Virus record (IMG/VR): IMGVR_UViG_3300009502_002943
Span: 1 to 51,210 of that record
DNA length: 51,210 bases
Origin: a virus
Strand: one strand, 5' to 3'
A program made the translations under genes and the position numbers. Below, one piece after another: positions 1 to 51,210 of the stretch. The first letter of the stretch is position 1; the number at the start of each line of letters is the position of its first letter. The notes beneath the pieces are model-generated. The model was not told the origin of the DNA, made no database searches, and was given only the letters and a program-made list of their open reading frames with translations.

Positions 1-384
1 GTGCCAAAGACCGCGTTTAAGCCAGCATCAGCGGCGAGTCTCAAGCTCAGGGATGAAGATATCCTCAAGCAGTGGGTCCTCGCCTTTGAGTCCCGGCCGG
101 ATGTTACTCGGAACCGCGATGGCAGCTTTGATGTTGGCGGTGACCTGGAATTGTCCCAGGACGAATTGTTCAGGGCCGGCGATCTGGATCTTGCCCTGCT
201 TCGCAAGTATGTGCGGTTCAGGAAGGTTGGCGGGAACTACTCCGCGCGGCCCACGGAGTTCTTTGCCTTGCTCCCCAAGAAGGTCCGGGGCGATGTGATT
301 ATGATCGGCAATATGGGGCGGTGCGTTATAACGGCGGGCTGCGACTATGCCGGGCGAATTATGGTTACTTTAATCGACTGGTGA
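1..384 (+). CDS. hypothetical protein, 127 aa, possibly 5' truncated by the window
   Basis: The frame is open from the first base (GTG) to a TGA at 382-384. I do not recognise the family. The product is soluble, mixed charge, without a membrane segment; residues 15-80 are rich in Leu, Asp and Arg. The next gene starts 19 bases downstream on the same strand, so they are probably co-transcribed. Because the window begins at the GTG, the true start may lie further upstream. Confidence 0.5.
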   Translation: MPKTAFKPASAASLKLRDEDILKQWVLAFESRPDVTRNRDGSFDVGGDLELSQDELFRAGDLDLALLRKYVRFRKVGGNYSARPTEFFALLPKKVRGDVIMIGNMGRCVITAGCDYAGRIMVTLIDW

Positions 385-402
385 AAAGGAAAGCGGGGAA
401 GA

Positions 403-753
403 ATGGAATCAAGGCAGATCACAGAAACGGATTTGGCGCAGTTCACCGGGACCACGCAGTACTTCCGGCACTGGAGCAGAAAGATCGTGTACACGGACGG
501 CGTCCAGTTTTTGGCGGAGCAGGTCTGTGCGTATTGGTTGGTTGATTTAATTGCTTCCTATCAGCCCTTGTGCGACTCGCGGCAGTACTGGACCCTGAAG
601 ATTGAGGGCGGGTTGTATTCTGCGGTCTGCAAGGACAGGGACGACGGCGTCCTTGTTAGCCAGGAGATCATGTATTCGGATTTCCCGGTACACCTCCTGC
701 CGTTCACCCTTTACCTGCAGGACGGCGTGCTGTTCCTGCCAAGCGAGGATTGA
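403..753 (+). CDS. DUF6876 family protein
   Basis: This 116-residue protein matches my memory of the DUF6876 pattern: an N-terminal 'LAQFTGT.QYFRHW' block, then 'YTDGVQFLAE', a 'YWL.DLIASYQ' block, and a C-terminal 'YSDFP' followed by 'LFLPSED'. The family occurs on phages and plasmids and has no established function that I know of. The ATG at 403 follows a purine-rich stretch (gcggggaag). Its TGA (751-753) overlaps the ATG of the resolvase gene, implying translational coupling. Confidence 0.75.
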   Translation: MESRQITETDLAQFTGTTQYFRHWSRKIVYTDGVQFLAEQVCAYWLVDLIASYQPLCDSRQYWTLKIEGGLYSAVCKDRDDGVLVSQEIMYSDFPVHLLPFTLYLQDGVLFLPSED

Positions 754-1268
754 TGATGAAGAAGATTGCGATATATTGCCGGGTATCGACCAGGGATCAG
801 CATCCGGAGAATCAGCGACTAGAGTTGGTGGCGTATGCCCAACGGATGGGGCTTGATTATGAAGTGTTCGAAGAAACAGAATCAACCCGGAACACAAGAC
901 CGATCAAGGCGGGGCTGTTGAATCGGCTGCGGAAGAAGGAATATGATGGCGTCTTGGTCTGGCGGCTTGATCGTTGGGCCAGAAGCTTGAGCGAGATGAT
1001 CCTCGAGGTCCAGGAACTGGTCGATAAGGAGATCCCATTCATATCCCTGAAAGACAATATCGACCTGTCAACATCGTCGGGGCGGTTGATGTTCCACCTG
1101 TTATCTGCACTGGCCGAGTTCGAGCGCGCGGTTATCCGGGAACGCACGATGCTCGGGCTGGAAAGGGCCAGGGCACAAGGGAAGGTGTTTGGTCGTCCGA
1201 AGGGTCGTAAGGACAGCAAGGTACGATCAAAGTCAGGGTATTATCTGCGGTACGCCAACCGCAAATAG
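753..1268 (+). CDS. small serine recombinase (resolvase/invertase type)
   Basis: A 171-residue site-specific recombinase. The N-terminus reads 'KKIAIYCRVSTRDQHPENQ', with the catalytic serine in the RVS motif at about residue 12. 'LVWRLDRWARS' (about 75-85) and 'LSALAEFERAVIRERT' (about 110-125) are the other resolvase signatures. The C-terminus 'GRPKGRKDSK...GYYLRYANRK' is short but looks like the natural end of a phage/plasmid subfamily rather than a break. ATG 753 overlaps the upstream stop; ATG 756 is equally possible. Such enzymes resolve dimers or invert DNA; no res site was identified. Confidence 0.85.
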   Translation: MMKKIAIYCRVSTRDQHPENQRLELVAYAQRMGLDYEVFEETESTRNTRPIKAGLLNRLRKKEYDGVLVWRLDRWARSLSEMILEVQELVDKEIPFISLKDNIDLSTSSGRLMFHLLSALAEFERAVIRERTMLGLERARAQGKVFGRPKGRKDSKVRSKSGYYLRYANRK

Positions 1269-1381
1269 CCGGTCGTTTAGTCCAAATAAATCTTGATTTG
1301 CCGCAATGCGAAGAGTATAAAATAATCAGATATTGGATTTAGTCCCGCGTTGAAGGGGGAACCCGGACTCTAAAAAAGGAA

Positions 1382-1425
1382 AACCTTCGTTGGGAAAACT
1401 GTGTTTCCCGGCGAAGGTTATTTTA
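1382..1425 (+). terminator. strong hairpin terminator after the resolvase
   Basis: Bases 1382-1397 (aaccttcgttgggaaa) pair with 1404-1419 (tttcccggcgaaggtt). This gives a 16-bp stem with two G-T pairs and a six-base loop, followed by attttattt. It separates the resolvase operon from the restriction-modification operon. Bases 1341-1369 just upstream contain a second weak pairing (agtcc/ggact). Confidence 0.8.
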
Positions 1426-1483
1426 TTTATAGCTGTAATAAAACTAATGGAAGAAAACAGCGGCCAATAAGTTTATTTCTGTC

Positions 1484-1489
1484 TATAAT
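1484..1489 (+). promoter_or_regulatory. probable -10 box of the restriction-modification operon
   Basis: TATAAT lies 26 bases before the methyltransferase ATG, downstream of the 1382-1425 terminator. No good -35 is seen at the right distance (CGGCCA at 1461-1466), so the promoter may be weak or activator dependent. The Shine-Dalgarno GGAGGG at 1503-1508 fixes the start at 1515. Confidence 0.5.
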
Positions 1490-1514
1490 ATCATCAAAAG
1501 ACGGAGGGATATTC

Positions 1515-2648
1515 ATGGGAAGAAATAAGATCGCGGGTTCAGTTACCGCGCCAAAAGTGATTTCATTATTTGCAGGGTGTGGCGGCCTGGACCTGGGCTT
1601 TCATCAGCAGGGGTATGATGTTGTTTGGGCCAATGATTTCAACGAATGGGCAGCGAAGACCTACACGCACAATCTTGGCGAGGCGATGGTCTGTAAGGAC
1701 ATTGAGAAAGTAGATCCATTTAAGGACAAGTCAATTCCTGCCTGTGACTTGATTTTGGGGGGATTCCCTTGCCAGGATTTTTCCATGATATGGAAAAGAC
1801 CTGGGCTTAACGGTGACCGAGGGAACCTCTATAAAAGTTTCTTGAGGTTCGTGGCTGCCAAGAAGCCGAAGGCATTTGTTGCTGAAAATGTGAAAGGTCT
1901 TTTGACTGCGAATAACGGCAGGGCGATCGAGCAGATTGTTACTGATTTTGAAAGCATCTTGCCGGGGTATGTTGTAAAACCCAAGTTGTACAATTTTGCT
2001 GATTACGGGGCCCCGCAGTTTAGGGAGAGGGTCTTGATTGTCGGTATTCGTATTGATACGGGATTTGATTTCTATCATCCCAAGCCTACACACGGCGCAA
2101 AGGGGACGCATCCTTATGTAACGGCAGGTATGGCTATAAAAGGTGCGGAAAAGATTAAATTCAATAATGAAAAGATGAAGATTTCGCCCAAGACGGTTAA
2201 CATGCTCAAGCTGATCCCCGAGGGCGGTAACTTTACTAATGTTCCCGTGGATAGCCCGTATTATGTTAAGGGCATGATTAGTCATGTTTATCGTAGAATT
2301 CACAGAGGAGAACCGGCAAAGACGATTATCGCGGCGGGTGGGGGCGGAACATGGGGTTATCATTATCCTGAACTCCGGCCGTTGACGAACCGTGAGCGCG
2401 CACGGCTGCAGTCTTTCCCGGATGATTTCGAATTTCTGGGGTCTGTTGCCGAAGTCAGAAGGCAGATTGGCAACGCCGTTCCTCCGCAGGGGGTTGCTGA
2501 GCTGGCCAAGGCATTGAAGCCTCTTTTTCACGGGAAGTATGATCCGGTCGACCTGAATATCACTTATCAAAAGTTTAAGAATATCCCGGTCAAGAAGCGC
2601 ATGGAGTATATCGTCGATGAACAGGCACTGGTGGCGGAGGCTGTCTAA
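1515..2648 (+). CDS. DNA (cytosine-5) methyltransferase, M subunit of an NgoAVII/CglI-like system
   Basis: 377 residues with C5-methyltransferase motifs in order: motif I 'FAGCGGLDLGF' (19-29), motif IV 'GGFPCQDFS' with catalytic Cys86, motif VI 'ENVKGL' (124-129), motif VIII 'QFRERV' (168-173), and motifs IX-X 'RERARLQSFPDDF' and 'QIGNAVPPQ' near the C-terminus. It methylates cytosine in the site that the nuclease next door would cut. ATG 1515 is chosen over an upstream in-frame GTG because GGAGGG sits seven bases before it. Its stop overlaps the nuclease ATG by one base. NgoAVII methylates GCSGC; the target here cannot be read from sequence. Confidence 0.93.
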   Translation: MGRNKIAGSVTAPKVISLFAGCGGLDLGFHQQGYDVVWANDFNEWAAKTYTHNLGEAMVCKDIEKVDPFKDKSIPACDLILGGFPCQDFSMIWKRPGLNGDRGNLYKSFLRFVAAKKPKAFVAENVKGLLTANNGRAIEQIVTDFESILPGYVVKPKLYNFADYGAPQFRERVLIVGIRIDTGFDFYHPKPTHGAKGTHPYVTAGMAIKGAEKIKFNNEKMKISPKTVNMLKLIPEGGNFTNVPVDSPYYVKGMISHVYRRIHRGEPAKTIIAAGGGGTWGYHYPELRPLTNRERARLQSFPDDFEFLGSVAEVRRQIGNAVPPQGVAELAKALKPLFHGKYDPVDLNITYQKFKNIPVKKRMEYIVDEQALVAEAV

Positions 2649-3703
2649 TGGAACTTCTTTTGTCAAACATGCCGCCGGTCCGCTTTTCCAAGAGAAGCAC
2701 AGTTTCCTGTTTTGAAGACCTGCTTCAGGATGCCGATGGGATCAAGATAGCCTCCGGATATGTATCCACAGATGCGCTCGCTGAGCTCAAAAAGATCGTT
2801 GAAGTTAATAAGAAGTCGTATGTAGAGTTAGTGATAGGCATGCACGGTTTTGAAGGGTTCACCCAGTCGCAGTTTGATGCGGCGAGATATCTTAATGATT
2901 ATCTGCGCGGCAATAAGATCGGCGGGGTTAAAGTTGTAAATGCCTTTAAGTTCCATGGCAAGATGTACAGCTTCTTAAAGCAGCAGGCCGCATTTGCGGG
3001 TTTGCTGGGTTCTTCGAATATGAGTAGTGTTCTGGATAACCAGAATAACTATGAGGCTGATTTCTTTGTTAATGAGGCCGGAATAGTTAATGAAATTGAC
3101 AGTTTTATAACGAGGCTTTCATCGGATGCCAGCGTTCCGCTGGAGACCTTTAATCCGAAGATTATTGAGGGGGCAAATACTCTTTTAGAGGATCACGAAG
3201 GCGTCGAGAGACCATCGCGCGAGGACCATGAGATTGTTTTTGCTGATCGAAGACCGCTGTCTTTTAAGATTCCGATAAAAGGTGCTGAAGAGGCTCCGCA
3301 GAGCAATCTGAATGCTTTCTTTGGGAAAGGCCGGGAGAACCAAAAAGGGTTTGTTAAACCAAGGCATTGGTACGAGGTTGAGCTTATTGTTCCAAAAGAG
3401 ATCACGGACCAGCCTGAATATCCCAAGGCAGGTTATCCTGAAAAGGAGAGCATCATAACCGTTTATACTGATGATGGATGGAAGTTCAACTGTAAGATTA
3501 GCGGGGACTACAGTAAGAATTTTCGTTCTGTCGGCGACCTCAAGATACTTGGCCGCTGGATTAAAGGCCGTCTCGAAAACAACGGTGCTTTGAAGATAGG
3601 CGAGCCGGTAACGGCAGATACTTTGAAGCGTTACGGCAGAGACAATTTTGAACTCATTGCCACTTCTGACCCCGCAGTGTGGATATTAGACTTCGGGGTG
3701 TAA
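2648..3703 (+). CDS. NgoFVII/NgoAVII-family restriction endonuclease (PLD-type), R subunit
   Basis: 351 residues. The N-terminal half is phospholipase D-like, with the HxK motif 'FHGKMY' (His103, Lys105) and 'GSSNMS' (121-126). The C-terminal half (about 225-350) should be the B3-like site-recognition domain known from R.NgoAVII and R.CglI. In those systems the R protein cuts only together with an ATP-hydrolysing N protein, which matches the next gene. The gene overlaps the methyltransferase by one base and abuts the ATPase (TAA 3701-3703, ATG 3704), so the order M-R-N-V is one translationally coupled operon. Confidence 0.85.
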   Translation: MELLLSNMPPVRFSKRSTVSCFEDLLQDADGIKIASGYVSTDALAELKKIVEVNKKSYVELVIGMHGFEGFTQSQFDAARYLNDYLRGNKIGGVKVVNAFKFHGKMYSFLKQQAAFAGLLGSSNMSSVLDNQNNYEADFFVNEAGIVNEIDSFITRLSSDASVPLETFNPKIIEGANTLLEDHEGVERPSREDHEIVFADRRPLSFKIPIKGAEEAPQSNLNAFFGKGRENQKGFVKPRHWYEVELIVPKEITDQPEYPKAGYPEKESIITVYTDDGWKFNCKISGDYSKNFRSVGDLKILGRWIKGRLENNGALKIGEPVTADTLKRYGRDNFELIATSDPAVWILDFGV

Positions 3704-5593
3704 ATGGGCTCTCATTTAGAAAGTTACTTAAAGAATGTCGAAGCACTCTCTCCCGGCATAACGCCTGCCATAAAGACCACGATCGATTCGTTAATTCCCA
3801 AGCATATCAAGAATTTCTCTTTCCGGGACCATTTCACCGGCCTTCTGTTAGGCAATGTGCAGAGCGGTAAAACGAGCCATGTCTTCGGCATTGTTTCAGC
3901 AGCAGCCGATGAAGGTTTTTCGATCTTTGTCTTCCTGACGACGGACAATGTCTTTCTTCACGAGCAGACTCTAAAGCGGGCTTTACAGGCATTAGACACT
4001 TTTGTGGTCTGCGGGGAGGACGAAGAGCTGAAGTTCTCCGAGGCGAAGAAGGCGCGTAAGCCGATTATGATCGTTATTAAGAAGAACAACCGGGTTTTGA
4101 AGCGCTGGAAAGACAACTTGTCTGCTTCAAAGTGCCTAGAGGGCCGTCCTTTGTTTATCGTCGATGACGAGGGTGATGCGGCGAGTCTTAATACCAAGGT
4201 CAACCAGAAACAGCAAAGTACGATAAACCGGCATCTTGATGGGATGAAGATGCTTGCTAATAGCAGCATGTATCTTCAGGTAACGGCTACTCCGCAGGCC
4301 TTGTTTCTGCAGACACTGGCCTCTGGCTGGAAGCCGGAGTTTGTTTACTATTTCCCGCCGGGTGCTGGTTACCTTGGGGGTGATTACTTCTATTCTGATC
4401 CGCCTTCGCCGTGCATTCGTTTAACACCGGAAAATGAGCTGGATGAGTTGAAGAAAGAAGATGGGCGCATATCTGAAGGCTTCCGGTTATCGCTTTCGGC
4501 GTTTTTGGTGACAGGAGCGCATATGCTGTTATCAAAGAGCAAGGCGGTCTGTAACTTTCTTGTTCATCCGAGTGTGAGGATCGCGGACCATAATCGCGTG
4601 GCCCGGAGGCTGGGCGAATACCTTAATGAAATGCTTGAGGCTATTGCCGAAGATAAGATGGGGGATTACCTCAAGGAGTCTTGGGATGATCTGAAGAAAT
4701 CGAAGTCTGATCTTATTGACTTCGACCGGATTCATTCTTTCTTGAAGAAGGTTCTCCAGGAAGAACAGGTCCGGATATTTGTAATGAACTCCCGGGGGAG
4801 CAATGTGATTGATTGTTCCAAGGGAATGAACATTATTGTCGGCGGCAATAGCCTGGGGCGCGGGGTAACTTTTCCTGTTCTTCAAACGGTGTATTACTGC
4901 CGGACCGCAAAATTGCCTCAAGCGGACACTTTCTGGCAGCATTGTCGTATGTTCGGTTATGACAGAGATCGTGATTTGATGCGCCTTTATCTTCCGCCGT
5001 CGTTACTGAAGCTTTTCGTGGAATTGAATAGCGGGAACCGCGCGCTTTTGGGTCAAATAACCGGAACGAGCACGGACGGAATTAGTCTTCTTTATCCGCC
5101 CGGGATTAAGCCGACAAGAGCGAATGTCGTTAATAGTGAGACTTTGGATGTTGTTGTAGGCGGAGTTAATTATTTCCCAAATTCTCCGAAAAGAAAGCAT
5201 GTCAAAGAGGTCGATGGAATGCTGGTCCAGTACAGCGGGGAAGGGGTACACGAGATCACATTAAACGGTGTTATGTCCCTTTTAGAAAATTTCGAGAGCG
5301 AGTCAAAGACGGATTGGTCGAACACGGGATTTATTAACTGCATCAAGGCTTTGAAAGCTAGTCCCGTTGAGAATAAGGCAGTGCTGATCGTTAGAAGAGA
5401 CCGCAGCATATCTAAAGGGACGGGGACATTGTTGTCGCCGGTTGATCGGTCGCTGGGAGATGCAATTCCGAATTATCCGGTGCTTACCCTTTATAGGGTG
5501 AACGGCGAGCAGGAAAAAGGATGGGATGGATTGCCGTTGTGGATACCGAACATCAAGCTGCCGGAAGGGAAGAATTTCTATAAAGCGGATTGA
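3704..5593 (+). CDS. Z1-domain ATPase, N subunit of the restriction system
   Basis: 629 residues. Walker A 'GNVQSGKT' spans about 50-57, a Walker B-like 'IVDDEGDAAS' is near 147-156, and 'TATPQA' follows as helicase motif III. Motif V-like 'GGNSLGRGVTFP' and a 'FWQHCRMFGYDRDRD' block (motif VI-like) lie near 385-425. This is the Z1-type superfamily 2 ATPase found with NgoAVII/CglI nucleases, where R2N2 complexes translocate and cleave. It starts directly after the nuclease stop, and Vsr starts eight bases after its stop. Confidence 0.85.
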   Translation: MGSHLESYLKNVEALSPGITPAIKTTIDSLIPKHIKNFSFRDHFTGLLLGNVQSGKTSHVFGIVSAAADEGFSIFVFLTTDNVFLHEQTLKRALQALDTFVVCGEDEELKFSEAKKARKPIMIVIKKNNRVLKRWKDNLSASKCLEGRPLFIVDDEGDAASLNTKVNQKQQSTINRHLDGMKMLANSSMYLQVTATPQALFLQTLASGWKPEFVYYFPPGAGYLGGDYFYSDPPSPCIRLTPENELDELKKEDGRISEGFRLSLSAFLVTGAHMLLSKSKAVCNFLVHPSVRIADHNRVARRLGEYLNEMLEAIAEDKMGDYLKESWDDLKKSKSDLIDFDRIHSFLKKVLQEEQVRIFVMNSRGSNVIDCSKGMNIIVGGNSLGRGVTFPVLQTVYYCRTAKLPQADTFWQHCRMFGYDRDRDLMRLYLPPSLLKLFVELNSGNRALLGQITGTSTDGISLLYPPGIKPTRANVVNSETLDVVVGGVNYFPNSPKRKHVKEVDGMLVQYSGEGVHEITLNGVMSLLENFESESKTDWSNTGFINCIKALKASPVENKAVLIVRRDRSISKGTGTLLSPVDRSLGDAIPNYPVLTLYRVNGEQEKGWDGLPLWIPNIKLPEGKNFYKAD

Positions 5594-5601
5594 GGCCGGC
5601 T

Positions 5602-6021
5602 ATGGATAATCTGACTCGTGCGCAGCGGCGCAAGAATATGCAGAATATCCGCTCTGCCAAGACAGCCCCGGAAGAGGCGGTTGCGAAGGAGCTGCGGAAG
5701 CGAAAGATATACTTTGCGAGGAATGTTAAGTCGATAACCGGAAAGCCGGATTTTGTTTTCAGAAGAAAAAGGGTCGCGGTCTTTGTTGATTCAGATTTTT
5801 GGCACGGGCATCCAATGCGGTGCATTATGCCAAAGTCAAATTGCAGTTATTGGGATCAGAAGATTGCGCGGAATAAAGATCGGGACCGGCAAGTTAATCG
5901 AGAATTGAAAAAGATCGGCTGGAAGGTAATACGGATTTGGGAGTACAGCATAAAACATTCCTTGGATAGAAGCATGAATCGAATCGTTCGCTGTTTGTGC
6001 GCAGGTACGGTTGGTCATTGA
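5602..6021 (+). CDS. vsr: very short patch repair (Vsr) endonuclease
   Basis: 139 residues. It shows the Vsr pattern: 'LTRAQRRKNMQNIRSAKT' at the start, 'GKPDFVF' around 48-54 with the metal-binding Asp50, 'VFVDSDFWHGH' at 60-70, 'YWDQKIARNKDRDRQV' at 83-98, and a terminal 'WKVIRIWEYSIK' strand. Vsr nicks T:G mismatches that arise by deamination of 5-methylcytosine, so it usually accompanies a C5 methyltransferase, as here. ATG 5602 is preferred over TTG 5590, with GAGG at 5592-5595 as ribosome site. Confidence 0.92.
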   Translation: MDNLTRAQRRKNMQNIRSAKTAPEEAVAKELRKRKIYFARNVKSITGKPDFVFRRKRVAVFVDSDFWHGHPMRCIMPKSNCSYWDQKIARNKDRDRQVNRELKKIGWKVIRIWEYSIKHSLDRSMNRIVRCLCAGTVGH

Positions 6022-6078
6022 AGATGGACGAATCAACGGCCGAGCAGTATGTTTCTGGTGGAAGATCTCGGAGCAAGT

Positions 6079-6816
6079 ATGAGTTTGAATGATTTCTATC
6101 CAGCTGTTGAAGTACTTTTGAATCTTGAGCCGGAGATTGCGGCCCAGTTTCTGTTGAAGCATTTGTGTGCTTTGAGCTCGCACCCGTCAGGCCGTAATGG
6201 TTTGAATTGGTACAACTATACATTGAATGGAAATTTTGAGAGCTATACAAGGGATTCTGTTCAACAGGAGGCCGTCGGGAAGTTGTTGGTTGAGGCTTGG
6301 GTATGGTTAGAGCGTGAGGGGATGTTAGCACCCCAGCCCAATAGCAATTCTGCGCGGTCTTGGTCGTATGTTACCAAAAAGGGTCTTGCTCTGTGCAAGG
6401 ATGGAGACTTCGAGAAGTATAGAAGAAGTTTGTTCTTGCCGAGTGAAGGGCTTGAGCCTGTCTTGGCTGAAAAGGTTTTGCCTCTCTACCGCCGTGGGGA
6501 CTATGACACTGCGATCTTCCAGGCCGTCAAAGAACTTGAAGTTCGGGTCCGGGATCAATCCAAGTTGTCGAATGATAAGGTCGGTGTTGATTTGATGAGG
6601 TTGGCGTTCAATCATGATTCCGGTCGATTGAAGGTGAGTGATAAGGCTTCCGAGCAGCAGGGGGTGGCGGATTTGTTCGCTGGCGTCGTTGGATGGGTTA
6701 AGAATCCGTTGAGTCATCGGGATGTGAATTATGGCGATCCGCTGGAGGCAGCAGAGATCATTATGTTCGTGAATTACCTGTTAAGGCTTTTGAACAGGGC
6801 GACTTCAAGGGGATGA
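6079..6816 (+). CDS. TIGR02391 family protein (Ymh-like)
   Basis: 245 residues. The C-terminal ~130 residues fit TIGR02391: 'GDYDTAIFQAVKELEVRVR' followed by 'GVADLFAGVVGWVKNPLSHRD' and a helical end. The 'KNPLSHR' block resembles the R/K-N-x-x-x-H core of HEPN-like helical domains, but a nuclease function is not shown. The family is often found beside restriction-modification genes. ATG 6079 has GGAG six bases upstream; ATG 6049 would add ten residues. It follows vsr closely and may be an accessory gene of that operon. Confidence 0.75.
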   Translation: MSLNDFYPAVEVLLNLEPEIAAQFLLKHLCALSSHPSGRNGLNWYNYTLNGNFESYTRDSVQQEAVGKLLVEAWVWLEREGMLAPQPNSNSARSWSYVTKKGLALCKDGDFEKYRRSLFLPSEGLEPVLAEKVLPLYRRGDYDTAIFQAVKELEVRVRDQSKLSNDKVGVDLMRLAFNHDSGRLKVSDKASEQQGVADLFAGVVGWVKNPLSHRDVNYGDPLEAAEIIMFVNYLLRLLNRATSRG

Positions 6817-6849
6817 CCTGGTCGGAACCAAGAATGATTTGGCATATCT

Positions 6850-7263
6850 ATGAAGATTAAAAAGCGGTATACAGCTGAACAAGTCAGGTATGCTCTCGCT
6901 GGTTTGAATGAAATCAGCGATGAGGAAGAGGAAATTCTTTCAGATGCCCTGGCTGTTCTTGATAAGGAATTGGTCGACAAGATTGCGAGTGAAGTGTATT
7001 TCATATCGGCATCTTTGATAAAGGCCGTATGTCTTCCGCTTGACACTGTTCAGTTGAAAGGCAAGAAGGCGATAATTTTTATTTCTAATGAGTTATTGAA
7101 GCAGGGCGAAGCAGGGATTAAGCAAGATCTATTGCATGAAGTGGCGCACCACATCTTAAAACATAAATGTTTGTTTGATTTCGATGAAGCCAAGATGCGC
7201 CAGGAAGTGTTAAGACAGGAGAAAGAAGCAGACAACTTGGTTAAGAAGTGGATTGCAAAATAG
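6850..7263 (+). CDS. small HExxH protein, ImmA/IrrE-like metalloprotease candidate
   Basis: 137 residues with 'LLHEVAHHILKH' at about 96-107, the gluzincin HExxH zinc motif, and a glutamate-rich helix after it ('RQEKEADNLVKKW') that could supply the third ligand. Size and layout recall ImmA/IrrE-type peptidases of mobile elements, which cleave phage repressors. The N-terminal half is helical and unrecognised. A MerR-like regulator follows after 198 bases; cleavage of that regulator is only a possibility. Confidence 0.65.
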   Translation: MKIKKRYTAEQVRYALAGLNEISDEEEEILSDALAVLDKELVDKIASEVYFISASLIKAVCLPLDTVQLKGKKAIIFISNELLKQGEAGIKQDLLHEVAHHILKHKCLFDFDEAKMRQEVLRQEKEADNLVKKWIAK

Positions 7264-7396
7264 AAATCAAATATGTGTTCGTATTTCTGGATCGGGAATA
7301 CATAGGGTGAAATGGGGTGGTTTTACAGGGTAGGGTTATTTGGGGCGGTCAATCTGTCGGCCGGGAAAGGCGGGCATGGTTCCCGTTCCTTTTTTC

Positions 7397-7425
7397 TTGA
7401 CAATCAACTTACTTCAGGTTAAACT
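7397..7425 (+). promoter_or_regulatory. consensus-like sigma-70 promoter of the MerR-like gene
   Basis: TTGACA (7397-7402) and TAAACT (7420-7425) are separated by 17 bases. The predicted start is near 7432, giving a leader of about 30 bases before ATG 7462. The rest of the 7264-7396 gap is G-rich and holds no recognisable gene. Confidence 0.8.
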
Positions 7426-7461
7426 TCACATCAGACATTAGATGAGGATGGATGTGACCAT

Positions 7462-8025
7462 ATGAATAAACGAAAAATTCTACAAAAGAACTTAACTTAT
7501 TTCTCCGACGATGACATTGTTAAGCCGTGGGGGCAGGATGGCCCGAACATTTCGGAGACTATAGAATACTTTAATAAATTGGGATTCAAAGACCTGACCC
7601 AGAAGATGTTAAGAGATATGGATCCAATAATAGATCCAACTAAACGCAAGTCTGGATTTCGTTATTTTGACCATGAAGCATTGAGTAGGACCAAAGTTGT
7701 CATGGCTTTGAAGGCCGTGGGGTTCACTAATAAAAGAGTTGTACATATGTTTCAGCTTAGGAGTGAGATTATTAGTCTGATAGAGCAGTTGTCACCGGGT
7801 CTTGATAAAGTGACCTTACAAGGAATGAGTGATAATGATACTGCTAATGTGCTCTGGAGAAAGACTCAAGAATATCTTTCAATTTTATACGAAGTGGCTT
7901 CACGAGTTTACAGTATGAGGAAAATTATTCGAATAGCTGACGACTTCTATAGAGATGAAGATCAAAGAGCGCGGAGTCTTGCAGGAACACCGCTGCTGCC
8001 AATTCCAAGCGGCGCGATTTTATAA
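7462..8025 (+). CDS. MerR-like helix-turn-helix regulator
   Basis: 187 residues. Residues about 43-95 look like a MerR-type winged helix: 'LTQKMLRDMDP', a wing 'SGFRYFDHEAL', then 'KVVMALKAVGFTNKRVVHMFQL'. The rest is helical, probably a dimer helix, with no recognised effector domain. It has its own strong promoter and is flanked by inverted repeats, so it may control the replication genes downstream and its own expression. A repressor role is inferred from position. Confidence 0.65.
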   Translation: MNKRKILQKNLTYFSDDDIVKPWGQDGPNISETIEYFNKLGFKDLTQKMLRDMDPIIDPTKRKSGFRYFDHEALSRTKVVMALKAVGFTNKRVVHMFQLRSEIISLIEQLSPGLDKVTLQGMSDNDTANVLWRKTQEYLSILYEVASRVYSMRKIIRIADDFYRDEDQRARSLAGTPLLPIPSGAIL

Positions 8026-8087
8026 AATTATCTAGTTCCACGATTGTTAGGTTTGTCCGTGGATTTAGGTAGTCTTTTTTTGCAAAC

Positions 8088-8110
8088 AAGTCTCACCTCT
8101 GGTGAGACTT
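8088..8110. terminator. perfect 10-bp inverted repeat after the regulator gene
   Basis: aagtctcacc (8088-8097) pairs with ggtgagactt (8101-8110) around a three-base loop. The following sequence (ttaggaaagacttttt) has only a delayed T run, so it could be a terminator or an operator for the adjacent regulator. The rest of 8026-8183 shows no other feature. Confidence 0.55.
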
Positions 8111-8183
8111 TAGGAAAGACTTTTTAACAGGGATCTGTCTTTGATTACAAATAACAGCAAAACAATGGAGGGGGTGATTCCAA

Positions 8184-8348
8184 ATGAACCAATCAGTCAA
8201 GGTTAAGTGTATGGAATGCGATCGGACATCGTACATTCCCGGCGATCATGCCAACCATGTTGTTCCGGATGGTGCCGCCAAGGACGAGGCGTTCACGGCG
8301 TTTTGTCCATTTTGCGACCAGAACAAATTTGTTGTCCTGGCCGGATGA
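8184..8348 (+). CDS. small zinc-ribbon protein, 54 aa
   Basis: The ATG at 8184 follows GGAGGGGG at 8167-8174. The product carries two Cys pairs, 'CMEC' near residue 9 and 'CPFC' near residue 39, typical of a one-zinc ribbon, and ends 'NKFVVLAG'. No family is recognised. Small ribbons of this kind are common among phage early genes. A terminator-like hairpin follows directly. Confidence 0.65.
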   Translation: MNQSVKVKCMECDRTSYIPGDHANHVVPDGAAKDEAFTAFCPFCDQNKFVVLAG

Positions 8349-8357
8349 ACGAAACAG

Positions 8358-8400
8358 CGGGGGCGGGTTTGTGTACGAGCATCAGCCCGCCCTCGTTTTT
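8358..8400 (+). terminator. rho-independent terminator after the zinc-ribbon gene
   Basis: cgggggcggg (8358-8367) pairs with cccgccctcg (8386-8395) with one G-T pair, followed by TTTTT (8396-8400). The 18-base loop is longer than usual. It lies between the early small gene and the replication operon, a place where antitermination could act. Confidence 0.75.
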
Positions 8401-8465
8401 CGAGTTGATGCTGGTGGTTGCTCCCATAACGGGTCTAAAAGGAAAACTAAAACGAGGAGAAGTTC

Positions 8466-9443
8466 ATGGCAAAGGGACGGATGTTATCCAAGAAGATTAG
8501 TAGTGACGAGGAAGTGGCAGGGATGTCTGTACAGGCGCAGCTCTTGTTTACCTGGACCATACCGCATCTTGATTGCGAGGGCAGGATGCGATCAAACCCT
8601 GTGATAATTAAAGGCACGGTTGTTCCGTTTGTAAAAGAGTTCACCGTTGAGATCATTGCTGATTGTCTCCGGCAGATGGCGGCTTGTGGCCTCATCAAGA
8701 TATTCGGTGATAAACAGCAATATATGTGGTTTCCCGGCTTCCCCAAACACCAAAAGATCCGAAAAGACTTCGAAGCTCCATCGGATATTCCGGACCCGGA
8801 GTCATTCAATGTAGCCGCTGGTACGCAGGAGCAGGCCAGTTACGCCACTCGAGAACACACCACTCATACCACTGCGGAGACGACTCAACACGCCGCTCGA
8901 GAGCAGATAGATAACGCAGATACTACCGCACAAAATCAAAGTCATAGTCAAAGTCAAGGTCAGGTGCAAACTCAAAGTCAGGCTCATATATATAGCGAAG
9001 CGGCGCCTGGCGGCGCCATATATAGGGTAGCGGGGGAATCTGCTGTTTCACCGGGAATAGGGGTATCAATCCCGGCAAAATCTGCGAAGCAGCCGTTGCC
9101 GGTAATAACGGACTTGATTGCGTATTTTCAAGCAGGATACCGGAATCTCAAGGGCGAGCCGTATGTTCCCAAGAAGCCCAAAGATGATTGCCGTAGGCTT
9201 GAGGAATTGATTGCGGTGGGATTCACACCGGAAGATATAAAGGAGAGGATTGATCGGTTTTTTGCGGCCGATGCAGAGCACATCAAAACTTCTGACCATT
9301 CGATGCGGTACTTTGCGGCTGTTTTCAATAGGTTAAGCAAGAGGCAGAAAAGTAACGAAAGCCCCTTGGTGGAATCAACCAGGATCAGGGCGGAACGGAA
9401 GCGTGCGCGGGAAGCAGCCAAGCTGGAAGGGGGCAAGCCATGA
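8466..9443 (+). CDS. phage replication initiator, DnaD-like
   Basis: 325 residues. The N-terminal ~110 residues ('LSKKISSDEEVAGMS' and 'LLFTWTIPHLDCEGRM', then 'FPGFPKHQKIRKDFEAPSD') match phage replisome-organiser/DnaD-type winged helices. A Gln/Ser/Thr-rich linker spans about 125-180. A C-terminal helical region (200-285: 'DLIAYFQAGYRN', 'DDCRRLEELIAVGFT') should contact the loader or single-stranded DNA. The linker DNA carries iteron-like repeats, a likely origin. Stop overlaps the DnaC-like start by four bases (ATGA). Preceded by GAGGAGAAG. Confidence 0.75.
   Translation: MAKGRMLSKKISSDEEVAGMSVQAQLLFTWTIPHLDCEGRMRSNPVIIKGTVVPFVKEFTVEIIADCLRQMAACGLIKIFGDKQQYMWFPGFPKHQKIRKDFEAPSDIPDPESFNVAAGTQEQASYATREHTTHTTAETTQHAAREQIDNADTTAQNQSHSQSQGQVQTQSQAHIYSEAAPGGAIYRVAGESAVSPGIGVSIPAKSAKQPLPVITDLIAYFQAGYRNLKGEPYVPKKPKDDCRRLEELIAVGFTPEDIKERIDRFFAADAEHIKTSDHSMRYFAAVFNRLSKRQKSNESPLVESTRIRAERKRAREAAKLEGGKP
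8936..9027. other. candidate replication origin inside the initiator gene
   Basis: Four copies of TCAARGTCA occur at 8936-8944, 8948-8956, 8954-8962 and 8972-8980. An AT run (catatatatag, 8985-8995) and an inverted repeat of GGCGCC (9002-9007 and 9012-9017), then another AT run (atatata, 9018-9024), follow. Iterons plus an AT-rich part inside the initiator gene is the lambda O arrangement. The repeats also encode the Ser/Gln linker, so codon repetition is the competing explanation. Confidence 0.5.
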
Positions 9444-10123
9444 GCAAGGAAGCAGAGAAGACGCTGGAGTATTTCAGGGCGATCCCGAGCAACGACTGGG
9501 ATATGGACATCCCACCAGCGCACTATGGTTCGCACCTGTACAATTTCGGGAATCCGTACACAGAGGACAACGACGAGTTCTGGATCAAGGTCCGAGAGCT
9601 GACTGAGATCATGTTGCTCTTGGACATATCCAAGTGCCCACGGTTAGTTGCTTTGTGCGGTCAGCCCGGCAGCGGTAAGAGCCATCTCGAGGTTGGCGTG
9701 TACCGGGCGATGCTGCACAAGACCGTCTTTGCAGGCGGTGGCGGGGTATTTTTCAGCCCATTCATGACGATGGTCACAGACATCATTTCGGGGTTTGGCG
9801 ATAAGGTTTACATTAGGGAGGCTTTGTCGGAGTACACGAAGAATAAGTGGCTCTTCCTGGATGATTTCAGTGCGACAGAGAAGGTCTTCAAGAAGGACTC
9901 TATGGAAAACCAGATAATCCGGGATCTGCTCATCGAACGCTGGGACACAGGCCAGACTCTTGTGACCTCAACGAACCTCGACGCAGAAACCCTGCTGAAG
10001 GATATTGAAGAGATGTTTGGAGAACACATCGGTTCTCGTGTGTCGGATAGCATCATCATTCAATTTCCCGATGATGATCTGCGAAAACAGGGTTATGGCG
10101 GTTACAGGAGGGCTGACAAATGA
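9440..10123 (+). CDS. DnaC-like helicase loader ATPase
   Basis: 227 residues, AAA+ type. Walker A 'CGQPGSGKSHL' lies near 72-82 and Walker B 'KWLFLDDFSA' near 135-144. 'TLVTSTNL' near 175 corresponds to sensor 1, and 'GSRVSDSIIIQF' resembles the IstB/DnaC 'R-x-x-E' end. Between the initiator and the replicative helicase, overlapping both by four bases, its role is to load the helicase at the origin. Confidence 0.85.
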   Translation: MSKEAEKTLEYFRAIPSNDWDMDIPPAHYGSHLYNFGNPYTEDNDEFWIKVRELTEIMLLLDISKCPRLVALCGQPGSGKSHLEVGVYRAMLHKTVFAGGGGVFFSPFMTMVTDIISGFGDKVYIREALSEYTKNKWLFLDDFSATEKVFKKDSMENQIIRDLLIERWDTGQTLVTSTNLDAETLLKDIEEMFGEHIGSRVSDSIIIQFPDDDLRKQGYGGYRRADK

Positions 10124-11436
10124 TGGATTGGATCAAGTTCTATAATGTTTTTCTATCTAATAAGGAAATCTTCTTTAGGTTTAAGGACATCATTCCGAAG
10201 GAGATTTTTGTTGCCGGGGTCCTGACGAACATATTCATCTTGGTTACGCAGTTCGCGGAGAAGTACAAGCGGATGCCGGATTTTGACACGCTTGAGTTGA
10301 TTCTGGATAACCTTCCGGACTCCGAAAGGGAAAACAAGAAGGAATATCTGCAGACTGTTAACAAGATCCGCAACGCCGTCTCAACGGTTGAACCAGATGT
10401 ATTTGCCGTCCAACTTACGAAGGCCATTGAGACCTTCATGCTCGAGAAGTTCATTCTCAAGGCCGCGAACCAGATCAGCACGATCACTTGGGAAGAGATG
10501 CTGAACGAGCTTAAAGACATACAGAGAATGTTAGCGCCGAAAAGCAACGGAATGGACGCGACGGATGTTGATCGTGCGGTCAAGTTTATGCATACCATCC
10601 CAACGGAGCGTATACGGACCGGCATCAAAGAGCTGGATGCAGTGCTGCAGGGCGGTTATGGAGCGGATGAGCTGATCCTGGCGATGGCCCCACCCGGCAG
10701 GGGAAAGAGCTTCTTTCTGCTGAACGCGATGTACTACGCGATGCTCAGTGGCAAGAACGCCCTTTATGTGACGCTTGAGCTGTCGGAGCGTGCGGTACTC
10801 CGCAGGTTTTATAGCAGGGTCACATGTTCCAATCGAAACGAGATGATGGATGAGGTGGCCGTTGCACGGCGTGCTCAGACATTCTTTAATTTGACCGGGG
10901 CGAAAGGAAGGGTGATCAATTTCCCCGGGGGTACGCTAACGGTTTCCGGTCTGGAGGCCGTTCTGGAACAGCAACAGTTTTACTTCGGGCACAGGACTGA
11001 CATTCTAATCGTGGATTATCTCGACAGGCTTGCGCCACGCAAGACGGATTTACGGGGAGAAGTTCGCCACCAGCTACGGAACATCGCGGACGACCTGCGC
11101 AGTATAGCCCTCAAGTACGGCATCCCGGTCATTAGCGCCACGCAGGCTAACAGGGCGTCATTGAACAAGAAAGCCATCATTAGTGAGGCCAATGTTTCTG
11201 AATCTTTCGGCAAGGTCGAGGTCGCAGATGTGATCCTGGCTATCGCGCAGAAGGACGACGAGAAAGCGCGTAAGCGGGCGAACCTCCTGGTTGTCAAGAA
11301 TAGGGACGCTGTGTCTGGCGGGAAGATTCGGTTCTACGCAGACTACGAGCGGATGTTTATGTCTGATGTGGATAGCGCCAGCAAACTCGGACTGATAGAG
11401 AGTGAAGCCACTGAAACGGCTGCTACTGCAGCGTGA
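10120..11436 (+). CDS. DnaB-like replicative DNA helicase
   Basis: 438 residues. The N-terminal helical domain (about 1-150) is followed by a RecA-like motor domain: 'GIKELDAVLQGGYG' (168-181), Walker A 'APPGRGKSFF' (about 188-197), 'LYVTLELSE' and Walker B 'DILIVDYLDRLAP' near 288-300. 'PVISATQANRAS' is motif H3, 'KVEVADVILAIAQ' and 'LLVVKNRDA' finish the fold. It unwinds the fork on element A. The start ATG 10120 overlaps the loader stop. Confidence 0.9.
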   Translation: MMDWIKFYNVFLSNKEIFFRFKDIIPKEIFVAGVLTNIFILVTQFAEKYKRMPDFDTLELILDNLPDSERENKKEYLQTVNKIRNAVSTVEPDVFAVQLTKAIETFMLEKFILKAANQISTITWEEMLNELKDIQRMLAPKSNGMDATDVDRAVKFMHTIPTERIRTGIKELDAVLQGGYGADELILAMAPPGRGKSFFLLNAMYYAMLSGKNALYVTLELSERAVLRRFYSRVTCSNRNEMMDEVAVARRAQTFFNLTGAKGRVINFPGGTLTVSGLEAVLEQQQFYFGHRTDILIVDYLDRLAPRKTDLRGEVRHQLRNIADDLRSIALKYGIPVISATQANRASLNKKAIISEANVSESFGKVEVADVILAIAQKDDEKARKRANLLVVKNRDAVSGGKIRFYADYERMFMSDVDSASKLGLIESEATETAATAA

Positions 11437-11456
11437 AATGGAAAGGAAATACACAG

Positions 11457-12047
11457 ATGATAGGAACAAGAACAGTAAACGCGAGTATATCTGAAGGCCA
11501 TGCTCGGCGATTAGCATTGGCGCTAAAAGACACGGATTTTAATGCGCCAGAGGCAGAGCATTTCTTGAAGTCGCACGGATTCGCCAAGAAGAAGACCGCA
11601 GAAGGTTCCTATTGGAAGATGAAGTCCAGGGACTGCTTTCTCATTCCGAGGGACTTGTTCTGTACGCCGTCGTGCCCCAAGGTGCAGCGCTGGGGTACTA
11701 CACTGAACGGGATGTTCTTGACGGCAAGGGTTATGGAGTCTTGCGCTGTCGGGAAAGAGTGTTCCTTGGCAGATATCTTGGAAAAGAATGTACCCCAAAA
11801 GTATTTTCTAACGAAAAAAGAAGCGGCGGCGATAATTGCGAAGACGCTGCTTTTGAAGGGGATTGAGTATCTCAAGTCAAGACTAAAGCCGGGATGGAAT
11901 ATCGCCGATTTCCGGAACGATGAAGGTCTGCGAGTCAGGAAGGAATTGATAAGCCCTTCGTTGAGGGCTGCCACGGAGATGTGTCCTATATATCTCGTGT
12001 ATGTGCCGGTAGGTGAAGAGGCTCCATTGGAAGGTTCTTATGTCTAA
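11457..12047 (+). CDS. phage protein of unknown function with 'VPQKYFLTKKEA' motif
   Basis: 196 residues from ATG 11457, which has GGAAAGGA ten bases upstream; a GTG at 11433 would add eight residues. The block 'LADILEKNVPQKYFLTKKEAAAIIAK' resembles a motif I recall from small phage proteins (usually 'VPxxYYLSxKACxGILRRA') found near phage methyltransferases. Six cysteines are present in the first two thirds. Function unknown; no methyltransferase motifs are seen. It is part of the replication operon. Confidence 0.65.
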   Translation: MIGTRTVNASISEGHARRLALALKDTDFNAPEAEHFLKSHGFAKKKTAEGSYWKMKSRDCFLIPRDLFCTPSCPKVQRWGTTLNGMFLTARVMESCAVGKECSLADILEKNVPQKYFLTKKEAAAIIAKTLLLKGIEYLKSRLKPGWNIADFRNDEGLRVRKELISPSLRAATEMCPIYLVYVPVGEEAPLEGSYV

Positions 12048-12255
12048 TACAAAGCAGAAGAAAGGCCCGGCAAAGGTCGTGCAGCATTTCATCGTTGAGG
12101 TCGCCGATGTTGGGTCTGCTCCGGAGTTGTACGCGAATCCCGGTAATCCGTACGCTGGTGCCTCCGATGATGATCGGGCCAGAGGTTTTGATTCGATCTT
12201 CGGTCTACTATTGGCCGAGTCGTTCCGGGAGAGTGGTCGCGAGAGAAAAGGTTGA
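12040..12255 (+). CDS. hypothetical protein, 71 aa
   Basis: ATG 12040 overlaps the preceding stop by eight bases, with GGAAGG at 12029-12034 as ribosome site. The product is hydrophilic, with a Lys-rich start and an Arg/Glu-rich end and no recognised domain. Its position at the end of the replication operon suggests an early phage gene. Confidence 0.55.
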   Translation: MSNTKQKKGPAKVVQHFIVEVADVGSAPELYANPGNPYAGASDDDRARGFDSIFGLLLAESFRESGRERKG

Positions 12256-12295
12256 TTGGCACGGCAGGATTAACAACAAAATAGGAGGTAGCAAG

Positions 12296-12460
12296 ATGGG
12301 TAAGAAGACTACATTTCTGAAAAGAGTTCGCGCTGTTCTTGGTTTTAAGGGCCCCAAAAGCGTCGGTGTCGGCATTTACGCTCGCGTGTCGACAGATGAG
12401 CAGGCACTCAACTTGGATGAGCAGCGGGATCATTTGGCTAGGTACATATCGAGAACTTGA
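12296..12460 (+). pseudogene. broken serine recombinase start, 54 aa
   Basis: AGGAGG at 12283-12288 precedes ATG 12296. After a basic leader the product reads 'VGIYARVSTDEQALNLDEQRDHLARYI', the N-terminal catalytic block of a serine recombinase, and stops at 12460. The downstream DNA is not open in any frame that continues the domain. It is either the remnant of an earlier integrase replaced by the next gene, or a short expressed decoy of the catalytic domain. Confidence 0.65.
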
Positions 12461-12535
12461 TTGTATCGAAAAGCGGCGAGTGCGCGGTATGATGTGCGCC
12501 GATGAACCGCCCATGCAACAAATTGGGGTAACGAA

Positions 12536-14509
12536 ATGGCAAAGAAGAAAGCAGCCTGGAAGAAGGTAACAACAGTACATAGTTTCATGGACTCCAAGCT
12601 TGTGCGTGTTTTTGGCATCAAACGCGTTTCTGGAGACGATCAAGCGCAAAACGGGGAATCGTTAGGGCAACAGGAAGAGGTGATTACGAATTGGGTGAGA
12701 TCCAAATCAAGTTTGCACGCCCCGCAGAAGTGGAAACTTATTGAGATATTCACAGAGAATGAAAATCCCGACGGTCAGAAAAGGGGGCGAACCGCAACTA
12801 AACGAGAAGGACGGGCAGGGTTGGCAAAAGCGCTTGGGCTTGCCAAGTTAGGAATGATTGATGTCGTAATCGTGACGAAGTTGGACCGGTTGGCAAGAAA
12901 CTTGAAGGATTATATTGATGTCTCGGCAGAGTTCAATGAGAATGGCGTTGCCCTTGTATGCCTGGATTTAGATGTCGATGGCTCAACGCCCGACGGGCAA
13001 ATGATCCTGCGCAATCACGCCAACCTTGCCCAATGGCAGGCTGAGCGCATTGCACAGTACAGCATCGAGACCGTGCAACGGCATCTTAATCAGGGGCGGC
13101 CCATCGGCCCCCCATCCATCGGTTATCGAATTTGCAAAGGAGCGAATGATAAGTCGACCTTTGAGCCAGATCCTGCCTTTCAGGAGCACATTGAGTTTAT
13201 CGATCAGTCGTACTTGAGGCTGAAGAGCGTTGGGAAGGTTGTCGATCTATTGCACCAGAAAGGATATAAGACGCCCGACGGAAAAACATATTCCAAACCC
13301 CAGGTATCGAGAATTCTCCAGAACATTCGCTATACGGCACGGCAGGATCACGGGGGCAAGATCTACGACGGGAAGTGGCCGCCGTTAAGGACCAGGGAAA
13401 CACACGACGCCATACAGGCCATCTTTGCACAGAACAGAGTGACGCATCATAGCCCAAATTCTTCCAATAGGAATTATATCTACCTTGCCAAGGGTCTTTT
13501 GAGGTGTGGCCATTGCGGATCGGCTATGGTCGCGCGACCGGGAACCGGGCGGGGTGGTCGGTATTACGGATATTATGCGTGCCAGCGCTCCGCTAAGACT
13601 CGAGGAATCGACTGCCAGGCAACAAGTAACTTGGCCGCCGGCGCCGTCGATAACGCCATCATTGCGGTCCTTCAGAACCTTCGGCTTAATCCGGATAATG
13701 TTGCCAACATCATTAAGGAAGCCAACAGGGCGACCGAATCCACGCTTGGTGTTATGGAGGCTGACTTGGAACGGGTGCAGTCAAGGCTGAAAGAGGCCAG
13801 AACCAGGATCGCCAATTTGGTTGAGGTATTAACAGACAAGGGAATGGCAGAGCTTGTTCAGATCAAACAGAAGCTTGAGGCATTGAATCACGATGAGGCC
13901 GTGCTGGTCGCGGAAGAGTGCCGGTTGAAGAATGAAATCCTTGCGGAACAGGCACAGGCTACGACAGCCCAGGACTCTATTCAGGCACTGCAGTTGTTTG
14001 AGGATTTCTTCGCTAGGAATCAAGCCAACAGGGAGCGCATCCAGGCTGTCCTGCCGAGATTAGTGAACTCGGTTGTCTGCACCGTCACTGACAAGAAGAA
14101 GGGCATCGGGAAGCTCAAGATTGGCCTGTTTGGGCGGCCTTTCGACAAAGGCGAGAACGCAGAACTTTGGAACCAGACTCTGCAAAAAGTGGCGAACGAA
14201 TTCTACAACGACAAGATCGGGGAGGTGCTGGACGGCAAGTTTGAGAAGAAGCCCGAGCCATCTGGACCCGTCGGAAACGCCACTCCGGTGTTGACTAATT
14301 CAGGTAAACTGCCTTATAATGCGATTCGGCTCGCAGGAGATAAGCACTGCGACCCTTTAATGGACGCCAATACGAACTTGAGGCCTTTGGGGCCACAGAC
14401 GGTTCGTTTTGGCGAGATAAACCCTCATCCTGACCTTTATTGGTTGGGGTGGGGGTTTCTTCTTTGTTGGGGAGGAGGAACGCTTCCGGCAGGGTTTCCG
14501 GCTGGATGA
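12536..14509 (+). CDS. large serine recombinase (integrase), element A
   Basis: 657 residues. Catalytic domain: 'FGIKRVSGDDQ' with Ser32, 'VVIVTKLDRLARNLKD' (110-125), and a 'RNHANLAQWQAERIAQYS' helix. The recombinase domain follows ('GPPSIGYRI', 'YSKPQVSRILQN'). A zinc ribbon 'LLRCGHCGSAMV...YYACQRS...GIDCQA' lies near 321-365, with a coiled coil at about 400-480. The last ~70 residues (from 14295) read antisense through the next recombinase and end 'TLPAGFPAG', so the natural end is doubtful. The gene would integrate and excise element A. Ribosome site is weak (ggggt). Confidence 0.88.
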   Translation: MAKKKAAWKKVTTVHSFMDSKLVRVFGIKRVSGDDQAQNGESLGQQEEVITNWVRSKSSLHAPQKWKLIEIFTENENPDGQKRGRTATKREGRAGLAKALGLAKLGMIDVVIVTKLDRLARNLKDYIDVSAEFNENGVALVCLDLDVDGSTPDGQMILRNHANLAQWQAERIAQYSIETVQRHLNQGRPIGPPSIGYRICKGANDKSTFEPDPAFQEHIEFIDQSYLRLKSVGKVVDLLHQKGYKTPDGKTYSKPQVSRILQNIRYTARQDHGGKIYDGKWPPLRTRETHDAIQAIFAQNRVTHHSPNSSNRNYIYLAKGLLRCGHCGSAMVARPGTGRGGRYYGYYACQRSAKTRGIDCQATSNLAAGAVDNAIIAVLQNLRLNPDNVANIIKEANRATESTLGVMEADLERVQSRLKEARTRIANLVEVLTDKGMAELVQIKQKLEALNHDEAVLVAEECRLKNEILAEQAQATTAQDSIQALQLFEDFFARNQANRERIQAVLPRLVNSVVCTVTDKKKGIGKLKIGLFGRPFDKGENAELWNQTLQKVANEFYNDKIGEVLDGKFEKKPEPSGPVGNATPVLTNSGKLPYNAIRLAGDKHCDPLMDANTNLRPLGPQTVRFGEINPHPDLYWLGWGFLLCWGGGTLPAGFPAG

Positions 14510-16028
14510 TCAGGTTCATTTCGATCTTGTCTTCATAGACGACGATGTTTTCTATAAGGGCCCGGAGCAGGTTCTTTTGGACTTCAGGCGGGGCTTGGTC
14601 GAGGTGTTGCATGGCGACCTTTACATTGGCGTAGACGTATTCACCTGATTGGGCGCTCAGCTGGGCCAGTTTGCGTTCGTCCTCGAGTTTGATGATCTCC
14701 ACTTCCAGCCGCTCGATTTCGGTTTCCATTTCGGCCATTTTGTTTTTAAAAGCGGATCCTTGCGTGATCGTATTCTTCATCGCCAGATTGAGGAGACTTT
14801 CTACTTCATGGCGCAGGGTGTTGAGCCGGATCCGTCTTTCATTCAGGATTTCATCAAGCTTGTCGACTTTAGTTTGTGATTCCCGGATCGCGGTGCCGAT
14901 CGCCTGGACTATGATCTCTTGGTCTTGGGAAGCGCGCCGAAAATAATCCAGCATCGCTTTGTCGAAGGCTGGTGCGGATATTCGTTTGTAAGAACATCCC
15001 AAGGACTGCCGTGACCGGCCGCATTCGTAATAATAGAATTTATTCTTTTCTCGTCCTGCAGAATGGATGCCCACCAGATTGCTCCCGCAATCACCGCATT
15101 TGAGAAGTCCGGCCAGTAAGTGTTCGTACCCGCCCTTGTCCTTCCAGTAACGTCTTCCCGGAGCTTTCGCTTTCATTATTTTGTTGGCTTTATCCCACAT
15201 CTTTTCCTCCACGAGTGGTGCATGTTTGGCGCGGTGCATCTCGCCGTTGTAGTCAATGTATCCCTTATAGAACGGGTTTTTGATGATCATGGAGATTGAC
15301 TGTCTTCTCCAGATGTTTTTATTGACGGTGTTTACTTTTCGTTTCATCAGCTCTTGGCCGATTTCAGTCAGCGACCGGTTTTGCGCGGCCATCTCCCAGA
15401 CAACCTTGATATGCGGAGCCATGCTTTCATCAATGACGCATCGTGTTGGTTGTTTGCCGTTGGGCAGTTGCGGGCCGTCTTTGATCAGTTTGTAACCGAT
15501 CGGTGTTTTGCCGCCGGTTCGCCTGCCGTCTCTGGCGCGGGCGAGGACAGAGGCCTTCACGCGTTCGCCGGTTAGTTCGCGTTCAAAGGCAGAGAGGAGA
15601 CCGAGGATCCCAATGACCACCCGGCCGATCGCGGTCGCGCTATCAAGGTTTTCGCGAACAGAGGCGAAGTCGACATTGTGTTCTTTGAAGAGGTCGATCA
15701 TTGCGTAGAGGTCGCGCGGGTTGCGGGTCAGTCGATCCAGTCTGAAGAAGACGATGCCGTCAAAGGTGTTTTTCTTTTGCTGGATGCTTTCAAGGATTGA
15801 TTTGATGCCGGGCCGGTTTAAGTCTTTAGCGGAATAGCCGTCATCGCGGATCACGCCGTCTTTTCCGAACTCGGCCAGTTGATAGCCGAACGCGTCCATC
15901 ATGTTTTTGCAGTGATGGGTTTGCGCGTCAAGCGTGGTGAACTCACCCATGGCCTGTTCATCAGTAGAACAGCGGGTGTAGATCACGTAGCGTTTTATTT
16001 TTTCTTGTTTCTTTTCCAGTTGTGCCAT
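14295..16028 (-). CDS. large serine recombinase (integrase), element B
   Basis: 577 residues from ATG at 16026-16028 (AAAGGA upstream); an in-frame start at 16088 adds 20 unlikely residues. Catalytic block 'VIYTRCSTDEQAMGEF' with Ser21, 'GIVFFRLDRLTRNPRDLY' (91-108), 'LSAFERELTGERV', then 'GKTPIGYKLI'. The zinc ribbon 'LLKCGDCGSNLV...YYYECGRS...GCSYKRI' lies near 325-370, followed by a long coiled coil. It is divergent from the phage genes to its right and convergent with the element A recombinase, with which it shares 215 bases of opposite-strand coding. It should catalyse integration of element B. Confidence 0.9.
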   Translation of the reverse strand: MAQLEKKQEKIKRYVIYTRCSTDEQAMGEFTTLDAQTHHCKNMMDAFGYQLAEFGKDGVIRDDGYSAKDLNRPGIKSILESIQQKKNTFDGIVFFRLDRLTRNPRDLYAMIDLFKEHNVDFASVRENLDSATAIGRVVIGILGLLSAFERELTGERVKASVLARARDGRRTGGKTPIGYKLIKDGPQLPNGKQPTRCVIDESMAPHIKVVWEMAAQNRSLTEIGQELMKRKVNTVNKNIWRRQSISMIIKNPFYKGYIDYNGEMHRAKHAPLVEEKMWDKANKIMKAKAPGRRYWKDKGGYEHLLAGLLKCGDCGSNLVGIHSAGREKNKFYYYECGRSRQSLGCSYKRISAPAFDKAMLDYFRRASQDQEIIVQAIGTAIRESQTKVDKLDEILNERRIRLNTLRHEVESLLNLAMKNTITQGSAFKNKMAEMETEIERLEVEIIKLEDERKLAQLSAQSGEYVYANVKVAMQHLDQAPPEVQKNLLRALIENIVVYEDKIEMNLIIQPETLPEAFLLPNKEETPTPTNKGQDEGLSRQNEPSVAPKASSSYWRPLKGRSAYLLRAESHYKAVYLN

Positions 16029-16115
16029 TTCCGTTCCTTTGGTCAGTCTTAGGCGACCCCAACCTATCGCCAAAACGTCGCAAGTCAAGTATTATCAATG
16101 CTTTTGACTTCTTTT

Positions 16116-16243
16116 GAAACCCCGCCAACCGCTAGGGTTTCCCCTTAGGCTCTATACGGAACTTTCATGCGAAGTGCCGGATTTATTTATCTTTTTCAAA
16201 CTATTTTCCGGCACTTTGGCCAAAACCTCCGTATAGAGCTTAA
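16116..16243. promoter_or_regulatory. divergent control region with three inverted repeats, two of them nested
   Basis: Between the leftward recombinase and the rightward operon lie three repeats. They are gaaaccc/gggtttc (16116-16122/16135-16141), ttaggctctatacgga/tccgtatagagcttaa (16145-16160/16228-16243, 15 Watson-Crick pairs and one G-T), and, inside the latter, aagtgccgga/tccggcactt (16172-16181/16207-16216). TATAGA occurs in each outer arm, reading outward. This could be a two-way operator, an attachment region or a structured leader. I see no clear -35 boxes. Confidence 0.6.
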
Positions 16244-16258
16244 GGAGGGTCAAATTCT

Positions 16259-16483
16259 ATGGGCCATAGTGCTGACAAGCGGTTTGAATTCCGGTTTAAG
16301 AAAGGGATCGAGGTTGTTTATCGCACCCGGCCGGTTGATGGGGAAGAGAGGCAGTTAAACCAACAAAAACTCAGTGATGCAGTTAAGGCTGTGATGGCCG
16401 CCGTTCTTAAGCGCGAGCCGACACCGGAAGAGCTCTTGGGGCTTGTTCCGATTGTTGTAAGCGGAAAGAAGGGTGAGGCATGA
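16259..16483 (+). CDS. hypothetical early protein, 74 aa
   Basis: ATG 16259 follows AAGGAGGG at 16242-16249. The product is basic at the N-terminus; residues 35-65 form a predicted helix with 'LSDAVKAVMAAVLKREPTPEELLGLVPIVV'-like composition. No family recognised. It is the first gene of the rightward early operon of element B, so a regulatory role is plausible but unproven. Confidence 0.6.
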   Translation: MGHSADKRFEFRFKKGIEVVYRTRPVDGEERQLNQQKLSDAVKAVMAAVLKREPTPEELLGLVPIVVSGKKGEA

Positions 16484-16500
16484 TCTGTCCTTTCATTGAG

Positions 16501-16525
16501 CGGCACTTCGCATAGGGGGGTGCCG
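16501..16525 (+). repeat. third, inverted copy of the control-region repeat, able to fold
   Basis: CGGCACTTCGCAT at 16501-16513 is the exact reverse complement of 16167-16179 upstream. Its CGGCAC can also pair with GTGCCG at 16520-16525, leaving the G-rich ribosome site of the next gene (16515-16520) partly in the loop. It may be an operator copy or an RNA hairpin controlling the sigma-like gene. Confidence 0.5.
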
Positions 16526-16584
16526 TTATTAACTGCAAATATCAAAACATATTTGATGATTGGGAAATTACCTACGCCCGGACA

Positions 16585-17100
16585 TTGGTTAAGTATTTTC
16601 AGAAAAGGATCCACACGCTTCAGCGTGAAGGATTTGATGACCTTTTACAGGAATGTTTGATTCATTGGTATTACAGGAGAGATCAGCACGATGCAACAAA
16701 ACCGGCGGCCAAGAAAACATTCATGCGGCATGTTTTTAAAAACAAGATTTCCGATCTTCTCGAGGAGCGCGTGAGCGTGAAACGCAAGGCCATGTACCAG
16801 AGCATTTCTTTGGATGAATTGATGAGCGGGATGGATGAGGACATGTATCCCGACGCGTTGGTTGTTGAGGACGAGAATTTTGATGAGGCACTGAGATCGG
16901 ACATGAGCGTTGTTCTCAGACGTGCCACAACAAAATTGTCTCGCCGTCAACGTGAAATGTGCCGGTTGATCAAGGTGGAAGGCTTGAACATGATGCAGGT
17001 GAGCCAAAAGCTGAACATCCCGCGAGGGACATTGTTCGACGAGGTTGTTCGGATCAGGGAAGTCTTTCGTGATGAGGGATTAACGGATTATTTGCAATAG
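16585..17100 (+). CDS. sigma-70-like factor of phage type
   Basis: 171 residues from TTG 16585. 'FDDLLQECLIHWYYRRDQHD' and 'FMRHVFKNKISDLLEER' are sigma region 2-like. 'LSRRQREMCRLIKVEGLNMMQVSQKLNIPRGTLFDEV' is a region 4-type helix-turn-helix. It would redirect RNA polymerase or act as a late-gene activator. The coding frame extends upstream ('FDDWEITYARTL', as in homologous phage proteins) to 16516 without ATG/GTG/TTG. An ATT at 16528 preceded by GGGGGG may be the true start. Confidence 0.75.
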   Translation: MVKYFQKRIHTLQREGFDDLLQECLIHWYYRRDQHDATKPAAKKTFMRHVFKNKISDLLEERVSVKRKAMYQSISLDELMSGMDEDMYPDALVVEDENFDEALRSDMSVVLRRATTKLSRRQREMCRLIKVEGLNMMQVSQKLNIPRGTLFDEVVRIREVFRDEGLTDYLQ

Positions 17101-17110
17101 GAGAGGCGGG

Positions 17111-17389
17111 ATGAGGTTGGTATTCAAATTCCATTTTGATAAGGGCGTTGATATGGCGCTGGTTGAGACGCAGTTGATCGAGTCGATTATTACGTCGGTG
17201 GATGTTTTTGGGCAACTCAGGGTGCAATCAAGCGCGACGTACGTTGTTAAAGGACAGGAGGCGGTGCTTGAGACGCGGGGCATCGTTGGATTGCACACGC
17301 TATTGGTTTTTGCGGGACGGCTCAGTCGATCAATTGGTGTTAATCGGTATTTGATGGATTTTGTTTTTAACTGGAAAGGAGTGGCATGA
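17111..17389 (+). CDS. hypothetical protein, 92 aa
   Basis: ATG 17111 has GAGGCGGG just upstream. The product is beta-rich with alternating hydrophobic residues and no membrane segment or recognised motif. Its TGA overlaps the ATG of the next zinc-ribbon gene, so it belongs to the early operon. Confidence 0.6.
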   Translation: MRLVFKFHFDKGVDMALVETQLIESIITSVDVFGQLRVQSSATYVVKGQEAVLETRGIVGLHTLLVFAGRLSRSIGVNRYLMDFVFNWKGVA

Positions 17390-17538
17390 AGAAGTCAAAG
17401 AAACCTCAGCAGAAAGATCCCGGTTATTTGGTGCATTGTTTGCGATGTAACCGAACATCGCGCGTTCAGCTCATTGCCAAGTGCGGCCATTGCGGGTCGT
17501 ATGCGGTGAGGCTGGTTATGAAAGGATCGCAGACATGA
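17386..17538 (+). CDS. small zinc-ribbon protein, 50 aa
   Basis: ATG 17386 overlaps the upstream stop (ATGA), with GGAAAGGAG before it. The product begins with a Lys/Gln-rich tail and then carries 'CLRC' near residue 19 and 'CGHC' near 33, a compact zinc ribbon. Its stop overlaps the next start in the same ATGA way. No family is recognised. Confidence 0.6.
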   Translation: MKKSKKPQQKDPGYLVHCLRCNRTSRVQLIAKCGHCGSYAVRLVMKGSQT

Positions 17539-17831
17539 CATCGTATACCGAGGAGGCGATGAATCTTGCCGAATTGCTTGTTAAGAAGCAAGTCGCCTAT
17601 GGCGATGCGTTCGGTCAGTCGCAAAAGATCATTCGGGTGCTTTATCCCAAGGGTATTCAGCCGGACCAGTATCAGGACGCGCTCGCGGTCATACGGGTGA
17701 TCGACAAGTTGTTTCGGATTGCCAATCAAAAGAATGCTTTCGGTGAGGATCCGTGGAGGGATATCGCCGGTTATGGGCTCTTGAGTGTTGTTCACCACAA
17801 GAGACAGCGGGAGGATCATGTCTGCCGGTGA
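17535..17831 (+). CDS. nucleotide-modification-associated (DUF1599/Nmad1-like) protein
   Basis: 98 residues. The pattern 'LLVKKQVAYGDAFGQS', then 'ALAVIRVIDKLFRIANQKNAFGEDPWRDIAGYGLLS' fits the DUF1599 group. That group resembles all-alpha nucleotide pyrophosphohydrolases and is linked in phages to hypermodified bases. No hypermodification enzymes are seen nearby apart from the methyltransferase at 18919, so the role is uncertain. Starts within the previous stop and runs into the initiator gene. Confidence 0.65.
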   Translation: MTSYTEEAMNLAELLVKKQVAYGDAFGQSQKIIRVLYPKGIQPDQYQDALAVIRVIDKLFRIANQKNAFGEDPWRDIAGYGLLSVVHHKRQREDHVCR

Positions 17832-18633
17832 ATTTGTTGTCAGAGATTCCCGAGAGGGGTCGTTTTTGTGGGTGGATAAGAAACTCATGGCGTATATCAG
17901 CCGCGTGATGGGCAATTCGCCGGTCGTTGTCTATTCATGGCTGTGTTATTACTCCAGCGCCAAACATCAGAACTGTTATCCATCGGTTACAACGCTGGCG
18001 GGTCATGCCAATTTAAGCCGCCGGAGCATTATCCGCATTTTGAAAAATTTGGAAAAGATCAAGGTTATTACGATCGCTCGTGAAAAGGGCAAGCCCAATA
18101 TTTACAGATTGCTCCACGTAGATGTGGACTGCTTGCCGCAATCAACTGGTGACATGGGTGTCACCAGTTGCGACCCCAAAGTAGTGCCGTCCATGTCACC
18201 ACCACTAGTGACACCGGGGACACTCGAACAAGATATACGTGAACAAGATTTAAATAAAAAACAGAGTGTTTCTTTTTCAAGCCTGTGGATAAGTCTTGTC
18301 TTACCTTATCCAAAACCTTCGGACGACCAGATCAAGGAACTGGAATTGTTAGCGTTCTCAATGAAGGATGAGATCAATCTTTACTGGTTGATGCGTGATT
18401 ACGCGCGTGATCGCGGCTATCCACCGCATGCGGATGTTGTTCTTAAACTGGCGCATCAATTCAGGAAGAGCAAGGCGAAGATCAAGAATGTTTACGGTTG
18501 GTTTAAGAAGACCGTCGATCTGCAGATGAGGTTGTTGGTATCAGACATTCACATTAAAGAGCATGAGAAGTTGAAGCGTGAGCCGTCAATGTTGGGGGAC
18601 ATCTTGGCAGGCATTGCGAGGCATGGCACATAG
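17818..18633 (+). CDS. winged-helix replication initiator (HTH_36-like)
   Basis: 271 residues; ATG 17818 has GGGAGGATC upstream and lies inside the previous gene. Residues about 22-100 ('LMAYISRVMGNSPVVVYSWLCYYS', 'CYPSVTTLAGHANLSRRSIIRILKNLEKI') form a winged helix as in phage and plasmid initiators. A linker at 108-150 is encoded by the palindromes at 18143-18213. The C-terminal half is helical ('YARDRGYPPHADVVLKLAHQF'), reminiscent of DnaD-like ends. It is the element B counterpart of the 8466 gene, but without its own loader or helicase. Confidence 0.7.
   Translation: MSAGEFVVRDSREGSFLWVDKKLMAYISRVMGNSPVVVYSWLCYYSSAKHQNCYPSVTTLAGHANLSRRSIIRILKNLEKIKVITIAREKGKPNIYRLLHVDVDCLPQSTGDMGVTSCDPKVVPSMSPPLVTPGTLEQDIREQDLNKKQSVSFSSLWISLVLPYPKPSDDQIKELELLAFSMKDEINLYWLMRDYARDRGYPPHADVVLKLAHQFRKSKAKIKNVYGWFKKTVDLQMRLLVSDIHIKEHEKLKREPSMLGDILAGIARHGT
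18143..18213. other. candidate origin or operator: palindromes in the initiator gene
   Basis: CAACTGGTGACA (18143-18154) and TGTCACCAGTTG (18159-18170) form a perfect 12-bp inverted repeat with a four-base spacer. TGTCAC (18194-18199) and GTGACA (18208-18213) repeat the half site in a looser pair. Four GTGACA half sites within 65 bp inside an initiator gene suggest initiator-binding sites. No clear AT-rich unwinding element is adjacent, though 18231-18260 is AT-rich. Confidence 0.55.
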
Positions 18634-18710
18634 GGTTTTCGGGTCCTTGGAAGGGGGTGTCGGGTGCGGGTCGGGCGAGGCGACCGCCTTCAGTGATTTC
18701 AGGTTTTAAA

Positions 18711-18875
18711 ATCGATGTCCATGTCCGCCAAATTGGGCATTTGGGGCAAAACCAGCTTGAAAGGCTTTGAAACCTTGTTACCGACGGTAGAAAGGCTTAT
18801 TTCTTGTCATGATTCGGGTTTCGGGGAGGCTTTTAAAAGGCCGTTTTGGTGGACATCGATGGACATGGGTTGACA
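18711..18875. promoter_or_regulatory. gap before the methyltransferase with ATGTCC/GGACAT half sites
   Basis: The 18634-18918 gap carries no gene that I can support. ATCGATGTCC (18711-18720) is mirrored exactly by GGACATCGAT (18851-18860). Each arm is followed by a second half site (ATGTCC 18721-18726, GGACAT 18861-18866). TTGACA at 18870-18875 could be a -35 box, but no convincing -10 follows. It looks like a looped operator in front of the packaging operon. Confidence 0.45.
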
Positions 18876-18918
18876 AGGGGTTCTTAAGGGCAACAGGAGC
18901 AGAAAAAGGGGGTTTTAA

Positions 18919-20214
18919 GTGGGAAAAATTAACGTTCAGCCGGTGGTTGAGGAGATTCTTTTATCTGATTATCGGCCCGCGCCGTATAACCCGCGTGAGA
19001 TCAAAGAAGGGGCTATGAGCGGGCTGAGGCATAGCCTTGAAAAGTTCGGGTATGTGGATTTGATTATTGTCAATAAGCGCACCGGGCATATCGTTGGCGG
19101 GCATCAGCGGTGGAAGGTCATTCAGGAAGAGGGGGTGGAGAAGATCACCGCGATCGTGGTTGATGTGGATGAGGCGACCGAGCGGCAGATGAACCTTGAA
19201 CTAAACAACCCGGAGATCACCGGCAATTGGACAGCGGCCTTGATTCCGCTTTTGGAGCAGATTCGTAAGGAGAACCCGCAGGAATATCTTGAACTTCGCC
19301 TCAAAGAGTTGAGGGACAGCGTTGGGGACATGGGGGTCGAGAACATGGGGGACGGCAGAACCCTTCCCGATGATATCCCGGCACCGCCAGAGACAGCGAT
19401 TACCAAGAAGGGCGATCTTTGGATTCTGGGGGATCACCGGCTTCTCTGCGGGGACAGCACGCTTGATGAGGATGTGGCCAGGCTGATGGACGGCCAGAAA
19501 GCGACCTTGTGGGCCACGGACCCGCCGTATTGCGTGGACTATACCGGAGCGGATCGCCCGGGCGGTGGCCGGGATTGGTCGAATGTTTATCACGAGATTG
19601 ATATCCCGGATGCGGTGGACTTCATGCGCAAGTTTCTCCGTGTTGGGTTAAAGCATATTCACGAAAAAACGGCTTTGTATTTGTGGCACGCATCGAAGAG
19701 GCGGGTGGATATTGAGGGTGTTTGTAAGGAGCTGGGGATTCTGATTCATCAGGAGATCGTTTGGATCAAGCCGTGCGTTATTTTGACGTATTCATTCTAT
19801 TCGTGGAGGCATGAGCCGTGTTTGCTTATGTGGGTTAAGGGTCAGCGGCCAGACTACAAGCCGAAGAACAAGTCGATTGGAAGCGTCTGGACTGTTGATT
19901 TCTTGCGGTCAGGGGATCCGGCGACTCCCGAATATCACACCGATGTCTGGGAGCTGGACTGGGAGGGCAAGAAACGCAATCCCGGGATCGATCATCCGAC
20001 CGTTAAGCCGACCGAGGTTTTCGCGATTCCCATGCGGGTGCATACGGGGCCGGGTGATATTTGTTACGAGCCGTTTAGCGGATCAGGATCGCAGATCATC
20101 GCGGGAGAGCGTCTCAATCGTAGAGTTTTTGCCATGGAGCTGGAGCCGGTGTTTTGCGATGTGGCCGTTCGCCGCTGGGAAGAGTTTTCCGGCAAGAAGG
20201 CAGTCAGAGCGTAG
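18919..20214 (+). CDS. ParB-like domain fused to a DNA adenine/N4-cytosine methyltransferase
   Basis: 431 residues from GTG 18919. Residues 10-115 form a ParB/sulfiredoxin-like domain ('LLSDYRPAPYNPREI', 'VGGHQRWKVI'). The methyltransferase follows after 'GDLWILGDHRLLCGDS' (about 165-180): 'WATDPPYCVDYTG' is the catalytic DPPY motif IV, 'PTVKPTEVFAIPMRVH' and 'YEPFSGSGSQIIAGERLNRRVFAMELEP' give motifs X and I. The IV-before-I order marks a beta-class enzyme. Such fusions are common beside phage terminases, where they may mark phage DNA against host restriction. Confidence 0.88.
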   Translation: MGKINVQPVVEEILLSDYRPAPYNPREIKEGAMSGLRHSLEKFGYVDLIIVNKRTGHIVGGHQRWKVIQEEGVEKITAIVVDVDEATERQMNLELNNPEITGNWTAALIPLLEQIRKENPQEYLELRLKELRDSVGDMGVENMGDGRTLPDDIPAPPETAITKKGDLWILGDHRLLCGDSTLDEDVARLMDGQKATLWATDPPYCVDYTGADRPGGGRDWSNVYHEIDIPDAVDFMRKFLRVGLKHIHEKTALYLWHASKRRVDIEGVCKELGILIHQEIVWIKPCVILTYSFYSWRHEPCLLMWVKGQRPDYKPKNKSIGSVWTVDFLRSGDPATPEYHTDVWELDWEGKKRNPGIDHPTVKPTEVFAIPMRVHTGPGDICYEPFSGSGSQIIAGERLNRRVFAMELEPVFCDVAVRRWEEFSGKKAVRA

Positions 20215-20217
20215 GCA

Positions 20218-20850
20218 ATGGATGACAAGAAGAATGATCTCATTGAAATCGCGAAGAAGAAACGGTACATCTCGCTTGTCGAAAATCTTAATCGAAGATC
20301 GCTCAGTGCCAAGGAAGTCCGGGAACTGGAAGAGCTTCAGAAGCATTTCGATAAGAAGCCGGTGGACGCCGTTATTGACGGCACGGTCGATCTCCCGACC
20401 CTGTGCGTTTATCTGGAAAAGTCGCCGCGCATGATCAGGCGGTATGTTCGGCAGGGTATGCCGGTTATTCGCGATTCCAGCGGCGAGATATTTCGGTTCA
20501 AGGTTGGAGAGGTTTTCAAATGGCATTACGGATCAAGGGGCGCGGATGAGGAAGGCGGGCGGGATTACTGGGACAACGAATATAAAAAGAACCGTGCGAA
20601 GTTAACCCAACTTGAACTTAAGCAGAAAGAAAGTGAGCTTATTCCCTTTGAAGATCACGCCGAAATCATCAAAAATCAGATCAGGGGTATCAAGTCAGGT
20701 TTTTTACGTCTTCCGAAATATATTGCTCCAAAACTTTATCAACAGGATCCGAAGGTCATTTGCGCGATTCTGGACGACGAGATCAGGTTCATCATTAATC
20801 AGTTTGCGGGAACGCATCATGCCAATAAAGCTGGAAAAGGAAATCCTTAA
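20218..20850 (+). CDS. terminase small subunit, Nu1-like
   Basis: 210 residues. The centre ('VDLPTLCVYLEKSPRMIRRYVRQGMPVI' then 'FRFKVGEVFKWHY') is the Nu1-type winged helix that binds the cos/pac site. The C-terminal helices ('KLTQLELKQKESELIPFEDHAEII') connect to the large subunit. ATG 20218 lies just after the methyltransferase stop. The large-subunit ATG sits inside its 3' end, as usual for terminase pairs. Confidence 0.8.
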   Translation: MDDKKNDLIEIAKKKRYISLVENLNRRSLSAKEVRELEELQKHFDKKPVDAVIDGTVDLPTLCVYLEKSPRMIRRYVRQGMPVIRDSSGEIFRFKVGEVFKWHYGSRGADEEGGRDYWDNEYKKNRAKLTQLELKQKESELIPFEDHAEIIKNQIRGIKSGFLRLPKYIAPKLYQQDPKVICAILDDEIRFIINQFAGTHHANKAGKGNP

Positions 20851-22666
20851 GACTGTTGTGCCGTTTGCGGCCGCCGAGTGGGTGTTGCCGGACAAGATGA
20901 CGGTGAGCGAATGGGCAGACCGGTTTCGGCGGCTTGATGTGAAAACATCCGCTGAACCCGGGCAGTGGTCAACGGCGCGGACGCCGTATCTTAAAGGCAT
21001 TATGGACGCTTTCACGGATCCGCATGTTGATGAGATCACGGTCATGGCGGCGTCTCAGGTCGGTAAAACCGAGGGCATGTACAACATGCTCGGGTATATC
21101 ATCGATCAGGATCCGGGCCCGACTTTGATGGTCATGCCGCGCGCGGATGACGCACGGAGTGTTTCGTATAACCGCATTAAGCCCATGATCGATGCCTCAC
21201 CGATCTTAAGCCGGTATCTACCGATCAATTCAGACGACATCACAAAACTTGAATATCACTTTGACCGGATGATTCTTTATTTTGCAGGATCGAATAGCCC
21301 GGCTGATCTTGCCTCGCGCCCTATCCGTTATCTGTTCTTGGATGAGGTGGATAAGTACCCGAGATTTTCTGGACGTGAGGCGGATCCGATCAAGCTGGCG
21401 TCAGAGCGTCAAAAGACATTCTGGAATAGGAAGATGGTCAAGGTTTCAACGCCGACAACGCGCGAGGGTTATATTTTTCGCGAGTACGATAAGTCTGACC
21501 AGCGTCGGTTCTATGTGCCGTGTCCTCATTGCGGAAAGATGCAGGTTTTGGTGTTCGGCCAGATCAAGTGGCCGAAAGAGGAGTCATCAGCAGAGAGGAT
21601 CAAGAATGAGCGGCTCGCGTGGTATGAGTGCATCCAATGCGGTGAGCATATCAGTGATGTTCACAAGCAAAAGATGATGTTAAGCGGGGAGTGGATTCCT
21701 GAAAAGAAAGAACAGAATCGCAATCGCGGTTTCTGGATCAGTTCGCTGTATTCGCCGTGGCTTACATGGAGCGATATCGCTTCCGAGTTTCTCAAATCCA
21801 AGGACTACGTCGAGTTGTTGATGAACTTCGTTAATTCATGGCTGGCGGAGGTTTGGGAGGAAAAGATCGAGGAGACAACAGTTGATAAAGTGCGGAATCT
21901 CGCGCGGGATTATGAAAAAGGCTCAGTACCCGATGATGTTCTGGTTTTAACGGCGGGCGTTGACGTTCAGAAAGATCATTTTTATTTCGTTATTCGCGGC
22001 TGGGGATATTACGAGGAGTCATGGCTTATTCGCGCCGAGCGGGTCGAGTATTGGGAAGATGTTGTTGAGGCGTTGTTCAAAACTGAATACCGGCGGGCGC
22101 AGTCAGAGGAAAGACTGAGTGTTTACATGACCTGCGTTGACTCCGGGTTCAGGACGGATGAGGTTTATCGATTTTGCCGTCATTGGGCGGATAAGACTAA
22201 GGCAATTAAAGGGCTTGAGGAGATAACCGGCGGCCGGTTTTATCGCGCGAACAAGATTGATATCAATTCGCGGACCGGCGCGGTGATTCCGGGTGGGCTT
22301 GTGCTGTGGAATCTTAACGTCAATCAGTACAAGGATAAATTGAACCGGTTGGTTACGTCCAAGGATCCGGGCAAGTGGCATTTGCACAGAGAACCGTCGG
22401 ATCAATATCTCTTGCAGTTCACATCCGAGCATAAAATCTTAATTCGCAATCGTACAACAGGTAAAGCAAAAGAGATTTGGCAGAAAAAGAAAGAGGCTTC
22501 GGCGAACCACTATCTTGACGCGGAAGTTTACGCGCTTGCGGCCGCTGATATCATCCGGGCATTAAACATGCGCAAGGAGGACGCGGTGCGGACGCATCAT
22601 CCAGCTGTTTCAGATGAGCATAGTCGTCGCGGCTGGGTCAGGAAATCAGAAGGGTCTTGGATCTAA
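20819..22666 (+). CDS. terminase large subunit, GpA family
   Basis: 615 residues from ATG 20819. Walker A-like 'AASQVGKTEG' (77-86) and Walker B 'LFLDEVDKYP' (171-180) form the packaging motor. A zinc pair 'CPHCGKM'/'CIQCGEH' near 235-275 and 'TAGVDVQKDHFYFVIRGWG' near 380 open the RNase H-like nuclease. This is the lambda GpA lineage, which cuts and packages concatemers into the prohead. An in-frame extension upstream to 20612 overlaps the small subunit and is rejected. Confidence 0.93.
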   Translation: MPIKLEKEILKTVVPFAAAEWVLPDKMTVSEWADRFRRLDVKTSAEPGQWSTARTPYLKGIMDAFTDPHVDEITVMAASQVGKTEGMYNMLGYIIDQDPGPTLMVMPRADDARSVSYNRIKPMIDASPILSRYLPINSDDITKLEYHFDRMILYFAGSNSPADLASRPIRYLFLDEVDKYPRFSGREADPIKLASERQKTFWNRKMVKVSTPTTREGYIFREYDKSDQRRFYVPCPHCGKMQVLVFGQIKWPKEESSAERIKNERLAWYECIQCGEHISDVHKQKMMLSGEWIPEKKEQNRNRGFWISSLYSPWLTWSDIASEFLKSKDYVELLMNFVNSWLAEVWEEKIEETTVDKVRNLARDYEKGSVPDDVLVLTAGVDVQKDHFYFVIRGWGYYEESWLIRAERVEYWEDVVEALFKTEYRRAQSEERLSVYMTCVDSGFRTDEVYRFCRHWADKTKAIKGLEEITGGRFYRANKIDINSRTGAVIPGGLVLWNLNVNQYKDKLNRLVTSKDPGKWHLHREPSDQYLLQFTSEHKILIRNRTTGKAKEIWQKKKEASANHYLDAEVYALAAADIIRALNMRKEDAVRTHHPAVSDEHSRRGWVRKSEGSWI

Positions 22667-22911
22667 TGGGACAATGGCTTGAGCAAAAACCGAATTGGTT
22701 GCCGCATCATCCGCAGGTGAATGATAGCGGAAAGCCAAAGGGCAGGCCGAAAGACGAAAGTTTGGAATACGGCGTTAGGTATGTGCCGGTCAAGTGTCCG
22801 AAATGTAAAAGTAAAGATGTGACCTGTTATGCCAGTCGGTTGCCGGTGAGGTATCACCGCTGTCAGAAATGCGGCATTAACTTCAAAAGTGTTGAGGCGA
22901 ATGAGAAATGA
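22666..22911 (+). CDS. zinc-finger protein, Com/Ogr-like, 81 aa
   Basis: ATG 22666 overlaps the terminase stop by one base. The C-terminal half holds 'CPKCKSKDVTCYASRLPVRYHRCQKC' with four zinc-ligand cysteines and 'INFKSVE', the layout of Ogr/Delta and Com small zinc fingers, which in P2 activate late transcription and in Mu regulate mom translation. The N-terminal half is Pro/Lys rich. Which role applies here is not known. It sits just before the hairpin cluster. Confidence 0.65.
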   Translation: MGQWLEQKPNWLPHHPQVNDSGKPKGRPKDESLEYGVRYVPVKCPKCKSKDVTCYASRLPVRYHRCQKCGINFKSVEANEK

Positions 22912-22957
22912 TTTATTCCATATTCTGGTAACGACCCCATTGCAAAAGAGCGCGGGG

Positions 22958-23065
22958 CTTTTATGATGAGATAAAAGTTAACGCGGGACAGCTGATCACT
23001 GTTGCCGCGCCCAATAGCAGTAAAAAGCCATCTCCAGTCGACTGGCGGGAGGTGGCTTTTTTTAT
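22958..23065 (+). terminator. cluster of three RNA hairpins ending in a strong terminator
   Basis: Hairpin 1: cttttat/ataaaag (22958-22964/22971-22977). Hairpin 2: cgcgg/ccgcg (22982-22986/23005-23009) with inner acag/ctgt. Hairpin 3: a 14-bp stem, 23022-23035 with 23048-23061, followed by further T residues, an intrinsic terminator whose loop includes a palindrome (ccagtcgactgg, 23034-23045). The 175-base gap contains no gene. It divides the terminase from the head operon and may be a regulated stop or a small structured RNA. Confidence 0.75.
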
Positions 23066-23086
23066 TGGGTTTAAAAGGATCGGTCC

Positions 23087-23296
23087 ATGGCAACTAAACA
23101 AGAAATGCTTGATAACGTCGAGAATGCGATCAACGCCCGCTTAAATGGTGGGGCTGTTCAAGCGTACTCAATTGGCGGTCGCAATATTCAGTACATTCCC
23201 CTTTCAGAGCTTATGAAGTTGCGCGATCAGTTGCGTCGTGAGGTAGCAACGTCCGGCGGAAACACAACCTATGCCGGGTTCGGGAGTCCGTCATGA
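23087..23296 (+). CDS. head-tail joining protein, gpW-like
   Basis: 69 residues: 'TKQEMLDNVENAINARLNGG', then 'YSIGGRNIQYIPLSELMKLRDQLRREV' which is the gpW family core. GpW is a small protein that closes the lambda head and receives the tail. The gene sits between terminase and portal, the lambda A-W-B order, and overlaps the portal start (ATGA). Confidence 0.85.
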   Translation: MATKQEMLDNVENAINARLNGGAVQAYSIGGRNIQYIPLSELMKLRDQLRREVATSGGNTTYAGFGSPS

Positions 23297-24885
23297 AAAA
23301 GAACTTCTCAGATCAAGTGTCGGATGGATTGGATGGGGTGATTTCGTTCTTTTCACCGCGCGCTGGGTTTAAACGCCGGATGTTCCGGCAGGCGATCAAG
23401 TTATCCGATACTTTTGGTTCATATAAAGGGGCTTCACGCGACCGGCTTCGGTCGTCGTGGATTCCTGGCGGCGGATCTGCGGATGAGGACTTATTGCCTG
23501 AACTCAAAGATATCAGGGAGCGGAGCCGGGATTTAAATCGCAATGACGCGCACGCGACCGGCATCACCTCCACGATGACCACCAATGTGGTCGGGTCAGG
23601 CATTCGTCCTCAATCCCGCATTGACAAGGAGTATCTCGGTCTTGGCGATGAACAAGCCGGACAGTTTCAGAAAGACGCCGAGCGGGTCTGGCGCAAGTGG
23701 TCGCCTTATGCGGATGCAGGCAACCGCATGGACTTCTACGAGATTCAACAGCTCATTGACCGGCAGATTCTTGAAAACGGTGAGGCCGTCATTATGCCGC
23801 TCATGCTGGATGACCCAGAGAGGCCGTATTCGCTGGCCTTGCAGGTGATCGAGTCGGATCGGCTGGACACGCCGTCTGGAATGGCTGGTGACCGTTCGAT
23901 TCGGTCAGGAGTGAGGATCGGCGATAAAGGCGAGCCGGTTTCATATTTTATTCAAAAGACGCACCCCGGTGACTTGCGGTACTCAAAACAGATCGAACGC
24001 GTCTTTACGGAGATCTCGGCCAAGAACGAATACGGGCGCAAGAATATTTTTCATCTCTACTACGTCCAGCGCTCAGGTCAGACCAGAGGCGTGCCGTTCT
24101 TCGCACCGGTTCTGAATTATTTCAAAGACCTTGGGGAATACGCGGAGGCTGAACTTGTGGCCGCGCGGATCGCGGCGTGTTTCTCTCTTTTCATCACATC
24201 GGAATCATCCATGGATGTGACAGCGGGCGGCGGGTATGACCGCAATCCCGCAGGGCAGATCATTGAGTCGCTTGAGCCGGGCATGATCAAACACCTTATG
24301 CCAGGCGAAAGTATCACATCATTTAATCCTCAGCGTCCCGGTGCATCGTTCGAGCCGTTTGTCGATCGTATCCTTAAGGCGATTTCAGCGGCATTGGGTT
24401 TGCCATATGAACTGGTGGCCAAGGATTTCAGCAAAACAAATTATTCCAGTGCCCGAGCGGCACTTCTTGAAGCCCGGCGTTATTTCAAGATGCGTCAGGA
24501 ATGGCTGTCGCGAAAACTCTGTCAGCCTGTTTGGGAAATGGTTCTTGAAGAGGCATATCTTCGCCGTGAGATCAGCGCGGCCACATTTTACGAGAATAAG
24601 CGGTATTGGACCAGTGCGTCATGGATTGCCCCGGGTTGGGAATGGGTAGATCCGCTTAAAGAGGCGCAGGCCGCCGAGGTGGGCTTAAAGAACGGGATTG
24701 TTACGTATTCAGATATCTACGCGCAAGAGGGCAAGGATTGGGAAGAGGGTTTTGAACAGCTCAAACGCGAACACGAAAAGATCAAGGAATTGGGATTGGA
24801 GCTGAGCAATGGAAACAATCCAGCAGGACAAAAAATCCCAGTCGGCGGGAGTGATCCGGCGGCTGGTGATGGGCAACAGAACTGA
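23293..24885 (+). CDS. portal protein, lambda gpB family
   Basis: 530 residues. 'LPELKDIRERSRDLNRNDAHATGITSTMTTNVVGSGI' near 75-110 and 'KAISAALGLPYELVAKDFSKTNYSSARAALLEARR' near 360-395 are portal signatures of the lambda family. The protein forms the dodecameric DNA channel at the capsid vertex. The C-terminus is Gly/Pro/Asn rich and disordered. It overlaps gpW by four bases. Confidence 0.92.
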   Translation: MKKNFSDQVSDGLDGVISFFSPRAGFKRRMFRQAIKLSDTFGSYKGASRDRLRSSWIPGGGSADEDLLPELKDIRERSRDLNRNDAHATGITSTMTTNVVGSGIRPQSRIDKEYLGLGDEQAGQFQKDAERVWRKWSPYADAGNRMDFYEIQQLIDRQILENGEAVIMPLMLDDPERPYSLALQVIESDRLDTPSGMAGDRSIRSGVRIGDKGEPVSYFIQKTHPGDLRYSKQIERVFTEISAKNEYGRKNIFHLYYVQRSGQTRGVPFFAPVLNYFKDLGEYAEAELVAARIAACFSLFITSESSMDVTAGGGYDRNPAGQIIESLEPGMIKHLMPGESITSFNPQRPGASFEPFVDRILKAISAALGLPYELVAKDFSKTNYSSARAALLEARRYFKMRQEWLSRKLCQPVWEMVLEEAYLRREISAATFYENKRYWTSASWIAPGWEWVDPLKEAQAAEVGLKNGIVTYSDIYAQEGKDWEEGFEQLKREHEKIKELGLELSNGNNPAGQKIPVGGSDPAAGDGQQN

Positions 24886-24952
24886 AATGTCCATGCCAAG
24901 CGATGTGACGGTTGTGGTTAAGTCTGTGGGAGGACAAAAAGATGGCGAATAA
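24809..24952 (+). CDS. possible small gene overlapping the portal 3' end, 47 aa
   Basis: An open frame with ATG 24809 and GGAG at about 24798 overlaps the portal end in another frame and stops inside the start of the protease gene. It would fill the 56-base gap between those genes. Composition is Ser/Val/Gln rich with no recognised domain. It could be a chance frame; support is weak. Confidence 0.3.
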   Translation: METIQQDKKSQSAGVIRRLVMGNRTEMSMPSDVTVVVKSVGGQKDGE

Positions 24953-26018
24953 AGATATCTACTTTCGCGCGGATGTCGTCAGAAGCGGCGAGATTCGCGT
25001 TAATCGTGAAAAAGAAGTGATCACAGGATTCGCTGTGGTGACCAAGGGCGTCACCCATGACGAAAGGGGGGAGTTCGATGAGTTAGCGTTGGATACCGTG
25101 GTTGAGCTGGGCAATAAATCGAAGATGGGGGTCAAATCGCGTTTTGGGCATCCCAACATGTCGAGTACCGCGTTGGGGACGTTCTTGGGAAGGGCAACAA
25201 ACTTTCGGCGTGATGGTGAGATCGTTCGCGCGGATCTTCATATCGATTCGACCGCGCATGAAACGCCGGATGGTGATTTGGCTGGGTATGTGATGAGTCT
25301 TGCGGAGAGTGACCCGGAAGCGTTCGGGTCTTCGATGGTCATTCATTGGGATGGGGAGAATCGAAAAGAGCTTGGGGCAGATGGCAAGGCATTACCGCCG
25401 TTTATTCGCGTAAAGAAGTTGATGTCAGTGGATGTCGTAGATGATCCGGCGGCGAATAACGGTCTTTTTGGCACGCAGTTTTTCTCGGAGAGTGTCAAAC
25501 CCTCTGCCGAGGTGACAGCGTTTTTAGATAGATTCCTAAGTCAACCGGAAGCGGTCGAGTCAGTGATCGCGTTTCTGGATAAATATGGGTTCAATAAACA
25601 AAACGAGAAAGGAAACACAAATATGAATGAATTAACGGCAGAAAAATTAAAGGCCGAACGCGCGGACCTTTACAACTCGATTTTCGGCGCGGGTGAAGCG
25701 GAAGGCAAGAAGTCTGGCGAGAAGTTTGAGCGCGAACGTGTTGTCGCCGTCCTTAAGAAGGCGAAGACTTTCAAGGACATGGATGTTCTCGCGCTTGAGG
25801 CTGTTGAGAACGGCGCATCGCTGGAGACGGCCACGATCAAGTTTCAGGACAAGCAGTTGGCCGGTCTGCAGAGCGCAAGCCCCAAGGGTGTGGGGCCGGA
25901 TCTGGAGCCGGAAGCGGCCAAGAAGGCCGGGACGCATCTGGAGCGCGCCAAGGCATTCCGGGAAGAGCATAAATGCAGTATGACCGATGCCTTGAGAGCA
26001 ACGGCGGATAAACGTTAA
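24942..26018 (+). CDS. capsid maturation protease with C-terminal scaffold region
   Basis: 358 residues from ATG 24942 (GGGAGGA upstream). The first ~200 residues look like a prohead protease: 'GFAVVTKGVTHDERGEFDE', 'RFGHPN' with a possible catalytic His70, and 'FGSSMVIHWDG' with Ser130/131. Residues 228-358 are helical and charged, as in scaffolds. An internal ATG at 25623 with its own ribosome site would give the scaffold alone, as in lambda C/Nu3. The exact protease clan was not established. Confidence 0.75.
   Translation: MANKDIYFRADVVRSGEIRVNREKEVITGFAVVTKGVTHDERGEFDELALDTVVELGNKSKMGVKSRFGHPNMSSTALGTFLGRATNFRRDGEIVRADLHIDSTAHETPDGDLAGYVMSLAESDPEAFGSSMVIHWDGENRKELGADGKALPPFIRVKKLMSVDVVDDPAANNGLFGTQFFSESVKPSAEVTAFLDRFLSQPEAVESVIAFLDKYGFNKQNEKGNTNMNELTAEKLKAERADLYNSIFGAGEAEGKKSGEKFERERVVAVLKKAKTFKDMDVLALEAVENGASLETATIKFQDKQLAGLQSASPKGVGPDLEPEAAKKAGTHLERAKAFREEHKCSMTDALRATADKR
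25623..26018 (+). CDS. nested scaffold protein, Nu3-like internal start
   Basis: In the same frame as the protease, ATG 25623 is preceded by AAAGGAA (25608-25614) at an ideal eight-base spacing. The product is a 131-residue charged, helical protein ('LTAEKLKAERADLYNSIF', 'EKFERERVVAVLKKAKTF', 'HLERAKAFREEHKCS'). In lambda the scaffold Nu3 is made from an internal start within gene C. The same arrangement is inferred here. Confidence 0.55.
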   Translation: MNELTAEKLKAERADLYNSIFGAGEAEGKKSGEKFERERVVAVLKKAKTFKDMDVLALEAVENGASLETATIKFQDKQLAGLQSASPKGVGPDLEPEAAKKAGTHLERAKAFREEHKCSMTDALRATADKR

Positions 26019-26045
26019 CACGAAGAAATCACAAGGAGGCGTGAG

Positions 26046-26402
26046 ATGTCACAGTTCAATTTAGGTTCAAAGGCGTTTGTCGTCAACGAGGCGGTTATTG
26101 AACCGTATCGCAGGGTCAAGCTGACCACTGGAAGCGGCACGCTGGTGGAATATGCGGACGCGGGTGATGCCTTTATCGGAGTGAGTGAGGCCAGAGGTCT
26201 TTTGGGAGAGATGGTTTCGATCGATCTTAAGAACACAGGCAGGACGTTCAAGATGGAAGCCAACGGGGCGATTCCCGTGGGGAGCAGTTTTTACGGCGCG
26301 CTGGACGGCAAGATCAGTGCGACGGTGAGCGGTACCGCGCAGGGGCGCAATCTGGAAGCGACCGCCGCTGATGGCGAAATCGTTGAGTGCATTCTTTTGT
26401 AA
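26046..26402 (+). CDS. head decoration/cement protein, DUF2190-like
   Basis: 118 residues after GGAGGCGTGAG. The beta-rich sequence ('FNLGSKAFVVNEAVIEPYRRVKLTTGSG', 'GDAFIGVSEARGLLGEMVSIDL', 'GAIPVGSSFYGALDGKI') fits DUF2190/gpD-position proteins that cap capsid threefold sites. It lies directly between scaffold and capsid, the position of gpD. Confidence 0.7.
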   Translation: MSQFNLGSKAFVVNEAVIEPYRRVKLTTGSGTLVEYADAGDAFIGVSEARGLLGEMVSIDLKNTGRTFKMEANGAIPVGSSFYGALDGKISATVSGTAQGRNLEATAADGEIVECILL

Positions 26403-26432
26403 TAAACGTTTAATTAAACGAGGAGGTTTCAC

Positions 26433-27389
26433 ATGGGAGTTGATTATTCAGGTTCAAGGGCGGTGCCGAGGCTGGAGCTGGGAGAGGCGGCCTTGGAGTT
26501 TGCGCAACAGCAGGCAGATTTTATCGGCACGCAGGTATTGCCGATATTTCCCACCAAAAAGAAATCGAGCATCTTTCCCGCGATCACTCGCGAAAGCATC
26601 ACTCGCGAGGCAGACACCAAGCGGGCCCCGCGCGGCAATTACAACCGCGACGGCTTCTCGGCCAAGGACAAGCAGTATAACTGCGAGGAGTTCGGCCTTG
26701 AAGGTGTTTTGGACGACGGCGAGCGTTCGCTTTATGCATCGGATTTTGATGCAGAGCTGACGACCGTTCAGATCATCACCCGCCGTGTTCTTCAGGCGCA
26801 GGAACGCCGTGCGGCGGCTCTTGTGTTCAACGCGACGACCTTCACAGGCGCGCCGCTTTACACGGACAACTCGGCAACGCCTTGGACCAGCGCGTCAACT
26901 GACGTTGTGGCGCAGGTGCGTGCCGCGCGTGAGAAAGTCCGGGGCAATAGCGGCATGGATCCCAACGCGGTTATTTTCAGCAAGGCGAATCTGGATCGAT
27001 TGCTTAATAACAACGTGATCAAGGGCGCGATTCAGTATGTGGCGCGTTTGACGGAGGCGGAAATCCTGAATGCTCTGGCCGATATCTTGGGCGTAAAGAA
27101 GATCCTTGTTGGCCGCGGGATTTACAACACCGCCAAGGAAGGCAAGACGTTCATCAGCGGAGACATTTGGAATCCCGCGTACGCGATGGTCGCGGTTATC
27201 GGGGATCCCAATCGTCTTTCTGATCCGAGCGTGGGCAGGACGTTCCTGTGGACTTCTGACAGCCCGGAGAATGCGACGGTAGAGCAGTACCGCGATGATT
27301 CGTCTCGTAGCGATATCTTCCGCGTGCGTCAGCATGTGGATGAGATCGTCATCGATCCGTATTTCGCGCATCTGATGAAGATCGCCTAA
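26433..27389 (+). CDS. major capsid protein
   Basis: 318 residues after GAGGAGG. The sequence has the layout of a gpE-position HK97-fold capsid protein: 'AQQQADFIGTQVLPIF', a central 'RRVLQAQERRAAALVFN', 'PNAVIFSKANLDRLLNNNVIK', and a C-terminal 'RQHVDEIVIDPYFAHLMKIA'. The assignment rests mainly on position after protease and decoration protein, size, and these features. A terminator follows. Confidence 0.85.
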   Translation: MGVDYSGSRAVPRLELGEAALEFAQQQADFIGTQVLPIFPTKKKSSIFPAITRESITREADTKRAPRGNYNRDGFSAKDKQYNCEEFGLEGVLDDGERSLYASDFDAELTTVQIITRRVLQAQERRAAALVFNATTFTGAPLYTDNSATPWTSASTDVVAQVRAAREKVRGNSGMDPNAVIFSKANLDRLLNNNVIKGAIQYVARLTEAEILNALADILGVKKILVGRGIYNTAKEGKTFISGDIWNPAYAMVAVIGDPNRLSDPSVGRTFLWTSDSPENATVEQYRDDSSRSDIFRVRQHVDEIVIDPYFAHLMKIA

Positions 27390-27403
27390 GCATTAAACGA
27401 TGG

Positions 27404-27438
27404 GGGGGATCCTTCTTTTGGAGAGGGATCCCCCTTTT
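27404..27438 (+). terminator. terminator after the capsid gene
   Basis: gggggatcc (27404-27412) pairs with ggatccccc (27426-27434), followed by TTTT. A hairpin here allows high expression of capsid mRNA relative to the tail genes. Confidence 0.8.
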
Positions 27439-27453
27439 CGACTTGGAGGCACG

Positions 27454-27801
27454 ATGAGTTTCAAAGATCAAATGACACAGGATTCGGTGAAGGCATTTCT
27501 CAACACATATGAGTTTGCAGAAACAATCACCTATACACCCAAGAACGGAACGGCCAAAGCTATCAAGGCCGTCATCAATCGCAAGAGAATTAATCCGGCT
27601 GGCGAGGATGTCGGGCGTGTTCTTGTTAATCAGAGCGAGGTATTTATCGCCAACGATGACGTCAACGGTGTTTCGTCGATCAATAAAGGTGGGGATATCG
27701 TGTCGTTTGTAGAGAGTGCAGGCGGTGCGGTAATCGATCGGGCCGTCATCGATGTCTTGGGGCAGGACGAAGGAATGTGGCATTTACTGGTGCAGAAATG
27801 A
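27454..27801 (+). CDS. head-tail connector/stopper candidate
   Basis: 115 residues from ATG 27454 with TTGGAGG upstream. A beta-rich protein ('AETITYTPKNGTAKAIKAVINRKRI', 'SEVFIANDDVNGV', 'DIVSFVE') resembling small head-completion proteins of the gpFII/stopper type. Identification is mainly by position between capsid and tail-completion genes. It overlaps the next gene by four bases. Confidence 0.6.
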   Translation: MSFKDQMTQDSVKAFLNTYEFAETITYTPKNGTAKAIKAVINRKRINPAGEDVGRVLVNQSEVFIANDDVNGVSSINKGGDIVSFVESAGGAVIDRAVIDVLGQDEGMWHLLVQK

Positions 27802-28403
27802 GCGATTTAACCGTTGAAATTAACACAGCGAATCTTGATCGGGCCATGCGGTTAATTCCGAAGGAACTCAAATACGAGTTGGCCGATGGCATGGATCATG
27901 CGAGCCGCAAGTTCTTAAAGACTTTTCGTGAACAGAGACTTCAGGGGCCTCCCGGGGTTCGCGGGCGTCCGCGCGGGATATTCACGCATTTCTTCCGGGC
28001 CAGCCTTGTGTCAAAAGACCTTGAAGGCATGGGCATGATGATCTATTCGGATTCAAAGATCGCCAAGATGCACGAGGAGGGTGCGAAGGTCACCAATCCC
28101 GGCGGTGGGAAGCTGGCGGTGCCGTTATCGGCGCGTCAGGAGATGTTCACGAGCGACGGCAGGCTCAAGAAACAATACCGCCAGCCTCGGCTTTTGAAGA
28201 ACGTGGTGCCGGTTCAGTTACGCGGCAAAACCTTCTTGGCGCAGATAAAGAAACGGTTACGGGGCATATTACCGTTATTTGTTTTGAAAAACAGTATCCG
28301 GATTAAGCCTCGGCTGATGTTTTACAAGACGTGGGATGAGATGCAAAACGAACGGATCAAGATTCTTAACAAATCCGTCGAGAAAGCATTGAGCAAGATA
28401 TGA
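27798..28403 (+). CDS. tail completion protein, gpZ/HK97-gp10-like
   Basis: 201 residues from ATG 27798. Basic, with an N-terminal helix-strand start ('DRAMRLIPKELKYELADGMDHASRKFLKTF') and a lysine/arginine-rich centre, as in lambda gpZ and HK97 gp10. The ending 'RIKILNKSVEKALSKI' is helical. It joins tail and head. Overlaps the next gene by four bases. Confidence 0.7.
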   Translation: MSDLTVEINTANLDRAMRLIPKELKYELADGMDHASRKFLKTFREQRLQGPPGVRGRPRGIFTHFFRASLVSKDLEGMGMMIYSDSKIAKMHEEGAKVTNPGGGKLAVPLSARQEMFTSDGRLKKQYRQPRLLKNVVPVQLRGKTFLAQIKKRLRGILPLFVLKNSIRIKPRLMFYKTWDEMQNERIKILNKSVEKALSKI

Positions 28404-28858
28404 CGGTTAGGGAAAACATTTTAGAAAACTTGCGGACGTCGCTTTCGGTAATCACAACCGCGAATGGATATCACAACGATATTCAGAACGTTCAGCGTTG
28501 GCGTCAGCAGGGCAATTCGTTGGTCGCGGTACCGTGCATTGTTATTAACGCAGGACCGGAGGATAAGGATCCGGTTCCTAATCCGCTGATGACGTGCAAG
28601 TTGACGGTTTATCTGGACGTATGGGCTCGGCAGGATGAAACAGACCCGCAGTCAACGGATACGATCTTGAATAGTCTTTTGGGTGACGTCGAGAAAGCGG
28701 TTATGCAGGACATCACCCGCGGCGGTTACGCCAAGGACACAAATATCAAATCAAACACGCTTTTTGAAACGCTTGAAGGTCAGCCGTACTCTGGCGTTGT
28801 CTTGGAGCTTGAGATCATTTATCAGCACAAACAGGGTGACCCGGAAGTCGCCGGGTAA
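28400..28858 (+). CDS. tail terminator, gpU-like
   Basis: 152 residues: 'ENILENLRTSLSVITTANGYHNDIQNVQRW', 'VPCIVINAGPEDKDP', 'CKLTVYLDVWARQ' and a terminal 'GVVLELEIIYQHKQGDP'. This helix-sheet layout fits tail terminator proteins that stop tail tube growth. It lies just before the tail tube gene. Confidence 0.72.
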   Translation: MTVRENILENLRTSLSVITTANGYHNDIQNVQRWRQQGNSLVAVPCIVINAGPEDKDPVPNPLMTCKLTVYLDVWARQDETDPQSTDTILNSLLGDVEKAVMQDITRGGYAKDTNIKSNTLFETLEGQPYSGVVLELEIIYQHKQGDPEVAG

Positions 28859-28872
28859 AGGGAGGAAGTGAC

Positions 28873-30015
28873 ATGTTAACGCGAAAAAGACAACTGGCCG
28901 CGAAGATCGAAGCGGCAGAGGGAACGGCAGAGGTTCTTGCGGCCGCAGATGCCAGGCTGTTGGTCTATGAACCAAAGGTCAGTTTTGATGTGGCGATGTT
29001 TGATCGCAATCCCTCGCGCCCATCGTTTTCCAATATCGGTAAGGCTCCCGGCAAACGTACTGCCGCGATCGGGTACAAGCTGGAGCTGAAAGGATCGGGA
29101 GTGGTCGCAACTGTGCCGGAATGGGGCAAATTGCTTCAGGCATGCGGGTTCGGGGTCAACGCGCTTAAGTCCATGAATATCGGGGCGATTACGAACGGAC
29201 CCTTTCAGCATGGGGAAACGATCACCGGCACCACGTCAGCGGCCAAGGGCCGGGTGGTTATTAACACGGCTAACGGCGCAACGGCGGTCTTGTTTGTGAT
29301 CGTATCCGGCACCTTTGTTAGCGGTGAGATCATCACTGGCGGTACATCGACCGCAACCGCAACGACTTCATCTGTTCCGGCAACGATTGGCAATGAGTTT
29401 AAGTTGATCTCGGACAATATTCCTTCGTTGACGCAGGGCAGTTATGAGGACGGGATCCGCAAGCTCATTGAAGGTTCGCGAGGGAATATGAAGTTGAGTT
29501 TCAAGACGGGCGAGCCGGTGATGATGGAGTTTGATTTTCAGGGCGTGGAGGCCGGAGTGACCGATACGGCTTTCATAGCGAATGTCACCTATGAGACCAC
29601 CAAGCCGCCGGTTTTCTTGAGCGCGCTTTTCTCGGTGGATGCCTATTCAGCAAAGATCGGAGAGATGAGCGTTGATCTCGGGAACAATCTGGCGGAGAGA
29701 GATGATGTCAATGACACGCGCGGGGTTCTTTCTTACGCGCTTACCGGGCGCAATGTCACCGGATCGTTTAACCCAGAAATGGTGGCGGTTGCGACCCATG
29801 ACTTTCACACCAAATGGTTCGCAGGCACCGAAATGATAGTTGATTGCACCATCGGGTCAGTTGCGGGAAACAAGTTCAGAATTTATATCCCCAAGGCGCA
29901 GTACACCAAGATCGACGACGAAGACCGCGATGGTCTGCAGGTTGCCAAGGCGTCGTTCTGCCTTAACGGCAGTGTTACACCCGGGGATGACGAGATCACA
30001 ATTTTGGCACTTTAA
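28873..30015 (+). CDS. major tail tube protein with inserted beta domain
   Basis: 380 residues after GGAGG. The N- and C-terminal parts ('KRQLAAKIEAAEGTAEVLAAADA', 'GKRTAAIGYKLELKGSG', 'EMSVDLGNNLAERDDVND') fit the tube fold seen in Mu/lambda-type siphophages. Residues about 96-170 form an inserted Gly/Thr-rich repeat ('GETITGTTSAAKGRVVI' and 'GEIITGGTSTATATT'), probably displayed on the tube surface. It precedes the tail chaperone pair, as expected. Confidence 0.75.
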   Translation: MLTRKRQLAAKIEAAEGTAEVLAAADARLLVYEPKVSFDVAMFDRNPSRPSFSNIGKAPGKRTAAIGYKLELKGSGVVATVPEWGKLLQACGFGVNALKSMNIGAITNGPFQHGETITGTTSAAKGRVVINTANGATAVLFVIVSGTFVSGEIITGGTSTATATTSSVPATIGNEFKLISDNIPSLTQGSYEDGIRKLIEGSRGNMKLSFKTGEPVMMEFDFQGVEAGVTDTAFIANVTYETTKPPVFLSALFSVDAYSAKIGEMSVDLGNNLAERDDVNDTRGVLSYALTGRNVTGSFNPEMVAVATHDFHTKWFAGTEMIVDCTIGSVAGNKFRIYIPKAQYTKIDDEDRDGLQVAKASFCLNGSVTPGDDEITILAL

Positions 30016-30030
30016 CCACAGGAGAAAGAC

Positions 30031-30456
30031 ATGCTTACAGGGATCAATATTTTTGAGAGCAAGCCGTACACGTCAAAGCTGGATACCGATGCAGGAAATC
30101 CGACGGTATTTCAGATCGGTCTTCTGGATTCAAACCTTCGGGCGTTCATTGAGGATCAGACGACCTCATTTGAGTTCAGTTCCAAGAATCCCAAGGAACC
30201 GGCCAAAGCGAATATCAACGCTTCCAAACGCAATCTGATGGTTGTTCGGTTCGGCGTCAGGGGGCTGGAGAACTTCATTGATCCCAGAGATAGCAAGCCG
30301 GTTAAGTTTGACGTGGTTTCGATGCCGGTTAATGGCAAGAATTATAAGGCCGTGACGGATGAGATCGTGTCGATGTTTCCCAAGGTTCTTATCGATGAGC
30401 TGGCCGAGGTCATCCTTGCTGAAAATGTCTTGAGTGAGGACGAAACAAAAAACTGA
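30031..30456 (+). CDS. tail assembly chaperone, gpG-like (unshifted form)
   Basis: 141 residues. It lies between tail tube and tape measure, the place of lambda gpG. The product is mixed alpha/beta without a recognised catalytic site. It ends 'EDETKN' within a slippery sequence, and a fraction of ribosomes should shift -1 there to make a longer product. The short form is expected to coat the tape measure during tail assembly. Confidence 0.75.
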   Translation: MLTGINIFESKPYTSKLDTDAGNPTVFQIGLLDSNLRAFIEDQTTSFEFSSKNPKEPAKANINASKRNLMVVRFGVRGLENFIDPRDSKPVKFDVVSMPVNGKNYKAVTDEIVSMFPKVLIDELAEVILAENVLSEDETKN

Positions 30457-30773
30457 CACTGGCGGTCTGGTTACATAAGTTTCAGCTGGATTGCCGCACA
30501 TGTTCAGAGGGTCAAAGGATCGAGCGCGGGTGCGAGGAAGATTCGCCCATCCCGGGCGTTTGGAAGCTCGACAATTGGGAGTTTAGACGATGTCCAAGAA
30601 GTCTTGTCGAAAAAAGAAGCGTTGAGTATCTAAACGCCTATTTCTTTTTCGGTAAGGGGTATCTTCCTAACGATGGCGGGTGGATGGATCAGCCCGCAAA
30701 GTTTGTGCAGGCCATGGTTGTGATTGAACGCGAGATCGCCCGCGTGAGAGAGGAAAAGGAAAATGCCCACTAA
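30031..30773 (+). CDS. tail assembly chaperone, gpGT-like, made by -1 frameshift
   Basis: Joining 30031-30453 to 30453-30773 gives 247 residues. The second segment has no start codon but stays open for 107 codons. It reads 'LTLAVWLHKFQLDCRTC' then 'RGCEED', 'WEFRRCPRS', and ends in a charged helix that overlaps the tape measure start. Four cysteines ('C..C', 'C', 'C') could bind zinc. In lambda the GT form recruits tail tube subunits to the tape measure. Confidence 0.8.
30447..30453 (+). promoter_or_regulatory. -1 ribosomal frameshift slippery site A AAA AAC
   Basis: AAAAAAC is in the correct phase: zero-frame codons aaa (30448-30450) and aac (30451-30453) are followed at once by the TGA stop (30454-30456). 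After a one-base slip the ribosome reads ctg aca ctg and continues 320 bases. This is a classic X XXY YYZ heptamer. Confidence 0.88.
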
Positions 30774-32313
30774 CCGCGAACTTGAAATCATCATGAAACT
30801 CAAAGACGAGGTCACCAAGCGTCTTGTGGGTATTCAGGGCAACTTCTATAAGTTCGCCAATTCCTGCCATCAGCTGGGCCAAACCATGCGGCAGGTCGGT
30901 CATGAGATCTCGCAGGTTGGCACTAATTTCATGATCATGGGCGCGGCCATCACGGGCCCGCTGGCTCTTGCCTTTAAATCCGCAGAGAAGTATTCGCTGT
31001 CCGTTCATAACGAACTCAAACGCCTCGACAATGCATTTATCGGTTTGCAGGTCAGTATCGCTCAGGCCTTGGTGCCGGTCGCGCATCAGCTGGGGAATGT
31101 TCTCGGAAATTTGCTTAATCTTTGGAACAGCCTGTCACCGGCCACGCAGAACATGATTATTCAGGGTGCGGTCATGGCAGGCATATTTATGACCCTTGGC
31201 GGGGCTGTACTGGCTCTGGTGGGGCGGATCACGCGGCTGGCAGGGACGATCATTGATCTGGTTGGGAAATTCGCTCTGTTTGCTTTGGCCAATCCGTGGC
31301 TGGTGGGGATCACCGTTGTTGTGGCGGGATTGATTGTGGTCTTTCTTAAGTTCCGAGATGTGGCAGTGCCGGTTTTAAATGCGGTCGAAATCGGCGCACA
31401 GATGGTTTATATCGGATTTGTGAAGCTGATTAAGTACCTTTTGATCGGATTCGATCAGGTGACGCTGGGTCTTCAGAAGTTTTACGAGCTTCTGGGCAAA
31501 CTTCCCGGGCAGTGGGGTGAACCTTACCGGCAGGCGGCCGCCGGTTTGACGAAGTTTCGCGGGGAACTGCAACAGCTTATTAAGGCTTCGGATGTTGAGA
31601 TGTCTCGGATGGGCGACAAGATTTCAACGACTCTTTCAACCGGTGAAGGCAGTCTCGCGCAGGGGTATGACAAGGCGCGGGAGTCGATCAAGAATTTCAT
31701 CGGGTCGCTTAAAGGTCTTGGCAATGAGGTGAACATTCAGGAAGTGGCCCAGCAGTTTGACGCGCTTCAATCAGTGGCGCAGGGAGCGGCGCAGGCCATG
31801 GGGCAGTCGTTTAAGCATTTTTTCAGCGATGTCTTTCATGGAGAGATCAGCAGTGCCAAGGATTATTTCGCGGAGTTTGGCGAAATGATGCTTCAAACGC
31901 TGGCTGAGGTTTTCGCCAAGATGCTTCTTATCAAGACCGTCGGCGCGATGTTCCCGGGAATGATCCCGTTTTTTCATCAGGGTGGAATGGTTTATCACTC
32001 AGGGGGCGTTGTTCAGCCGGTTTACGCTCATAGCGGACTGGCGCCGGATGAAATTCCCATTGTCGCGCAGTCAGGCGAAGGCGTCGTGTCGCGTCGCGGC
32101 ATGTCTACGCTGGGATCAACCAATCTCAAGAAACTCAATCGCGGGGAGGGCATCGGGGATTCAAGCCAGATGTTCAATGTCTATATCAATGCCAATGACG
32201 CGAAATCTTTCCGCGACATGCTGGTTCAACACCCGGATGTTTTTGAAAACGCGATCATTGATGCAATGAATAAAAACAAGCCTATCCGTAACGCGATCAG
32301 GAGTCGGTTATGA
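30763..32313 (+). CDS. tail tape measure protein (short)
   Basis: 516 residues, short for this class, implying a tail near 75-80 nm at about 0.15 nm per residue. An N-terminal coiled-coil region ('LEIIMKLKDEVTKRLVGIQGNFYKFAN') is followed by hydrophobic stretches near 50-70, 125-150 and 165-195 that could enter the membrane during DNA delivery. The C-terminal part ('FADMMLQTLAEVFAKMLL'-like, 'GGMVYHSGGVV') is typical of tape measures. It overlaps the GT extension and the next gene. Confidence 0.85.
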   Translation: MPTNRELEIIMKLKDEVTKRLVGIQGNFYKFANSCHQLGQTMRQVGHEISQVGTNFMIMGAAITGPLALAFKSAEKYSLSVHNELKRLDNAFIGLQVSIAQALVPVAHQLGNVLGNLLNLWNSLSPATQNMIIQGAVMAGIFMTLGGAVLALVGRITRLAGTIIDLVGKFALFALANPWLVGITVVVAGLIVVFLKFRDVAVPVLNAVEIGAQMVYIGFVKLIKYLLIGFDQVTLGLQKFYELLGKLPGQWGEPYRQAAAGLTKFRGELQQLIKASDVEMSRMGDKISTTLSTGEGSLAQGYDKARESIKNFIGSLKGLGNEVNIQEVAQQFDALQSVAQGAAQAMGQSFKHFFSDVFHGEISSAKDYFAEFGEMMLQTLAEVFAKMLLIKTVGAMFPGMIPFFHQGGMVYHSGGVVQPVYAHSGLAPDEIPIVAQSGEGVVSRRGMSTLGSTNLKKLNRGEGIGDSSQMFNVYINANDAKSFRDMLVQHPDVFENAIIDAMNKNKPIRNAIRSRL

Positions 32314-32891
32314 GTACGGCTGTTTTGACATTCTCACCGGAATTTGGTTTGCAGGAGGACGTGGAGTTCTCGACGCTGGTATTTCAGGCAGACAGTGGCA
32401 AGGAGAAACGCAGGGCCAAGTGGTCGCGGCCAGTGCGGACCATCAGTTGCTCACTTAACAACCAGAGTGAGGCTGGGATCGGTTTGATGTGGGATTTTTT
32501 TAAGGCCAGACAGGGTAAATATGATTCGTTCTGGGTGAAGTTTCCGACCAGTTACAAGGTCACGGGTGAGGTAGCTGGGGTCGGCAATGGTGTTCAGACA
32601 GTTTTCTCGCTTGATTACTTTCCGGTCGATATTGCCTCAGTCAAAGTTTATGTGAATGGAGTCTTGCGGACAACGGGTGTCACTATTGCCAATGATTTGA
32701 CGAATGAGGTGGCGAAGGCAACGATCACGCCAGCCCCGGCCAATGGCGCGACTGTTACGGCGGATTATGAATATTACATTCAGGTCAGGTTTGACGACGA
32801 CAAGTTATCGAAAGAGTTGGTGCAGTTCAAACTTTACAACACGGGCCTCAAGCTCAAGGAGGTCTTGTGGAATATCTTCACGGCGCCATAA
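32310..32891 (+). CDS. distal tail protein, DUF2460-like
   Basis: 193 residues. 'LTFSPEFGLQEDVEFSTLVFQADSGKEKR' at the start and 'GLMWDFFKARQGKYDSFWVKFP' near 60-80 fit the DUF2460/TIGR02217 family of baseplate-proximal tail proteins. A middle 'VNGVLRTTGVTI' segment resembles an inserted beta-hairpin domain. It lies after the tape measure as in gene transfer agents and siphophages. Confidence 0.7.
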   Translation: MSTAVLTFSPEFGLQEDVEFSTLVFQADSGKEKRRAKWSRPVRTISCSLNNQSEAGIGLMWDFFKARQGKYDSFWVKFPTSYKVTGEVAGVGNGVQTVFSLDYFPVDIASVKVYVNGVLRTTGVTIANDLTNEVAKATITPAPANGATVTADYEYYIQVRFDDDKLSKELVQFKLYNTGLKLKEVLWNIFTAP

Positions 32892-32900
32892 GGGAGCGGC

Positions 32901-33779
32901 ATGCAGGATTTAACGGTTCAGTACAAAGATGAAGCGGTAAAGGACGCGAACAGGCCGATCGAGCTGTACGACCTTTATCTGGGGTCGCAGAATTCGTGCG
33001 ATTCCCAGACGTTTTATTTCTGCACGGACAACAAGCGTGTTTACTTTTGGAATCTGGATAGTGTCTTGCAGTATTACCAGCCGATCAAGGTTAATCGATC
33101 GTCCATCCCGGCCAGCAATCAACTTGAGATCGAAGCGGTGTCGGGTGAGTTTGACAATGTAGATCGGCTCTGGAGTAACTGGCTTAATACGATTGATCTT
33201 CGCGGGAAGCGGGTTGTGGTCAGGAAGGTCTTTCTTGATCTCTTAAGCGACCAGACGCACGCGAAGGTGATGTTTGATGGGATCATCAATGCAGTTTCAG
33301 AGTTGACGGAATTGAGCGCCAAGATCGAATGTAAATCGAAACTCAAATCTCTTTCCCTTGAGACCGGGCGGCTTCAACAACTTTACTGCAATTACATTTT
33401 TGGCGATGAGTTTTGTCAGCTGGATGTGTCAACGACCCGGTTGAATGGTCAGATGGTGGATGCAGGATCCACTACTGGGGCGGTCATCGATGCGGCAAGG
33501 GTGGAAGTGGACGATTGGTGGAACGACGGGATTATTCAGTTCATGTCCGGTGTCAATCAGGGGTTGAAGCGCAAGGTGGTTGATTTTATAAGCGTACAGC
33601 ACAAGTTGGTTCTGGATTACGCGTTACCGCAAGTACCGGCGACTGGGGATCTTTACACGATCGAGCGCGGGTGCGATAAGTCATTCGATGTCTGCCGGAA
33701 CCGGTTTAACAATCAGGCAAACTTTGGCGGGTTCAAGAACATCCCGCAGTTGATCAATCCGATGGTGGTTGAAGCATGA
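32901..33779 (+). CDS. tail tip/baseplate hub protein, gpL/DUF2163-like
   Basis: 292 residues after AGGGAGCGG. The C-terminal end 'YTIERGCDKSFDVCRNRFNNQANFGGFKNIP' is the conserved tail of gpL/DUF2163 proteins, whose cysteines in lambda gpL bind an iron-sulfur cluster. Here Cys residues at 'LYCNYIFGDEFC' and 'GCDKSFDVC' supply four candidates. It precedes the gpK-like domain, matching lambda order L-K-I-J. Confidence 0.82.
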   Translation: MQDLTVQYKDEAVKDANRPIELYDLYLGSQNSCDSQTFYFCTDNKRVYFWNLDSVLQYYQPIKVNRSSIPASNQLEIEAVSGEFDNVDRLWSNWLNTIDLRGKRVVVRKVFLDLLSDQTHAKVMFDGIINAVSELTELSAKIECKSKLKSLSLETGRLQQLYCNYIFGDEFCQLDVSTTRLNGQMVDAGSTTGAVIDAARVEVDDWWNDGIIQFMSGVNQGLKRKVVDFISVQHKLVLDYALPQVPATGDLYTIERGCDKSFDVCRNRFNNQANFGGFKNIPQLINPMVVEA

Positions 33780-36700
33780 AGAAGCTCGATACAGAAATCC
33801 TCAATAAATTGGTCGGGATCAAGTGGACCCAAGATGGCCGGGATCATGATGGGACGGACTGTGTTGGGCTTATGGAGCTGTATTTCAGGGCCAAGGGTGT
33901 GGAAATATCTGCGCCTAAGATTAGTGATTTTACAACGGAGAAACAGGACGAGATTATTAAAAGCATCACCGAAAGCAACATGATTATCGGTTTGGCTGAT
34001 CTTCAGGCTGAGGATGTTTTGGTTTTTAAGATCGATGAGGAATTGCACGTCGGCCTTTATTTGGGCTATGGCCGGATGCTTCATGCCAAGAAGGATGGGA
34101 AATCCCGCATTTCACGGCTTACGACTTCGTGGGATAAATACTTCCTTTTTGGGATCCGGGAGAGGGACGGAAAGATTTACATCCCGCCAGCCGGGCCCCC
34201 GGCGATTGTTGCTGTGGCTTTGGTGATCGCAGATTATGCGGCCGCGTCATTCATCGCCGGTGGCCTCATCGCGTTATCCCTGACCACGATTGGTTGCTTG
34301 ATCGGCACGGCCATGATCGGGTATTCGATCGGGCTGGCCATTCAGGCGCGTCAGACATCAAAGAGCGGAGGATCTTCTTCATCGCCACGGTATCAGTTCG
34401 GGGAATTGCAGACGACCTCAAGCAATCAGTATCCAGTGCCGGTCTTATACGGTCAGGCTCGGTTGGCCGGGAACATTGTTTTTCAGAACCCAGTCGGGGG
34501 CGGGGAGCAGATCGATATGCTCATTGTCCTTTGCGAGGGTGAGATCGACAGCATTACGGATGTGCGCCTTAATGGAGAGGTTATTGGAAACTTCCCGGGA
34601 TGTTCGTATCACGCTTTTACGGGCACATCAACGCAGAACGTGGAGACCATTACCGGCCTTGATCTGGATGGCGTGCAGTACCGGAATGTGGCCATGCTTC
34701 ATGTGCATTTGGAAACGTCCGATAAGTTAAAAGGCGGGCGGCCCAATATTTCATGTGTTTGTCGGGGTCGGAAGGTACAGACATGGAACGGGACGGTTTG
34801 GTCAGCGGGAAGAGCGTATTCCGATAACCCGGCCGCATGTATTCGTGATTATTTGCTTCTTAAGCCTCAGGTGGGCGGGTGCGGTTATTTGCTCGGTGAC
34901 ATTGATGATATGTCCTTTGGCGAGGTTTACGACTATTGCGGAGAGTTTATTTCGGACGGTCAGGGTGGACAGGAAGAGCGGTATGCGGTTTCTTATGTGA
35001 TTGATCAAAAACGCGCGGCGTCGGATAACCTCACTGAGATTTTGGTTGGTTTTGCGGGCGCGCTTATCAGAAGCGGCTCGAAACTCAAGTTACTGGTGGC
35101 CAAGACGCAGGGCGTGGTTGCCTCGTTTGACGAGGACGACATCATGGATTTGAGGGTTATTCAAAAGGGGCTGGATCAGAAAATCAACCGGTTCGGCATT
35201 GAATATTTTGACCCGACGCAGGATGACGCTCGGATTCTGGCGTGGGGGTCGGAGGATAAGGTTGATCAGGACGAACGCGGGCTGGTCGAACAGACTTTGA
35301 CGATTCCATCGGTTAATCGTAAGACGCAGGCATCGCGATTAAGTAATCAATATTTCTATGAGCTGAAACTTTGTCCGTTGTCAGTTGAATTCACCACTTC
35401 ATTGAATGCGATTGGTCAGGAGATCGGCGACGTTATCGAGGTCACTCATTCCTTGATGGGCTGGACAAATAAGCAGTTTGTCATCCAGCGCATTGAGGAG
35501 GATGAGCGCGATGTTTACAAGATGACGGCGCAGGAATATAACCCGACGATTTACAACGACCGTTACGGAGCCACGATTCAGAGTTTTGATTATGGTACGC
35601 CTCCCAATCCTTACGCGCCGGTGGGTGACGCTTCAAATATTGAAGTGTCGGAAAGCCTTTATTATCTGCACCGCGACGGTACAGTCGGTTCGGATATTCT
35701 TGTGTCCTTTGACGCGCCCATGGATGATTCCAAGATTTTCTTGAGCCATTATCAGATCGAACTCAAGAAAGGCGCGGAGGATTATAAGGTCATCGGAACA
35801 ACCACAGACACGTTCTTTACGGTCTTTGGTGTTGAGGATGAGCAAACCTATAAGGTCAAGGTGCGGACGGTTTCGATCAACGGAATTGTTTCTGATGGCA
35901 TTGAATCGTCTGACCTGACGGTTTTGGGGAAACTCATGCCGCCATCCAATGTTACCGGCTTCGATGTTATTCAAGAGGGTAATTTCTTAAGGTTCAGCTG
36001 GGACGCGGTCACGGATGCGGATCTTGCCCGCTATGTCATTCGGAAGGGTTCTGATTGGAATTCCGGTCAGGTGATCGCGGAGAGGACGGACACAACCGAG
36101 TTCATGTATCCGGTAGGAGAGGTGGGCAATGTCACCTACATGATTAAGGCCGTAGATACCTCCGGCAATGAAAGCCCCTCGCCCGCGTTAGACCAGATCG
36201 TTATTACACCGCCGCCAGAGATGAATTTCATTAATGATTTTGATCTTTGGAGCCAAGACCTCAAGTATCGTTTGAGCAATCTGGAATTGGTTTACACAAA
36301 TGACTATGCGCAGGGGTATGTGCGTCCGGCCTTGTGTCTTAAAACGGATTTATCATGGGAGGACAGGGAGGCGCAGGGGCTTACGTGGGAGGCGCAGGAG
36401 GCCGGTGGAGGGCTTGCATTGAATGGCTTGACCAAGACATCAGGCTCATTCGAGATGATCGATGTGATCGATCTTCTCACGATCTTTGAGTTCAAGGTGA
36501 TCATTGACGCGGATTTCAGGAATGTGGCGGGCGGGTCGCTTGAGGTGCAGGTTAGTTTTTCATCGGATGGTGTCTCGTATTCGCCCTTCACGGCTATTGA
36601 CGCTTTTACGACTTACACTGGCCGGTATATCAAGTTCAAGTTTGTCTTATCGACGGTCAACGCCAATCATCATGTTTATTTCTTCGGGTGCCGTCTTTAT

Positions 36701-36946
36701 ATCAATGCGCCGGTGACCCGGCAGGCGTGGTTTCGGGATATTACGATCCCGGTGCAGGGCAAGACTATTCTTTTTGGCACGGGTTTTAATTACCCGCCCC
36801 GGGTGACCGTGACCATCGTTAACGGCATTATCGGCATGCCGATCGTTTCCAATAAAACAACAATGCAGTGCGATATCAAGGTTTATGACCGTAACGGCGC
36901 GGCCATTGGCACAGCCGAGGTTGATATCGACGTGAAAGGGTATTGA
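33776..36946 (+). CDS. fused tail tip protein: NlpC/P60 (gpK) + gpI-like + gpJ host-specificity
   Basis: 1,056 residues. Residues 1-135 form an NlpC/P60-like peptidase: 'HDGTDCVGLMELY' with Cys29 and 'ELHVGLYLGYGRMLHA' with His91. Residues 140-190 are a Gly/Ala-rich hydrophobic segment as in gpI. From about 200, gpJ homology starts ('YPVPVLYGQARLAGNIVFQN', 'GGEQIDMLIVLCEGEIDSI'), with fibronectin-III-like modules near 640-815 and a beta-rich C-terminus that may bind the receptor. Lambda uses three separate genes for these parts. Confidence 0.85.
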   Translation: MKKLDTEILNKLVGIKWTQDGRDHDGTDCVGLMELYFRAKGVEISAPKISDFTTEKQDEIIKSITESNMIIGLADLQAEDVLVFKIDEELHVGLYLGYGRMLHAKKDGKSRISRLTTSWDKYFLFGIRERDGKIYIPPAGPPAIVAVALVIADYAAASFIAGGLIALSLTTIGCLIGTAMIGYSIGLAIQARQTSKSGGSSSSPRYQFGELQTTSSNQYPVPVLYGQARLAGNIVFQNPVGGGEQIDMLIVLCEGEIDSITDVRLNGEVIGNFPGCSYHAFTGTSTQNVETITGLDLDGVQYRNVAMLHVHLETSDKLKGGRPNISCVCRGRKVQTWNGTVWSAGRAYSDNPAACIRDYLLLKPQVGGCGYLLGDIDDMSFGEVYDYCGEFISDGQGGQEERYAVSYVIDQKRAASDNLTEILVGFAGALIRSGSKLKLLVAKTQGVVASFDEDDIMDLRVIQKGLDQKINRFGIEYFDPTQDDARILAWGSEDKVDQDERGLVEQTLTIPSVNRKTQASRLSNQYFYELKLCPLSVEFTTSLNAIGQEIGDVIEVTHSLMGWTNKQFVIQRIEEDERDVYKMTAQEYNPTIYNDRYGATIQSFDYGTPPNPYAPVGDASNIEVSESLYYLHRDGTVGSDILVSFDAPMDDSKIFLSHYQIELKKGAEDYKVIGTTTDTFFTVFGVEDEQTYKVKVRTVSINGIVSDGIESSDLTVLGKLMPPSNVTGFDVIQEGNFLRFSWDAVTDADLARYVIRKGSDWNSGQVIAERTDTTEFMYPVGEVGNVTYMIKAVDTSGNESPSPALDQIVITPPPEMNFINDFDLWSQDLKYRLSNLELVYTNDYAQGYVRPALCLKTDLSWEDREAQGLTWEAQEAGGGLALNGLTKTSGSFEMIDVIDLLTIFEFKVIIDADFRNVAGGSLEVQVSFSSDGVSYSPFTAIDAFTTYTGRYIKFKFVLSTVNANHHVYFFGCRLYINAPVTRQAWFRDITIPVQGKTILFGTGFNYPPRVTVTIVNGIIGMPIVSNKTTMQCDIKVYDRNGAAIGTAEVDIDVKGY

Positions 36947-36947
36947 T

Positions 36948-37085
36948 ATGAAGGGATATTGCGTGACATGCAAGGTGCTTGTTGAAATTGAGGATTTGAA
37001 AGAAACAACGCTTAAGAACGGCACCAAGGCTTATACAGGCAAGTGCCCGGATTGCGGTTCTGAAATCATAAAAAAGAGGACTTGA
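36948..37085 (+). CDS. DUF5679-type zinc ribbon, 45 aa
   Basis: ATG 36948 starts three bases after the tail-tip stop. The product has 'YCVTCK' near 4-9, 'LKNGTKAYTG' in the middle and 'CPDCGSEI' near 34-41, which is the DUF5679 pattern. Function unknown; the two Cys pairs should bind one zinc. Its stop is followed at once by the next start. Confidence 0.7.
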   Translation: MKGYCVTCKVLVEIEDLKETTLKNGTKAYTGKCPDCGSEIIKKRT

Positions 37086-37087
37086 TC

Positions 37088-38128
37088 ATGGAGAGGCATA
37101 TTTTTGACCCGAATCAGCCGGGAGGATCGATGTCGCTGGAAAACATGAGAAACGTTTTGCGGGCGTTATTCCAGGGCGATCTGTTCGCACTTCGCCCGCG
37201 CGCGGCCATGGCGCTGGATGACTTTGAGTATTCGACGGACGCACTGGCGCAGGCGGTCTGGAGCGGAACGGGTGTGACGATTACGCATTCGACGGTTAAG
37301 CAGGAAGGTAACTATGCGCTTCAGGCAGTGATCGATGCGGCCGGTAACCGGCAGGTTTCAAAGTCGCAGGTTTTGAACCTCTCAGGATTTAAGCAGGCAA
37401 GAATCTGGGAGAGGTGTTCAGCCGTGTCCTCGGCATTCAAGTTCTTTGTTCGGGATGGATCCGGCAATGAGAGTTATTGGAATCTGACCTCACATGCCAC
37501 GGCTAATACATGGAAGCAGGATACGATCGCGCTGGCAACGCCGGATAGTAATAGCGGCACAGCGGCCAATCTGGCCAGCGTTGTGTCATGGGGGTTCAAG
37601 GCGCTGGGGGCGTCGGCAACGTATGTTTTTGATACGGTTTCAGCGATTTGCGGGATGAATGTGGCGGTGGCTTCCGCGTTGGTCGCAGGATATTACCAAA
37701 ATATTTATATCGGTTCCGCGCGGTTAACGTTTGCGGGAGGATCTTCGCCTTTGATTACGGCACCGGCCGCAAATCCAAGGATTGATCTCTTAACGGTCAA
37801 TTCATCCGGTGCTTTGGAATGGACGGTTGGTGTGGAGGCTTCAAGCCCTGCAGAGCCAGTGTTTCCATCAGGTAAGTTCCCGATTTGTCTTGTTTACTGC
37901 AGGCCCACGATGACGAAGGTTGTGGATTACGAAATCAAAGACGCCAATCCAAACGACGCCTACGTTTATAAAGACGTGAGGCCGTTATTTTTGTTAGGGA
38001 TGTCTTCGTTCGTGGCTTTGACGGATTGTCCGTCGAATTATACCGGGCAGGCCGGGAAGTCGGTTCGGGTCAAGTCTGATGAAACGGGTCTTGAGTTTGC
38101 GTTCCCGAACGCGACGTACGCGGAGTAA
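37088..38128 (+). CDS. tail fibre/receptor-binding candidate
   Basis: 346 residues from ATG 37088. The middle (50-210) looks like a jelly-roll carbohydrate-binding-like domain ('ALDDFEYSTDALAQAVWSG', 'NYALQAVIDAAGN'). The C-terminus 'FVALTDCPSNYTGQAGKSVRVKSDETGLEF' is a motif common at phage tail fibre ends. It directly follows the tip protein, so it is probably exposed on the virion. Confidence 0.65.
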   Translation: MERHIFDPNQPGGSMSLENMRNVLRALFQGDLFALRPRAAMALDDFEYSTDALAQAVWSGTGVTITHSTVKQEGNYALQAVIDAAGNRQVSKSQVLNLSGFKQARIWERCSAVSSAFKFFVRDGSGNESYWNLTSHATANTWKQDTIALATPDSNSGTAANLASVVSWGFKALGASATYVFDTVSAICGMNVAVASALVAGYYQNIYIGSARLTFAGGSSPLITAPAANPRIDLLTVNSSGALEWTVGVEASSPAEPVFPSGKFPICLVYCRPTMTKVVDYEIKDANPNDAYVYKDVRPLFLLGMSSFVALTDCPSNYTGQAGKSVRVKSDETGLEFAFPNATYAE

Positions 38129-38131
38129 TAA

Positions 38132-38851
38132 ATGCCTCATCTTTTACCGCCAAAACAGTGCTCAACAAATACGCCGACATGGACGGATTCGGCTTTGACC
38201 GCCAACACGATCAAGGCGCGGAATGACCATATCGAGGAATTGCGGGTCAAGGTCAACCTTGAGTTTACAAGGCGGGGGCTGGCCACGACGTCGTTTACCG
38301 ATGTGACGTTGACGGCGGATGTTATCAAGATTCGTAATGATCATGTCGCTGAGTTGCGGACGGCCTTGCAGAACATCAAATCCGGGCGCGGCGAGGCCGG
38401 TTATTGCGCTCAGGATGTATCAGGGTGCATGGATTTCACGGACGCGACGCTTACGGCCAACACTATCAAGGCACGGAATGATCATATTTCGGAATTGAGA
38501 TCAAAACTTCAGTCTTTGATGACGGGGTGTATTTGCGAGGCCGAGCAGTGTCAGTATTGCGCTGATTGCGGGTATTACTACCAGACCTGTTCGCACGCAG
38601 GAGTTGCCTGTGATGACCATAAATATAGCGAGTGTCAGTACAGCCTGATCGATCATCGGATTTGTGCCAGTTACAACTTGCCGGGCGGCACAACGCATCC
38701 TTATAAAACTGCTTCCGGTGAGCCGTTAACGACAACGCCGTGGGATGGGTATTTGCCTTGGGCCCCGCAATGTAATTACACACCGCCGGGGAGTAACTGG
38801 CAATCAGGTCATTCGGACTGGAATTGTAAATGCAATCCGTTTACTTGGTGA
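38132..38851 (+). CDS. triple-repeat protein with cysteine-rich C-terminus
   Basis: 239 residues. Three near-identical segments of the form 'TD..LTANTIKARNDHI.ELR' start near 18, 56 and 103. The C-terminal 107 residues hold 12 cysteines (133, 135, 140, 143, 146, 153, 160, 168, 178, 214, 232, 234) and many Tyr, Gly, Asn and Trp. 'HIxELR'-type repeats are known to me from other secreted bacterial proteins, without function. Lying between the tail fibre and three radical SAM genes, it is the best candidate substrate of those enzymes. A zinc or disulfide-rich adhesin is the alternative. Confidence 0.6.
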   Translation: MPHLLPPKQCSTNTPTWTDSALTANTIKARNDHIEELRVKVNLEFTRRGLATTSFTDVTLTADVIKIRNDHVAELRTALQNIKSGRGEAGYCAQDVSGCMDFTDATLTANTIKARNDHISELRSKLQSLMTGCICEAEQCQYCADCGYYYQTCSHAGVACDDHKYSECQYSLIDHRICASYNLPGGTTHPYKTASGEPLTTTPWDGYLPWAPQCNYTPPGSNWQSGHSDWNCKCNPFTW

Positions 38852-38857
38852 GGATCT

Positions 38858-39238
38858 ATGTTTGAGGATCAGAGTTTATCAGGTCAAAAGACGAGGATGA
38901 TTGCCAAGCGCACCACGGACAATCCGGTGACTGAGTTGATCTATTGGGTGCGGATGAATTTGGACAACACCACAATCAGTGCATTTTCAAAAGGTCATTT
39001 TCAGAATGCTGATGACTTTAGTAATGCTCTCAAGCGAACGCTTCAGGATCTTGGTCTTTTGGATGGAAAGGGGTTGGTGTCGAATTTTAGTTTCTTTATA
39101 TCCGGCGAGAAAAAGCGTGAGATTTATCTGACTGGTGTTGCGGCATTGACCGAAGATCAGAAATTCATGATTGAGTATCGTTTTGGAATGAATTTGGTTG
39201 AGGTTGAAGAAGGGCTTTATCGATTGGATTGGCAATGA
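38858..39238 (+). CDS. unknown 126-aa protein upstream of the radical SAM genes
   Basis: ATG 38858 follows GAGGATC. The product is a mixed alpha/beta protein with 'NADDFSNALKRTLQDLGLL' and 'REIYLTGVAALTEDQKFMIEYRFGMNLVEVEEGLYRLDW'. No family is recognised. Its size and its place immediately before (stop overlapping the start of) the first radical SAM gene suit a small partner such as a peptide-recognition protein, like HxsD or PqqD in other systems. I cannot see their signatures, so this is inference. Confidence 0.55.
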   Translation: MFEDQSLSGQKTRMIAKRTTDNPVTELIYWVRMNLDNTTISAFSKGHFQNADDFSNALKRTLQDLGLLDGKGLVSNFSFFISGEKKREIYLTGVAALTEDQKFMIEYRFGMNLVEVEEGLYRLDWQ

Positions 39239-40431
39239 GCGTTTTTACCTTGGAAGACAGCAAGGCGGTCGGCGACCTGCCGTCATTATGCCGGAAGATT
39301 ATCAAGGGGCATAAAGATGGCGGGAAGTTTAATGTCAGCGCGATTACGTCGGATAAGGCGGATTACACGACGATTTATTTTCTGATGACGCAGGACTGCA
39401 ATTTGAAGTGTCCATATTGTTATCAGCCTCGGGAGTTTCGGCAAAAGGACAGCGGGATCACCCGGGAGATCATTGATTGCGCCATGGGGTTTGTGGTGAA
39501 GACGTTTGATGAGTCGAAGGTCAAGTTCAGTATCTTTGGCGGTGAGCCGTTTGTTAATTTTGAGATGGTGAGGTATTTGGTCGATACCTACCGGATGTTT
39601 CCGTATGTGGTGACCACGAACGGGGTGGTCTTGGCGGAAAGTTCCGAGGCGCGGGAATGGGTGATGTCACGCAAGGGAACGCTTCGGTTGAGTGTCAGCA
39701 TCACCGCTCTCAAACAGAAGTTCGGCAAAGGATATTTGGAAGCGGCCAAGCCGGTCTTGGATGTGGTGAGGCATAACGGCGGGGATGTTCACTTTGTTAT
39801 CGATGACCCAGATGAACCGGGCATCTTTGAGGATATCAAATACCTTTTCGAGTATCCAGTGCCGGTGGTGCGGATTTCGACCGCGCGGCATTGGGATCGG
39901 ATCCGGGATAAGAACGAGGCGTACAAGGCATTATTGAAGCGCGTGGCGGATTACGTTTATTTCACTGGTCAGCCCAAGTTTGGCCGGTGTCAGTGGGATT
40001 CAGTTTTCAAGCACAACATCTATCGACGGTTGAAGGGAATGACGCTCAGGCAGGTGCCGCCAACCTTTTGCGGGTGCGGGTATCTGTATTTGGCGATTAA
40101 TAACCGGGGTGAGATTTATCCGTGTGACTTCTTTGCCAATTTCCCGGAGTTTAAGATCGGCGACATCTTTAACGGCTTTAACGAGACGGCGTTGTTCTTT
40201 CAGAAGATGGGCGAATGGCTGGACGGTCTTTACGAGGATTGTCGGGGTTGTGAGGTTTGCGCGGGAGGGGATATTCGGCTTTGCCCGCGGGCCATGTGTT
40301 TAGCGGAGAACTATATCAAGACAGGCAATCCTTTAAAACCGGCCGTCAATCACTGCTGGGCGAACCGGGTTGAGTATTTCGTGTTTGATTACATTGCGCG
40401 CCGCGCGATTGAGCTGGGGATTGATAAATGA
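39235..40431 (+). CDS. radical SAM/SPASM enzyme 1
   Basis: 398 residues from ATG 39235, overlapping the upstream stop. 'DCNLKCPYCY' gives the CxxxCxxC cluster motif (Cys55, 59, 62); 'FSIFGGEPFVN' is the SAM-binding GGEP motif. The SPASM part (about 280-375) has 'CGCGYLYLAINNRGEIYPCDFF' and 'DCRGCEVCAGG', 'CPRAMC' and a final 'HCW', enough for two auxiliary clusters. SPASM enzymes such as PqqE, AlbA and anSME modify peptides or proteins. Overlaps the second enzyme by four bases. Confidence 0.9.
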   Translation: MSVFTLEDSKAVGDLPSLCRKIIKGHKDGGKFNVSAITSDKADYTTIYFLMTQDCNLKCPYCYQPREFRQKDSGITREIIDCAMGFVVKTFDESKVKFSIFGGEPFVNFEMVRYLVDTYRMFPYVVTTNGVVLAESSEAREWVMSRKGTLRLSVSITALKQKFGKGYLEAAKPVLDVVRHNGGDVHFVIDDPDEPGIFEDIKYLFEYPVPVVRISTARHWDRIRDKNEAYKALLKRVADYVYFTGQPKFGRCQWDSVFKHNIYRRLKGMTLRQVPPTFCGCGYLYLAINNRGEIYPCDFFANFPEFKIGDIFNGFNETALFFQKMGEWLDGLYEDCRGCEVCAGGDIRLCPRAMCLAENYIKTGNPLKPAVNHCWANRVEYFVFDYIARRAIELGIDK

Positions 40432-41507
40432 AAACGCCGGTCTACAAATCGATTTACCTTTACTTGACGCACGCATGCAACGCGGGGTGCAGTTTTTGTT
40501 ATAGGCGCGGGTTGTTTGAGCGCAATAAGCGCGAGACACTGGGCCCGGCGTTCATGAGCGAGGAGATGGCGTTTCGGATCTTTGATTTCGCATTCTCCAA
40601 GCTGGAGCTGGACGATAAGTTTTCGATTTTCTTTTGGGGTGGTGAACCGCTTTTGAATATAAAAGTGATTCGTGCGGTCGTGGAGAAGTATCCGCAGTTT
40701 CTGTTTCATACGAACACCAGCGGCAAGCCGGTGACGCAGGAGATGTACGAATGGTTCATGGCACATCGGAATATGGGGATTACATGGTCGCTGGGCAATG
40801 CTTACGAGAAATACGGTGGGCTGGCTCAAAAGGTCGCGGCAGAGCCATGGGCCTTCCGGCTGGTTAAGGATAACCCGGCCAATACCGTGAATTTCATGGT
40901 TACATGGTATGACCGGTTCATTGAGGACTTTGATTATCTGGTTGAGAACGTGACACGCAATATCACGATCGATCTGGCCACCCGGGTTGAGCATAAGGAA
41001 GAGGATCTGGAGAGGTTTGCTGATGAGTATTTCCGGCTTCTTGAGAAATACCGCCACGACGAGGATTTGTACCGGTCCATGAACCCGGCATTGCACAGCA
41101 ATTTGTATTTCAGGGAGTTTGGGCTTAAATCGCAGGTGCGTCCGTTTCACTATTGTCGGTCGGGTTTGGAGAGGCTCTTTATCGATACCGCAGGCGGGAT
41201 CTGGCAATGCGACAACATGTACATTTGCCAGCATAACAAGCTGGGCAACATCGAAGAGGGTATTGATTATTCGCGTTTGGATTTGGCTAGGGCGATCGAT
41301 GCGGATCGGGAGAGGTATCTGGGCCAGCATTGTGAGGGATGTGAACTTTACGGCCAGTGCCCGCGCAACAAGTGTCTTGGGTTGAATCTGGAGTGGATGG
41401 GGGACATGTTCAAGCCCGAGCCGTCGTTTTGCAAGATGTGCCGGGTGCTTTTCAAAATAACCAAGCGGTATATCGAGATCGAGAAAGGAAGATTATGCAA
41501 GGTGTAG
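40428..41507 (+). CDS. radical SAM/SPASM enzyme 2
   Basis: 359 residues. 'ACNAGCSFCY' holds the cluster cysteines (17, 21, 24) and 'IFFWGGEPLLN' the GGEP motif. The C-terminal SPASM region has 'HYCRSGLERLFIDTAGGIWQCDNM', 'HCEGCELYGQCPRNKC' and 'FCKMCRVL'. The start overlaps enzyme 1 by four bases, and enzyme 3 starts 13 bases before its stop. The substrate is unknown; sequence divergence from enzymes 1 and 3 suggests a different step or residue. Confidence 0.9.
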   Translation: MKTPVYKSIYLYLTHACNAGCSFCYRRGLFERNKRETLGPAFMSEEMAFRIFDFAFSKLELDDKFSIFFWGGEPLLNIKVIRAVVEKYPQFLFHTNTSGKPVTQEMYEWFMAHRNMGITWSLGNAYEKYGGLAQKVAAEPWAFRLVKDNPANTVNFMVTWYDRFIEDFDYLVENVTRNITIDLATRVEHKEEDLERFADEYFRLLEKYRHDEDLYRSMNPALHSNLYFREFGLKSQVRPFHYCRSGLERLFIDTAGGIWQCDNMYICQHNKLGNIEEGIDYSRLDLARAIDADRERYLGQHCEGCELYGQCPRNKCLGLNLEWMGDMFKPEPSFCKMCRVLFKITKRYIEIEKGRLCKV

Positions 41508-42652
41508 TCGGCGGGAAGAATAAAAACGAGATCAGGAGCATTGATCTGTTCATCACCGAACGTTGCAACATGGATTGCGAATATTGCTTTCATCCGAAAG
41601 GCGACAGCGTATTGTCGCTTGAGGAGGGGAAAAAGATTCTGGATCGCATGAAGGAAATCAGTCCTGACGGCCTTCAGATCACGTTTTTTGGGGGTGAGCC
41701 GTTGTTGTTTCCGCAGACGGTCTTGGATCTGGCGCGGTATGCCCGGGAGCTTTGGCCGGATAAAGACGGCAGGCACATGGCGGTCTTTAGCGTGTCCACC
41801 AACGGCACGTTCTTCGATGAGGAGGTGTTCCGGCAGTTCAAGGATCTTCAGTTCGCGGTGCAGGTCAGCTGTGACGGTGATGAGGTCACGACCATGGAGC
41901 ATCGAAAGGGCAACTGGGCGAAAGTTATTGAGAACATGAAGAAGATGCTGGCCGTGTTCCCGGATCTGGGTGTGCGGATGACCTATACGCCGAAAACCGT
42001 GGGGAGGCTTGCGATCAACGTCCAGTTTCTTCATCAGGAGGTCGGGGTGCAGAAGATCATGCACCATGCGGTCATGGAGGCAGATTGGACGGACGAGGCC
42101 GTTGAGAAATATTCCTACCAGCTTAATCAGCTATATCACTATCGCCGGTATTGCATACGGCAGGGTATTCCTCTGCAGATCGCGTTTATTGATAAACCGC
42201 TCAAGGTTGTTAATGACGAGGTGCCGCCGGAGATGAACTATTGCGAGGCGGGCAAGTCGTATTTGGCGATCTTGCCGGGAGGGGATGTGTATCCGTGCCA
42301 CCGCGCGGCCAGTGCCCGGGTGTTTAAGTTGGGAAATGTATTTGAAGAGAGGCCGTTCATCCGGGGAGTGTTTTTGAGCATCAACAAGGAATACGCCGGT
42401 TGCTGGAAGAACTGCCCGGCGGCCGCCAGTTGTCATAGTTGCGTGATCACGCATCACAAGGTCAATGGCGATTTGAGTCAGCCGATCGGCAAATACTGCA
42501 AGTTGTGCAGGCTTGAGCATGACGAGGCCATGCGGTTCTTGCCGGTTGAGTTGAGCGATCGCCGGGAGAGGATGCTTTACAAGATTGGTCAGGTCTTGGT
42601 CGATGTGGCCAAGCAAAACGAAGAGATATTAACAGCACTTGGAAAGGAGTAA
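41495..42652 (+). CDS. radical SAM/SPASM enzyme 3
   Basis: 385 residues from ATG 41495 (GAAAGGAAG upstream); a longer frame from 41357 lies inside enzyme 2 and is rejected. 'ERCNMDCEYCF' (Cys24, 28, 31), 'QITFFGGEPLLF', and a SPASM region with 'YCEAGKSYLAILPGGDVYPCHRA', 'CWKNCPAAASCHSC' and 'YCKLC'. Of the three it looks closest to peptide-maturing/anSME-type enzymes. A helical tail follows ('MLYKIGQVLVDVAKQNEEILTAL'). Confidence 0.9.
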   Translation: MQGVVGGKNKNEIRSIDLFITERCNMDCEYCFHPKGDSVLSLEEGKKILDRMKEISPDGLQITFFGGEPLLFPQTVLDLARYARELWPDKDGRHMAVFSVSTNGTFFDEEVFRQFKDLQFAVQVSCDGDEVTTMEHRKGNWAKVIENMKKMLAVFPDLGVRMTYTPKTVGRLAINVQFLHQEVGVQKIMHHAVMEADWTDEAVEKYSYQLNQLYHYRRYCIRQGIPLQIAFIDKPLKVVNDEVPPEMNYCEAGKSYLAILPGGDVYPCHRAASARVFKLGNVFEERPFIRGVFLSINKEYAGCWKNCPAAASCHSCVITHHKVNGDLSQPIGKYCKLCRLEHDEAMRFLPVELSDRRERMLYKIGQVLVDVAKQNEEILTALGKE

Positions 42653-42656
42653 AGCC

Positions 42657-42950
42657 ATGACTGGAGATTCTATTGGTTTTGAAGAAATTAGTGTTGATGT
42701 GGGGGTGGCAAGTTTAAACGCGGCGATTTATGACCCCGCTGTTGGGGATGCGGCCGCGAAGGCGTTTATTACAGCGGAGGGTGGTGCGATGCGCTACCGT
42801 CTTGATGGGCAGGATCCAACGGATACGACGGGGCATCCATTATTGGATTCGGACTTCTTGGAGTTAAAGAGTATTTACTTGATACGGAAGTTTCGAGCGA
42901 TCAAGCAGAGTACGACTGCCGGAAAACTTACCGTGACTTACGAAAGTTAG
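42657..42950 (+). CDS. small beta-rich protein after the radical SAM trio, 97 aa
   Basis: GGAAAGGAG precedes ATG 42657 by six bases. The product is acidic and beta-rich ('AAKAFITAEGGAMRYRLDGQDPTDTTGHPLLDSDFLELKS', 'FRAIKQSTTAGKLTVTYE'), resembling small phage structural proteins that decorate capsid or tail. It has no cysteine, so it is a poor substrate for cysteine chemistry. Confidence 0.6.
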   Translation: MTGDSIGFEEISVDVGVASLNAAIYDPAVGDAAAKAFITAEGGAMRYRLDGQDPTDTTGHPLLDSDFLELKSIYLIRKFRAIKQSTTAGKLTVTYES

Positions 42951-42959
42951 GAGGATGAC

Positions 42960-43520
42960 ATGCATATTCAGCAATCAAGAACGTACAAAATAGAAAACAT
43001 CACCCCGCCGACTCAGAATTTCAACGCCGGTCTTTTGAAAACCGGCCAGACGTATTCGCGGTTTTGGGGCGATGACGCAATGTATCAGAAAGGAATTGGG
43101 CCTTCCGGTTCGAGGTACAACGATAACGGCGATGGAACCGTTATGGACAATCTCACCGGTCTTATGTGGGTTAAGGATCCGTCAGAGCTTTACGGGCCTT
43201 GGGGGTCGCCGGGTATGCCGAGTCAGATGAGTTGGTATGACGCGATCAATAATTGCGAGAACCTTGACTATGTCGGGTATTCGGATTGGCGGCTTCCAAA
43301 TATTCGGGAATTGGAATCACTGATCAACTTTGGCACGTACGGGAATGTCATCGACACGATGTATTTCCCGAATGCTCAGTCAAGTGGTTATTGGTCATCG
43401 ACGCTTAATGAATCCTACGATTATTACGTTTGGATGATTTATTTTTATGACGGCTACCGAACAACGGATAGCAGGGATTATGGCTATGAATTTGTCCGTC
43501 CGGTTCGTGGCGGCGTGTAA
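42960..43520 (+). CDS. DUF1566 (C-type-lectin-like) protein, possible retroelement target
   Basis: 186 residues. 'YNDNGDGTVMDNLTGLMWVKDP', 'WYDAINNCENLDYVGYSDWRLPNIRELESLINF' and 'SGYWSSTLNES' are DUF1566 hallmarks. The final third (about 145-183) is full of Tyr, Asp, Asn, Ser and Thr, then 'FVRPVRGG'. This is the usual composition of a variable region diversified by a diversity-generating retroelement. A tail-tip or fibre-end ligand-binding role fits. No reverse transcriptase is present in this window. Confidence 0.8.
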   Translation: MHIQQSRTYKIENITPPTQNFNAGLLKTGQTYSRFWGDDAMYQKGIGPSGSRYNDNGDGTVMDNLTGLMWVKDPSELYGPWGSPGMPSQMSWYDAINNCENLDYVGYSDWRLPNIRELESLINFGTYGNVIDTMYFPNAQSSGYWSSTLNESYDYYVWMIYFYDGYRTTDSRDYGYEFVRPVRGGV

Positions 43521-43532
43521 AGGAGGATTTAA

Positions 43533-43766
43533 ATGGCAAATATTACAGTTGAATTCAAAGATGAAAAGAAGATTGTTCGGTTTCCCGATGGATCAGCCGC
43601 GGAGTATCCAAAGGCGAAGATCGAAGGTCACAGGCAAGAGTTGATTAAGCGCAAGCAGTTGATTGAAAGGCAGATTGCTGATCTTGACAAGGACTTAGGC
43701 GATATCGAAACCGCAAAGGTCGAGGCGGCCAAGATTAAACCGGTGGGAAAGGAAACCGTTGGATGA
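43533..43766 (+). CDS. small coiled-coil protein, 77 aa
   Basis: AAGGAGG precedes ATG 43533. Residues about 28-60 ('KIEGHRQELIKRKQLIERQIADLDKDLGDIE') form a coiled coil; the first 25 residues form a beta-hairpin-like start. No family recognised. It overlaps the next gene by four bases and may be a virion or lysis accessory protein. Confidence 0.6.
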   Translation: MANITVEFKDEKKIVRFPDGSAAEYPKAKIEGHRQELIKRKQLIERQIADLDKDLGDIETAKVEAAKIKPVGKETVG

Positions 43767-44029
43767 AAGAAAGTTGGACTAAGTATATAACGCCGGTCTT
43801 GGTGACGATCGCAATATTCATGCTCGGCAATATCATGGCTCAGGTGGGGCGCGTGGAGGAGAAACTGTTTCATCATTTATCGAATGATGAAATCCACATG
43901 CCCCGTAGTCAGTTTGTCACCAAGGCAGAGTTTGAGATGCAGAGCAGGTTTGCCGAGAAGGAAACCGAGCGGATCCTTAAGGCTATTGATGAACTGAGGA
44001 GTGATGTCAAAAAGGAGGGGGTCAGATGA
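43763..44029 (+). CDS. membrane-anchored small protein, holin-like or XhlA-like
   Basis: 88 residues: a single hydrophobic segment at about 8-26 ('YITPVLVTIAIFMLGNIMA'), then a charged helix rich in Glu and Lys. One membrane segment followed by a coiled coil resembles haemolysin XhlA-type phage proteins in arrangement (membrane segment at the other end), but identity is not established. Lies in the lysis position after tail genes. Confidence 0.55.
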   Translation: MKESWTKYITPVLVTIAIFMLGNIMAQVGRVEEKLFHHLSNDEIHMPRSQFVTKAEFEMQSRFAEKETERILKAIDELRSDVKKEGVR

Positions 44030-44145
44030 TCGCAATCAAATTATTCATCGCATTTGTGTTAGGTATCGGGATCGGCGGTTTGGGGATGTTCTTTTATCTT
44101 TCAATCAAGGGAAGGATCACCAATGGCGGAACAGGAAAAGTTTGA
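44026..44145 (+). CDS. tiny membrane protein, 39 aa
   Basis: ATG 44026 overlaps the upstream stop (ATGA) and has GGAGGGGG at 44013-44020. The product is one transmembrane helix ('LFIAFVLGIGIGGLGMFFYL') plus a short basic tail. It overlaps the next gene by 23 bases. Its size and position suit a holin or antiholin component. Confidence 0.55.
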   Translation: MIAIKLFIAFVLGIGIGGLGMFFYLSIKGRITNGGTGKV

Positions 44146-44455
44146 TCTATTCAAGTTCTTGGGGAGTTTCCTTCAGCTTGTGCCGTGGGTGAAGAATATC
44201 CGTTATATGATCGGCTTCGCGCTGGTGGGCTTTGTGGGACTGACGATTTATCGGGCGTTCTTCATGCCAACGCAGACCACCAAGCAAGTGACGCAGATCG
44301 TGGCCCAGAAAGGGTCGCAGGTAACCGTGGACCAGAAGCGGGAGGAGAAGGCGACTGGTCTGGGGGTTCATCCTTTTGTGGAGGGATATGGTTTCGCAGA
44401 GTCAGACAAGCGGACCGGCGCGGGCGGCAGGGCCGGGTTGCGGGTTGAGTTTTGA
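44123..44455 (+). CDS. single-pass membrane protein, 110 aa
   Basis: A transmembrane helix lies near 28-46 ('YMIGFALVGFVGLTIYRAFF'), followed by a Gln/Lys-rich region and a Gly-rich end. No lipobox is seen, so a classical o-spanin is unlikely; an i-spanin-like or holin accessory role is possible. Preceded by GGGAAGGATC. It belongs to the putative lysis cluster. Confidence 0.55.
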   Translation: MAEQEKFDLFKFLGSFLQLVPWVKNIRYMIGFALVGFVGLTIYRAFFMPTQTTKQVTQIVAQKGSQVTVDQKREEKATGLGVHPFVEGYGFAESDKRTGAGGRAGLRVEF

Positions 44456-44463
44456 GCGCGTAT

Positions 44464-44911
44464 GAATCCTATTCTGATTGTTCCTGAATTATTTTTAGTC
44501 GTTGCATCAGCGGTGCTTTATCGCATGGGCGGGGCCGATGGCTATAACACCAAGTGGCGTGATTTTGGTTGCCCCTTGGTGGCTGTGGCGTCGGCCTTGA
44601 TCATTGGGCTTGGGCATTGGTCGCTGGTGCTTTCCTTTGGGGCATTGTTCGGGGCCATGACGACCTATTGGAAGCGCAAGGGCGAGGATGCGGAGTGGTA
44701 CAACTGGCTCATGACTGGCTTCATGTACGCAATGGCATTCCTTCCGACGGTATGGTTTCTTTCCCGTTTTGAGGCCTTCGTTCCTTTTACGGCTTTCCTT
44801 TCAATAGCGACGATGATTTGGTCTGAGGCGATGGATGATGTCGTCTGGGAAGAATGCGGACGCGGGGCGATTTTGATCATCGCGCAGGTGGCTTTCTTGA
44901 TCTTCCGGTAG
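44464..44911 (+). CDS. multi-pass membrane protein, 149 aa
   Basis: About four transmembrane helices (around 4-20, 36-62, 82-104, 108-125) with a final hydrophobic helix near 135-149. The loops hold 'RMGGADGYNTKWRDFGCPL' and 'YWKRKGEDAEWYNW'. No family is recognised with confidence; phage membrane proteins with the 'YRLGG..' start exist. A holin role is possible. The ATG is at 44462-44464. Confidence 0.6.
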
Positions 44912-44978
44912 AGACAGAAACGCCTTGCCAACTATTAAACCGTATGGCCCTATATACCTTCGAAAGGAGGGCAGGTTC

Positions 44979-45248
44979 ATGGTGCGTGAAAACATGACCG
45001 TAAAAAAGAGCCGTTATATCAGCGTCCGGCTGGGCTGTGAGGAAGTTTACACCGAGAACATTTCGGTGTCGGGTTCCATGCGGGATCATCTTCCAGCGGT
45101 CAAATTGCGTTTACGAGAAATCCAGCGGGTCATGCCGCTGGGGAAGTGGTCGATCCGGATCGAACAGCAGTGGCCAGAGAAGGACGCCCGGCATTTTCAA
45201 TGGATTGACGTGGCAACGGGCAAGTTAGAAGAACAGGTTTTACTTTAA
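44979..45248 (+). CDS. hypothetical protein, 89 aa
   Basis: ATG 44979 follows AAAGGAGG (44963-44970) with eight bases between. The product is beta-rich and basic, with no cysteine pair or membrane helix and no recognised family. A longer frame from 44925 lacks a ribosome site. Confidence 0.55.
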   Translation: MVRENMTVKKSRYISVRLGCEEVYTENISVSGSMRDHLPAVKLRLREIQRVMPLGKWSIRIEQQWPEKDARHFQWIDVATGKLEEQVLL

Positions 45249-45263
45249 CCAAGGAGGTTGTGG

Positions 45264-45521
45264 ATGGCTACAAAACAAAAGAAACAAAAGTCGAAGCAGA
45301 AACCAGCGGTACAGGTGCCGGTTGTGATTCCTGAAACCCGGCAAGCGCTCATGATGCTGGCCAAAGATCGCGCGATCAAGAATTTCCGCGTCCTGAACAA
45401 GGTCGAGCTGGCGGAGGTCGTAACCGATGGCGTAACCCAAGAGCGGATTCAAGAGGTTGTGGCTGGTGCGGTTTCCCGGTGGAAGGCCGGTTGGGGAAGC
45501 AAAAAGAAGGCGGAAGCATGA
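45264..45521 (+). CDS. hypothetical basic protein, 85 aa
   Basis: AAGGAGG at 45251-45257 precedes ATG 45264. A Lys/Gln-rich start ('KQKKQKSKQKPA') is followed by a helical region ('TRQALMMLAKDRAIKNFRVLNKVELAEVV') and a Lys-rich end. It could bind nucleic acid. Overlaps the next gene by four bases. Confidence 0.55.
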   Translation: MATKQKKQKSKQKPAVQVPVVIPETRQALMMLAKDRAIKNFRVLNKVELAEVVTDGVTQERIQEVVAGAVSRWKAGWGSKKKAEA

Positions 45522-45835
45522 AGGTCAGGGCCACGATCGACATAAATGTCGCCATGGGCGATGTGTCGCACGATGGCACTGGCTGTCAAGGGTACTTGCC
45601 CGAAGGCACCCGGTACGAGGATATCGTCCGGGCCTTCGGCAAGGCCCAGCTGGGGGCATCGTTGGACGGCAAGATCAAGGCGGAGTGGGTCGGCAGAATT
45701 AACGGCCTTGTTTTTACGATTTACGATTATAAGTCGAAGCTAGAGCCGGAGAGGAACACCTGCTGGCACATTGGGGGCAAGGTGTCCTTTACGGCCCAAC
45801 TGGTGAATTTGTATTTTAGAGGCCATCAAAAATAA
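45518..45835 (+). CDS. hypothetical protein, last gene of element B, 105 aa
   Basis: ATG 45518 overlaps the upstream stop. The product is mixed alpha/beta with two cysteines and no recognised domain ('YLPEGTRYEDIVRAFGKAQLGASLDGKIKAEWVGRINGLVFTIYDYKS'). It is the last gene before AT-rich DNA and the host-type giant gene, so the right end of element B probably lies shortly after it. Confidence 0.55.
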   Translation: MKVRATIDINVAMGDVSHDGTGCQGYLPEGTRYEDIVRAFGKAQLGASLDGKIKAEWVGRINGLVFTIYDYKSKLEPERNTCWHIGGKVSFTAQLVNLYFRGHQK

Positions 45836-46045
45836 AAAAATATTCCCATCGACGTTTTCCGTAACCTTTCTATTTTCAGAACCTTCCGGACTTTCTAAAT
45901 TTTTTTTTGCCCCATCAATTGGCACGGTTGTTTTTTATATGTTATATTTTCTATGTATTTATAAAGCTGGTGGGTAACTATAAAGAAACTTTTGGAGAAT
46001 ATTAAAATTGCCGCGCGAGTCGTGGCTCATACAAGGGATAAAAAT
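45836..46045 (+). promoter_or_regulatory. AT-rich junction with promoter of the giant gene
   Basis: The 210-base gap is AT-rich, unlike the phage genes. TTGGCA (45919-45924) and TTATAT (45942-45947) with a 17-base spacer form a plausible promoter, starting near 45954. A T run (45899-45908) precedes it without a clear hairpin. The right attachment site of element B should fall in this gap, but no repeat shared with the 14.3 kb junction could be seen by eye. Confidence 0.6.
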
Positions 46046-49000
46046 ATGAATGCTTTAAAAAGAACAGTGCCATTTCGAATATTATCAAGCTGGATCATTG
46101 TCAGCTTTCTGGCTTCAGCAGTGATCCCGCCTCGCGCGTATGCCCAAGCATTGGATTTGCCCGCGCCCGGTACCATGGTTATGACAACCCCAGCGTTTAT
46201 GCCAGTCATGATGAAGGGGATTCAGATTCATCCCGACAATCCGCTTCTTTTTGATTTCATTCTTGATACCGGTAAGTCAGGCCTCAAGATTGATGGCGAA
46301 GAATTCAAGGCCGAATCTCAAAAACTAATCAAATATTTTCTCGCATCGCTCACGATCAAGGAAGACGATCTCTGGGTCAACTTGTCACCGTATGAGAAAG
46401 ACCGGATGATCACCGAGGAATTGGGGAAGACGGAACTTGGCCGCGATATGTTGGCGCAGGACTACATTCTCAAGCAGTTGACTGCGTCCATGATTTATCC
46501 TGAGAAGGATCTTGGCAAGGCGTTTTGGGACAGGGTTTATACCAAGGCCCAACAGCAGTTCGGCACGACAGATATCCCAGTGGATACATTTAATAAGGTC
46601 TGGATCGTGGCCGATAAGGCCAAGGTTTTGGAGCGTAACAATGCGGCCTATGTTGTGGGATCGCATTTGAAGGTCATGTTGGAAGAGGATTATGTTGCTC
46701 TGGGGAAACAGACCGCCGTGACAGAGAAAAACGAAGTCGCTGATAATAAAGCCCACGCCGTGGCTTCGCAGGTCATTCGTGAGGTCATTATTCCTGAAAT
46801 TGAAAAAGAGGTCAATCAAGGTCAGAACTTTGCGCCGTTGCGCCAGATGTTTTATTCCATGATCTTGGCCTCGTGGTACAAGATTGCGCTTAAAGATGCT
46901 CTTCTCAATCAGGTGTACAGTAATAGAGGAAAGACCGCTGGTGTGTTGTCTGATGATCCGGCCGTCAAAGAGAAGATTTATCAGCAATATTTGAAAGCCT
47001 ACAAGAAGGGTGTCTTCAACTATATTAAGGAAGACATGGATGCTGTCAGTAAACAGCCTATGCCGCGTAAATATTTCTCGGGTGGAGAAAAGATGCGTCT
47101 TCGCCTTGGAGAAAATTTAGCGATCTCTCATGAGCAATCCCGTGACGATGCACCGTTAAAAGATGGTGATTTGGCGATCGCCACGGTTAATGTAGCTAAG
47201 TCAGGCGTTGGCACAAGCATAAGTGCGGCTATGGTCACGAGGGATAAACTTGCGGGAGCTGTCACTAATGATATAACGGCTTTTGGATTGGACTTGAAGC
47301 AGGATATTGATTTTATTCAGGTATGGTTCGCTAATGATCCTCAGGCAACGAACATGATTTCAATTAAAGCATGGGATCGCGGCTTTCCTGAATCTGTAGA
47401 AGCGTTAATGGCATTGATTCAACGGAGTGAAGATCGGACAGGGAAGAAAGCCAAGACGGTTTGGCTGAACTTTTCATCTTCCGGGCAAAGCAAAGCTGTT
47501 TCTGCCAAGAGTCAGAATACAGTTCGCTTGCCTTATACCATTTCTGATGCGGCGATGTCAGGTGAGGTTTATAACGAAGAGTGGATTAAGAAAGTTCCTA
47601 CTTGGAAAGAATTAGAGGAACAACTGGTGCTAATGTCCGGTAATGTAAATGCTCCAGCCGCAGGCATTGCGGATGATAGGGCTCGGTATAGACAAGAAGA
47701 GGAAATGGTGTCCTATTTTTTGAATGTTATGCCCAGAAGCCCGTTGCAAGGTCTTGAGCCTGTCCTTAGCGGGAAGATCGAAAAACTTTTGAGAGCATCC
47801 ATGGCGTTTCTTCTTGTTAAGGGTATGTATCATAGTCGAATAATGACAGAGACCTTATTGTCTCAGCAACCGGTAAATTCCTCTAAGGTAGCTGCCCTGG
47901 TGGAGTTTGCTAATCAAGAAAGGGAGTCTCTTGAATCAGATCCCAAATTGATTGAACTTGTTCACCAACTGCCGATTGTGAAAGAAAGTGATCTGAAGCC
48001 TAATGATGTCGTTTTGTATGATTTTGAAGGCAAGTTAAGGAGCGCGCTTTTTACTGATCAAGGTCTTAATGAAAATGCAAGGAGAGGGAGTCCTCGTCTT
48101 GTGGCAAGAGCTGACCAGGCTATGGTGTCGAGGGATCAGCTTGCCGAAACTATAAAGAAGGATGTTGCGGATCTTGGTTTGGCCTTAAAGTACGACATCG
48201 ATTTTATTCAGGTATGGTTCGCAAATGATCCACAGGCAACGAACATGATCTCTATTAAAGCTTGGGATCGTGGTTTTCCTGATTCAATAGATGCGGTAGT
48301 GGATATGATTCAACAGCGTGAGGCTCAAATTGGGAAGAAGGCAAATACGGTTTGGCTTAATTTTTCAACTTCCGGACAAAGCAAGGCAGCCGCCGCTAAG
48401 AGCCAGAATGCAGTTCGTTTGCCGTATGCTATTTCTGACGCGGCAATGAATGGGAATGAATTAACGGTGACTAACGGAAATCCTTCATCGTTGAAGGATC
48501 TTTATAGATCAAGCTTGGATGCGATGTTCCAGGAAGCCGTTGTTCGTTTTGTCCGGGCTGGAGCAACGCATGAATATCGCTGGAAATATCAGGCAGAGTT
48601 CGCAGGTGAGTTAGTGGCTAATCCTCAGACATTTGAGCTGGGACGTGCCATGTTGGAGGATGCGTATAAACAAGGCGTTGCTCTTGAAGGAAGATTTGAC
48701 GCAGATGGATGGCCGGTTGATCAGCGATTTGATGTGGCGCATGACGTGATCGTGGAAATGGCAAAACATCCGGATCTTAGGCAGCAAGCGCTTCAACTTG
48801 TTTTTGATCCGCGAACATATGGCATGAAGGTTGATGCTACAAATGAACAAGGATTTAGAGAAACCCGTGAGGCAATGGGACCAGAAAGACAGTTGGCGGC
48901 ACCTGAAATACAACCGGAAGCCCCTATTCAGCCAGAGAAATATTCAGTAAAAAGGGTGCTCGGAAAACTGTTTGGGACGCCGTCAGAAGTGGCTCTTCCC

Positions 49001-50764
49001 GTTGTACGTCCAACATCTCAACTGCCCAAGGTGCGTGTTAAGGTGTCCATCCATGATCCAAAGATTTTGGGGAACATGCGGACATTGGTGCTGGCTGTCT
49101 TGAAAGAGGTTGGCGACAGCGACATGGAGCTTGCCGAGAGACTTATAAAATTTCGTATGCAGTTGGGAGAGTGGGAGCGTGAGTCGACAGAAGGTAAATT
49201 TTATGAATATAAAGCACAGGAGGTTGAGGATTTAATTAAGTACCCCGCACTTTTACCGCTGCTTATTGAACTTGCTAACTCTTCACGCGATGAAGAAGAC
49301 AGAGGAAACGCCCTGATGTACGTTGTAGATGGGTATCTCTCGGCGGGAAAAGTTCAAGAGGCTTTCGATTTGTTCTTGAAGGTTGGCCGTGTTTCCTATT
49401 ATAGATTCGCAAGCGCCATTGCTCATCTGGCTTCCCTTTCAAAGAATAGAGCGACCGTTCTGGATCATTTTGAAAGAATCATTTCTCGTGACAGGCTTTC
49501 AGATTGGCAGATTGATGTCGCTGACGAATTGTTTAGACTTGGTGCCAAGAAAGAGGCGGAGTACCTTTACAATAAAGTATGGCAAAGTTTATCTGGTAGC
49601 GGCGAAAACAGATTGGGTCTTCTCGTTGCTCTTGCTAAGGGGGCGAGAACAACCGGTGTGAAGATAGGCAAGAAGAGCGCAGGTGAGTTGCTTAATGACG
49701 CTAATGAAAACGTGACCGCAACTTTGAACGCCTGGGATGTCAGGAGAGACAGAAGCAACAACATTTTATTGCGAGCTGCTCAGCGTACGGCGTTCGAATT
49801 GACACTTGCAGGGAGATATGAGGAGGCCGAGACGCTAGCGCAACTGGTTGACAAGAAGCATCGCATAGAGTATTGGGGTGGTCAGGCGGGTTCAATGCGA
49901 CCTGAAGAAAGAGATCAAATGTATCGGGAGATGGCCATCGCTTCTGCCGAGAGAGGAGATATTCCAAGAATTGAGCAAAGTTTGAATGCTATGCGGGAAT
50001 ATAAGCCCGGTGCTCTTTTGGAGATCGCCAAGATCTTTGCTCGTAAAGGAGAATATGAGAACTCAATTATGGCTTCGGTTTTTGGTGCTGATTCCGTTGA
50101 TGTCCGCGGAGGGATAACAACCGATAAGGGTTCGAGAGGCGCGATGTCGACGTTGGTTTCTTTTATTGATCAGGGAGAGCCGGTTTTTGAAGTTGCTAAG
50201 ATTATGTTAGCGCAGGGCATGGATAGCCAGAGGGTTGGGAAGGTGCTTGTAGCGGCGACCAGAGTTGGTCTGGGTGACCTTCAGTTGGAGCGGCTTGTTC
50301 AAGTTATTCGAGGGCACAGAGAACTTACGCCGTTTCTTCTGGAGATAATGCAAAATGCCTTGAGCAAGAACGGCTCAATCATTGCGCATTCTCAACATAG
50401 AGTCATTCTCGGGGCTTTGAGAGAGTTTTTCCCAGGGGAGGCTTCTATTGCGCAAGAAGAAGTTAATACCATGTTTGAGCAGGCCGGACTTGGAAAAGAA
50501 AAGGCTGGTGAGCAGAAGAAGGATGGTGATGATGCAATGGCCCCTGGTGGTATTGACCTGAACGCCAAGAACATGGGGCTTGATGTGACTAAGGATGGCA
50601 AAGGCATCGAAATGAAATTTGATCCGGCCATGGTTGCAGAGTTTCAGAGTGGCAATTTCGCTGGTGTCGAAGGAATCATTCTTCGCATCGTTCCCATCGC
50701 AAGCCCATTGCCGATCTTAGGATTGGAAACAAGCCCGGTAGAAGGTGCATTAGCAAAGGGATAA
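46046..50764 (+). CDS. giant exported protein with internal duplication
   Basis: 1,572 residues from ATG 46046; TTG 45992 would add 18. A signal peptide ('LSSWIIVSFLASAVIPPRAYA') is cleaved near residue 33. A helical region with 'GIQIHPDNPLLFDFILDTG' follows, a motif I associate with Omnitrophota giant proteins. Two copies of a ~110-residue module ('DIDFIQVWFANDPQATNMIS', 'NTVWLNFS.SGQSKA..AKSQN.VRLPY.ISDAAM') lie at about 393-508 and 692-802. Helical repeat regions (TPR-like) occupy 1000-1480. The role is unknown; it is probably periplasmic or surface located. Not phage-like. Confidence 0.75.
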   Translation: MNALKRTVPFRILSSWIIVSFLASAVIPPRAYAQALDLPAPGTMVMTTPAFMPVMMKGIQIHPDNPLLFDFILDTGKSGLKIDGEEFKAESQKLIKYFLASLTIKEDDLWVNLSPYEKDRMITEELGKTELGRDMLAQDYILKQLTASMIYPEKDLGKAFWDRVYTKAQQQFGTTDIPVDTFNKVWIVADKAKVLERNNAAYVVGSHLKVMLEEDYVALGKQTAVTEKNEVADNKAHAVASQVIREVIIPEIEKEVNQGQNFAPLRQMFYSMILASWYKIALKDALLNQVYSNRGKTAGVLSDDPAVKEKIYQQYLKAYKKGVFNYIKEDMDAVSKQPMPRKYFSGGEKMRLRLGENLAISHEQSRDDAPLKDGDLAIATVNVAKSGVGTSISAAMVTRDKLAGAVTNDITAFGLDLKQDIDFIQVWFANDPQATNMISIKAWDRGFPESVEALMALIQRSEDRTGKKAKTVWLNFSSSGQSKAVSAKSQNTVRLPYTISDAAMSGEVYNEEWIKKVPTWKELEEQLVLMSGNVNAPAAGIADDRARYRQEEEMVSYFLNVMPRSPLQGLEPVLSGKIEKLLRASMAFLLVKGMYHSRIMTETLLSQQPVNSSKVAALVEFANQERESLESDPKLIELVHQLPIVKESDLKPNDVVLYDFEGKLRSALFTDQGLNENARRGSPRLVARADQAMVSRDQLAETIKKDVADLGLALKYDIDFIQVWFANDPQATNMISIKAWDRGFPDSIDAVVDMIQQREAQIGKKANTVWLNFSTSGQSKAAAAKSQNAVRLPYAISDAAMNGNELTVTNGNPSSLKDLYRSSLDAMFQEAVVRFVRAGATHEYRWKYQAEFAGELVANPQTFELGRAMLEDAYKQGVALEGRFDADGWPVDQRFDVAHDVIVEMAKHPDLRQQALQLVFDPRTYGMKVDATNEQGFRETREAMGPERQLAAPEIQPEAPIQPEKYSVKRVLGKLFGTPSEVALPVVRPTSQLPKVRVKVSIHDPKILGNMRTLVLAVLKEVGDSDMELAERLIKFRMQLGEWERESTEGKFYEYKAQEVEDLIKYPALLPLLIELANSSRDEEDRGNALMYVVDGYLSAGKVQEAFDLFLKVGRVSYYRFASAIAHLASLSKNRATVLDHFERIISRDRLSDWQIDVADELFRLGAKKEAEYLYNKVWQSLSGSGENRLGLLVALAKGARTTGVKIGKKSAGELLNDANENVTATLNAWDVRRDRSNNILLRAAQRTAFELTLAGRYEEAETLAQLVDKKHRIEYWGGQAGSMRPEERDQMYREMAIASAERGDIPRIEQSLNAMREYKPGALLEIAKIFARKGEYENSIMASVFGADSVDVRGGITTDKGSRGAMSTLVSFIDQGEPVFEVAKIMLAQGMDSQRVGKVLVAATRVGLGDLQLERLVQVIRGHRELTPFLLEIMQNALSKNGSIIAHSQHRVILGALREFFPGEASIAQEEVNTMFEQAGLGKEKAGEQKKDGDDAMAPGGIDLNAKNMGLDVTKDGKGIEMKFDPAMVAEFQSGNFAGVEGIILRIVPIASPLPILGLETSPVEGALAKG
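47223..48450 (+). repeat. two diverged copies of a ~330-base coding module
   Basis: Copy 1 spans about 47223-47566 and copy 2 about 48118-48450, 560 bases apart. Stretches such as ttattcaggtatggttcg and aacgaacatgat are identical in both. Differences are mainly third-position, so the duplication is functional and not very recent. Confidence 0.8.
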
Positions 50765-50796
50765 ATCGGTCAGATTGATGATCGTTTCAATATGAG

Positions 50797-50836
50797 AACC
50801 TCCGCTTGGCCGTAACTGGTTGGGCGGAGGTTTTTT
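50797..50836 (+). terminator. terminator of the giant gene
   Basis: aacctccgc (50797-50805) pairs with gcggaggtt (50824-50832), followed by TTTTTT up to 50836. A strong intrinsic terminator about 35 bases after the stop. Confidence 0.85.
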
Positions 50837-50841
50837 GGTAT

Positions 50842-50870
50842 TTGTTTATTGAGTGAGCGTATGATATAAT
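50842..50870 (+). promoter_or_regulatory. promoter ahead of radC
   Basis: TTGTTT (50842-50847) and a perfect TATAAT (50865-50870) with a 17-base spacer. The transcript would start near 50877 and run about 85 bases before the radC ATG. Confidence 0.65.
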
Positions 50871-50894
50871 CACGAAAATTTTAGGGGATTCTTA

Positions 50895-50957
50895 ATGGGT
50901 TTTAATCAGCACATATCGGAGATAAAATAAGACCGGACAGCTGTGTTCGGTTTTTTT
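50895..50957 (+). terminator. possible leader peptide followed by terminator/attenuator
   Basis: AGGGGA (50883-50888) precedes ATG 50895 of an 11-residue frame (MGFNQHISEIK, stop 50928-50930). The hairpin 50932-50951 (accggaca...tgttcggt, one G-T pair, GCTG loop) follows two bases later, then TTTTTTT. It lies between the promoter and radC, so the transcript is either attenuated or is a short independent RNA. Confidence 0.6.
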
Positions 50958-50961
50958 ATTT

Positions 50962-51210
50962 ATGCAACAGGCGAAGAAGGGAATTAATTCATGGCCGGTT
51001 GATGACCGCCCGCGCGAAAGGTTGTTGCGACGGGGGCCTCAGGCATTAACGGATGCGGAGCTGGTCGCTATTTTGCTTCGTGTAGGTGTCAAAGGGACAA
51101 ATGCGGTTGAGCTTGCGCGGCAAATATTACAGAAGTTTGGATCGCTTCAGACCCTTGCTGAAGCCCCTTTGTCCGCTCTTCTTGATATTAAAGGATTGGG
51201 CTCATTCTGA
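50962..51210 (+). CDS. radC: RadC (UPF0758), N-terminal part only
   Basis: 82 residues reading 'GINSWPVDDRPRERLLRRGPQALTDAELVAILLRVG', then 'NAVELARQIL' and 'LLDIKGLGSF', the helix-hairpin-helix N-terminus of RadC. Full-length RadC is about 220-230 residues with a JAB metalloprotease-like C-terminus, which is missing. The frame stops at the final TGA of the window. It is either truly truncated (insertion or frameshift just at 'KGLG') or damaged at an assembly edge. The function of RadC is not firmly established. Confidence 0.8.
   Translation: MQQAKKGINSWPVDDRPRERLLRRGPQALTDAELVAILLRVGVKGTNAVELARQILQKFGSLQTLAEAPLSALLDIKGLGSF

Follow-up and report, generated by a model that had tools for sequence, protein, structure and literature searches.

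A likely radical SAM/SPASM maturation cassette, with a Cys-rich protein as its proposed substrate, in the tail operon of a siphovirus-type phage

The peptide chemistry of radical SAM/SPASM enzymes is known from natural-product and cofactor pathways, and CteB is a thioether-forming SCIFF maturase. The described systems closest to the locus reported here are the PapB-type ranthipeptide and SCIFF maturases, whose genes lie beside that of a Cys-rich partner, and the CXXX-repeat target systems. Radical SAM genes have also been recorded in phages: Campylobacter phages have 11-12 radical SAM proteins (PMC2853527), a marine T4-like genome has 12 (PMC5332604), and a pelagimyophage host-recognition cluster contains others (PMC7029224); in the relevant sections of these papers they are treated as metabolic or are left without a function.

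The stretch of DNA analysed, called the window, is a 51.2-kb virus record with a siphovirus-type late region encoding terminase, portal, major head protein, tail tube, tape measure, a BR0599-type protein, and a J-like tail protein. All tail-region features given below are on the plus strand. The J-like central tail protein (33776..36946; NlpC/P60, Phage-tail_3, and fn3 domains; phrog_31, E 1e-79) is followed by a putative tail fibre gene (37082..38128), which is conserved in position and weakly matches the tail protein family phrog_11660 (E 5.9e-7). Directly 3' of the fibre gene are the genes for a 239-aa protein with 15 Cys (38132-38851; hereafter 38132), a 126-aa accessory protein of unknown function (38858..39238), and three radical SAM/SPASM enzymes, rSAM1 (39235..40431), rSAM2 (40428..41507), and rSAM3 (41495..42652), with overlaps of 4 bases (126-aa gene/rSAM1), 4 bases (rSAM1/rSAM2), and 13 bases (rSAM2/rSAM3). 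The slot is bounded downstream by a small tail-region protein (42657..42950), beyond which lies an Lcl_C/DUF1566 protein (42960..43520; Pfam PF07603, E 1.7e-31). This gene content is shown directly, and neither a protease or peptidase gene nor an exporter or transporter gene was found in the cassette by gene content and domain searches of the window. The possibility that the Lcl_C protein is the target of a diversity-generating retroelement was considered and rejected, as a window-wide repeat search gave no template/variable repeat pair at its gene.

It is proposed that 38132-42652 is a phage-encoded RiPP-like maturation cassette and that the 38132 product is its substrate. This reading is considered likely (probability about 0.7), in the absence of any biochemical or mass-spectrometric evidence.

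The cluster motif CX3CX2C is present in all three enzymes (CNLKCPYC, CNAGCSFC, and CNMDCEYC) and is invariant among homologues; each enzyme also has a GGEP motif and at least seven C-terminal SPASM-type cysteines, which are mostly retained in homologues. With catalytic motifs intact and these cysteine sets conserved, rSAM1-3 meet the radical SAM core and seven-cysteine SPASM criteria. The Pfam Radical_SAM model gave E-values of 1.1e-7 (rSAM1), 1.6e-5 (rSAM2), and 4.5e-18 (rSAM3), rSAM1 and rSAM3 passing the cut-off and rSAM2 falling below it (25.5 vs 29.5 bits). The Pfam SPASM model was weak in rSAM1, above cut-off only in rSAM3, and unmatched in rSAM2, and TIGR04085 (SPASM) was above cut-off for rSAM1. 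The listed GTG start of rSAM3 at 41357 over-extends the gene; the ATG at 41495, which has a GAAAGGAAG ribosome site and matches homologues, is the most likely start. The preliminary description, made without database searches, had claimed that three overlapping radical SAM/SPASM genes (39235-42652) lie between tail genes and a DUF1566 gene, and that each has CxxxCxxC and a Cys-rich SPASM end; both claims held, all described genes are present, and the three enzyme genes are intact. It had also called the element a prophage; the record is viral, and a large serine recombinase (12536-14509) suggests that the phage may be temperate, with no attachment sites shown.

Subfamily models placed the PapB ranthipeptide maturase, the SCIFF maturase, the nif11 type, and the CXXX-repeat target maturase as the best scoring for rSAM1-3. 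The PapB-type model NF047865 was the top model for each enzyme (103, 92, and 172 bits), and since all three are below its equivalog cut-off of 340 bits they are relatives of the PapB-type maturase, not members. No NCBIfam equivalog cut-off was reached by any of the three, and the type of bond formed therefore cannot be read from the family. CteB (PDB 5wgg) is the closest solved relative of all three enzymes (for rSAM2 together with 8vpo; for rSAM3, the most conserved of the three, at E 3e-26), and the alignments begin after about residue 91 of CteB. No RiPP recognition element (RRE) was recognizable in the enzymes or elsewhere in the cassette; this and the missing equivalog matches count against the main reading. 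In comparison with two relatives, the dN/dS of the enzymes lies at 0.04-0.07 and that of 38132 at about 0.06, with dS near saturation for some genes, which shows that the cassette genes are under purifying selection.

The N-terminal domain of 38132 (residues 1-132; 38132..38527) is composed of three TD-x-T-x-xR-x-x-H-x-x-ELR helical repeats. The Cys/Trp/Tyr-rich C-terminal region (residues 133-239; 38528..38848), the putative site of modification, is non-repetitive and contains 12 Cys, almost all of them invariant among homologues. AlphaFold modelled the three repeats as fairly confident helices, and the Cys-rich region with pLDDT below 50 despite its strong conservation; the unconfident fold may reflect folding that depends on modification, which is compatible with the model prediction and not proven by it. 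The Cys region could instead bind metal or form disulfides, which would count against the main reading. A search of solved structures with 38132 returned a single match, to an antibody, judged to be chance, and the CXXX-repeat target models TIGR04114 and TIGR04117 did not match the protein. Homologues of 38132 were absent among GenBank phages and plasmids (the latter queried with the L051 homologue only). The single genome-collection scan for host homologues gave only a partial match of 29% in an Archaeoglobus MAG. The neighbouring 126-aa protein is fast-evolving (32-67% identity to homologues), and was predicted to be an alpha/beta protein (pLDDT 71) with no clear fold match when examined as a possible RRE (Z at most 5.1, tied rows). 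Its gene is absent from loci L051 and L052, so it is dispensable and not an obligate part of the cassette.

IMG/VR was scanned with each cassette gene. Homologues of 38132 were found in 19 contigs, and in the 12 that were long enough to judge, not counting the window, they are followed by the enzymes in the fixed order 38132, (126-aa gene), rSAM1, rSAM2, rSAM3; the remaining seven are truncated and agree with this order as far as they extend. Co-conservation is thus shown, and chance is excluded by the purifying selection together with the occurrence of 38132 homologues in 19 contigs. Eleven of the full cassettes accompany siphovirus tails and one accompanies a baseplate-type tail. Relative to the window, a distant group of loci (L027-L033) has J proteins of only about 25-30% identity and cassette products of 55-63% (38132), 65-67% (rSAM1), 63-66% (rSAM2), and 70-74% (rSAM3). 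L052 belongs to a 92-kb contig, where the cassette (38132 48%, rSAM1 35%, rSAM2 38%, rSAM3 50% identity) comes after tail genes that include those of a baseplate (gp53, gpV, gp25, and gpJ-type). Movement or conservation of the cassette is therefore independent of tail type. Among the flanking genes, 38132 alone is present wherever the enzymes are, the baseplate-type tail included.

Exchange of one cassette for another in the same slot is also shown. Loci L062-L068 and L080 share the backbone of L033 and have a different module in the slot. Between L062 and L033, J is 75% identical over 1208 aa, other upstream genes are 64-90% identical, and the downstream small protein and Lcl_C protein, homologues of which flank both cassette types, are 66-67% identical. 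The alternative module encodes a protein of 187-200 aa whose C-terminus is a Cys tail of the CCECECTCTCTCT type (CCECECTCTCT...), a radical SAM/SPASM enzyme of 414-462 aa with 27-29% identity to rSAM3, and, in the scanned locus L063, a second enzyme of the B12-type radical SAM kind. Profile comparison with hhalign aligned the L062-type protein with 38132 only at residues 1-132, with 94% probability. That the same N-terminal domain occurs in this slot with a new Cys tail and a new enzyme set is the strongest argument for the Cys-rich part as the target of the enzymes. A prediction follows, namely that if the N-terminal domain docks modified Cys tails, proteins matched by this domain only should have Cys tails and adjacent radical SAM genes. 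In a scan with the N-terminal domain alone, all 18 loci retrieved encode Cys-tailed proteins, 17 of them on contigs already known. The sole new locus, L116 (41% identity), has the three repeats followed by ~350 residues of Cys-rich repeats (CDSDPCACD..., CDxDxC-type), with a radical SAM gene directly 3' of the gene for the Cys-tailed protein.

The preliminary description had inferred a post-translational modification system, and this is supported, with 38132 indicated as substrate by co-conservation and cassette swapping; that the target may be a virion surface protein is still inference. Its five-gene block held in part, given the loci without the 126-aa gene, and the 42960 DUF1566 product, named there as a possible target, is unlikely to be one, being retained when the enzymes are exchanged. 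The finding that would have refuted it, absence of the trio near tail genes in related phages, was not made, the trio following the tail-fibre gene in every related contig of sufficient length. The statement that no siphovirus module with three such enzymes had been described agrees with the literature found, in which the pelagimyophage cassettes without assigned function are noted (PMC7029224), and no earlier description of radical SAM maturation of tail proteins was found in the literature searched (most subscription journals and all bioRxiv preprints were outside its scope).

In the proposed mechanism, the three-repeat helical domain of 38132 would serve as a recognition element and/or docking part, and the Cys/Trp/Tyr-rich C-terminal ~105 residues would be modified by three dedicated CteB/PapB-related enzymes, which probably differ from one another in the bond they make or the site they act on. 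The bonds would most likely be sulfur-to-carbon thioethers and/or C-C cross-links, and the hardened protein would probably become part of the tail tip or the fibre region. The pairing of rSAM1-3 with 38132 is inferred, and is likely, with strong support from co-conservation and cassette swapping. Chemistry on 38132 is an inference with moderate support, and the bond type is not shown. Incorporation into the tail is argued to be probable on the grounds that the cassette lacks a protease or exporter and is placed among late tail genes; virion incorporation combined with a role in adsorption is, overall, a possibility with moderate to weak support, the location being inferred from gene position only.

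Loci retrieved only by weak similarity to rSAM3 are often in tail regions and have a neighbouring protein whose non-Cys N-terminus is followed by a hyper-Cys tail, as in L069 (CQTACQTSCQ), L070 (CNCNYACT), and L072 and L082 (CNCNFCPCNCDF); L074, L077, and GenBank record MT835573 have the same layout near a radical SAM gene. Among unrelated phage loci, 13 of the 145 ORFs lying no more than 2.5 kb from a radical SAM gene were Cys-dense, as were 3 of the 257 more distant ones (Fisher p 2e-4, near-duplicates removed); the threshold was chosen after the sequences had been seen, so the result is supportive only. In cultured SPN3US-type jumbo phages, two Cys-rich ORFs and a short third lie between fibre/virion genes, which they directly follow, and two radical SAM genes. 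SPN3US_0166 is annotated in GenBank in another frame than the Cys ORF; the Cys frame of ORF1 is conserved (dN 0.24, dS 2.6) and the annotated frame is not (dN 0.58, dS 0.29). The SPN3US papers do not discuss these products in their main text. E. coli phage vB_EcoM_EC001 has a cassette built on the same general plan, with its Cys ORFs annotated (ACEC001_1660, 1655, and 1650) and with radical SAM genes ACEC001_1630 and 1620. The TIGR04114 CXXX radical-SAM-target model matches the SPN3US and MT835573 Cys proteins near its cut-off. A search of GenBank phages, limited by the low-complexity filter, gave no homologue of the Cys proteins of L072 and L077, and the stretches of Campylobacter phage radical SAM clusters that were examined contained no Cys-dense partner. 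Human-gut records MT835702 and MT835472 were set aside, as they resemble host chromosomal loci with no phage context around the radical SAM gene. A bolder reading is that many tailed phages (siphoviruses, myoviruses, and jumbo phages) build radical-SAM-modified hyper-cysteine tail appendages from an N-terminal dock and an exchangeable Cys tail, each with its matching enzyme set as a swappable cassette; this is put forward only tentatively, with slightly more doubt than confidence.

Three rival explanations were weighed. The enzymes could modify another tail protein, either the fibre encoded at 37082 or the Lcl_C protein encoded at 42960, with 38132 a mere neighbour; in the window these two genes lie on either side of the cassette, and Lcl_C proteins can be surface adhesins. 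This is unlikely, since 37082 homologues were undetected in the distant L027-L033 group that retains the cassette, 42960 stays despite exchange of the enzyme set, and 38132 alone among flanking genes is constant. Alternatively, the cassette could be a moron whose product is not a part of the virion but a RiPP secreted during lysogeny (a bacteriocin, a signal, or an exclusion factor). A radical SAM/SPASM gene with a Cys-rich partner is the usual layout of ranthipeptide and sactipeptide loci, and the phage appears temperate; however, the cassette has no peptidase or transporter, its overlapping genes lie on the same strand inside the late tail operon, and the partners are 190-480 aa long, have a conserved folded N-terminal domain, and always adjoin fibre or baseplate genes across morphotypes, so this too is improbable. 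On the third and least credible explanation, the Cys-rich C-terminus binds metal or forms disulfides, and the enzymes have an unrelated role that helps host recognition (e.g. nucleotide or glycan chemistry). In its favour, metal could be ligated by spacings such as CICEAEQCQYCADC, and other kinds of radical SAM enzyme occur in phage host-recognition regions (PMC7029224) and Campylobacter phages (PMC2853527). Against it, Cys tail and enzyme set are replaced jointly in one slot, the repetitive CTCTCT, CNCNFCPC, and GCSGC tails are closer to curated radical SAM target repeats than to metal domains, and the nearest enzyme models are peptide maturases.

On the preferred reading, that of a maturation cassette acting on 38132, radical SAM/SPASM chemistry appears here as a dedicated, conserved, and exchangeable part of tail gene clusters, beside host-recognition genes. 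If true, it would represent a new class of covalent modification in virus assembly, give a function to two unannotated families (phrog_6085 and phrog_26958), explain the puzzling radical SAM genes of cultured jumbo phages, and supply new enzymes for peptide cross-linking. The vB_EcoM_EC001 cassette makes the idea directly testable in an E. coli phage.

Compared with known systems, the window cassette and its relatives meet the ranthipeptide/sactipeptide criterion of a Cys-rich precursor beside a maturase. The enzymes share with PapB-type ranthipeptide and SCIFF maturases (CteB, 5wgg) the radical SAM/SPASM core, CX3CX2C, the auxiliary-cluster cysteines, and the adjacent Cys-rich partner; they differ in having no recognizable N-terminal RRE and scores far below equivalog cut-offs, and in the use of three enzymes per substrate, a 239-aa substrate with a folded repeat domain, and a phage tail operon. 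The CXXX-repeat target systems (TIGR04114/TIGR04115/TIGR04117) likewise combine long Cys-repeat proteins with radical SAM maturases, and TIGR04115 matches the window enzymes, whereas the window substrate is non-repetitive and unmatched and the phage tail setting is outside those models, judging by their names. In the pelagimyophage host-recognition cluster (PMC7029224), radical SAM genes are also beside tail-fibre genes and are gained or lost as cassettes, although no substrate or function is proposed in its relevant sections, and sequence relatedness to the window was not compared. The families phrog_6085 and phrog_26958, of unknown function and present in SPN3US, are set apart by other N-terminal domains, by the presence of two or more short Cys proteins, and by an unrelated backbone, and resemble the window locus in their helical N-terminus, hyper-Cys tail, and adjoining fibre/baseplate and radical SAM genes.

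The Lcl_C protein encoded downstream of the radical SAM cassette (42960-43520) was strongly variable, with 45-89% identity, among phages whose enzymes are near-identical. This is the pattern expected for a receptor-binding part, a role that is inferred here from sequence alone. No retroelement repeat pair for the Lcl_C gene was found within the window.

At a locus carrying the alternative cassette in the same tail slot (L063), a radical SAM enzyme of the B12-binding type (L063:7832-9181) adjoins a CTCTCT-tailed protein, and this combination of enzyme type and neighbor suggests, as a possibility, that the Cys/Thr repeat is methylated or undergoes some other reaction that depends on B12. A 230-kb viral contig (L077) contains, within approximately 10 kb (L077:3594-13774), two radical SAM genes and three hyper-Cys proteins, the maximum being 81 Cys in 364 aa. 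Two Cys-rich genes of SPN3US (L097:5097-6126) are absent from the GenBank annotation, where SPN3US_0166 is a wrong-frame ORF overlapping them; virion proteomics published on that annotation may therefore have missed them.

Positions 45992-50764 of the window encode a 1590-aa protein with a secretion-like segment at the N-terminus, and a 300-base repeat is present there in two copies. Partial matches to this protein were found in two of the compared loci, L019 and L026 (37%). Its style recalls Omnitrophota proteins, and it could be either a host marker or a large gene carried by the phage. Upstream of the large serine recombinase (12536-14509), the genes for a DNA methyltransferase and a Z1-domain protein (1401-5593) look, by resemblance only, like a restriction/defense gene set.
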